From assembly GCF_029946185.1 (NCBI RefSeq), contig NZ_JAQSEA010000161.1:1-34805 (forward strand): DNA of 34,805 bases. Direction: 5' to 3'. Of this stretch, positions 1-34,805 are shown one piece after another. Position 1 is the stretch's first letter; every line of letters starts with the position of its first letter. The notes beneath the pieces were generated by a model, which was not told where the DNA came from, did no database searches, and was given only the letters and a program-made list of their open reading frames with translations. Source of the DNA: Prosthecobacter sp. (lineage in GTDB: Bacteria > Verrucomicrobiota > Verrucomicrobiia > Verrucomicrobiales > Verrucomicrobiaceae). A program made the position numbers and the translations under genes.

Positions 1-71
1 AGACGGTGCAGCTTTTCTATTTGCGAAGACACCGTATAGAATTTCCACCCAATAGTTTGACTTCTATTCCT

Positions 72-213
72 GTAGGTTGGGTGTATTTGGCGTCGAAGAC
101 TTTGCGACGCCACCAGCCCTCTTCGCCAAACCGCCCGACTGCGAGGACACTCGCAGGCCCGTGTGTTTGCAACGCGCTCACAGACGGGCGGGCTGTCGCC
201 ACACCCATCGTAC
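72..213 (+). repeat. REP/MITE-like repeat family A, copy 1
   Basis: This 142-bp element has imperfect terminal inverted repeats: GTAGGTTGGGTGT at 72-84 and ACACCCATCGTAC at 201-213. It contains an internal hairpin, TGGCGTCG with CGACGCCA (about 88-113). A second copy in the opposite orientation and of almost the same length lies at 4880-5023, so the pair frames the large gene at 262-4692. The shared core includes the string CCAAACCGCCCGACTGCGAG. No coding capacity is seen. The rest of 1-261 holds nothing else I can support. Confidence 0.7.
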
Positions 214-261
214 GACCGCGAATGACCCGCCAGATATAGAACCCACTATTCGGGAACTCGT

Positions 262-3200
262 TTACTTCTTTGCCAGTGATTCCAGGTAGTCGAGGAGGCT
301 GGCGAATTCGTGGACGGAGTAGTTGGCGAGGAGGCCGGGGGGCATGATGGAGATGGGGAGCTTCTGGCGGCTCTTGATGTCCTTGACGGCGAAGGTGAAC
401 TCCTGCGCGGTGATGTTGCGGAGCTTGACGTTGTCAGCGGATTCGAGGGTGATGAAGCCGAGCTGCTGGGTGCCGTCGTTGAGGGTGATGACTTCGCTGG
501 CGAAACCTTGCGCGATGGTCTTGTTGGGATCGAGGATGTTCTGGGCGAGTTCGGGGCGCTTGTAGGTCTGGGCGATGTTGCCGAGATAGGGGCCTTTCTG
601 TGCTTCGGATTCTTTGGTGGTGTGGCAGGCGATGCAGGTGGCCTTGGTGAAGATCTGCTCGCCGAGGGCGATGTCGCCTTTGGTTTTGAGCACGGCGGTG
701 AGCGCGTCTTCGGGTTTCAGAGAGCCGATCTTGGGGGTCTTGTCTTCGCCTTTGGCGACGAGCTTGAGGCTCTTCACGGCGTTCTGCGCGGCCTTGGAAA
801 GGTGTGGGTCGGAGTCGGAGGTGGCGGCGAGGATTTTGTCATCGATGGCGTGGCTCTTGATCTTGACGGCGGCGCTGATGATTTGGAGGCGGCGCTTGGC
901 ATCCGTCCAACCGGCGGCGAGTGCCTTCTGTGACATCTCGCGTGATTCAGGGCTGCCGGTCTTGCGTTCGGCGAGGCTGAGCAGGGCGGCTTCTGCCCAG
1001 ATAGCGGTGGGGGTGCCGACTTTGGCAGCTTCGGCTTCGAAGGCCTGATGGACGTTTTCGAGTTTGGGCGCGTTGAGGAAGGCGGTGCGTCCGGCTTCCT
1101 GTTCTTTGCCGGAGCCTTGCTGGGCATCGAGCGTGATGAGGGCGTTGAGGGCGGCGGTCCACGCGGCTGCGCTGTCGGTTTTGGCGATGGCGGTGAGCGT
1201 GTTGGCGAGCGTCGCGGCGGCGCTCTGCGGATCGAGTTGCTTGCTGTTGGCGGCGGTGATCAGCAAGGGAATGGCATCCGCAGGGATGGTGTCTGCGGTG
1301 GCAAGCTGCGCGACGGCATCGGGGATCACCTTGGCGTCCTGTTTAGCGAGGACGAGGATGCGATCCAGGGCATCGCTCGACTGGATGCGGTTGCGGTTCA
1401 TCTCTTTGACGAGGAAGGCGGCTTCGTCGGGTGATGCCTTGGCGAGTGCGTCCTTCAAGGCGGCGGCGATCTTCGGCGTCTCGCTCCATGGCTCGGGCTG
1501 GTAGTAGGGGCCGCGCGTGTCGGGGCGCGTGCTCCAGGAATCGCCTTTCCATTCGCCTTCATGGAAATGCAGACGGCAGAGGGCGGCGAGGATGCCCTGG
1601 CGCAAGGCGGGATCGGTGGCGGTGGTGAGGCGTGAGATGAGGCCGGAGACGACTTCGGGAGTGTGAACGACACGAAGGCAGCGCAACGCCAAATCCGTGA
1701 TCTGGGGGTGCTTAGAGCCATCCAACTGCTGAAGCCATTCCCTTGCAGCGTCGTTGCCCAAGCGTCGGCTTGCTTCCACCGTGATTAATGTGAGCACCGA
1801 TGATCCAGCCAGTTCAGAAGGCATCGAGTGTGAAACCAAGTGTTCGGCATCCCGTGTCGCCACGAAGCGTTCGATCATCGCCAAATGCAATATTGAAGGA
1901 TCATCAGGCCCTTGGCCCACCCATCGGGGGATAGTGTTGATACGAAGAGGCGCGGTCTGGTCACCGTGATCACTTTTGCTTTTGATCACAGGAACACGGC
2001 CCATATGGCGAGAAATGTTCCATTGAAGCTTCATTTCATCGTCAGCAAAGCCCTGCGAAGATTCGAGAACGCCCTTGGCGCCAGCGTGATTCACAACGGC
2101 CCCAAGTTGGGCCACTGCCCATGCGATATCATAGCTGGAGTTGAAATGATTCAACGATTCCAAAAGCTTTTGATGGGTGCCGCCCCATTCTCTCTTCACC
2201 AATTCCCTCTGCGCCTCCATCCTCCGCCGATAACTCGGTGACTCCAACTGCTTCACCAGTTCCTCATCCTTCGCCTTCGCGAAATCTGGCAGCGGCTCGG
2301 GTTTGAAGCCTTTGGGTTTTACTTGGACGATGTAACCCACATCGGGGCCTTCCCAGTTGAAGGTGGCACCTTTCCAACTGGCGCAATAGACGCGGCTGTT
2401 GCCATCGACGTCGGCGTCGGTGGGGCGGGTCATTTTGATGAAGGGCTCGGGCGGGCGGGTTTCTTCGAAGGTGGCACCTTTGGGTTTCACTTGATGATGC
2501 CACAAGGCACCGGTGCCCCAGTCGCAGGTGAAGGGGGCGTTGTTCCATTGACCGAAGCCGGGTTCATCGATGTACACGGCACCGCAGCCGGAGCCGCCGC
2601 CGTAGTCGGCGAGGGGGGCGATGCATTCGTCGGGGAAGTTTTTATAGAGGCGCGGGTAGCCGTGGTCGTCGAGGCCGGTGAAGTGGTGGAAGCGGACGTT
2701 CCAGCCGCCGCCGTCGTTGGTGTTGTCGCGGGCGAAGATGTCCATGAGGGGGCTGATGGCGACTTCGAGGATGTTGCGCGTGCCGGTGGAGTAAACTTCC
2801 AAGCCGGTGCCGTCGGGGCGGACGCGAATGACGCCGCCGCCGCGATGCTGCAGGTGCTTGCCGTCGGTGCCTTCGGCATCCATGAAACCGAAGTCGCCCC
2901 CGGCGATGTAGAGCCAGCCGTCGATGCCGAGGCTGAGGCCGTTGGTGGTGTGGTCAGCGGGACGGTCTTTGTAGCCAAAGGCGATGTTTTTGACGAGCAC
3001 CTTTTCTTCATCGGCCACGCCGTCGCCGTCTTTGTCGATGTAGGCGCTGAGATGCGGCGGATGGACGAGGTAGAGGCGGTCTTTGTCCCAGACGAGGCCG
3101 CGCGGGGCATCGACGTCTTTGACGAATTCCTTCACCTCATCGGCGCGGCCGTCGCCATCGTGATCCTTCAGGCGCAGGATGCGGCCACGATGCGGAGCGC

Positions 3201-4692
3201 GACCAAGCGAGCCGTTGCCATCGCTGCTGACGTAAAGGGTGCCATCGGGTGCGGCGGCGACGAAGACGGGGTAGTTCGCCGACTGCGGTGGGGCGAAGAG
3301 GGAGACTTCGAAGCCATCCGGCACCTTCACGTCCTTCAAGATGGCAGCCTCCTGCTCGGGCGTGAGCTTGACGATTTTTGGGGTGACGTTGCCAGCGTCT
3401 TTGAGCGGGTCGGCGGCTTTGTCGTATTGCTGCTGCTGCGCGGCGCTGAGCTTGGGGGCGACGGCTTTGATGCTTGGGCCTTTGAAGGTGACTTCCTTGA
3501 TGCTGGCCCAGCCGCCGCTGGTTTTTCCGAGGGCGTGGATCTTCACGAAGCGAATGCCGTCGGCCTTGGCGAAGTCGTTCGAGTAGGGCGCGTTCTTGGT
3601 GTTGGCGCTGCCATCGACGAGTGTGCTCCATGTTTTGCCATCGGTGCTGCCTTCGACTTTGAACTGATACACGCCACCGTTTTCCCAGGTGGTGGCGATG
3701 CCGGTGAGCGTCTGCGGCTTTTCGAGTTCAAGCTGGAGCCACTGCGGATAGGAGGGGCTGCTGGCGCACCAGCGGGTGTTGGGATCGCCATCGACGGCTT
3801 TCCAGGCATAGTTGCCCTTGCCGGACTCTTCGCTGCTGGCACTGGCTTTGATGGGCAGGGCATCCTTGGGCGGTGTGGGGGGCGTCGCTGGCTTTGGGGC
3901 TGCGACGGGCTTGGCGGCGACAAACGTTACTTTATTTTCGCCTTTGAAAGGGGTGAGGTATTCCGGCGTGAGCTTGTCCATGGACCAGAGCAAGCCGCGT
4001 GTAACGAGATCAAGGTAACGTGCATCGGCGACGGTTTCGTTGTTATGCCCAATGGTGGTGCTGAAGCTGCGGGCACCGGATTTTTCATTGGTCCAGGCCA
4101 CCACGTAGTCAACGTCCTTGCCTTTGACGACCTGCTTGCCCATGGCGAGCGGATGGCCGTCGAAGATATTCACATTGTTGTACAGCTCCTCTTTGATGGT
4201 GGTCCAGTCGGCCAGCGGCTTGGTGATCGGGTGCTCTTTATCGACAAACGTGAGGGCGATGGGCTCCTGCGGGCCGTGGGAGGCGGACTGGATGCCGAGG
4301 TGCTTGAACCAGGCATCGGTGCCGGTGCGGAAGCTGTGCATGGCGCAGTGCAGATGCACGGCGGGGATGGTCTTGTGGGCATCGAGAATGCGCTTCACCA
4401 CGGCCATGTCACGCAGGCCGGCGGCGCATTCGTCATGGATGATGATGTCGTAGCCTTTGGCCCAATCGGGATTGTCGTAGAGCGGCAGCGGCGGGTTGAC
4501 GGATTTGTCATCCGTCCACACCACATCGACCTGGACATTGGCGCGTGACTGGATGCCCTGGCTGAGGATCAGATGCTGCTTGGCGTAGTCATGGCAGCAG
4601 CCTCCGGCGACGAGGAGGGCTTTGAGCGGCTTGGGTTCAGCGTGGCCGGTGGTGGCGAGGGCGAGGAGGAGCAGGAGGGCAAAAGAACGCAT
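262..4692 (-). CDS. Secreted ThuA / F5-8 type C / PVC dehydrogenase / HEAT / cytochrome c fusion protein
   Basis: This large exported protein (1476 aa from the chosen start) probably oxidises or binds carbohydrate-like material and passes electrons to heme. That role is inferred; the substrate is unknown. From the N-terminus it has a signal peptide (MRSFALLLLLALATTGHA) and a ThuA-like domain (about 22-240, with GHNNE near its end). A Pro/Ala linker and a discoidin (F5/8 type C) domain follow (about 278-405). Next come a glucose/sorbosone-dehydrogenase-like propeller of the PVC membrane-bound dehydrogenase type (about 460-850, rich in DGDG motifs), a HEAT-like helical region (about 850-1330) and a C-terminal PVC-type heme domain with CIACH at 1353-1357 (bases 622-636). 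The frame stays open upstream to 4857. I chose 4692 because it gives a clean signal peptide; ATG at 4719 is the alternative. No Shine-Dalgarno is visible. Bases about 1690-2290 look less G-rich than the flanks. Family assignment is firm, function is not. Confidence 0.9.
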   Translation of the reverse strand: MRSFALLLLLALATTGHAEPKPLKALLVAGGCCHDYAKQHLILSQGIQSRANVQVDVVWTDDKSVNPPLPLYDNPDWAKGYDIIIHDECAAGLRDMAVVKRILDAHKTIPAVHLHCAMHSFRTGTDAWFKHLGIQSASHGPQEPIALTFVDKEHPITKPLADWTTIKEELYNNVNIFDGHPLAMGKQVVKGKDVDYVVAWTNEKSGARSFSTTIGHNNETVADARYLDLVTRGLLWSMDKLTPEYLTPFKGENKVTFVAAKPVAAPKPATPPTPPKDALPIKASASSEESGKGNYAWKAVDGDPNTRWCASSPSYPQWLQLELEKPQTLTGIATTWENGGVYQFKVEGSTDGKTWSTLVDGSANTKNAPYSNDFAKADGIRFVKIHALGKTSGGWASIKEVTFKGPSIKAVAPKLSAAQQQQYDKAADPLKDAGNVTPKIVKLTPEQEAAILKDVKVPDGFEVSLFAPPQSANYPVFVAAAPDGTLYVSSDGNGSLGRAPHRGRILRLKDHDGDGRADEVKEFVKDVDAPRGLVWDKDRLYLVHPPHLSAYIDKDGDGVADEEKVLVKNIAFGYKDRPADHTTNGLSLGIDGWLYIAGGDFGFMDAEGTDGKHLQHRGGGVIRVRPDGTGLEVYSTGTRNILEVAISPLMDIFARDNTNDGGGWNVRFHHFTGLDDHGYPRLYKNFPDECIAPLADYGGGSGCGAVYIDEPGFGQWNNAPFTCDWGTGALWHHQVKPKGATFEETRPPEPFIKMTRPTDADVDGNSRVYCASWKGATFNWEGPDVGYIVQVKPKGFKPEPLPDFAKAKDEELVKQLESPSYRRRMEAQRELVKREWGGTHQKLLESLNHFNSSYDIAWAVAQLGAVVNHAGAKGVLESSQGFADDEMKLQWNISRHMGRVPVIKSKSDHGDQTAPLRINTIPRWVGQGPDDPSILHLAMIERFVATRDAEHLVSHSMPSELAGSSVLTLITVEASRRLGNDAAREWLQQLDGSKHPQITDLALRCLRVVHTPEVVSGLISRLTTATDPALRQGILAALCRLHFHEGEWKGDSWSTRPDTRGPYYQPEPWSETPKIAAALKDALAKASPDEAAFLVKEMNRNRIQSSDALDRILVLAKQDAKVIPDAVAQLATADTIPADAIPLLITAANSKQLDPQSAAATLANTLTAIAKTDSAAAWTAALNALITLDAQQGSGKEQEAGRTAFLNAPKLENVHQAFEAEAAKVGTPTAIWAEAALLSLAERKTGSPESREMSQKALAAGWTDAKRRLQIISAAVKIKSHAIDDKILAATSDSDPHLSKAAQNAVKSLKLVAKGEDKTPKIGSLKPEDALTAVLKTKGDIALGEQIFTKATCIACHTTKESEAQKGPYLGNIAQTYKRPELAQNILDPNKTIAQGFASEVITLNDGTQQLGFITLESADNVKLRNITAQEFTFAVKDIKSRQKLPISIMPPGLLANYSVHEFASLLDYLESLAKK

Positions 4693-4879
4693 GAGGGAAA
4701 GGGGGAGAAGAAGGCGCATAAAAAGCGGGGTTTCTATCAGGAAAGTATTGGATTCGACCGGATCAAAGACCCGCAGTAGAGCGGACCTCAGGCGGAAAGA
4801 AAGCCTGGGTAGCATCTCCAGAAGAAGAGGCCTTGTTGGAATGAGAATTTCCATCAAATCGGTTGGCGCAGGCTCGTTC

Positions 4880-5023
4880 GTAGGATGGGTGTGGCGTAAG
4901 CCCGCCCGTCTGTCAGCGTGTCACAAGCCCCATGGCGTACGGACGTCCTCGCAGTCGGGCGGTTTGGCGAGGCGAGCAATGAAGCATGCGAGTGCTTTGG
5001 ACGCCCAAACACACCCAACCTAC
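4880..5023 (-). repeat. REP/MITE-like repeat family A, copy 2 (inverted)
   Basis: This 144-bp element is the reverse-complement partner of the copy at 72-213. Its ends GTAGGATGGGTGT (4880-4892) and ACACCCAACCTAC (5011-5023) are inverted repeats matching at 12 of 13 positions. Similarity to copy 1 covers most of the element. It lies in the 415-base gap upstream of the large fusion gene, so it could sit in or near that gene's promoter. The gap holds otherwise only the family C palindrome at about 5061-5104. Confidence 0.7.
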
Positions 5024-5060
5024 GGACAAAGCGTGCGCAAGTGATCGTATGTTGGGCGTG

Positions 5061-5104
5061 GCGGAGCGTTGAGGGACCAGGATGGTCCCTCTCCTGCCGG
5101 AGGC
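5061..5104 (-). repeat. REP-like palindrome family C, copy 1
   Basis: The core palindrome GGGACCAGGATGGTCCC is at 5073-5089. Read on the minus strand it is preceded by GCCTCCGGCAGGAG and followed by CAACGCTCCGC, the same flanks as the units at 11281 and 11388. Those units carry a G/C pair where this one carries C/G in the stem. It lies just beyond the stop codon of the squalene synthase gene (5108), where it may act on the 3' end of that transcript. Confidence 0.7.
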
Positions 5105-5107
5105 TCC

Positions 5108-5956
5108 TCATTTCCCAAACCGTGCCTTGATGAGGTGGCTGCCGAGGATCCAGACCTTGTGCAGTTTGCTGAGGCGGGCGCGCTTGGTGAAGACGGGGTA
5201 ACGCTCGCGCTTGAGCTTTTCGAGGATGCGCGAGTAGATCGCTGCCATGATCTCGGAGGCGACCATGTTTTTGCGGTCTTCGGGCGGCAGGGCTTTTTGC
5301 GCGGCATCGTAGTAGCTGCGCGCGCGGGCATATTGGAAGTCCATCATCTTGATGAAGCGCTCGCTGGGGCGGGCGTGGAGGATCTCGCTTTCCAGCACGC
5401 CGAATTTTCGCAGCTCGGCCTGGGGGAGGTAGATGCGGCCGGTGTCGCGGGCGTCCTGGCCGACGTCGCGGATGATGTTGGTGAACTGGAGGGCGTAGCC
5501 GAGATTGATGGCGTATTCCTTGGTGGCGGGATTTTGATGGCCGAAAATCTCGATGCTGACGAGGCCGACGACGCTGGCGACCTTGTAGCAGTAGCCGAGC
5601 AGTTCCTCAAAGGTCTCGTAGCGGGTCTTGGTGATGTCGCTGGCGACGCCGTCGATGATCTCGCAAAGCCAGGCGCGGGGGAAGCCGTATTTTTCTGGCA
5701 GCACGATCATTTCATCGAGCACGGGGTGGCCGGGCGGATTGCCTGCCTCCACGCAGTGCTTCCAGTGGTTGAGCTCTTTCTCTTTGTCCGCCGGGCTGGC
5801 ATCGGGGTCGTCGGCGATGTCATCGACGACACGGCAGAAGGCGTAGAACGCGATCATGTCGCGGCGGCGTTCCTTGGGCAGGCAGGCGAGCGCGAAAGCG
5901 AGGTTCGACTTGGCCCGCCGCACGATTTGTTCTGGAGAAAGCGTGCCGCTGGTCAT
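5108..5956 (-). CDS. Squalene/phytoene synthase family protein
   Basis: This is a 282-aa head-to-head prenyl synthase, expected to join two farnesyl- or geranylgeranyl-diphosphate molecules in the first step of hopanoid/squalene or carotenoid synthesis. The first Asp-rich motif is DDIADD at 45-50. The second is in TNIIRDVGQDARDTGRIYLP, with Asp164 and Asp168 placed to bind Mg-diphosphate. No C-terminal membrane anchor is seen, as in bacterial HpnC/HpnD/CrtB enzymes. The frame is open far upstream to 6340, but ATG 5956 fits the family N-terminus and overlaps the stop of the upstream membrane-protein gene as ATGA, which implies translational coupling. HpnD (presqualene diphosphate synthase) seems the likeliest subtype, but phytoene synthase cannot be excluded from sequence reading alone. 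Confidence 0.9.
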   Translation of the reverse strand: MTSGTLSPEQIVRRAKSNLAFALACLPKERRRDMIAFYAFCRVVDDIADDPDASPADKEKELNHWKHCVEAGNPPGHPVLDEMIVLPEKYGFPRAWLCEIIDGVASDITKTRYETFEELLGYCYKVASVVGLVSIEIFGHQNPATKEYAINLGYALQFTNIIRDVGQDARDTGRIYLPQAELRKFGVLESEILHARPSERFIKMMDFQYARARSYYDAAQKALPPEDRKNMVASEIMAAIYSRILEKLKRERYPVFTKRARLSKLHKVWILGSHLIKARFGK

Positions 5957-7029
5957 GCGGAGGGAGAACGTGAAAAGCCAAAGCGCAGCATGAGAAGTAG
6001 GGCTGTTAGCAATAGCCAGCAATCCAGCATGGCAAGCACCAAAGCGTTCAGCGGCAGCAAGATCATGCACCATAGGGGCGATCCGGCACAGGCTGCGCGA
6101 CCCATTTCCACCGCATAAAGAGCGAGAATCAAAAAGGCGAGGGCGGTGATGGAGAGCAGGAAGAGGGGCACGGCAGCCCGCCACAAAATGCGCAGGGCAG
6201 CGGCGCCCTGCTGCCAGAAGGGGCCGGGAGCCGCCGCCACGGCGACCGGAAGCGCGGCAAAGAGAATGAGCAGTTCCACCCACCACCATGCGCCCACGCT
6301 TTGGGGGGTGCTGAGCTGCCACCAGCGCCAGCTCATCCAAAGCAGATTGAACCCCGCGAGATAGGCCACGCCCTGCCAGCGCGCAAAGGTATGCTCCAGT
6401 GCGGCGGCGGCATCACCGTCGGTTTCTGTGTCGTGCGGGTTTTCCCATTCGATGAGAAAGCGTACCAGCCATACCTGCACACCCGCCGCAGCTATGGCGG
6501 TGAAAATGTAACGCAGACCAAGTTTCATTGTCTCCACCCATTCGGGCAGCATTTTGCGCAGACTTGCCCCTTCCATGACAAGCCAGGCAAAGCCGATTAA
6601 TGTAACGCTTAAAAGGATACATTTTTGCTCCAGTACCGGCCTACGCTCTCCGTAGCGGTAGGGCCAGCGCCAGATGCGGATCGTCAAAAAAACAAGCAAC
6701 AGAGGCATCGCGCAGGCCAGCGGCCAAGGCGGGAGAAGAGCATGCGGAAGCATGGCCAGGTGAGCCAGCGCATCGCGCGCCAGCGGGAGGATCATATCTT
6801 CCCAGTCCGTGAGCTGATGTAACGGATAAGACGTGACTTTCTCGCCACTTAAAGCCGCGGCCAGCAGCATGGCTCCGGCGGTGCAGGCCATCAACACGGG
6901 GTGGAGGCGCAGGCAATCCCATGCGTCTGACAAATGCCTGCGCAGCGGATGCCAGAGCAAATGCAGCACCAGCCCGACTGTACAGCCGAGAAGTGCGAGT
7001 GCGGTGGATTGCCAGGAGGTCAGATTCAA
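5953..7029 (-). CDS. Polytopic membrane protein of unknown function
   Basis: I do not recognise this 358-aa protein. It is strongly hydrophobic with about seven or eight membrane segments, for example near residues 8-27, 45-62, 105-120, 138-155, 170-190, 225-245, 255-270 and 285-350. It is rich in Trp and Leu, with charged loops such as WENPHDTETDGD near residue 216 between segments. No catalytic motif is evident. Its TGA overlaps the ATG of the squalene/phytoene synthase gene, so the two are almost certainly one operon and made in a fixed ratio. A role in handling or transporting an isoprenoid lipid is a guess from context only. The start ATG 7029 lies 66 bases from the divergent start at 7096, so the two promoters must share that short gap. 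Confidence 0.75.
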   Translation of the reverse strand: MNLTSWQSTALALLGCTVGLVLHLLWHPLRRHLSDAWDCLRLHPVLMACTAGAMLLAAALSGEKVTSYPLHQLTDWEDMILPLARDALAHLAMLPHALLPPWPLACAMPLLLVFLTIRIWRWPYRYGERRPVLEQKCILLSVTLIGFAWLVMEGASLRKMLPEWVETMKLGLRYIFTAIAAAGVQVWLVRFLIEWENPHDTETDGDAAAALEHTFARWQGVAYLAGFNLLWMSWRWWQLSTPQSVGAWWWVELLILFAALPVAVAAAPGPFWQQGAAALRILWRAAVPLFLLSITALAFLILALYAVEMGRAACAGSPLWCMILLPLNALVLAMLDCWLLLTALLLMLRFGFSRSPSA

Positions 7030-7095
7030 GGGTATTGATCAATTCGCTAAAACATCTCGACATGCCAGTGCGTATTCGCTTCTCTCCCATTCGAC

Positions 7096-8448
7096 ATGAA
7101 ATCACCCGCCGCCCTCCTTCTCGCCTCTTTGTTGCTCTCTTCCGCTGCTATCGCCGAAAACTGGCCGAGCTGGCGCGGGCCGAACCAAGACGGCTCTTCG
7201 GGTGAAGCGGGCCTGCCGGAAAAATTCAGCACCACCGAAGGCGTGAAGTGGGCGACTGAGATGCCGGGGCTGTCCGCCTCCGTGCCGGTGATCTGGGGCG
7301 ACAATCTTTTCATCACAGCTCCGATTGTGGCGGAGAAAAAACTCGTGGGCCTGTGCTATGACACGAAGACCGGCAAGGAAAAGTGGCGCGTGACCGTGAG
7401 CGAAGGCTCGGAGATTCAGTGGGACGACAAGAGCAATCTCGCCAGCCCTTCCGCCGTGACGGATGGTGATCACGTTTACTTCCTGTTTGCCAACGCCATC
7501 GCCGCCGCGTGTGATTTCAGCGGCAAGATCGTGTGGAAGCGCGACTTTAAAGAGACGCACGGCGCCTTCGCCACGCAGTGGACCTATGGCAGCAGCCCCG
7601 CGCTGGACGGTGGAAAGCTCTACATCCAGGTGCTGCAGCGCAATGAGGCCTTCAAATTTCAGGACAAGTTTGAAAAAGGCACCGCCGGCAAGGACATGAG
7701 CAGCTACATCCTCGCTCTGGATCCAGCCACCGGGAAGGACCTCTGGAAGCAGATCCGCCCGAGCCTCGCGAATACCGAATCGCTGGAGGCTTTCAGCAGC
7801 CCGATCTTCGCGACTGACAAAGGCCAGCGCCTGATGCTCATCTCCGGGGGCGATACGCTGACCATTCACGACGCCGCCACGGGCACCGAACTCTCCCGCA
7901 TCGCCACGTGGAACCCACCGGGCGAAGGCTACAACAAGTTCTTCCGCCTCGTCCCCTCCCCTGTCACAGGCGACGGCATGGCCATCGTCTGCGCGCCGAA
8001 GAATTCTCCTATCTACGCCATGCCATTGGATTCCAAAGGCGAGACCCAACCGGTCTGGCAGACGGAGCCGAAGGGTGTGACCAGCGACGTGCCGACGCCT
8101 GCCTTCTATAAGGGCAAATTCTACGTGCTGGATGGCGGCAAGAAGACCCTGAGCTGCCTGGAACCGAAGACGGGCAAGGTGGTGTGGACCGGCGAACTCG
8201 GCGGCAAGACGAAGTTTGAAAGCAGCCCGACCGTGGTGGATGACAAAGTGTACTGCATCAACTTCTGGGGCGAGGTCTATGTGGCTAAGGCGAATACGGA
8301 CAAGTTTGAACTGCTCTCCATGAATGAAATGGGCAACGGGTCCAAGCCAAATGGAAATGCGGCAAGTGTTCGCGCAAGCGTGGCGGTGAGCGATGGGTGC
8401 CTTTTCATCCGCACGCAGGAGAAGCTGTTCTGCATTGGGAAGAAGTGA
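7096..8448 (+). CDS. Secreted PQQ-like beta-propeller repeat protein
   Basis: This 450-aa protein has a signal peptide (MKSPAALLLASLLLSSAAIA) and the opening WPSWRGPNQDGSS typical of planctomycete/verrucomicrobial outer-membrane PQQ-propeller proteins (PQQ_2-like). Blade motifs recur, such as LDPATGKDLWKQ near 210 and LEPKTGKVVWTGELGG near 355-370. The ending LFIRTQEKLFCIGKK is characteristic of the last blade. These proteins are secreted or periplasmic. Some bind PQQ as dehydrogenases, others are scaffolds; I see nothing that proves cofactor binding. Its 3' end shares a 20-base identical string with the remnant at 9220-9270. No Shine-Dalgarno precedes ATG 7096. Confidence 0.88.
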   Translation: MKSPAALLLASLLLSSAAIAENWPSWRGPNQDGSSGEAGLPEKFSTTEGVKWATEMPGLSASVPVIWGDNLFITAPIVAEKKLVGLCYDTKTGKEKWRVTVSEGSEIQWDDKSNLASPSAVTDGDHVYFLFANAIAAACDFSGKIVWKRDFKETHGAFATQWTYGSSPALDGGKLYIQVLQRNEAFKFQDKFEKGTAGKDMSSYILALDPATGKDLWKQIRPSLANTESLEAFSSPIFATDKGQRLMLISGGDTLTIHDAATGTELSRIATWNPPGEGYNKFFRLVPSPVTGDGMAIVCAPKNSPIYAMPLDSKGETQPVWQTEPKGVTSDVPTPAFYKGKFYVLDGGKKTLSCLEPKTGKVVWTGELGGKTKFESSPTVVDDKVYCINFWGEVYVAKANTDKFELLSMNEMGNGSKPNGNAASVRASVAVSDGCLFIRTQEKLFCIGKK

Positions 8449-8615
8449 GACGCGCGGCCTTAATGTAACGATGGGATTACCTGCCCTCATCCACCCCGAG
8501 TCGGCCGACCACTCGGGCCACAGCGCCTTCGTTGCCCCCCTTTGGAGCAGGCAGGAGGCATTGGACACCTTTGGGTGGCAGGGCGCGCTCGCAGAAGAAA
8601 GTGCCCAGGAGCGCG

Positions 8616-8772
8616 GGGCCTCCGAGCCCGCAGCAGGTCGTCCGCGCTTGTCGGGTGTAGGTGCACGCTGCGCATCGCAAACACGCGGATCATCGAGCGC
8701 GATGCATCTTCCAGAGGGTGCGGCAAAAGCGGGGCGATTTCTGTTTGCGGAGTGCTGCGGGCTCGGAGGCCC
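8616..8772. repeat. 20-bp perfect inverted repeat (family E)
   Basis: GGGCCTCCGAGCCCGCAGCA at 8616-8635 is repeated exactly as its reverse complement, TGCTGCGGGCTCGGAGGCCC, at 8753-8772, with 117 bases between. No target duplication or ORF is evident. By layout it resembles the other inverted-pair elements in this window. It is the only copy seen here, so it cannot be called a family from this window alone. Confidence 0.6.
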
Positions 8773-9219
8773 GCGCGCCTAGGCCTTTGTTGCGCTGTGG
8801 TTCTTAATCCACGAAAGCCGCCTCCTAAACGCCCTTGGTATCAGGTATCAAATCGGTATCGTGATACCAAATCCCACCTCCCAACGGTGAAGCGGAATGA
8901 GCCAGTGATCCCAACACCCAAAACCCACCGCCCAGCAGAATCACCGCCGGGTTCATCCAAGAAGCTGCCCCTAGAACCCATGGAGCGGGCACGAAGGAGT
9001 GAAATCCCAGTCCGCGCTGATAGACTTCGGCGCAAATCCGCCCTTCGGCACTGAAGTAAGGCCAAGGGCCAGGGGGGCCAAACCGGTGCCATTTGGCCCC
9101 ATGGCCCCACTCCGGAGTTTGGTGCCAAGGTGCCAACACCTGCCCTGAAAACTCAACGGGTTCACAGATCCTTCCATTCAACACACCGCCGGGCATGGCG
9201 GGCGCTGGGGTCGGCGCGC

Positions 9220-9270
9220 ACTCCTGCCTTCTATAATGCGACCAGCGTGGCGGTGAGCGATGGATGCCTG
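9220..9270 (+). pseudogene. Remnant of a PQQ-propeller gene
   Basis: Read in frame, this stretch encodes TPAFYN followed directly by ATSVAVSDGCL. In the intact gene at 7096-8448 the matching peptides TPAFYK (from 8095) and ASVAVSDGCL (from 8374) are about 90 residues apart. The string AGCGTGGCGGTGAGCGATGG occurs identically at 8377-8396 and 9244-9263. The simplest reading is a decayed paralogue or partial duplication with an internal deletion, cut off on its right by the repeat starting at 9279. It has no start and cannot be functional. Confidence 0.5.
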
Positions 9271-9278
9271 CCTCTAGA

Positions 9279-9439
9279 GTACGATGGGCGCTCCTGCCCG
9301 TCGGTCAGCGCTCCCGCAATCACACCAGCCCTCATCCTCTCCAATCCGGCCGGGCACTCGGGACCCACAGCCTAGACAAATTCGCGAACCGTTGACCTTG
9401 GCAGTGACGCTGACCGACAGACAGGAGTGTCTGTCGTAC
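9279..9439. repeat. BIME-like inverted-pair element family B, copy 1
   Basis: The left arm begins GTACGATGGGCGCTCCTGCC and runs on through CGTCGGTCAGCG. The right arm is its imperfect reverse complement and ends CTGTCTGTCGTAC at 9439. Each arm folds on its own into an 8-bp hairpin with a conserved CTCC loop (GGAG on the other strand). In the right arm the stem is GACAGACA/TGTCTGTC; in the left it is GATGGGCG/TGCCCGTC, pairing with G-T wobbles. The element ends 54 bases before the next gene start. Confidence 0.7.
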
Positions 9440-9493
9440 TTCCCTGCTGGGCTGACAGGATTGACGCCCAATGGCCGTTTGTGATGCTCTCTC

Positions 9494-10867
9494 ATGCTCA
9501 CCCGCGCCCTCACCCTCCTCGTCACCGCCGCATCGCTCGCTCATGCGGCCCCTTCCGAACACGTCATCCTGATCAGCATCGACGGCTGGGCGCATCAGTA
9601 TTTTGATGATCCGAAGTGCCACATGCCGACGGTGAAGGCGCTGGCGGCGAAGGGCGTGCGGGCGCAGCGGATGGAGTGCTCGTTTCCGACGGTGACGTGG
9701 ACGAACCACACGACGCTGGTCACCGGGGTGCATCCGGCGAAGCATGGGGTGCTGGCGAATGAGTACTTTGACCGCGCCACACGGAAGAAGGTGCCGCTGA
9801 TTCCTGATCCGATCTTCAACAAGGAGGAGATCGTGAAGAGCCCGACGATTTATGACGCGGCCAAGGCGGCCGGTTTGACCACCGCCGGGGTGATCTGGCC
9901 TGCCTCACGCGGGGCGAAGACGCTGGACTGGACGGTGCCGGATGTGTTTGATCAGGCGTTGTTTGAGAAATACGGCACGCCTTCCCTGCTGGAGGATGCG
10001 CGCGCGGCGGGCATCCCGATCGAGAAACAGAATGAGTGGTGCAAGATGGGCAATCCGGGCAAGGCGATGCGGGATTACATGTACTCGCTGCTGGCGCAGC
10101 ACATCATCAAGAAGCACAAGCCGAACTTCCTGGCGCTGCATCTGGTGAGCCTTGATTCCTTTGAGCATGGGCATGGCCGTCAGGTGGCGGAGGCCTACTG
10201 GGCGGCGAATGATTCGGACAATCGCGTGGCAGACATCGTGCGTGCCACGCAAGAGGCGGGCATCTTCGACAAGACGACTTTCGTCATCACGACGGATCAC
10301 GGCTTTGTCACCTACACGAAATCCATCAATGCCAATGCGGCGCTGCGGAAGGATGGTCTGGTCAAATCGGTGCTGGGCAAGAGCCTCGCGCCCGACTCGC
10401 AGGTGTTCGCGATGGCTGAGGGCGGCGCGTGCTTCGTCTATGTGCTGGATGACGCGAATCGCGATGGCATTTTGAAGCAGATCATACCCACGCTGGGCAA
10501 GCTGGAAGGTGTGGAGGGCGTGGTGGAGGCGAAGGATTTCGACAAGAAGCTGCACCATGTGACTGCGGCGAAAGATTCCCGCGAACCCGACCTCGTGCTG
10601 TACGCAGCGGATGGCTACACCTTCACCGATTCCCTCGCTGACACCAACGTCATCATCCCGAACGATCCACCGAAGGGCGCCCACGGCCATTTGCAGACGG
10701 ACCCGAATCTCTATGGAGGCTTCGTCATCAGCGGTGCCGGCGTGAAGCAGGGCGCGGTGCTGGAGGAGATGAAGAACATCGATGTGACACCGACGATGGC
10801 GAAGCTGCTCGGCATCCCATTCCCCGGCGCGGATGGGCGGGTGCTGGATGAGGTGCTGGCGAAATAA
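9494..10867 (+). CDS. Secreted alkaline-phosphatase-superfamily phosphodiesterase (NPP-like)
   Basis: This 457-aa exported enzyme (signal peptide MLTRALTLLVTAASLAHA) belongs to the type I phosphodiesterase / nucleotide pyrophosphatase family. It should hydrolyse phosphodiester or phosphomonoester bonds with two metal ions. Visible active-site elements are Asp30 in LISIDG, the nucleophile region FPTVTWTNHTTLVTG with Thr68 as the likely nucleophile, and LVSLDSFEHGHG, which supplies Asp and His ligands. ITTDHGF (Asp-His) and the late AHGH motif complete the site. Length and motif order match NPP-type enzymes. It probably starts a two-gene unit, since the zinc-ribbon gene follows after 12 bases. 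The substrate cannot be told from the sequence; nucleotides or phospholipid headgroups are possible. Confidence 0.9.
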   Translation: MLTRALTLLVTAASLAHAAPSEHVILISIDGWAHQYFDDPKCHMPTVKALAAKGVRAQRMECSFPTVTWTNHTTLVTGVHPAKHGVLANEYFDRATRKKVPLIPDPIFNKEEIVKSPTIYDAAKAAGLTTAGVIWPASRGAKTLDWTVPDVFDQALFEKYGTPSLLEDARAAGIPIEKQNEWCKMGNPGKAMRDYMYSLLAQHIIKKHKPNFLALHLVSLDSFEHGHGRQVAEAYWAANDSDNRVADIVRATQEAGIFDKTTFVITTDHGFVTYTKSINANAALRKDGLVKSVLGKSLAPDSQVFAMAEGGACFVYVLDDANRDGILKQIIPTLGKLEGVEGVVEAKDFDKKLHHVTAAKDSREPDLVLYAADGYTFTDSLADTNVIIPNDPPKGAHGHLQTDPNLYGGFVISGAGVKQGAVLEEMKNIDVTPTMAKLLGIPFPGADGRVLDEVLAK

Positions 10868-10879
10868 GCACAGTCACTC

Positions 10880-11233
10880 ATGAAGAAGGCCGACCACCAA
10901 CTGTCCAAGCTAAGGCTGCGCAAAGTCTTGGACGACCGGCCGCGACGCATTCGAATGCTGCTGGAGCGCGGCTTGATCCAAAATGCGTCGGAAATTCCTG
11001 ACGACGCGATTCCTATTGATCCAGAGGTCTCGACCCAGGCCACCCTCTGCATCCCGGCGGTTTGCTACCAAGACATCACATTTGTCTGCACCGACTGCGG
11101 CAGGCCTGATTTTTGGTCCGCTGGCTCGCAGCAGCATTATTTCGAGTTTTCGAAGGCATCGCCCTATAGCAGACCGAAGCTTTGCTATGATTGCAGGCAG
11201 AGAAACTGGCAGGGAGGGCAGGCGCTGAAATAG
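10880..11233 (+). CDS. Zinc-ribbon domain protein
   Basis: This small cytoplasmic protein (117 aa) has a basic helical N-terminus (residues 5-32, rich in Arg/Lys). A zinc ribbon of the probable-zinc-ribbon (zf-trcl-like) type follows: CTDC at 70-73, then FWSAGSQQHYFE, then CYDC at 102-105. The Trp-Ser-Ala-Gly and aromatic pattern between the Cys pairs is what makes me choose that family. The role is unknown; such domains usually bind nucleic acid or stabilise small proteins. It begins 12 bases after the phosphodiesterase stop, so co-transcription is likely, though a functional link is not obvious. Confidence 0.75.
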   Translation: MKKADHQLSKLRLRKVLDDRPRRIRMLLERGLIQNASEIPDDAIPIDPEVSTQATLCIPAVCYQDITFVCTDCGRPDFWSAGSQQHYFEFSKASPYSRPKLCYDCRQRNWQGGQALK

Positions 11234-11280
11234 GTTCTATAAGACTATCGGATCTTATTTGATCAAGGGCCGCGAAGGGT

Positions 11281-11375
11281 GCCTCCGGCAGGAGTGGGAG
11301 CATCCTGCTCCCTCAGCGCTCCGCGTTCATCCACCTCTCTTCTCAAACAGGGACCAGGATGGTCCCTCTCCTTCC
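11281..11375 (+). repeat. BIME-like unit of REP family C (tandem unit 1)
   Basis: This 95-bp unit holds two inverted REP-like hairpins. The first is GGAG, one base, then GGGAGCATCCTGCTCCC (11296-11312). The second is GGGACCAGGATGGTCCC (11350-11366), followed by TCTCC, which is GGAG plus hairpin on the other strand. The unit repeats 107 bases later. It starts 48 bases after the zinc-ribbon stop codon and lies between convergent genes, so it may also stabilise or end the transcripts. Confidence 0.78.
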
Positions 11376-11387
11376 AAGCAACCCGGC

Positions 11388-11482
11388 GCCTCCGGCAGGA
11401 GTGGGAGCATCCTGCTCCCACAACGCTCCGCGTTCACCCAGCCCTCTTCCCAAACAGGGACCAGGATGGTCCCTCTCCTTCC
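11388..11482 (+). repeat. BIME-like unit of REP family C (tandem unit 2)
   Basis: This is the second 95-bp unit, separated from the first by 12 bases and differing only at scattered positions. Its hairpins are at 11403-11419 and 11457-11473 and are identical in stem sequence to those of unit 1. It ends 22 bases from the stop codon of the minus-strand lipoprotein gene (11504). The rest of the gap 11234-11503 holds nothing else. Confidence 0.78.
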
Positions 11483-11503
11483 ACACCTTGCGTGCGTTAC
11501 TGC

Positions 11504-12145
11504 TTACAGCATGCCGGGCGTGTAGCGCGGGCGGTTGTCGGTGCCGGCACCGATTTGCTGGCGCATGCGGTTGTCATCCAGGGCGCGGTCCACCGCATCC
11601 TGCAGGGCACGGGAGGTCAGTTCGCGGAGGACGGGGACAGGCGAGCCGCTGCCGGGACGGTAGGCTGTGCTCTGGCGCTCGCCTTCATAGACGCGGGTGT
11701 GAATCACCCGGCCGGAGGTGGCTTCCACCACATTCACGCGGATGCGCGCATAGCCATAGGGATGCACGAGGAGCTGGGAGCGCAGGTCCTGGATTTCTCC
11801 GGTGATGATGAAACGGCCCTTCACGTCTGTGGCCAGCATGCCGCGTGACTCCAGCGCGTAGGCGAAGGCGTTGCGTACGACATCGCTGACTGGCAGGCGG
11901 GTCTGGATGGTATCGACCGTGGGGCCGATGGGCAGACGCACATGGCCGAGCGTCTGGGCCTGCTCACCGCGCTTGTCCTTGAACTCACCGACGGCAAAGT
12001 CTGGCGCTCCCCGCATCATGCGACCGCCCTGCGGCACGTAGTCGAGGCTGACGATCGAGGAATTGGAACAGGACGAGAGACTGAGGCAGGCTGCGGCTCC
12101 GACAAGAATGGCTGAAAAGCACCTAAAGTTCATGGTCGCCATCAT
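11504..12145 (-). CDS. Lipoprotein, YajG-like
   Basis: This is a predicted lipoprotein of about 213 aa. The N-terminus MMATMNFRCFSAILVGAAAC is followed by LSLSSC, a good lipobox with Cys26 as the lipidated residue. The mature part has FAVGEFKDKRGEQAQTLGHV and PVSDVVRNAFAYALESRGM. This beta-strand plus conserved-helix pattern recalls YajG and related outer-membrane lipoproteins, but the match is by eye and moderate. The frame is open to 12250. I prefer 12145 (alternatives 12142 and 12133) because the upstream residues spoil the signal peptide. Its 3' end faces the tandem repeats at 11281-11482. It is divergent from the L,D-transpeptidase gene, with which it shares a 140-base promoter region. 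Confidence 0.8.
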   Translation of the reverse strand: MMATMNFRCFSAILVGAAACLSLSSCSNSSIVSLDYVPQGGRMMRGAPDFAVGEFKDKRGEQAQTLGHVRLPIGPTVDTIQTRLPVSDVVRNAFAYALESRGMLATDVKGRFIITGEIQDLRSQLLVHPYGYARIRVNVVEATSGRVIHTRVYEGERQSTAYRPGSGSPVPVLRELTSRALQDAVDRALDDNRMRQQIGAGTDNRPRYTPGML

Positions 12146-12210
12146 TAGAACACGTTGGCCGCGAATCAATGTGCTAGATTCAGCTAATGTCCGCCCGCAG
12201 GCAAAAAAAC

Positions 12211-12279
12211 AACCCTGCCGGAACTCGGAACTCAGGAAAAAAACCCCCAAAACCTGAATCCAATTAACCCGGCAGGGTT
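12211..12279. promoter_or_regulatory. Leader hairpin between divergent genes (translational control or attenuator)
   Basis: AACCCTGCCGG (12211-12221) and CCGGCAGGGTT (12269-12279) form a perfect 11-bp stem. The 47-base loop contains a smaller TCAGG/CCTGA stem. The right arm includes AGGG, the only plausible Shine-Dalgarno for ATG 12286, so folding would hide it. Read on the minus strand the stem is followed by GTTTTTTTG, which looks like an intrinsic terminator upstream of the lipoprotein gene. Either use is possible. Confidence 0.45.
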
Positions 12280-12285
12280 GATTTA

Positions 12286-13089
12286 ATGAATATATTCGGA
12301 AACAGCTTCACCATGCAATACCAAAAAGTTCTTCATCGAAAAAAGACAGGTCTTCTCACCCTGCTAGGCATCGGCATTTTTGCCCTATGCCCTTCGGAGT
12401 CTCACGCGCAGCTAGGTCGCGCGGTGCGCCAGGTGATCGTCTCCCAGACAGCCACGTGGAACTCGAATACGGCCACCATGCAGTGCTATCAGCGTGCCTC
12501 AGCCGGGGTGCCGTGGCAGGCCGTCTTTGAAAGGCCCGTGCCGGTTTTGCTGGGCAGGAAAGGTCTGGCTTGGGGGCGTGGCGTCTTCAATCAGCCGCAG
12601 AATGGCATCCCCGCCAAGGTGGAAAAGGACTGGCGTGCCCCGGCAGGCGTGTTTCAGCTCGGCTCGCTGTTTGGCTATGCCGCCACCCCACCGCGCGGTG
12701 CCCGCTGGCCCTACATTCAGGTGGGACCGTGGGACGCTTACGTGGATGATTCGTCCCTGCCGCAGTATTACAACCGCCACATCCGCATTGATCCCCGCCA
12801 GGGCATCCCGCCGTGGTTTGAGAAGCAAAAAATGCGCCTGGGAGATGCCGCCTACAAATGGATGCTGGAGATCCGCCACAATCAAAACCCCTCCGCCCCC
12901 GGCTATGGCAGCGCCATCTTTTTCCATGTGCGTCGTGGACCCGACAAGCCCAGCGCCGGCTGCACGACCATGGCTGAGGGGGATCTGACCCGCCTCCTCC
13001 GCTGGCTCGATCCCGGTGCAGCGCCGCATTACGTGCTGCTGCCAAAGGCGGACTATGCAGCACTGCGTGGCACGTGGGGGCTGCCGTAA
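12286..13089 (+). CDS. L,D-transpeptidase (YkuD-like catalytic domain), exported
   Basis: This 267-aa protein has a signal peptide ending near SHA (residues 39-41) and a YkuD-type L,D-transpeptidase domain. The DWRAPAGVF stretch (115-123) corresponds to the family's usual GDGRTPAGxF. The catalytic region is FFHVRRGPDKPSAGCTTM, with His214 and nucleophile Cys226; SAGC replaces the more common SHGC/SxGC. Such enzymes make 3-3 peptidoglycan cross-links or attach proteins to the wall in the periplasm. ATG 12313 is a second possible start, giving a shorter n-region. The gene is divergent from the YajG-like lipoprotein, and a strong hairpin ends 6 bases before ATG 12286. Confidence 0.88.
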   Translation: MNIFGNSFTMQYQKVLHRKKTGLLTLLGIGIFALCPSESHAQLGRAVRQVIVSQTATWNSNTATMQCYQRASAGVPWQAVFERPVPVLLGRKGLAWGRGVFNQPQNGIPAKVEKDWRAPAGVFQLGSLFGYAATPPRGARWPYIQVGPWDAYVDDSSLPQYYNRHIRIDPRQGIPPWFEKQKMRLGDAAYKWMLEIRHNQNPSAPGYGSAIFFHVRRGPDKPSAGCTTMAEGDLTRLLRWLDPGAAPHYVLLPKADYAALRGTWGLP

Positions 13090-13437
13090 GGACGCATGGC
13101 TCTGGAAGTGAGTGCACTTGCTTCTGCACACGCCGCCCTCAGGCCCTTGGATTCCCTCCCTACCATAGACCCATCATCCCCACCCAGCCTCGCGATGACG
13201 GCTGTGGATCAGCCGCCCTACCCATACCGCGCCTATGCGCGCAACGGGGCTGCGCTAGCGCTCTGTGGGCTTGATCGCGTGCGAGAGAGTGGGGACCAAT
13301 GTTTTTCAATTTAATCAATAAACTTATAGTTAATTAGCCTTTTTCGGTAGGGTTTTACCCCATCGCAATGAGTCGGTACGCCGGGCAGATTTATCCTTCG
13401 TGCAATCTAAGCACGCCAACCCACAATTCTCCACCCG
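13090..13437 (+). promoter_or_regulatory. 348-base gap with AT-rich promoter-like region upstream of the autotransporter
   Basis: No gene is seen. The right half contains a sharp AT-rich stretch (about 13300-13345) in GC-rich surroundings. It includes TTTTCA, then 16 bases, then TATAGT (about 13301-13332), a weak sigma-70-like arrangement. GGGTTTTACCC near 13351 could form a small hairpin in the leader. The left half (13090-13290) has mixed repeats such as GCGCTAGCG but nothing I can name. Confidence 0.3.
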
Positions 13438-16400
13438 ATGATGAACCAGCATTGCAATGAGCCTACTCAAGCCATTACGCAAGCAGCCCGCGAAGCTGCG
13501 AGTGCGAACAACATTCCCAGTATTGCTGAGACCTGCGGGACCATACCAGAAGCGGTCTGGAAAGCAGTCAAAGCGTCCCTCCGTGGCTGCTGCCGCCCGC
13601 TATTTTTCACGGCCCTCCTTGCGCTCCCGCTGACACAGGCCCATGGGCAGCTCCCACCCTCACTAGGTGCAGCGTCAACATTCACCATTTTGGGGGGCTC
13701 GACGGTGACTAACACCGGAGGGACAAACATTGTTGGAGATGTCGGTGTCTACCCTGGGTTTGCCATCACTGGATTCCCCCCTGGAACTGTGATCGGAACT
13801 ATTTATGCCGGGATCGCACCGGCGGATACAGCCCACGCCGATACCATTACGGCCTACAATACCATTGCCACCACCCCCTTTACCAATGACTTGACCGGCA
13901 TCGATTTGGGAGGTCTCACGCTTACACCAGGAGTCTATTTCTTCAGCTCATCAGCCCAGCTGACAGGCAATCTACACCTGGACACTCTGGGAGATCCCAA
14001 TGCGCTCTTCGAGTTTCAAGTCGGCAGTACGCTGACGACGTCGAGTCTTTCCACCGTTTCGACCGTGGGAGGCGGCATCGACCCGAATATTTTCTGGCAA
14101 ATCGGGAGTTCCGCGACCTTGGGAATCGGCACGTCGTTTATGGGCAATATCCTAGCTATGGACAGCATCACTTTAACCACGGGTGCTTCGCTTTCCGGCG
14201 GGCGAGCGCTGGCCATCACCGGTGCCGTCACACTGGACACCAACAACGTCTCCAATGTGGGAAGCCTGCTACCTTTGGTAGTTACAGGAACTTATTGGAA
14301 CGGAGGAACCAGCGATCTTTGGTCACAAATCAACTGGTCAACAGATACGTCAGGGGCCGACACTGTGAATATGCCGCTGGCTGGTGCCAATCTGGTTTTC
14401 TCAGTGACAGGCATCGTGCCGATCAGACAGGCGACCCAGCTTGATTTCGACGCGGACATCAGCAGTCTGACGGTGAATGACAGCGTCGCTGTGAGTATTT
14501 CCGGGACGAACACACTGACTATTTCAGGAGCCGGTCTCATCACGGGAATCAGCATCAACCCAGGCGCAGGATTGACCACCATCGCGACCCGCTTGATTTT
14601 GGCAGGAACCTCCCAGACCATCACCGTCAACAATCTTGACGGAATGGTGATCAGCGGCGTGGTCGATGGCACGCTCGGGCTAACCAAAGCGGGCAGCGGA
14701 ACACTGACGCTCACCGGTGCGAACATCTACACCGGAGCGACCAATGTCAACGCAGGCACATTGCAAGTGGGCAACAGTTTGACTGGATCACTCAACGCAA
14801 CATCACTGGTCACCGTGGCAACAGATGCGACCATGCTCATTGATTTGGCTAATGGCGGAACTTTCAGCAACAATGTGGTCAATGACGGCCTGGTCCAATG
14901 GATTGCACCCGGCACCAACACCCAGGCCTCTACCAGTGTGATCACTGGAGTGGGAAGAATGGCGATCACCGGAGCAGGCACCACGGTGCTGCTGGGCAGC
15001 AACCTCTTCAGCGGCGGAACGACCGTCAATACCCCCGGCAATGTGCTGGTCGGCAACCCGCTCGGCGCCACCTCGACGGCGTTCGGCACGGGTGTGCTGA
15101 CCCTCACCAACGGCAACGTGGACACCTTCAACTCCCAGGTGCTCCAGATCAATGTGGGTGGGTATTCACAAACCGGCGGCCAGATCGGCATCCACCTGCT
15201 GGGTGCGACGCCTGGCACCTACACCCAGTACAATGTGACGGGAGCCGGCAATCTGACCGGTGGAGCAGTCGCCCCTTATGATCTCAGCGGCGTCTATGTA
15301 CCCAGCGGTGGCGATGTACAAAACTTCCTCCACACCACGGGAGGGCTTACCGGTCAGTTCCCCTCCAATTTCCCAGCCGCCCCCATTTACAACACCGCTT
15401 TTAACCAGATCTTCGTCTATCAGCAAGGCAGCACGCTGCTCTACCCGCAGATCACCTATGACCCGAACAACGCCTACCTCACCTGGGTGCAGTCGTCGTT
15501 CCAAACGGTTCCCGGTCTCACCCCGAATCAGGGAGCCGTGGCGACGCTGCTCGATCAATGCCAGCTGATGCATCCCGGTGGTGGCGATCCCGCTCTCACC
15601 TACCTCAACGCCCAGAATATCGGGGCACTCCCAGGGCTCTATGACCAGATCGCCCCTGATGAACTGACAGCGATCTTCCAGGCGGGCTTCCAGGCGGCCG
15701 CAGCGCAGGCAACCACCGTCAAGCAGCATCTTGATCAGGTGCGCAACAACGCAAACGGCTATACGGCCAACGGTTTCAATCCATCATCTGGAAACCCCAA
15801 CGGTGCACCGGTAGGACTGGAAAACCAGCGCTGGAGTTTCTACGTACAGGGCCTCGGCAATGGCGCATCAGCCAACGGCACCGCGAATGCGAGCGGCTAT
15901 AGTTTCATGGCAGTCGGAGGCACGGTGGGGGCAAGCTACCTGGTCAACAATCATTTCGTGGTGGGGGCTTCCGGCACTTACTCAGACACCACCGCCAGCC
16001 TGACCAATGGTGGCAGCATCCAAATGGACAGCTATCGCAGCAACGTTTACGCCAGCGTGTTTGGAGGCGGCTTTTACCTGGATGCACTGATGGGCCTGAG
16101 CTACAACTCTTATGACACGATTCGTTCATCTCTGCTAGGCATGGCCACTGGCGGCACGAACGGAGTCCAGTTCGACTCAATGCTCAATGGTGGTTACGAT
16201 TTTCATGCGGACAATTGGATGTTTGGTCCAGTGGTGTCATTGGGCTACACCCAGGTGAATCTCAACGACTTCACTGAAAGCGGTTCACTGACCCCTCTAA
16301 ACTTTCCCAATCAGTACCAGAGTTCACTGCGTTCGAATCTCGGCATCCGCGTCAGTTTCACGACAATGCTGAAGAGCGTCCGCATCACCCCGCAGTTGCG

Positions 16401-16644
16401 CCTCTCCTGGCAGCATGAGTATCTCGACAACACTCAGTCGATCACCTCTCAGCTCGCGCTGTGCCCGGGTTCCATGTTCAGCGTGAGCGGTCCCATGATG
16501 GGCCGCGACAGTGCCTTGGTGAACATCGGGCTGACGGCGCAGATCACCCCCATGGTCAGCGCTTACGCCTTTTATGGCGGCCAATTCGGCAGCACCAATT
16601 ACACTTCCCATAGCGTGAATGCTGGCGTCATGATCAGCTTCTAA
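13438..16644 (+). CDS. Autotransporter with N-terminal ice-binding-like (DUF3494) domain
   Basis: This 1068-aa surface protein has an extended signal region (hydrophobic core about 54-68, ending AHGQ). An ice-binding-like domain of the DUF3494 family spans about 76-270: LGAASTFTILGGSTVTNTGG, then VVGDVGVYPG-like blocks, TLTPGVYFFSSSAQLTGNL and IFWQIGSSATLGIGTSFMGN. Next come passenger-associated beta-strand repeats, for example LTKAGSGTLTLTGANIYTGA near 420 and a degenerate one near 510-540, and a linker. The C-terminal autotransporter beta-barrel (about 790-1068) ends VNAGVMISF with the terminal Phe expected for barrel assembly. The domain should therefore be displayed outside the cell. DUF3494 proteins bind ice or act as adhesins; which applies here is unknown. 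Two adjacent ATGs start the frame; no Shine-Dalgarno is seen. The gene converges with the glucanotransferase gene, with only 17 bases between stops. Confidence 0.9.
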   Translation: MMNQHCNEPTQAITQAAREAASANNIPSIAETCGTIPEAVWKAVKASLRGCCRPLFFTALLALPLTQAHGQLPPSLGAASTFTILGGSTVTNTGGTNIVGDVGVYPGFAITGFPPGTVIGTIYAGIAPADTAHADTITAYNTIATTPFTNDLTGIDLGGLTLTPGVYFFSSSAQLTGNLHLDTLGDPNALFEFQVGSTLTTSSLSTVSTVGGGIDPNIFWQIGSSATLGIGTSFMGNILAMDSITLTTGASLSGGRALAITGAVTLDTNNVSNVGSLLPLVVTGTYWNGGTSDLWSQINWSTDTSGADTVNMPLAGANLVFSVTGIVPIRQATQLDFDADISSLTVNDSVAVSISGTNTLTISGAGLITGISINPGAGLTTIATRLILAGTSQTITVNNLDGMVISGVVDGTLGLTKAGSGTLTLTGANIYTGATNVNAGTLQVGNSLTGSLNATSLVTVATDATMLIDLANGGTFSNNVVNDGLVQWIAPGTNTQASTSVITGVGRMAITGAGTTVLLGSNLFSGGTTVNTPGNVLVGNPLGATSTAFGTGVLTLTNGNVDTFNSQVLQINVGGYSQTGGQIGIHLLGATPGTYTQYNVTGAGNLTGGAVAPYDLSGVYVPSGGDVQNFLHTTGGLTGQFPSNFPAAPIYNTAFNQIFVYQQGSTLLYPQITYDPNNAYLTWVQSSFQTVPGLTPNQGAVATLLDQCQLMHPGGGDPALTYLNAQNIGALPGLYDQIAPDELTAIFQAGFQAAAAQATTVKQHLDQVRNNANGYTANGFNPSSGNPNGAPVGLENQRWSFYVQGLGNGASANGTANASGYSFMAVGGTVGASYLVNNHFVVGASGTYSDTTASLTNGGSIQMDSYRSNVYASVFGGGFYLDALMGLSYNSYDTIRSSLLGMATGGTNGVQFDSMLNGGYDFHADNWMFGPVVSLGYTQVNLNDFTESGSLTPLNFPNQYQSSLRSNLGIRVSFTTMLKSVRITPQLRLSWQHEYLDNTQSITSQLALCPGSMFSVSGPMMGRDSALVNIGLTAQITPMVSAYAFYGGQFGSTNYTSHSVNAGVMISF

Positions 16645-16661
16645 AGCACGGCGGATTCACC

Positions 16662-18353
16662 TCACCGCCCCGTGCTCTTGATCGCCTTCTTGAGCCATTC
16701 ACCCTCTTCCTTCCATGGCGTGGCGTGGCGGAGTTCGGCCATGGTCATGGGCAGGCGGGCGCTCCAGTTGCTGTCTGCGGCGATGCCGGGGACGTTGAAG
16801 CGATCCTCCAGGCCGTAGAGATCGGTGAGCATGAAGGCGGCATACCGGGCGTTGCTGGTGAGCAGGGCTTCCAGCAGGGCGTGGCGGATGTGGGAGTCGT
16901 ATTCAGGCCAGCCTTCGTAGGAAAAGCGCAGGCCGGCAAACTCGGCGAGGTCTCCCAGCTCCTTGTTGCCCAGAGCGCGCTCGGATTCATCGCTGCTGGA
17001 GGCATCGCGGCGGCGGTGCTCCCAGTGGGTGCGCATGGGCTCATGATCGTGCGTGGCGTAGGTAGCAAAGGCGCAGTTGTCGTAGGCGCTGCCCATGACG
17101 ACACGGCCTTGGTCGCCGTGCTCCCACTGACTGACTTTGAAGCCGGGGATGTCGAGGCTGAGCAGGTGCGGGCGCACGTAGTCAGGCACGGTGCCCAAGT
17201 CTTCAGCGACGACCTCGGCTTTGCCAGCGGCGGCGTCGAGGATCATGCGCAAGTACTTGTCACCATTGGCGAGATTGGCGGCTTTGTTCTCGGGTGTGTC
17301 GTCGGCGTTTGCGATGAAGTGCGGCAGGCGGCCGCCAGTGAGGGCTTTGGCTTCTTCATCGCTGAGGTAGCAGAACTCCGCATTGCGGGTGGGCCGCCAT
17401 GGAAAGCTGTAAATGCGGTAAAAGCCGAGCACGTGATCGATGCGGAAGATGTCAAAGACCTCGGTCAGCTTCTGCGTGCGCTGCCGCCACCACTGGTAGC
17501 CTCCTCTCTCCATGACATCCCAGCGGTAGTGGGGGATGCCCCAGTTCTGCCCCCAATGCTGCACAAAGTAGTCGTCTTTGAAGTAGGTCTCCGGCGGAGC
17601 TCCGCCACACCAGGTGAGATCAAACTGCTCGGGCTTGAAAAAGACATCCGCACTGCACCAGGAGATACCGAAGGGGATGTCGCCCATGAGTTTGACGCCC
17701 TTCCCGTTGGCATAGGCACGGAGCTCGCTCCACTGGCTGAAGCAGAGCCACTGCACGTAGGCATGGAAGAGAATGCGGTCGTCGATCTCGTCGGCCTGGG
17801 CATCGCGCCAGGCGTGGGCCTTAGAGGCGGAGTTCACCTCATCACGCCAGTTCGCCCAGTCTTCATGCCCGTGATCATCCATGAGGACTTTGAAGAGGCA
17901 GAAGTCATCCAGCCACGCGGCCTCCTTCTCGCAGAAGGCCGCAAACTGGGCCATGCGCGCGGGATGGCTTTCAATCTGGCTGAAGGCACGGCGCAGCAGC
18001 GTTTTTTTCAGCCGCCTCACCTTGGGGTATTTTACCGAGCCGTGACGCAGCAGATCGACGCGCAGGATGCCGGTGATGGTGCTGTAGAATTTTTCATCCA
18101 GCTCAGGAACCACCAGCGGGGAGAGATCCAGCGTGAGGTAGTCCAGCGCGACGGAACTGATGGCATTGTAGGGGCTGCTGTCGCTGCCGGTGGCATTGAT
18201 GGGGAGAAATTGAACGAATCCGATCCCTGTATCGGCGGACCAGTCGATGAGCTGGCGCACGCCGCCGATATCGCCGATGCCGAGGTCTTCAGGGGTGCGC
18301 AGGGCAAAAACAGGAATCAAAATGCCGGCACGGCGTGGCTGAAGGGTGGGCAT
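16662..18353 (-). CDS. malQ: 4-alpha-glucanotransferase (GH77)
   Basis: This 563-aa cytoplasmic amylomaltase transfers alpha-1,4-glucan segments and works with glycogen or maltodextrin metabolism. The N-terminus RRAGILIPVFALRTPEDLGI and GDIGGVRQLIDW are typical of GH77. So are FVQFLPINATGSDSSPYNAI and the conserved DIPFGIS region. The nucleophile lies in FRIDH (303-307, Asp306). The acid/base residue is in AEDLG (Glu384), and the third carboxylate is in YATHDHEPMRTHW. Length fits the bacterial MalQ/plant DPE1 type without an extra N-terminal domain. The frame is open to 18455, but that would overlap the divergent gene at 18440, and family members begin at the MPTLQPRRAG stretch, so I chose 18353. 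No other glycogen genes are in the window. Confidence 0.93.
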   Translation of the reverse strand: MPTLQPRRAGILIPVFALRTPEDLGIGDIGGVRQLIDWSADTGIGFVQFLPINATGSDSSPYNAISSVALDYLTLDLSPLVVPELDEKFYSTITGILRVDLLRHGSVKYPKVRRLKKTLLRRAFSQIESHPARMAQFAAFCEKEAAWLDDFCLFKVLMDDHGHEDWANWRDEVNSASKAHAWRDAQADEIDDRILFHAYVQWLCFSQWSELRAYANGKGVKLMGDIPFGISWCSADVFFKPEQFDLTWCGGAPPETYFKDDYFVQHWGQNWGIPHYRWDVMERGGYQWWRQRTQKLTEVFDIFRIDHVLGFYRIYSFPWRPTRNAEFCYLSDEEAKALTGGRLPHFIANADDTPENKAANLANGDKYLRMILDAAAGKAEVVAEDLGTVPDYVRPHLLSLDIPGFKVSQWEHGDQGRVVMGSAYDNCAFATYATHDHEPMRTHWEHRRRDASSSDESERALGNKELGDLAEFAGLRFSYEGWPEYDSHIRHALLEALLTSNARYAAFMLTDLYGLEDRFNVPGIAADSNWSARLPMTMAELRHATPWKEEGEWLKKAIKSTGR

Positions 18354-18439
18354 GAAGAGAAGTGGGTTACCTGAATACGGTTTGATGATTGTTTTTGGTT
18401 GTCTGCTGTGATTTGGGTAACTTCGCAAGCGTATAGAGC

Positions 18440-19699
18440 ATGATGTGTTCCCCATTCCTGACGATGCTGCTGTTTTTGTCGATTTCCGCCGCCTCGGCAG
18501 CGGACACGAAGGAGCTGCGCGTCATCGATTTCAAGGGGCCGCCGCATAACTACCTTGCCTGGAAGCCGAAGGACCGCTTTGCCGAGCTGCAGGAGAAGGC
18601 GCTGAAAGGCGAGGTGAAGCTGGATACTACGAACGACAAGGCCTTCCTGACGAGCCTGCTGGCGGCGCTGAACATCCCCATCAACTCGCAGACACTGGTG
18701 TTTTCCGCGAGTTCGCTGCAAAGCGAGATCATCAATCCGCGCAACCCACGCGCGCTGTACTTCAACGAGGACACCTACCTCGGCTGGGTGCCGGGTGGGA
18801 TGGTGGAAATCATTGCCGCAGATCCCGAGATGGGGCCGATGTTTTATGTTTTTGACCGTCTGCGCCCCGGCGGGCCGGTGCCGAATGTGACGCGCTCGAC
18901 GAAGTGCATGAACTGCCACGCGGGCAAGGCGACACGGCGGCTTCCGGGACTGATCGCGGAGTCGCTGCTGGTCTCGCGTGCGGGATCGAGCCTGGAGACG
19001 TTTCGGCGGGATGTGCAGGGGCACCAGATTCCGCTGGAGGATCGCTTTGGCGGCTGGCACCTGACCGGCGATCATAACCTGACGCCGAACCGTGCGAACG
19101 TGATGGGCGTCCCGAACAACGGGAAAAACCAGATCGTCCCGGTAGAGCCAGGGCAGTATTCAGACCTGGGACTGCACCTGCTGCCCACCAGCGACATCCT
19201 GCCCAATCTGATGAACGAGCACCAGATGGGCTTCGAGAACCGGCTGGTCTATGCCATCTACACCCTGCGCCAGCTCAAGAGCGATAGCAAAGGTCTGCTG
19301 GGCGCTGCGGCGAAGGCGGAGATCGAGGAACGTGCGCAGGAGCTGGCACGGTACATCACCTTTGCCGATGAGGCCAAGTTTCCCACCAAAGGCATCGTGG
19401 GCGATCCTGCCTATGCGCAGGATTTCCTGCGCGACCGCAAGATGTCAAAGACGGGCCTGTCTCTGCGGGATCTCGATTTGAAGACCCGCATGTTCAAACA
19501 CCGCTGCAGCTACATGCTCTACACGGACACCTGGAAAGCCACGCCGAAGGAGCTGAAGGAACGCATCTATTATCACATGGCGCTGTACCTGCGGGAGATG
19601 CCGGATGCGCAGCACGCGCATCTGGCCCCAGCGGAGAGAGTGGCGATCCGGGGGATTTTGAAGGAGACGATGACGGATCTGCCGGCGTGGTGGAGGTAG
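18440..19699 (+). CDS. Secreted monoheme c-type cytochrome-like protein, uncharacterised
   Basis: This 419-aa protein is exported (signal peptide about 1-20, MMCSPFLTMLLFLSISAASA) and has a single heme c motif, CMNCHAG, at 156-162. The motif lies in the middle of the chain, not in a small cytochrome fold. The flanking sequence (YLGWVPGGMVEIIAADPEMG at about 113-132, RLPGLIAESLLVSR at about 166-179) resembles large PVC-group proteins with one embedded heme whose function is unknown to me. The C-terminal third is helical and charged (RERIYYH-like segments, MALYLREMP). A role in periplasmic electron transfer is inferred from the heme motif only. It is divergent from malQ, and its end is followed by family B hairpins and the convergent nadA gene. 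The two Met codons at 18440 and 18443 are alternative starts. Confidence 0.75.
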   Translation: MMCSPFLTMLLFLSISAASAADTKELRVIDFKGPPHNYLAWKPKDRFAELQEKALKGEVKLDTTNDKAFLTSLLAALNIPINSQTLVFSASSLQSEIINPRNPRALYFNEDTYLGWVPGGMVEIIAADPEMGPMFYVFDRLRPGGPVPNVTRSTKCMNCHAGKATRRLPGLIAESLLVSRAGSSLETFRRDVQGHQIPLEDRFGGWHLTGDHNLTPNRANVMGVPNNGKNQIVPVEPGQYSDLGLHLLPTSDILPNLMNEHQMGFENRLVYAIYTLRQLKSDSKGLLGAAAKAEIEERAQELARYITFADEAKFPTKGIVGDPAYAQDFLRDRKMSKTGLSLRDLDLKTRMFKHRCSYMLYTDTWKATPKELKERIYYHMALYLREMPDAQHAHLAPAERVAIRGILKETMTDLPAWWR

Positions 19700-19756
19700 G
19701 TGGCCCACATCATCTGGTGCTGGGGGGCGCGTGCGGAGACGCCGGGGTGTAAAGGG

Positions 19757-19814
19757 AGCGTTGATCGACAGGCAGGAGTGCCTGTCGTACTTCTGACAGG
19801 CAAGTCCTGCCCGC
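19757..19814 (-). repeat. REP-like hairpins of family B (copy 3, close-spaced pair)
   Basis: AGCGTTGATCGACAGGCAGG begins at 19757 and continues through AGTGCCTGTCGTAC to 19790, matching the arms of the family B elements at 9279 and 26581. Its stem GACAGGCA/TGCCTGTC is perfect. A degenerate second hairpin (GACAGGCA, AGTCC, TGCCCG) follows at about 19795-19814 and abuts the nadA stop codon. The pair lies between convergent genes. Confidence 0.6.
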
Positions 19815-20756
19815 TTACCGGCTCAGCTCCAGCATCCGCAAAATCGGCTTCTCCGCACGGGCGCGGAGGTCTTCGGGCATCTCGACGCGGGGCGAGAGAT
19901 CGCGCAGGCAGTCGTGGAGCTTTTGCAGGGTGTTGAGCTTCATGTAGCGGCAGTCGGCGCAGGCGCAGTGGCCGGTGGGACCGGGGATGAATTTTTTGTC
20001 GGGGACTTCGCGCTCCAGGCGGTGGAGCATACCGCTTTCGGTGACAATGATAAAAGTGCTGGCGGGGCTGCTGCGGCAGTAGCCGATCATCTTTTCCGTG
20101 CTGCAGACTTCATCGGCGAGGATGCGGACGGCGTAGGTGCACTCGGGATGGGCGACGACTTTGGCGTCGGGGTATTCGTCTTTGATCTGCTGGATGCTGT
20201 CGCGGGTGAACTCGACGTGCACGTAGCAGGCACCTTTCCACAGGTCCATCTTGCGGCCCGTGCGCTCCATGACCCATGAGCCGAGATTTTGATCCGGCAC
20301 AAAGAGGATCGGGCGATCCTTCGGCGCGGCTTCGACGATTTTGTCGGCGTTGCCGCTGGTGCAAATGCAGTCGCTCAGCGCCTTCACGTGCCCGCTGCAG
20401 TTGATGTAGGCGATGACGTAGTAGTTCTTGGCGGCGTTCGCTTTTAAGAAGGCTTCAAGCTGCGGGCCGGGGCAGCTTTGCTCCAGCGAGCAGCCGGCGT
20501 TGGCGTCTGGCAGGACGACGATCTTGCCGGGGTTCACGATCTTGGCGGTCTCTGCCATGAAATGCACGCCGCAGAAGACGATGACATCCGCTTCAGTCTC
20601 CTTCGCCTTGTAGGCGAGGCCGAGGGAGTCGCCCACAAAATCAGCGATCTCCTGGATGGCCTTGTCCTGGTAATTGTGCGCCAGGATCACGGCATTGCGT
20701 TCTTTTTTGAGGCGGAGGATTTCTTCGGTGAGGCTGGGGGCTGTGGTGGCGACCAT
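19815..20756 (-). CDS. nadA: Quinolinate synthase A
   Basis: NadA (313 aa) condenses iminoaspartate with dihydroxyacetone phosphate to quinolinate in de novo NAD synthesis, using a 4Fe-4S cluster. Visible landmarks are VILAHNYQDKAIQEIADFVG near the N-terminus, FCGVHFMAETAKI, and NAGCSLEQSC with the first cluster Cys. HPECTYAV carries the second, and PTGHCACADCRYM near the C-terminus the third. Length matches compact NadA proteins. The frame is open to 20789; ATG 20756 gives the usual N-terminus, with TEEILRLKKERNAVILAHNY close behind. No nadB or nadC is adjacent, so the pathway genes are dispersed. A hairpin in the divergent gap (20812-20850) lies upstream. Confidence 0.96.
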   Translation of the reverse strand: MVATTAPSLTEEILRLKKERNAVILAHNYQDKAIQEIADFVGDSLGLAYKAKETEADVIVFCGVHFMAETAKIVNPGKIVVLPDANAGCSLEQSCPGPQLEAFLKANAAKNYYVIAYINCSGHVKALSDCICTSGNADKIVEAAPKDRPILFVPDQNLGSWVMERTGRKMDLWKGACYVHVEFTRDSIQQIKDEYPDAKVVAHPECTYAVRILADEVCSTEKMIGYCRSSPASTFIIVTESGMLHRLEREVPDKKFIPGPTGHCACADCRYMKLNTLQKLHDCLRDLSPRVEMPEDLRARAEKPILRMLELSR

Positions 20757-20811
20757 GGAAGTGTGTACAACAGGGAGGGACGGAAGCAAGGGGAGGTCAA
20801 GGAGTCAAGAT

Positions 20812-20850
20812 GGATCAAGCGGTCAAGAGTCGAGCCTTGACTGCTTGACC
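20812..20850. repeat. Palindrome in divergent nadA / VC0807 gap
   Basis: GGATCAAGCGGTCAAG (20812-20827) and CTTGACTGCTTGACC (20836-20850) form an imperfect inverted repeat with an 8-base loop. The unit GGTCAAG/CTTGACC recurs within it and again just upstream (GGTCAAGGAGTCAAG at about 20796). It lies between divergent starts, so it could be an operator or a REP-like element. It is a single example and remains undecided. Confidence 0.4.
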
Positions 20851-20924
20851 AACCTTTGACGATTCCTTGGCCTCAGACCTGATTCGTCGTTCGACATTCC
20901 ACCTTCGTCATTCCACTGTATTCT

Positions 20925-21644
20925 GTGACCCAAAAACAGCCTCATCCCCTGCTCGATCTCGGACTTACGATTATTTTGCCTTCGATTGCGTTGGAAAAAC
21001 TCAGTGCGCCCGAGCGGCTGGGGCCGTTCTGGGCGCTGATGGTGGCGATGCTGCTGCCGCTGGGATTTGGCCTCTGGTGCTACATGAACAAGCGCGGGCT
21101 GAATTTCTTTTCGGTACTCGGCTTGATCGCCGTCATCATCACCGGAGTACTGGGGCTGTGGCATCTGAATGCGATGTGGTTTGCCGCCAAGGAAGCGATG
21201 TTCCCCATCTTCCTCGGCATTGCCTTCCCGCTGAGCCATCGCTGGGGCAAGCCGCTGATCAACGAGATGCTGCTCAATCCGCAGATCATCAACCAGCCCG
21301 CCCTGCACCGAGCGCTGGACACGCCGGAGAAGCACCACCGTTTTGCGCTGCTGTTGAAAAAGGCCTCCTGGGGCATGGCGGGCACGATGCTGCTCTCGTC
21401 CGCGTCCAATTTCGCCCTCGCCCTCTACCTGCTCGGAGACAAAGTTCCGGGCAGCCAGGAATACACCAAGGCCATCGGCCGCCTGAACTGGGGTGGGTTC
21501 CTCGTCATCGGCATCCCGCTCATGGGCGTGACCCTGGGCCTGCTGTTCTGGCTGCTGCGTTCCATCACCCGGCTCACCGGTTTGGAGCGAGACGATTTGA
21601 TGAATCAGGGCACCACGGTGCGCAAGCAGGTGAACAATGGCTGA
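20925..21644 (+). CDS. VC0807-like integral membrane protein
   Basis: This 239-aa membrane protein begins at GTG 20925. It has about six hydrophobic segments: roughly 10-25, 33-50, 60-82, 85-105, 150-172 and 190-212. The N-terminal PLLDLGLTIILPSIALEKL, the WHLNAMWFAAKEA loop and the central AFPLSHRW region resemble the VC0807 family, relatives of intracellular-septation-type membrane proteins whose function is not established. I base the call on layout and a few motifs, so it is moderate. The gene is divergent from nadA and ends 64 bases before a tRNA gene. No Shine-Dalgarno is visible. Confidence 0.7.
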   Translation: MTQKQPHPLLDLGLTIILPSIALEKLSAPERLGPFWALMVAMLLPLGFGLWCYMNKRGLNFFSVLGLIAVIITGVLGLWHLNAMWFAAKEAMFPIFLGIAFPLSHRWGKPLINEMLLNPQIINQPALHRALDTPEKHHRFALLLKKASWGMAGTMLLSSASNFALALYLLGDKVPGSQEYTKAIGRLNWGGFLVIGIPLMGVTLGLLFWLLRSITRLTGLERDDLMNQGTTVRKQVNNG

Positions 21645-21708
21645 TTTCCTTCTTAAAAAACGTTTGCCCAAATCGCAGTGACCGTTTATAGACTTCGCCC
21701 CCGGACTC

Positions 21709-21783
21709 GCGCGATTAGCTCAGTGGTAGAGCATTACCTTGACATGGTAGGGGTCACAGGTTCGAACCCTGTATCGCGCACCA
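21709..21783 (+). tRNA. tRNA-Val (anticodon GAC)
   Basis: The cloverleaf reads well. The acceptor stem is GCGCGAT/ATCGCGC, the D arm GCTC/GAGC, and the anticodon arm TTACC-TTGACAT-GGTAG with anticodon GAC. The T arm is ACAGG-TTCGAAC-CCTGT, and CCA is encoded at 21781-21783. It is 75 nt with a 5-base variable loop. No duplicate of its 3' end was seen in the window, so there is no sign of an integrated element here. Confidence 0.96.
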
Positions 21784-21876
21784 TCTCTTCATAACGACAG
21801 GAGATGACAGTCCGGCACATTCAGCAAAAGCTGAAAGTTCAGTCGCCATGACTCAGGATTAGTCGATTCGGTCGGA

Positions 21877-22464
21877 TTAGTCATACTCGTCTCCCTCTTG
21901 AAGCGGTGAATACTGCCAGTCGAAATGAGAAAGAATATCCTCCTCGTTAGCAACGTGGCTCGCCGGGTAGCTGTGGCAGTGGGGTGCGGGAAACCAAAAC
22001 TCCTGCTGCTGAAATCCGCGGTCGCGGAGAGCAGCTTCGTAGGAGGATAAGTCGCCGTATGCAAAGATGACATTGTGCTGGTCGTAAACGAGGATGCCTT
22101 CGTTGGCTGGAGAACTGATCCAAATGTGGTGCCTTCCGTCAGACTCCAGAAATTTTTCAAAGGTGTAAAAGAACACCTGCAAATCCTCGAACGACTCGAT
22201 GAGTGGCGACTGATACCGACCAAGCAGAGCTCCTGAGTGCGAAGTGAGCAGCACGTAGAGAATGTAATATTGCTGTGTAGCCCAGGCACTCGCCAAGGCG
22301 AGTGTAAGATCAACATGGCTAGCTGATGGCCCGATGGTGAGCCGCTCGCAATGCGATAGCGGCTGGCGGAAATAGATATCGCCATAGGAAAAAGCGACTT
22401 GCTCGCCAGCGGTATTTAGAGTCGCGAACTTCGTGGAGCACGAGACTACCACGGAGATCAACAA
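21877..22464 (-). CDS. Uncharacterised protein with uncertain or damaged start
   Basis: I do not recognise this protein (195 aa from TTG 22464). It is acidic and mixed alpha/beta, with no signal or membrane segment. Notable stretches are FATLNTAGEQVAFSYGDIYF, FFYTFEKFLESDGRHHIWIS, ILVYDQHNVIFAYGDLSSYE and a hydrophilic C-terminus ending EEDILSHFDWQYSP. It could be a small immunity-like or SMI1-type cytosolic protein, but no motif proves this. The reading frame continues upstream as good-looking protein (WQQVHGRLWIRANPTGSL) yet contains no ATG before a TAA near 22537. The start is therefore a TTG, or the gene has lost its 5' end. The local sequence is lower in GC than its neighbours, which with the orphan status suggests acquisition. 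Confidence 0.6.
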   Translation of the reverse strand: MLISVVVSCSTKFATLNTAGEQVAFSYGDIYFRQPLSHCERLTIGPSASHVDLTLALASAWATQQYYILYVLLTSHSGALLGRYQSPLIESFEDLQVFFYTFEKFLESDGRHHIWISSPANEGILVYDQHNVIFAYGDLSSYEAALRDRGFQQQEFWFPAPHCHSYPASHVANEEDILSHFDWQYSPLQEGDEYD

Positions 22465-22626
22465 CGAACCAGTTGGGTTTGCTCGAATCCATAATCGCCC
22501 ATGGACTTGTTGCCATATTCCACAAGGTTAACAAGGACATTGATTCGCACTCAAGAACATTGTGGTTTTGCACAGTTACGTTGGACGAACGGCAAGACAG
22601 ATTGCCACGCTAGGGCGTTGTTCCCC

Positions 22627-24036
22627 TCACCCCGCCAGCGGGATCTGCGGGACGGTGATGGTGAACTCGGTCCCCTGCCCGGCCTCACTCGTGACGGCGA
22701 CGGTACCGTGGTGGGCTTCGACGATGGCTTTGACGAGACTGAGCCCAAGGCCGAGGCCGCGCTGGGTGCGGCTTTTGTCTCCGCGATAGAGGCGCTCCCA
22801 GATGTGGGGCTGGTCGGTGGGGGGGATGCCCATGCCGGTGTCGTGGATGATGACGGTGACGGTGTTGTCGGCGGCGTGACAGGCGAGATGGACTTTGCCG
22901 TGCTCGGGGGTGTATTTGAGGGCGTTGTCGAGGAGATTGGCGAAGGCCTGACTCAGGCGGGTGGGATCGACGGATGCCTGGCATTCGGGTGCGAAGTCGG
23001 TGGTGATGGTGATGTGTTTTTCTTCGCTGATGAGGTCGTAGAGTTCGACGACCTGAGTGAGCAGCGCGGGGATGGAGGTGAGCTCGCGGTGGAGCTTCAT
23101 CATGCCGGCTTCGGCTTCGCTGATGTCCATGAGGGCCTTGAGCATGGTCAGGACGCGGTCGGATTCTTCGACGCAGTCGGCGAGGGCTTCGCGGGCGACG
23201 GGGTCGGGTGTGGTCTGCACGGCGGCTTCGGCGGTGCCGCGCAGGCGCGTCAGTGGTGTGCGGAGATCATGCGCCACGTTGTCGAGCGCGTGGCGCATGC
23301 CTTGAATGAGGGCTTCGTTTTTGTCGAGCAGGCGATTGAACTCGGTGGCGAGTTCCTCCAGCTCGGCCTGGCTGGCGTGGGCGGTGACGCGGGCTGAGAA
23401 GTCGCCGGTGTCTGAGATGGTGCGGGCGATGTCCACGACATCGCGCACGGGCTTGGTGGCGCGATGCGCAAAGTAAGCGCCGCCCAGCACGGCGAGCAGC
23501 AGTGTGGGCGTCATGACCAGGAGGAAGTTGCGGCGGAAGGGCTGGAGGACGGTCTCGCGGCTGTTGGTGCTGCGGCCGACTTGGAGGATGGAGCCGTCGC
23601 GCAAGCGTGCGGTCGCCACGGTGAGATCACGCTCTTCATCTTTCGGGATGCGCAGCCAGTCGAGATTTGCGGCGTCAGCCTGGGGCTCGAGCGAGCTGGC
23701 ATCTGCTGGCAGCCAGTCATTGGGCACATTGACGAAGAGCACGCTGCCGAGATTGCCGGTGACACGGACGAAGAAGGATTTCGTTTTGTTTTCATCCGTG
23801 CTGCTGAGCTGCACGAGATTGCGCAGGGCGGGCAGGCCGCCGCTGGCATAGACGGCGGCGCATTCCTTCAGCCGTGCTTCGATGACTTCGCGGTCCTTGC
23901 GCTCCAAGGCCGAGGCGAGAAGGATGTAGAGCAGGCTGAAAAGCACGATGGCGCTGAGCGTGAAAATCAGCGCATAGCCGAGCGTCAGTCGCACGGCGAA
24001 GCTGCTGCCCCAGGGCTTAAACAGGTTTGAAGACAT
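22627..24036 (-). CDS. Sensor histidine kinase (HAMP-HisKA-HATPase)
   Basis: This 469-aa membrane sensor kinase is the partner of the response regulator encoded just upstream. It has TM1 at about 16-42, a periplasmic sensor region (about 43-168) and TM2 at about 170-192. A HAMP linker follows (about 193-245, [20 protein letters not shown]). The HisKA domain has [16 protein letters not shown] and phospho-accepting His256. The HATPase domain shows [12 protein letters not shown] (N box), DTGMGIPP (G1) and [18 protein letters not shown] (G2). Its start overlaps the regulator gene by 20 bases, with GGAG 7 bases upstream, one of the few good Shine-Dalgarno sites in the window. The signal sensed is unknown; layout resembles envelope or metal-stress kinases, but I cannot assign one. 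Confidence 0.95.
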
Positions 24037-24691
24037 AGCCGACTCCGCGGATGGTTTGAATGAGCTTCACCTCAAAGTCTTTGTCCATTTTGGCACGCAG
24101 GCGATGCACCAGTACGTCCACCACATTGGTCTGGGGATCGAAGCTGTAATCCCACACATGCTCAAGGATCATGGTCTTGGTGACGACGCGGGCGGGGGTG
24201 CGCATGAGCAGCTCCAGCAGGGCGAACTCGCGGCTTTGCAGCTCGATGGTGCGACCTTCGCGCCGCACTTCACGCGAGAGCAAATCGAGAACGACGCCAG
24301 CGGAGGTGAGGGTGGTGGGCTCCACCACATGCGTGGCGCGGCGGATGAGTGCCTGCACGCGTGCGAGCAGTTCGGAGAAGGCGAAGGGCTTGGTGAGGTA
24401 GTCATCGCCACCGGCTTGCAGGCCCTTCACGCGATCATCCACCGTGGCCTTGGCGCTGAGGATGACGACGGGTGTGTGGACTTTCTCTTTGCGGAGCTGA
24501 CGCAGTAGAGAAAGGCCGTCGAGCTTGGGCAGCATGAGGTCCAGCACGATGCAGTCGTAGCTCACGGTGCAGGCGAGATCGAGGCCTTGCTCGCCATCGG
24601 CAGCGGCATCCACACCGAAGCCGTTTTGCTTCAGCCCGTTCACGATGAACGAGGCAATCTTGCTGTCATCTTCGATCACTAAAAGGCGCAT
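24017..24691 (-). CDS. OmpR/PhoB-family response regulator
   Basis: This 224-aa two-domain transcription regulator is phosphorylated by the adjacent kinase. The receiver domain (1-118) shows acidic residues EDD at 7-9, phospho-acceptor Asp51 in IVLDLMLP, Ser79 in VVILSAKA and Lys101 in TKPF. The winged-helix DNA-binding domain (about 125-223) has [38 protein letters not shown] and [15 protein letters not shown], then ends [13 protein letters not shown], all typical of OmpR/PhoB proteins. The gene is first in a two-gene operon with the kinase. Its promoter should lie in 24692-24755, before the family D hairpin element. Confidence 0.96.
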
Positions 24692-24755
24692 GATTGGCGG
24701 GGGTGTGAATGATTAGCGGTGGTGGGTGGGATTGTCCACTGAGGAGCGGCCGTGA

Positions 24756-24834
24756 CAAAGTAGTGATGAGCTTTAGCTCGTTCTGGGAGGTCATGCGCGC
24801 TTTCCAGAACGAGCTGAAGCTCTGGACTACTTTG
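24756..24834. repeat. Long-hairpin element family D, copy 1
   Basis: This 79-bp near-palindrome begins CAAAGTAGT and ends ACTACTTTG. The arms continue as AGCTTTAGCTCGTTCTGG on the left and its near-exact complement on the right, matching at 27 of 31 positions, with a 17-base centre. A diverged copy is at 28311-28387. It has no coding capacity and lies between the response regulator promoter and the degP-type terminator. Confidence 0.7.
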
Positions 24835-24841
24835 GCCGGAA

Positions 24842-24858
24842 GGGATCAGGATGATCCC
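24842..24858 (-). repeat. REP-like palindrome family C, single copy
   Basis: GGGATCAGGATGATCCC is followed by TCTCC, so on the minus strand it reads GGAG, one base, then the hairpin, as in the other copies. Here the variable stem pair is T/A, where the others have C/G or G/C. It lies directly beyond the T-tract of the terminator at 24861-24901. Confidence 0.65.
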
Positions 24859-24860
24859 TC

Positions 24861-24901
24861 TCCAACAAAAACCCGCTCCTGCGTTTTCGCACAGGAGCGG
24901 G
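24861..24901 (-). terminator. Intrinsic terminator of the Do-type protease gene
   Basis: CCCGCTCCTG (24872-24881) and CAGGAGCGGG (24892-24901) form a perfect 10-bp GC-rich stem with a 10-base loop. Read on the minus strand the stem is followed by TTTTTGTTGG. It starts 22 bases downstream of the protease stop codon at 24923, the expected position for a rho-independent terminator. Confidence 0.8.
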
Positions 24902-24922
24902 CTACGAACGGGCCATCAGAAA

Positions 24923-26449
24923 TTAGCCGGCCTTGCTTTCATCGATCACGATGAAGCGGCTGCCACCACTGCTCCAGACCTTCACCAGCGAGATCTTGCT
25001 CTCGGGCTTGGCGCAGAGGGCGGTGGCCTGCTCGGCGTTCTTGACGGGCTGGCGATTGATCTCCAGGATCACATCGCCCTGACGGAGTCCGGCATCGTAG
25101 GCCACGGAGTCTTCTTCGACTGAAGAGACCACAGCGCCTTTGATCTGCGAGGGGACTTTGAGCTGCTCACGTGTGGCTTTGTCGAGATCCGACACACCGA
25201 CACCGTGCAGAGCGTCGTCTGCATTGTCTGCAGCAGGAGTGGAGTCAGCCACCTTGTCGCCGGGCAGTTCCTTCACGGTCACGCTGAGTGACATGGTCTT
25301 GCCATCGCGCAGCACATTCATGGGCACCGCAGCACCGGGGGTGGTGGAGCCGACCTGGAGCTTCAGATGACGGCTGTCGCTGACAGGCTTGCCATTGAAC
25401 TCGGTGATGACGTCGCCACTTTTCACACCGGCTTTTTCAGCAGGGCTGTCAGGCGAGACACCGGACACCAGGGCACCTTTGGCGCTGTCCATCTTGAACT
25501 GCTGCGCGAGCTGCTGAGTGAGATCCTGGATGTTCACACCGAGGAAGCCACGTTCCACGCGACCTGTGTTGACGAGGCCTTCCATCACCCAGCGGGCGAG
25601 GTTGGTAGGCACTGCAAAGCCGATGCCTTGATTGCCGCCGCTGCGGCTCAAGATGGCTGTGTTCATGCCGACGAGGCGGCCTTCCACGTCCACCAGCGCA
25701 CCTCCGGAGTTGCCGGGATTGATGGCGGCATCCGTCTGAATGAAGTCTTCATAGTCGAGGCCCATGGTGGCGCGACCTTTCGCGCTGATGATGCCAGTCG
25801 TCACGGTCTGGCCGATGCCAAAGGGATGACCCACGGCAAGCACCATGTCACCGACTTCGATTTTGTCGCTGTCAGCAAAGGCCATGGCGGGCAGGTCTTT
25901 GGCCTCCACCTTGACCACGGCAATGTCCGTCTTGGGATCGCGGCCGATCACCTTGCCATTGAACTCGCGTCCGTCGGTCAGAGTGACTTTGATCGTGTTG
26001 GCGTTGTCCACCACGTGGTTGTTGGTGAGGATGTAGCCGTCCTTGGTGACGATGATGCCGGAGCCGACGCCCTGCTCCCTGGGCATGCGGCGCTGTTGCT
26101 GACCGCGCTGCCCTTGCTGGAATTCCTCGGGCATCTGGAAGCCAGGGCCAAAGAAGCGGCGCAGGTCCATGCCTTCAGGCATTTCCATGCGGCTGACCTT
26201 GGCCTCGCTGGAGACCGCGATTTTCACTACGCTGGGTGCGACGGCTTTAACGACGGGCGCAAAACTCGGGAAGCCCCGGGCTGCGGTGGACAGCGGCGCA
26301 TCGCTGACCTGAATGCGAAGCGGCTCCGCCTTGGTGGAAGACGCGTCCTTCGCGGCGGTGAAGGCCACAAGTGAAACGCTCAGGGCGCAGACGGAGCCGA
26401 GGACGGCCGTGCGCTTCCAGATCGACGGGTGAGAAGATGAAGTTTTCAT
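24923..26449 (-). CDS. Do-family (DegP/DegQ-type) periplasmic serine protease
   Basis: This 508-aa exported protease-chaperone degrades or refolds damaged envelope proteins. After an N-terminal hydrophobic segment (about 13-33) comes a trypsin-like domain with His145 (TNNHVVDNA), Asp175 (DPKTDIAVVKVE) and Ser248 (INPGNSGGALVD). A Gln/Arg-rich LA-loop-like insert lies at 108-124 (EEFQQGQRGQQQRRMP). Two PDZ domains follow (about 325-410 and 440-505), with GDVITEFNGKPVSDSRHLKL and GDVILEINRQPVKNAEQATA. The frame is open to 26752; I chose ATG 26449, which gives a normal signal sequence and has GGA 10 bases upstream. ATG 26470 is possible. It has its own terminator, and a family B repeat lies upstream. 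Confidence 0.93.
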   Translation of the reverse strand: MKTSSSHPSIWKRTAVLGSVCALSVSLVAFTAAKDASSTKAEPLRIQVSDAPLSTAARGFPSFAPVVKAVAPSVVKIAVSSEAKVSRMEMPEGMDLRRFFGPGFQMPEEFQQGQRGQQQRRMPREQGVGSGIIVTKDGYILTNNHVVDNANTIKVTLTDGREFNGKVIGRDPKTDIAVVKVEAKDLPAMAFADSDKIEVGDMVLAVGHPFGIGQTVTTGIISAKGRATMGLDYEDFIQTDAAINPGNSGGALVDVEGRLVGMNTAILSRSGGNQGIGFAVPTNLARWVMEGLVNTGRVERGFLGVNIQDLTQQLAQQFKMDSAKGALVSGVSPDSPAEKAGVKSGDVITEFNGKPVSDSRHLKLQVGSTTPGAAVPMNVLRDGKTMSLSVTVKELPGDKVADSTPAADNADDALHGVGVSDLDKATREQLKVPSQIKGAVVSSVEEDSVAYDAGLRQGDVILEINRQPVKNAEQATALCAKPESKISLVKVWSSGGSRFIVIDESKAG

Positions 26450-26580
26450 AGGAGTATCCGTTGGATGCATGGGGATGGTTATTGGGATTTCTGGGTTGGA
26501 TTGATTTCCACCGCCATGAAAGCACTCCAACCCTGCCAACTTCATTACCCCCGCATTACAAGCGTGTAAGGTTTGGAAAA

Positions 26581-26757
26581 GTACGATGGACACTCCTGTC
26601 CGTCGATCAGCGCTGCTCCAGAACCCACGACTTCCAAACTCACCCACGATGCCGCTACAGCAACGGCATGGGACTTTACCACGAGCCTCCTCGCTGTGCA
26701 TCGTAAGCCAAGATTCTGGCGGTGCCGCTGATCGACGGGCAGGAGTGCCCATCGTAC
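26581..26757. repeat. BIME-like inverted-pair element family B, copy 2
   Basis: The left arm starts GTACGATGGACACTCCTGTC at 26581. The right arm, an imperfect reverse complement containing GCTGATCGACGGGCAGGAGT, ends ATCGTAC at 26757. Each arm forms an 8-bp hairpin with a CTCC loop. The left stem is GATGGACA/TGTCCGTC and the right is GATGGGCA/TGCCCGTC, a paired G-C to A-T change. It abuts the stop codon of the DUF1501 gene (26762). The rest of the 312-base gap 26450-26761 holds only the protease leader. Confidence 0.72.
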
Positions 26758-26761
26758 ATCC

Positions 26762-28195
26762 TCACGCCAGAATCTCACTCACCACGCGCGCTTGCGGATT
26801 CTCCACGAGCACCTGATCGGTGCCGTTGCGCTTGTAGCTGAGCTTGTGGGCGTCGAGGCCGAAGAGGTGGAGGAGGGTGGCGTGGTAGTCGAAGTGATTG
26901 ACGACGTCCTTCACGGCGTGGTGGCCGAAGTCGTCGGTGGCGCCGTGGATGTGGCCGGCTTTGAAGCCGCCGCCGGCGACCCACATGCTGAAGCCGTAGG
27001 TGTTGTGATCGCGACCGACGGTGCTGCGGTCCTTGGAGCCGGAGCGGTTTTGAATGACGGGGAGGCGGCCCATCTCGCCGCCCCAGTGGACGATGGTGGA
27101 GTCCAGCAGGCCGCGCTGCTTCAAGTCGATGACGAGTGCGGCGGCACCTTGATCGACATAGGTGCAGGCGGCGGGCAGTGCGGTGCGGATGTTTTGATGA
27201 TTGTCCCAGGTCTGATTGGCGGTGAAGAGGGAGATGCAGCGCACGCCGCGCTCGACGAGACGGCGGGCGATGAGGCAGCGGGTGCCGAACTCGGCGGCGG
27301 CGGGGTTGTCGATGCCGTAGAGCTTCTTGGTGGCGGCGCTTTCCTGATCGATGTTGAGCGCTTCCTTGGCGGCGGTCTGCATGCGGGCGGCGAGTTCAAA
27401 GCTCTGGATGCGCGCTTCGAGATCGGCCTCGCCGGGGCGGGCTTCGAGGTGCTCCTGGTTCAGGCGCTGCACGAAATTGAGGTAGCGGGCCTGGGCATCG
27501 CCTTTCAGGCTGAGGGGCGCATCGAGATTGGGAATGCGCGGCTCTTTGGGACGAATGACGGTGCCCTGAAACAGGGAGGGCAGCCAGCCGTTGCTCCAGT
27601 TGTCCACGCCGAGCACGGGCAGGCCGCGTGGATCGGTGAGGGCGACGTAGGCGGGCAGATCCTGATTTTCGGAGCCGAGTCCATACGTAAGCCAGCTACC
27701 CAGCGTGGGCCGGCCACCGGTGGCCTGACCATTGAGCAGGGCGTAGATCGACTGGCCGTGATTGTTCACGCCGGTGTGCATGGAGCGGATCATCGTCACA
27801 TCATCGACGATGTTGGAAAAATGAGGCATCAGCTCGCTGACATCCATGCCGGACTGGCCGTATTGTTTGAACTTCCATGGGCTGCCCATGCACTCGCGGC
27901 TGGCTCCGGCGGCATCGTCGTATTTCACTTCGCCGGGAAAGTCCTTGCCGTCGTAGCGGGTGAGCTCGGGCTTGGGATCAAATAGATCCACATGGCTGGG
28001 GCCGCCCTGCATGAACATGGAGATCATGGCCTTGGCCTGACCAAAGCCGTGGGGCATCTTGGGCTTGAGATCAAAATGGCGCGGGCCGATCTGCTCCGGG
28101 CTGGCGAGGAGATTCTGTTCCTTCAGCAGCGTGGCCAGGGCGATGCCGCCGATGCCGTAGGCGGAGCGGTGAAGAATAGAACGGCGTGAGAGCAT
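26762..28195 (-). CDS. DUF1501 family protein
   Basis: This 477-aa protein belongs to the DUF1501 family, sulfatase-fold-like proteins common in Planctomycetes and Verrucomicrobia. The N-terminus MLSRRSILHRSAYGIGGIAL looks like a Tat signal with an SRRSxL-type twin-Arg. Family features are AMISMFMQGGPSHVDLFDPK, DVSELMPHFSNIVDDVTMIR, MHTGVNNHGQSIYALLNGQA and, near the end, HWGGEMGRLPVIQN, RDHNTYGFSMWVAGGGFKAG and GATDDFGHHAVKD. It is probably periplasmic. These genes are usually paired with a DUF1549/DUF1553 cytochrome gene, but none is adjacent here. Function is unknown, though co-occurrence with sulfatases and c-type cytochromes suggests polysaccharide breakdown. No Shine-Dalgarno is evident. 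Confidence 0.92.
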   Translation of the reverse strand: MLSRRSILHRSAYGIGGIALATLLKEQNLLASPEQIGPRHFDLKPKMPHGFGQAKAMISMFMQGGPSHVDLFDPKPELTRYDGKDFPGEVKYDDAAGASRECMGSPWKFKQYGQSGMDVSELMPHFSNIVDDVTMIRSMHTGVNNHGQSIYALLNGQATGGRPTLGSWLTYGLGSENQDLPAYVALTDPRGLPVLGVDNWSNGWLPSLFQGTVIRPKEPRIPNLDAPLSLKGDAQARYLNFVQRLNQEHLEARPGEADLEARIQSFELAARMQTAAKEALNIDQESAATKKLYGIDNPAAAEFGTRCLIARRLVERGVRCISLFTANQTWDNHQNIRTALPAACTYVDQGAAALVIDLKQRGLLDSTIVHWGGEMGRLPVIQNRSGSKDRSTVGRDHNTYGFSMWVAGGGFKAGHIHGATDDFGHHAVKDVVNHFDYHATLLHLFGLDAHKLSYKRNGTDQVLVENPQARVVSEILA

Positions 28196-28252
28196 GTTCT
28201 ACCTACGCAGCGAAAGTGGCGAATCTTTACCAGTAAGAGGCACAGATTTTTT

Positions 28253-28430
28253 AACACCGCAGAGGCTGGAACGCCGCAGAGATTTATTTCTGAAAAACTC
28301 TGCGGTGAAGCAAAGTACTACCGAACTTTAGTTCGTTCTGGAGGGCGCGGAGCTTCCCAGAGTGAGCTGAAGCTCACGAGTACTTTCTCTGAAAAAAACT
28401 CTGCGGCCTCCCTAGCTCTGCGGTGCACAT
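28253..28430. repeat. CTCTGCGGT inverted repeats interrupted by a family D hairpin
   Basis: ACCGCAGAG and CCGCAGAG lie on the left, and CTCTGCGG(T) occurs at about 28297, 28398 and 28421. The motif CTGAAAAA(AA)CTCTGCGG stands on both sides of the family D element at 28311-28387. The layout suggests that the hairpin element landed inside an older repeat of the widespread CGCAGAG type. The stretch lies in the gap between the DUF1501 and xseA genes; no gene is seen. Confidence 0.55.
28311..28387. repeat. Long-hairpin element family D, copy 2
   Basis: This 77-bp copy starts CAAAGTACTACCGAACTTTA and ends GAGTACTTTC. It shares the AACTTTAGTTCGTTCTGG-type arm and the AGCTGAAGCTC right arm with the copy at 24756. 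The arms are more diverged from each other than in copy 1. It lies upstream of the DUF1501 gene. Confidence 0.65.
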
Positions 28431-28440
28431 CTTTTCTTCC

Positions 28441-29784
28441 CTAAACCTTCACCACACTTCGCAGGGTTCCCTGGGCCAAGCGGGTAATGAGTTCGTCCCC
28501 TGGCTTCACTTCGGCAGCATCCTTGAGCACTTTTCCCTCGGCATTCGTGGTGAAGGAGAAGCCGCGGGCGAGGACGGCCTGCGGGCCGATGTGTTTGAGG
28601 AGTTCTGCGCGGGACTGGAGGCGATCTGCCAGGCGGTCCAGCCGATGCTGAAGGCCCTGCTGCAGGCGGCGTGCGCTGGTTTCGGTACGGTGCACGGCTT
28701 CGGTGAGTTGCACGCGGGGATGGTGCGCGGCGAGGACGTGCTGCTTTTGCGTGAGGTCGTCCGTCCAGGACTGCAGGCGCTCGCGCAAGGTGTCGCGTAG
28801 GCGGGATTCGTGGTCGTCGAGGCTTTGCTCTGCCTGCTGCAGCAAGCGGTCGGGGGCGTGGAGCAGCGGGCCTTTGGCGGTGAGATCGATGATGTGCTGA
28901 TGATGCTCCAGCAGCGTGCCGACGCGGGCTTTCAGCGTGCGGGCGATGCTTTCGAAGTGACGCTGCAACTCGGTGCTGTCTGGCGCGAGGAGTTCGGCGG
29001 CCGCGCTGGGTGTGGGCGCACGCAGATCGGCCACGAAGTCGGCGATGGTGAAGTCGATTTCATGCCCGACGGCGGAGATGATGGGAATGGGACAGGCGGC
29101 GATGGCGCGGGCGAGCACCTCTTCATTGAAGGCCCACAGATCCTCCAAACTGCCGCCGCCACGACCGACGACGATGGTGTCCGGCACAGGCAGGCCGAAG
29201 TTTTCGGCATCGCCGAGGACTTCGAGGGCGCGCACGATTTCGAGTTCGGCCCCCTGCCCTTGCACGCGCACAGGAAAGACGAGCACGCGCACCCAGGGCG
29301 CACGCCGGGTGAGGATGTTGAGCATGTCCTGAATGGCCGCGCCGGTGGGAGAGGTGACGAGGGCGACGATGCGCGGAAAGCGTGGGATGGCGCGCTTGCC
29401 CTCGCCATCAAACAGGCCCTCCTCATGCAGCTTGCGCTTGAGGGCTTCGAAACGCTCCTGCAGCGAGCCTTTGCCCTTCGCCTGCACCTGTTTCACGACC
29501 ATCTGGTACTGCCCGCGCGGCTCGTACACGCTGATCTCGCCATGCACTTGCATCAGCGCACCGTCTTGAATGCGGGCGCTGCTGCGCGCGGCGGCGCCGC
29601 GAAACATGACGCAGGAGAGCTGCGCCCCGGCGTCCTTCAGCGTGAAGTATTGGTGGCCGGAGGATTGCAGGCGGTGGTTGCTGATCTCGCCCTCGACCCA
29701 CACGCTACCGATGCGGCTTTGCAGCACATCGCGGATTTCGCGCGTGAGCTGGGTCACAGAGAGGACGTCAGGGTCTTCGGGCAT
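28441..29784 (-). CDS. xseA: Exodeoxyribonuclease VII large subunit
   Basis: XseA (447 aa) is the catalytic subunit of exonuclease VII, which degrades single-stranded DNA in both directions in the cytoplasm. The N-terminal OB fold spans about 7-105 (SVTQLTREIRDVLQ, VWVEGEISNHRLQSSGHQYF, LKDAGAQLSCVMFRG). The catalytic core follows with ALVTSPTGAAIQDMLNILTR, DTIVVGRGGGSLEDLWAFNE and AVGHEIDFTIADFVADLRAP, all highly conserved. A long coiled-coil region (about 265-400) and a C-terminal beta segment (VLARGFSFTTNAEGKVLKDA) complete the protein. Length is normal. The small subunit gene xseB is not adjacent. The start ATG 29784 fits the family N-terminus. Confidence 0.97.
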   Translation of the reverse strand: MPEDPDVLSVTQLTREIRDVLQSRIGSVWVEGEISNHRLQSSGHQYFTLKDAGAQLSCVMFRGAAARSSARIQDGALMQVHGEISVYEPRGQYQMVVKQVQAKGKGSLQERFEALKRKLHEEGLFDGEGKRAIPRFPRIVALVTSPTGAAIQDMLNILTRRAPWVRVLVFPVRVQGQGAELEIVRALEVLGDAENFGLPVPDTIVVGRGGGSLEDLWAFNEEVLARAIAACPIPIISAVGHEIDFTIADFVADLRAPTPSAAAELLAPDSTELQRHFESIARTLKARVGTLLEHHQHIIDLTAKGPLLHAPDRLLQQAEQSLDDHESRLRDTLRERLQSWTDDLTQKQHVLAAHHPRVQLTEAVHRTETSARRLQQGLQHRLDRLADRLQSRAELLKHIGPQAVLARGFSFTTNAEGKVLKDAAEVKPGDELITRLAQGTLRSVVKV

Positions 29785-30138
29785 GGGCTGGGTTCATTGA
29801 CCAAAAAGCGGGCAAAGTCCAGTCGAGTCACCATTACTGTCGTCGTTGCACCTTTGCCGATGATTTAAAATCTGCGCCGCATGCCGCACGGCTGGAAGCT
29901 CCGATATTTTTATCGGCTCTGGGCACGCGTCCCTGCCGCTTTGGCACGAAATGACACTGATTGGAGTGCCATTCATGCCTGGCATTTGGGTGCCAAAAAC
30001 AAAGGCCTTGTGCGTCATCCCCTATTTTTGTTACCTTGCACAATATGACAGCCCAACCGTCGCCTATCAATGCATGGGTACTAAACCCACCGATGTGTTG
30101 CTGATTCGCCGTTTAGACCTCTAAGGTTGCGCTCCAAA
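29785..30138. other. 354-base gap without a recognised gene
   Basis: This region separates the divergent xseA and small membrane-protein genes. It contains a perfect 6-bp hairpin with T-loop (CCGATA-TTTT-TATCGG, 29901-29916), a GGGCACGCGTCCC near-palindrome at about 29921, and an inverted repeat TTTGGCAC/GTGCCAAA (29940-29947 and 29990-29997). Two overlapping minus-strand ORFs of 74-78 aa read through these repeats and do not look like proteins. Confidence 0.5.
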
Positions 30139-30444
30139 ATGAAATTACAGCCAGAGCCCAAATTTCAAAAAAGCTCCAACAATCCATGGCAGATTCTAGT
30201 CGTGGCGCTGTTTTTCTTCCTTCCTGGTCTAGGGCTGCTTTTCAGTTCCACTTCAGAAGTGATCTATTATCAGGGGCACCGTACGAAACCTTTCCACGTC
30301 GTGGAAGCCGCACCGCAGTTGCTTCACTTTTATGGCGCTTCCGCACTGCTCATTTCCGCAGGCCTTGTCATATCGTACTTCTATCTCCGCAGAGCGATCA
30401 AAAGAGACGAACAGATGTCCGATCGCAGAAAAAGGCCATGGTAA
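30139..30444 (+). CDS. Small membrane protein of unknown function
   Basis: This small protein (101 aa from ATG 30139) is not one I recognise. A short basic/polar N-terminus (MKLQPEPKFQKSSNN) leads to a first membrane helix (about 18-38, ILVVALFFFLPGLGLLFSS). A loop of about 35 residues follows (TSEVIYYQGHRTKPFHVVEA), then a second helix (about 63-84, FYGASALLISAGLVISYFYL) and a basic tail ending DRRKRPW. By the positive-inside rule both ends should be cytoplasmic. AAGG lies 13 bases upstream of the ATG. TTG 30127, in frame, is a less likely start. It stands alone, convergent with the M50-like protease gene. Confidence 0.6.
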   Translation: MKLQPEPKFQKSSNNPWQILVVALFFFLPGLGLLFSSTSEVIYYQGHRTKPFHVVEAAPQLLHFYGASALLISAGLVISYFYLRRAIKRDEQMSDRRKRPW

Positions 30445-30501
30445 GTATCTATCCCGAATAGGACATAGCACACCATGGAATCCGGCCCGTCCAGCCGCAG
30501 C

Positions 30502-31314
30502 TCAGAACACCAGATGCCACAGCCAGCCGAGCATGCCGGAGGCCACCGACCACCAGCAGCGCGCCACTTCCATGAAACCCAGCCCTGGAGCGGGTGAGGA
30601 AGCGAGAAACAGCGCGATCAGCAGGAAGGCATTGATGAGGAAGATCAGCATCATGGAGAAGAACTCGCCATTGCGCTTGAGGTCCCCCTGCTCGGCGATG
30701 ACGGTTTTGACGGTGTAGGTGGCGTGAAAGCACCATGTCAGCCCGACCAGTGCGTAGAGAAAGCGCATGGGCTTCAGATGCACGGTCCACTTCAGGAGGT
30801 GGACGTCATGCGCCTGCTGCATGTCCATCGCCAGCCCGACGATGCCGAAAACGAGCATGATGATCAGGGTGTAAAATGGGATCAAGTAAGGAGCCAGGGT
30901 GATCCAAGTATTGGACTTGTCCGTCTCCACGTAGCCGCCGTGGGCGCTGACTTTCCAGTCGAAGATGCGCCCGCCAAACATCCGGGCGGTGACGAGGTGG
31001 CTGAACTCATGGCCAAAGACATAGGCCGTCACAGGCCGCACCCCGGCGAGGTAGGCCACCGCCCAAATGAAGCCGCCGAATGAGAAAAAGATGAACTCCT
31101 CGGACCTCAGGAAATCCATTCGGGACACGGCGCGCCAGAGCATCATGATCAGTGTGATGGCCGTTACCAGACAGGCCGGAGCCAGCACGGCACCACCAAT
31201 CCACCGCTTCAAGAGCAGGAGGTAGTGGTCCCGCTGCACATCGTGCCGGTTGTTGATTCCGGCGGGGCGGTTTCGGGTCTCATGGAGATGTCTGCGCAGG
31301 TTCGCGGTGGACAT
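30502..31314 (-). CDS. Membrane zinc metallopeptidase, M50-like
   Basis: This 270-aa protein has about five or six membrane segments: roughly 42-62, 75-95, 130-160, 183-200, 220-245 and 250-268. A zinc site HEFSH lies at 102-106 inside FGHEFSHLVTARMFGGRI. The HExxH motif, the following GGYVET stretch and the hydrophobic TLAPYLIPFYTLI helix resemble the site-2/M50 protease group, which cuts or processes substrates inside the membrane. I do not see a clear second Asp ligand motif, so it may be a divergent or inactive relative. Upstream, short inverted repeats in an AT-rich region (31331-31400) look like an operator or promoter. The substrate is unknown; release of a membrane-bound regulator is one possibility. 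Confidence 0.7.
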   Translation of the reverse strand: MSTANLRRHLHETRNRPAGINNRHDVQRDHYLLLLKRWIGGAVLAPACLVTAITLIMMLWRAVSRMDFLRSEEFIFFSFGGFIWAVAYLAGVRPVTAYVFGHEFSHLVTARMFGGRIFDWKVSAHGGYVETDKSNTWITLAPYLIPFYTLIIMLVFGIVGLAMDMQQAHDVHLLKWTVHLKPMRFLYALVGLTWCFHATYTVKTVIAEQGDLKRNGEFFSMMLIFLINAFLLIALFLASSPAPGLGFMEVARCWWSVASGMLGWLWHLVF

Positions 31315-31330
31315 GGTAATGATAAGTTAT

Positions 31331-31400
31331 TTAACCTTTGTTAAACATCTTCACAATTTGAAATGTGAATATGTGAATAAAATGTGCCGTTCTTTTCACA
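31331..31400 (-). promoter_or_regulatory. AT-rich promoter region with inverted repeats upstream of M50-like gene
   Basis: TTAACCTTTGTTAA (31331-31344) is a perfect 5-bp inverted repeat. TTCACA (31350-31355) and TGTGAA (31364-31369) form another, with a further TGTGAA at 31372 and TTCACA at 31395. The region is strikingly AT-rich and starts 17 bases upstream of the gene start. It looks like an operator array, but no regulator can be named. Confidence 0.4.
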
Positions 31401-31475
31401 ATTTCCCGAACTGACCAGCGCCACAAAAACGCCTTTGGGGCCGTTTTGCCCACGCTGATGCGGCAGAATACACAA

Positions 31476-31504
31476 TTACGCCGCAATCCCCTGCCCGGTT
31501 GCGG
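31476..31504 (-). terminator. Possible terminator of the DUF486 gene
   Basis: GCCGCAA and TTGCGGC form a 7-bp stem with a loop of about 12 bases just downstream of the DUF486 stop codon (31520). On the minus strand the stem is followed by GTAATTGTGTATT, a poor T-tract, so termination may be weak. Confidence 0.35.
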
Positions 31505-31519
31505 CGCAACGGGTCCACT

Positions 31520-31864
31520 TCATTTCCGAAACATGAAATACACCGCCCCGCACATGCAGAGCCCCGCCCAGAGGAAGTCCCATTTGAGGGGCTCCTTCAT
31601 GTAGAAAACCACAAAGGGCACAAAAACCATCAGCGTGATCACCTCTTGGATGATCTTGAGCTGCGGCAGGGTCAGCGCCGTGCTGCCGATGCGGTTGGCG
31701 GGCACCTGAAGCATGTATTCAAAAAACGCGATGCCCCAGCTGATGAAGGCGGCGATGAACCACGGCTTGGTCTTGAGATCCTGCAGGTGCGCATACCAAG
31801 CGAAAGTCATGAAAATATTCGACCCAACGAGGAGTCCGACAGCTTTGATCACAGGCCAGTTCAT
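31520..31864 (-). CDS. DUF486 / DMT-family membrane protein
   Basis: This is a 114-aa membrane protein with four hydrophobic segments (about 5-22, 35-50, 62-84 and 92-110). Its sequence fits the DUF486 family: LLVGSNIFMTFAWYAHLQDL, PWFIAAFISWGIAFFEYMLQ, VPANRIG, LPQLKIIQEVITLMVFVPF and AGLCMCGAVYFMFRK. Members resemble half of a drug/metabolite transporter; the function is not established. The frame is open to 32023, but the extra N-terminus is translated repeat sequence (31908-32020), so ATG 31864 is the real start. The repeat begins 43 bases upstream of that start. Confidence 0.88.
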   Translation of the reverse strand: MNWPVIKAVGLLVGSNIFMTFAWYAHLQDLKTKPWFIAAFISWGIAFFEYMLQVPANRIGSTALTLPQLKIIQEVITLMVFVPFVVFYMKEPLKWDFLWAGLCMCGAVYFMFRK

Positions 31865-31907
31865 GCGTGCATGAGAGCATGGGAATGATGGATGGCCAAG
31901 CGTGGCC

Positions 31908-32020
31908 CGGAGGATAGGCCTCCGGCCTGTCAGAGGACTGGGGCGTCTCGCCTTAGTTTTGGTTTGAATCAACGTTCGGGACGCCTCGATCCGCCGGACA
32001 GGCCAGAGGCCTATCCTCCG
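31908..32020. repeat. BIME-like inverted pair (family F)
   Basis: CGGAGGATAGGCCTCCGGCC continues to TGTC at 31931 and is repeated in reverse complement at 31997-32020, with 23 of 24 positions matching. Each arm can fold as AGGCC-TCC-GGCCT or a near variant, with GGAG just before it, the REP arrangement. It lies between the start of DUF486 and the stop codon of the DUF58 gene, which it touches. Confidence 0.68.
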
Positions 32021-32022
32021 CA

Positions 32023-32937
32023 TTACGCGCCGCCTGCTAGGGCGGAGCCGCGTACGAGGAGATCGAGGAAACGCTCTTCGAAGGCCTCCTCACTGGTCAC
32101 CTGCATGAAATCGACGCTGTGGCTGGCGCATTCATTGGCGAGATTGCCAACGAAGGCGTCAAAGGTTTCGACATAGCGCTGCACATCGCGCTTGGTCAGC
32201 CAGAAGCGGCGGCGCTCGCCGGTTTCGACCTCGGTCAGTTCGAGTTCGCCTTCGATCTCCGGGAGGCGCTCCTGGGGATGCACGATCTGGAGAAAGTGGT
32301 TCTCTCCAGGCCAGGCCGAGACGCGGGCCACGGCCTCGGTGGCGCTCCCGATGTCCCGGCCAAAGAAGTCGCTGATGACGAAGATGATGCCGTAGCGCTG
32401 CTTGCTGGGGCGGAATTCCTCGAAGCAGCGCTTCATGTCGGTGAGGCCTTCAAATTTCAGCTTCAGCACCGCCTGGATCACCTTCTCGATGTTCCCCTGC
32501 CCGCGCAGGGGAGGAAGCTCCTGATGCACGCCGCTGCTCATTGAGTAAAGGCTGACGCGCTGCTGTGCACTCAGCGCCAGATAGGCCAGCGCCACGGCAA
32601 AGCGCAACGCCTGCCGCCGCTTCTCGGGAAACGGCTCCGCCATGGAGGTGCTGGTATCCAGCATGATGTGCAGGTTCAGCTCCTGCGTTTCCTCATAGAG
32701 ACGCACAAAGAGCTTGTCCAACCGCGCGTACAAACGCCAGTCGATGGCGCGGTAGTCCTCGCGCGGCGTGTAGTGGCGGTAGTCCTTGAACTCGCGGGTG
32801 AAACCGGTGGCGGAGGTGGATTGCGAACCGCGCCGCATCAGCTGCCGCCGCTTGCGCAGACGCAGGGCCAGCACGCGAAGCCGATCCAGAAAGGAGGCAT
32901 CGAAAAGGTCTTCGCGTTCGAGGTTTTCTGCGGGCAT
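32023..32937 (-). CDS. DUF58 domain protein (MoxR-associated, vWA-like)
   Basis: This 304-aa protein has the DUF58 signature FKDYRHYTPREDYRAIDWRL (50-69) and a von Willebrand factor A-like fold with a MIDAS motif DTSTS at 94-98. Thr and Asp residues later in EGLTDMKRC and VISDFFGRD complete the metal site. DUF58 proteins act with MoxR AAA ATPases in complexes thought to help insert metals or fold and activate other proteins. Here the MoxR gene lies upstream in the same operon, with one small lipoprotein gene between. No membrane segment is seen, unlike some longer DUF58 proteins. The stop codon abuts the inverted-repeat element at 31908-32020. Confidence 0.92.
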   Translation of the reverse strand: MPAENLEREDLFDASFLDRLRVLALRLRKRRQLMRRGSQSTSATGFTREFKDYRHYTPREDYRAIDWRLYARLDKLFVRLYEETQELNLHIMLDTSTSMAEPFPEKRRQALRFAVALAYLALSAQQRVSLYSMSSGVHQELPPLRGQGNIEKVIQAVLKLKFEGLTDMKRCFEEFRPSKQRYGIIFVISDFFGRDIGSATEAVARVSAWPGENHFLQIVHPQERLPEIEGELELTEVETGERRRFWLTKRDVQRYVETFDAFVGNLANECASHSVDFMQVTSEEAFEERFLDLLVRGSALAGGA

Positions 32938-32960
32938 GCAGGGAAAAAATGAAAGGGGGC

Positions 32961-33398
32961 TTAAAAGGAAACCAACTTTTCGAGCACCACGACAGCGTCG
33001 CCTATTTGAAGGCGATTGGAGGGCACGAGTATTCTTACGGATGGCTCGACACGCTGTTTGCCATCAAATCTTACTCCATAAAAAGCCGCGTCTTTGGGAC
33101 GCCAGACCGACACGTTATAAAAAGCGGGCTGCCTGAGGTGCACTCGCTTGAGAGCCGCCTCGATACTCGTCCCGGGAGCACACCACGCGGTGCCGAGTGC
33201 TCCACATACAAGCACGCGCTTGTAGTCTGAGTTGCGCCATGGGCTTGAAGCGAGGTATTCGAGAAATCGGCGGCTGTATGATTCCGACGTCACCGGTGCA
33301 ATGTCATTGTAGGGCGCATACGGGCCTATCGGCCCCTTCTGCGGAACGCAGCAAGCAGCAAGAAAAGCACCAGCGCAAAACAGAAGAATGGGTTTCAT
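32961..33398 (-). CDS. Small lipoprotein inside the MoxR/DUF58 operon
   Basis: This 145-aa predicted lipoprotein has MKPILLFCAGAFLAAC as signal, with lipobox LAAC and Cys16 as the lipidated residue. The mature domain is short and of unknown family. Features are YSRRFLEYLASSPWRNSDYK, a pair of Cys (VLVCGALGTAWCAPG) that could form a disulfide, and a beta-rich C-terminal half (NVSVWRPKDAAFYGVRFDGK, VRILVPSNRLQIGDAVVVLE). It starts 16 bases after the moxR stop and ends 24 bases before the DUF58 start, so the three are one operon. It may be a target or an envelope partner of the MoxR/DUF58 complex, which is inference. I know of no standard lipoprotein in this position. Confidence 0.75.
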   Translation of the reverse strand: MKPILLFCAGAFLAACCVPQKGPIGPYAPYNDIAPVTSESYSRRFLEYLASSPWRNSDYKRVLVCGALGTAWCAPGTSIEAALKRVHLRQPAFYNVSVWRPKDAAFYGVRFDGKQRVEPSVRILVPSNRLQIGDAVVVLEKLVSF

Positions 33399-33413
33399 AT
33401 CTGATGCAGGACC

Positions 33414-34403
33414 TCACGCCGCCTGCTGCGCTGGTGTCTTCACCTGATCGAGCAGCTTGGTGATGATGTCGTCCACCCGCACCTGGCTGGCTTCGCCTTC
33501 GAAATTCAGGATGATGCGGTGGCGCAGTGAGACGTGGGCGATGGCACGGATGTCGTCGGTGGAGACGGCAGTGGCCCCCTGAATGGCAGCCCAGACGCGG
33601 GCACCGCGAATGAGCGCCTGCAGGCCACGTGGGCTGGCGCCGTAGGAGACGTAGCGCTTCACTTCCGACAAGGCATCAGGCTGTTCGGGATGGGTGCTCA
33701 AGATCAACCGCGAAGCGTAGTGCGCCACGGGATCCGCCACGGGAATTTTGGAAAGCTGCTGCTGCATTTCGATCAGCTTTGGCCCGTCGGTCATCGTCGC
33801 GAGCTTCGGCTCGGTGAAGCCGGTGGTGCGGCGGGAGATTTCGACCAGCGAGTCGAGATCCGGGAACGGCACCTTGATCTTGAACATGAAACGGTCGAGC
33901 TGAGCTTCGGGCAGCGGGTAGGTGCCCTCCATTTCCATGGGGTTTTGCGTGGCGAGCACAAGGAAGGGTTCCGGCACCAGATGGCGCTCGCCGCCAGTGG
34001 TGACGCAGCGCTCCTGCATCACTTCGAGCAGCGCGGCCTGGGTCTTGGGCGTGGCACGGTTAATTTCATCCACCAGCAGCAGGTTCTTAAACACGGGGCC
34101 TTTTTCATAGCGCAGCGTGCGGTGGCCTTTTTCGTCTTCGCCGACGATGTGCGTGCCGAGGATGTCCGCCGGCATCAGGTCGGGCGTACACTGCACACGA
34201 CCGGGTTCCAAGCCGACCACCTGTGAAAGCGTGCGGACGAGGTAGGTTTTGCCGAGGCCGGGGACGCCTTCCAGCAGCACATGCCCGCCGGAGAAAATGG
34301 CGACGAGCACATCGCTGAGCAGTTCATCGTAGCCTACGATGGCTTTTTGCATCTCGGCCTTGAGATTGGTGAACAGGGTGCGGAAGTCTGCGTGGTCGGA
34401 CAT
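33414..34403 (-). CDS. MoxR-family AAA+ ATPase
   Basis: This 329-aa AAA+ ATPase is expected to work with the DUF58 protein as a chaperone-like complex. Walker A is GVPGLGKT (46-53), Walker B is LLLVDEINRA (108-117), and sensor 1 is in VLATQNPMEMEGTYPLPEAQ. The stretch LDRFMFKIKVPFPD follows, and the C-terminal lid has DALSEVKRYVSYGASPRGLQ. All are characteristic of the MoxR group. It is first in an operon with a lipoprotein and the DUF58 gene. The start ATG 34403 has no Shine-Dalgarno. The upstream gap to 34750 holds repeats but must also contain the promoter. Confidence 0.95.
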   Translation of the reverse strand: MSDHADFRTLFTNLKAEMQKAIVGYDELLSDVLVAIFSGGHVLLEGVPGLGKTYLVRTLSQVVGLEPGRVQCTPDLMPADILGTHIVGEDEKGHRTLRYEKGPVFKNLLLVDEINRATPKTQAALLEVMQERCVTTGGERHLVPEPFLVLATQNPMEMEGTYPLPEAQLDRFMFKIKVPFPDLDSLVEISRRTTGFTEPKLATMTDGPKLIEMQQQLSKIPVADPVAHYASRLILSTHPEQPDALSEVKRYVSYGASPRGLQALIRGARVWAAIQGATAVSTDDIRAIAHVSLRHRIILNFEGEASQVRVDDIITKLLDQVKTPAQQAA

Positions 34404-34750
34404 GGGGCGATTCTCGCCAGCGGCTCCGATTGCGCAAGGCTGGTTCGAGCAACGGATGAAAAGATTACCGCAGCCAACCCGGTGGGTTGATTGAGACAGG
34501 ATTAACAGGATCGCAGAATTGCAGGATTAAACAGATTCCGGACACCGGCTCATTGATGCCGCTTTTTTCAGCCGCGAACTCAAAGCACCACGCCGTAATC
34601 CTGCATAATTTTGCAATGCTGTGAATCCTGTCCAAAATCGAGCCGAAACGCCAATGTGGGGACGCATCGTGAAACGCCTCAGCTCATGCATACAAGCCGG
34701 AGGCTCGCGCCACATTGAGCGCATTCTGGCGAATGCAGCTACATGGTGAC
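34404..34750. other. 347-base gap with repeat elements and the moxR promoter region
   Basis: No gene is seen. The gap holds the moxR leader (34404-34490), a 138-bp inverted-repeat element (34495-34632), an 8-bp inverted repeat CAATGTGG/CCACATTG (34652-34659 and 34710-34717), and a perfect hairpin GCATTC-TGGC-GAATGC (34721-34736). On the minus strand that hairpin is preceded by GTAG and two bases, as in classical REP sequences. The hairpin lies 15 bases downstream of the stop codon at 34751-34753. Confidence 0.5.
34495..34632. repeat. Inverted-repeat element (family G, CAGGATTA type)
   Basis: The left arm GACAGGATTAACAGGATCGC continues to GCAGGATTA (34529). The right arm runs TAATCCTGCATAATTTTGCA (from 34596) to GAATCCTGTC (34632) and is its imperfect reverse complement, with small indels. 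The 66-base centre contains no ORF. CAGGATTA-type repeats occur in many bacterial intergenic regions, so this may belong to a widespread class. Confidence 0.6.
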
Positions 34751-34805
34751 TCAATCCATCTGCACCAAAATCTCGCGCGGCTTGGCTCCTTCGCCGGGGC
34801 CGATG
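34751..34805 (-). CDS. C-terminus of a gene running off the window, probably FtsK DNA translocase
   Basis: Seventeen codons and a TGA stop are visible on the minus strand, reading IGPGEGAKPREILVQMD. The pattern GPxxGxKPREILV is the usual end of the FtsK gamma domain, the winged helix that reads orienting DNA sequences during chromosome segregation. The evidence is short, and only the sequence beyond the window edge can confirm it. If it is FtsK, moxR follows it downstream on the same strand, separated by the repeat-filled gap. Confidence 0.5.
   Translation of the reverse strand, partial: IGPGEGAKPREILVQMD

Follow-up and report, generated by a model that had tools for sequence, protein, structure and literature searches.

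The gene at positions 13438 to 16644 (plus strand) of the window, by which we mean the whole 34,805-nucleotide Prosthecobacter sp. stretch analyzed here, represents a real, well-formed and recurrent kind of protein, in all likelihood an ice-binding autotransporter displayed at the cell surface. The open reading frame (ORF) list and the translation place it at exactly these bounds, from ATG to stop, with 1068 residues. The Pfam search matched PF11999 (Ice_binding) at residues 84 to 271 (E 4e-53; 180.6 bits against a cut-off of 28.7), the PATR repeat PF12951 in two stretches, the best at residues 415 to 444 (45.6 bits against a cut-off of 27), and PF03797 (Autotransporter) at residues 802 to 1046 (E 3.5e-53; 181.4 bits against a cut-off of 26), while in NCBIfam both TIGR01414 (autotransporter barrel) and TIGR02601 (strand repeat) exceeded their cut-offs; these scores are far above chance. 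The first-pass annotation had read a DUF3494 domain, PATR repeats and a C-terminal barrel in one chain, and the Pfam search confirmed this order, with all three families above cut-off; PF11999 is present, and the predicted fold of the head is of the ice-binding type, as its match to 7bwy indicates. Its broader idea, in which an autotransporter carries a head of the ice-binding type as part of the same chain, is backed by the domain scores, the folds of the three parts, the recurrence in relatives and the purifying selection in five related fusion pairs, to which the window gene does not belong.

The AlphaFold2 model of the 1068-residue protein, built with 19 sequences, has a mean pLDDT of 76.3 and a pTM of only 0.49, so that the mutual arrangement of the parts is unsure, though single parts are confident. 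By inspection, the first 71 residues (13438 to 13650, plus strand; pLDDT below 50 at residues 1 to 71) may be read as an extended signal peptide, in which an unusually long N-region of about 50 residues and then a hydrophobic stretch at about residues 55 to 71 precede the head; upstream of the head, inspection found no in-frame ATG, GTG or TTG beyond the start, save an ATG at codon 2. Behind the head, a low-confidence link leads into a β-helical passenger or stalk with the PATR repeats (about residues 277 to 685; 14266 to 15492, plus strand), of which residues 287 to 685 of the model resemble the UpaB passenger 6bea (Z 21.4, rmsd 6.5 over 337 residues) and residues 306 to 688 resemble pertactin 1dab (Z 17.9, rmsd 5.6). 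DSSP of the model then gives a long helix of 32 residues (741 to 772; 15658 to 15753, plus strand), predicted to thread the barrel. The C-terminal barrel itself occupies residues 799 to 1068 (15832 to 16641, plus strand), as seen from PF03797, TIGR01414, DSSP and the EstA/NalP fold match, and shows 12 long strands, counted by hand from DSSP, with Phe as the last residue. In the model, residues 703 to 1068 superpose on EstA 3kvn (Z 35.8) and residues 739 to 1068 on NalP 1uyn (Z 33.5), and both helix and barrel lie inside the ranges aligned to 3kvn, 1uyn and 4mee. Pfam and the predicted model contain two of the marks of a type Va autotransporter, a C-terminal barrel with a pore helix and a β-helix passenger. 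The type Va proteins EstA (3kvn), NalP (1uyn), AIDA-I (4mee) and pertactin (1dab) likewise combine a C-terminal barrel and threading helix with a β-helical PATR passenger, but their passengers are of esterase, protease or adhesin kinds with no ice-binding head, whereas the window protein has an ice-binding-type head.

It seems probable to us that the gene encodes a type Va (classical) autotransporter presenting a DUF3494 ice-binding head on a β-helix stalk. In this mechanism, the extended signal peptide would carry the chain across the inner membrane and the 12-strand C-terminal barrel would insert into the outer membrane; the passenger would then thread through the barrel and fold outside as the β-helix stalk with PATR repeats, bringing the N-terminal ice-binding domain to the far tip, where it would bind ice or hold the cell to ice. 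Exported and surface exposed in this way, the fusion protein would be of benefit through ice adhesion or the control of ice growth near the cell. Many autotransporter passengers are released from the cell, and a passenger that is cleaved and set free would turn the protein from an adhesin that stays on the cell into an antifreeze factor that is secreted. We regard this as less likely. The segment between helix and barrel (residues 774 to 794) has pLDDT values below 50 in the model and may be compatible with such a release, and a passage of PMC9957290 states that most characterized ice-binding proteins consist of one domain and a signal peptide; indirectly against it, L050 and L011, the stand-alone heads nearest to this one, have tails that look PEP-CTERM-like by eye and would also hold them to the cell.

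The ice-binding (DUF3494) head spans residues 72 to 276 (13651 to 14265, plus strand), and the ten-residue pLDDT means of residues 81 to 270 range from 75 to 95 in the AlphaFold model. Modeled residues 72 to 276 match AnpIBP 7bwy with a Z of 34.5 and an rmsd of 1.1 over 201 residues at 40% identity, and residues 68 to 281 match EfcIBP 6eio with a Z of 33.8 and an rmsd of 1.8 at 46% identity; the best PDB match by sequence alone is likewise 6eio (E 1.7e-45). The model shows the discontinuous triangular β-solenoid and bracing helix of the DUF3494 fold (helix 127 to 145, together with the 7bwy match). In the relevant part of PMC7783341, EfcIBP (6eio), AnpIBP and Nostoc nIBP, the last modeled on EfcIBP, are described as ice-binding proteins. 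The window protein shares its head fold with EfcIBP and AnpIBP (7bwy/7bwx) at 40 to 46% identity, and its head aligns to 6eio with very few gaps, while that part of PMC7783341 describes EfcIBP and AnpIBP without a capping head; by contrast, their solved chains, of 222 and 237 residues, consist of the ice-binding domain only, without stalk or barrel.

In the alignment, Thr or Ser occupies columns 227, 245 and 265 in 26 of 26 fused heads and column 198 in 25 of 26, compared with 25, 22, 27 and 15 of 27 non-fused rows, respectively; the columns were chosen by eye, and the rows share ancestry, with one non-fused gene entered twice (L004 and L026). The window head has His180 at a ladder column where 25 of the 26 fused heads have Thr. 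Judged from the sequences, the columns look like a threonine ladder and are nearly invariant among the fused heads. According to the section of PMC7966756 concerned, DUF3494 ice-binding sites have neither a repetitive sequence nor a consensus motif, so the ladder alone is no proof of ice binding.

The surroundings of the gene were compared as well. Neighbors with Pfam matches include GH77, an L,D-transpeptidase-like protein and a phosphodiesterase, with no pointer to cold. No conserved operon was found between the 19 window ORFs, at least two of which may be spurious, and 28 related loci, where matches were scattered at 25 to 43% identity. Three neighbors have notable homologues, all at least 8 kb from the fusion gene: a ThuA/DUF7133 protein (262 to 4857; distantly homologous proteins in three loci of the C211 class, L025, L027 and L029), a protein at 26762 to 28195 (homologues in L068 and L069) and one at 33414 to 34403 (homologue in L073). 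At 18440 to 19699 lies a 419-residue ORF that begins with a signal-like segment and matches no Pfam family at E 0.001. When the window was scanned with Rfam and for tRNAs, the sole match was a tRNA-Val at 21709, and promoter- and terminator-like sites around the fusion gene were at chance level. Autotransporters with β-helix stalks are commonly adhesins, and this fact, along with neighbors unconnected with cold and fusion loci lacking a conserved flanking gene set, would fit a surface adhesin or matrix protein whose DUF3494 fold is a generic β-solenoid tip for a non-ice target such as a sugar, the cell wall or a particle. Such a function is unlikely in our view, as the closeness of the head to solved ice-binding proteins, up to the 46% identity with 6eio, and the near invariance of the chosen ladder-type columns among the fusions speak against it.

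The fusion recurs across the order and is not a one-off. Sampling of 189 genomes across the order gave PF11999 in 33 and PF03797 in at least 113, and full-length one-ORF fusions were found in at least 16 (G000, G003, G012, G028, G041, G056, G058, G059, G064, G066, G074, G078, G111, G143, G149 and G172), a lower bound because PF11999 ORFs of at least 500 residues in G057, G066 and G134 fell outside the barrel check; the fusion of G183, cut by a contig end, was counted apart. The genome of the window has three PF11999 places and six PF03797 places, two of which are fusions, the window gene and C211. The third PF11999 place is a 278-residue frame, a stand-alone head whose C-terminus looks PEP-CTERM-like by eye; the Pfam search of this frame gave no PEP-CTERM match, while it did so for a related head that stands alone in L034. 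In a phylum sample of 387 genomes, PF11999 occurs in 34. The 20 regions outside the order with an open frame of at least 500 residues, which omit one weak below-cut-off match in G395, held two fusions (L149 and L152), as detected with a barrel profile built from this fusion family, which distant barrels could escape; the ORF of a further such locus (L150) runs off its contig within PATR-like sequence. A scan of genome contigs yielded 57 loci, with a fusion ORF in 15 (L085 begins at a contig edge, and 9 of the 15 lie on contigs equal in length to ones already in the genome samples) and a broken one in L078; an earlier scan of genome contigs with a single protein as the query gave no match. The labels of the 15 loci include Prosthecobacter sp., Verrucomicrobiaceae, Chthoniobacteraceae, Verrucomicrobium sp. 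BvORR106 and one "Bacteroidetes". This last fusion (L080:3621-7403) lies on a contig labeled Bacteroidetes (BOG), yet the tree places its barrel with verrucomicrobial ones; either a mislabeled contig or a gene transfer could account for this. In every fusion ORF found in the order, the phylum and the contig scan, the head stands ahead of the barrel.

In five pairs of related fusions, the dN/dS of the head was 0.119, 0.124, 0.027, 0.076 and 0.362, and values below 1 were obtained for head, middle and barrel alike in all five; the window gene was left out because its nearest head is just 65% identical. The head is therefore under purifying selection in these five pairs, from which the window gene is excluded. 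That two genes were joined by chance or in the assembly, as the many loci on MAG contigs could bring to mind, is extremely improbable and is already contradicted for the class by the second fusion in the genome of the window, the full-length fusions in 16 or more of the 189 genomes sampled across the order, one fusion on a record without a MAG label (Verrucomicrobium sp. BvORR106, L091) and the dN/dS below 1 for all three parts in 5 of 5 pairs.

The alignment reveals several forms of this architecture. In the window class the stalk is long and has PATR repeats, and in the C211 class it is a different one, while the compact class (L031, L061-L065, L068 and L071; 626 to 653 residues) consists of head, linker and barrel, with the stalk absent from the alignment; a model of the compact fusion L092, computed from one sequence, reached a mean pLDDT of 29.7 and was discarded. 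L060 and L069 carry a barrel of a different type. Three homologues without a head (L073, L074 and L070:9123-11969) share the stalk and barrel of the window protein, so the head is dispensable in some relatives. In L070, the fusion at 5377 to 8856 (minus strand) adjoins the head-less paralogue at 9123 to 11969 (minus strand), and the two have the same stalk and barrel in one genome. L027 (minus strand) has two fusions in tandem, one of them incomplete in this copy, and in L029 (minus strand) the fusion lies beside a 530-residue head-plus-PATR ORF without a barrel. Proteins of the same genus or order (L030:3211-5916, L032:3107-5254 and L033:3-2480) have two DUF3494 domains followed by SdrD_B-like domains and are possibly another tethered form.

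In the barrel tree (75 rows), 24 of the 27 fusion rows fall in one group, with the head-less trio inside; the 24 include the frameshifted L078, an interrupted L027 gene and L084, a presumed fusion truncated where its contig ends. Two other barrel lineages with heads, L080 on the one hand and L060 with L069 on the other, lie outside this core group; L149 and L152 are not in the tree, where several branches are long and their placement is unsure. The AU tests, whose p values are weakened because the groups were named after the trees were seen, rejected a single head gain for all fusions (27 barrels held together, p-AU 1e-37) and a clade of the 24 core fusion barrels excluding the head-less trio (p-AU 7e-5). 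We read the head-less trio as head loss; replacement or repeated gain is also possible. On the trees, the simplest reading would be that the core family gained the head once and lost it once, and that at least two further gains took place separately. In the head tree (53 rows), the heads of the window protein and of L070 are sisters (99/95) within a nine-row group (97/89), which includes L011 and L050, the stand-alone heads of the same genus described above. The core-fusion heads as one clade (23 rows) were rejected as well (p-AU 5e-10, also a group named after seeing the tree). As these heads do not form one clade, it is probable that head exchange or fusion took place repeatedly, also among barrels of one family.

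The combination of DUF3494 and an autotransporter is already in print. Table 1 of PMC9957290, on Arctic sea-ice and sea-water metagenomes, has a row pfam11999_pfam03797 (24.83 RPKM, 0.30%), with the same two Pfam domains in one gene as in the window protein; the row is labeled Secretion and names no gene, taxon, model or mechanism. The ice adhesins of Marinomonas primoryensis and Shewanella frigidimarina, as outlined in the same source, are also cell-tethered ice-binding proteins, but the tether is made of immunoglobulin-like repeats, whereas the window protein would use its own type Va barrel. The authors of PMC4838330 modeled ChloroIBP from Chloromonas sp. on the pertactin β-helix passenger and suggested a pertactin-like origin; this protein differs in being algal, and it is called secreted in the title, with no barrel described in the portion concerned. 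PMC8286594, in its relevant part, lists PF11999 as an adhesive domain and PF03797 as an anchor and does not join them there. In the open-access literature searched, we found neither the modularity of DUF3494 autotransporters in print nor an experimental study of such a fusion. What our analysis adds is how the modules have evolved, together with the compact forms and those without a head.

Tentatively, we suggest that in Verrucomicrobiota the type Va autotransporter could be a recurrent modular display route, in which varied DUF3494 lineages are placed on one largely dedicated barrel family and at least two others, with long β-helix stalks or none, while the same kind of head is otherwise PEP-CTERM-like-anchored; these proteins might form a new class of ice adhesins, each encoded by one gene, in bacteria that live in lakes, ponds and soils. 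Should the head bind ice, a single gene would suffice to place an antifreeze domain on a Gram-negative surface, which would suggest how some verrucomicrobia hold on to ice or control it. The same protein would then be a natural display scaffold, and its long, short and head-less versions would allow the roles of head and stalk to be compared.
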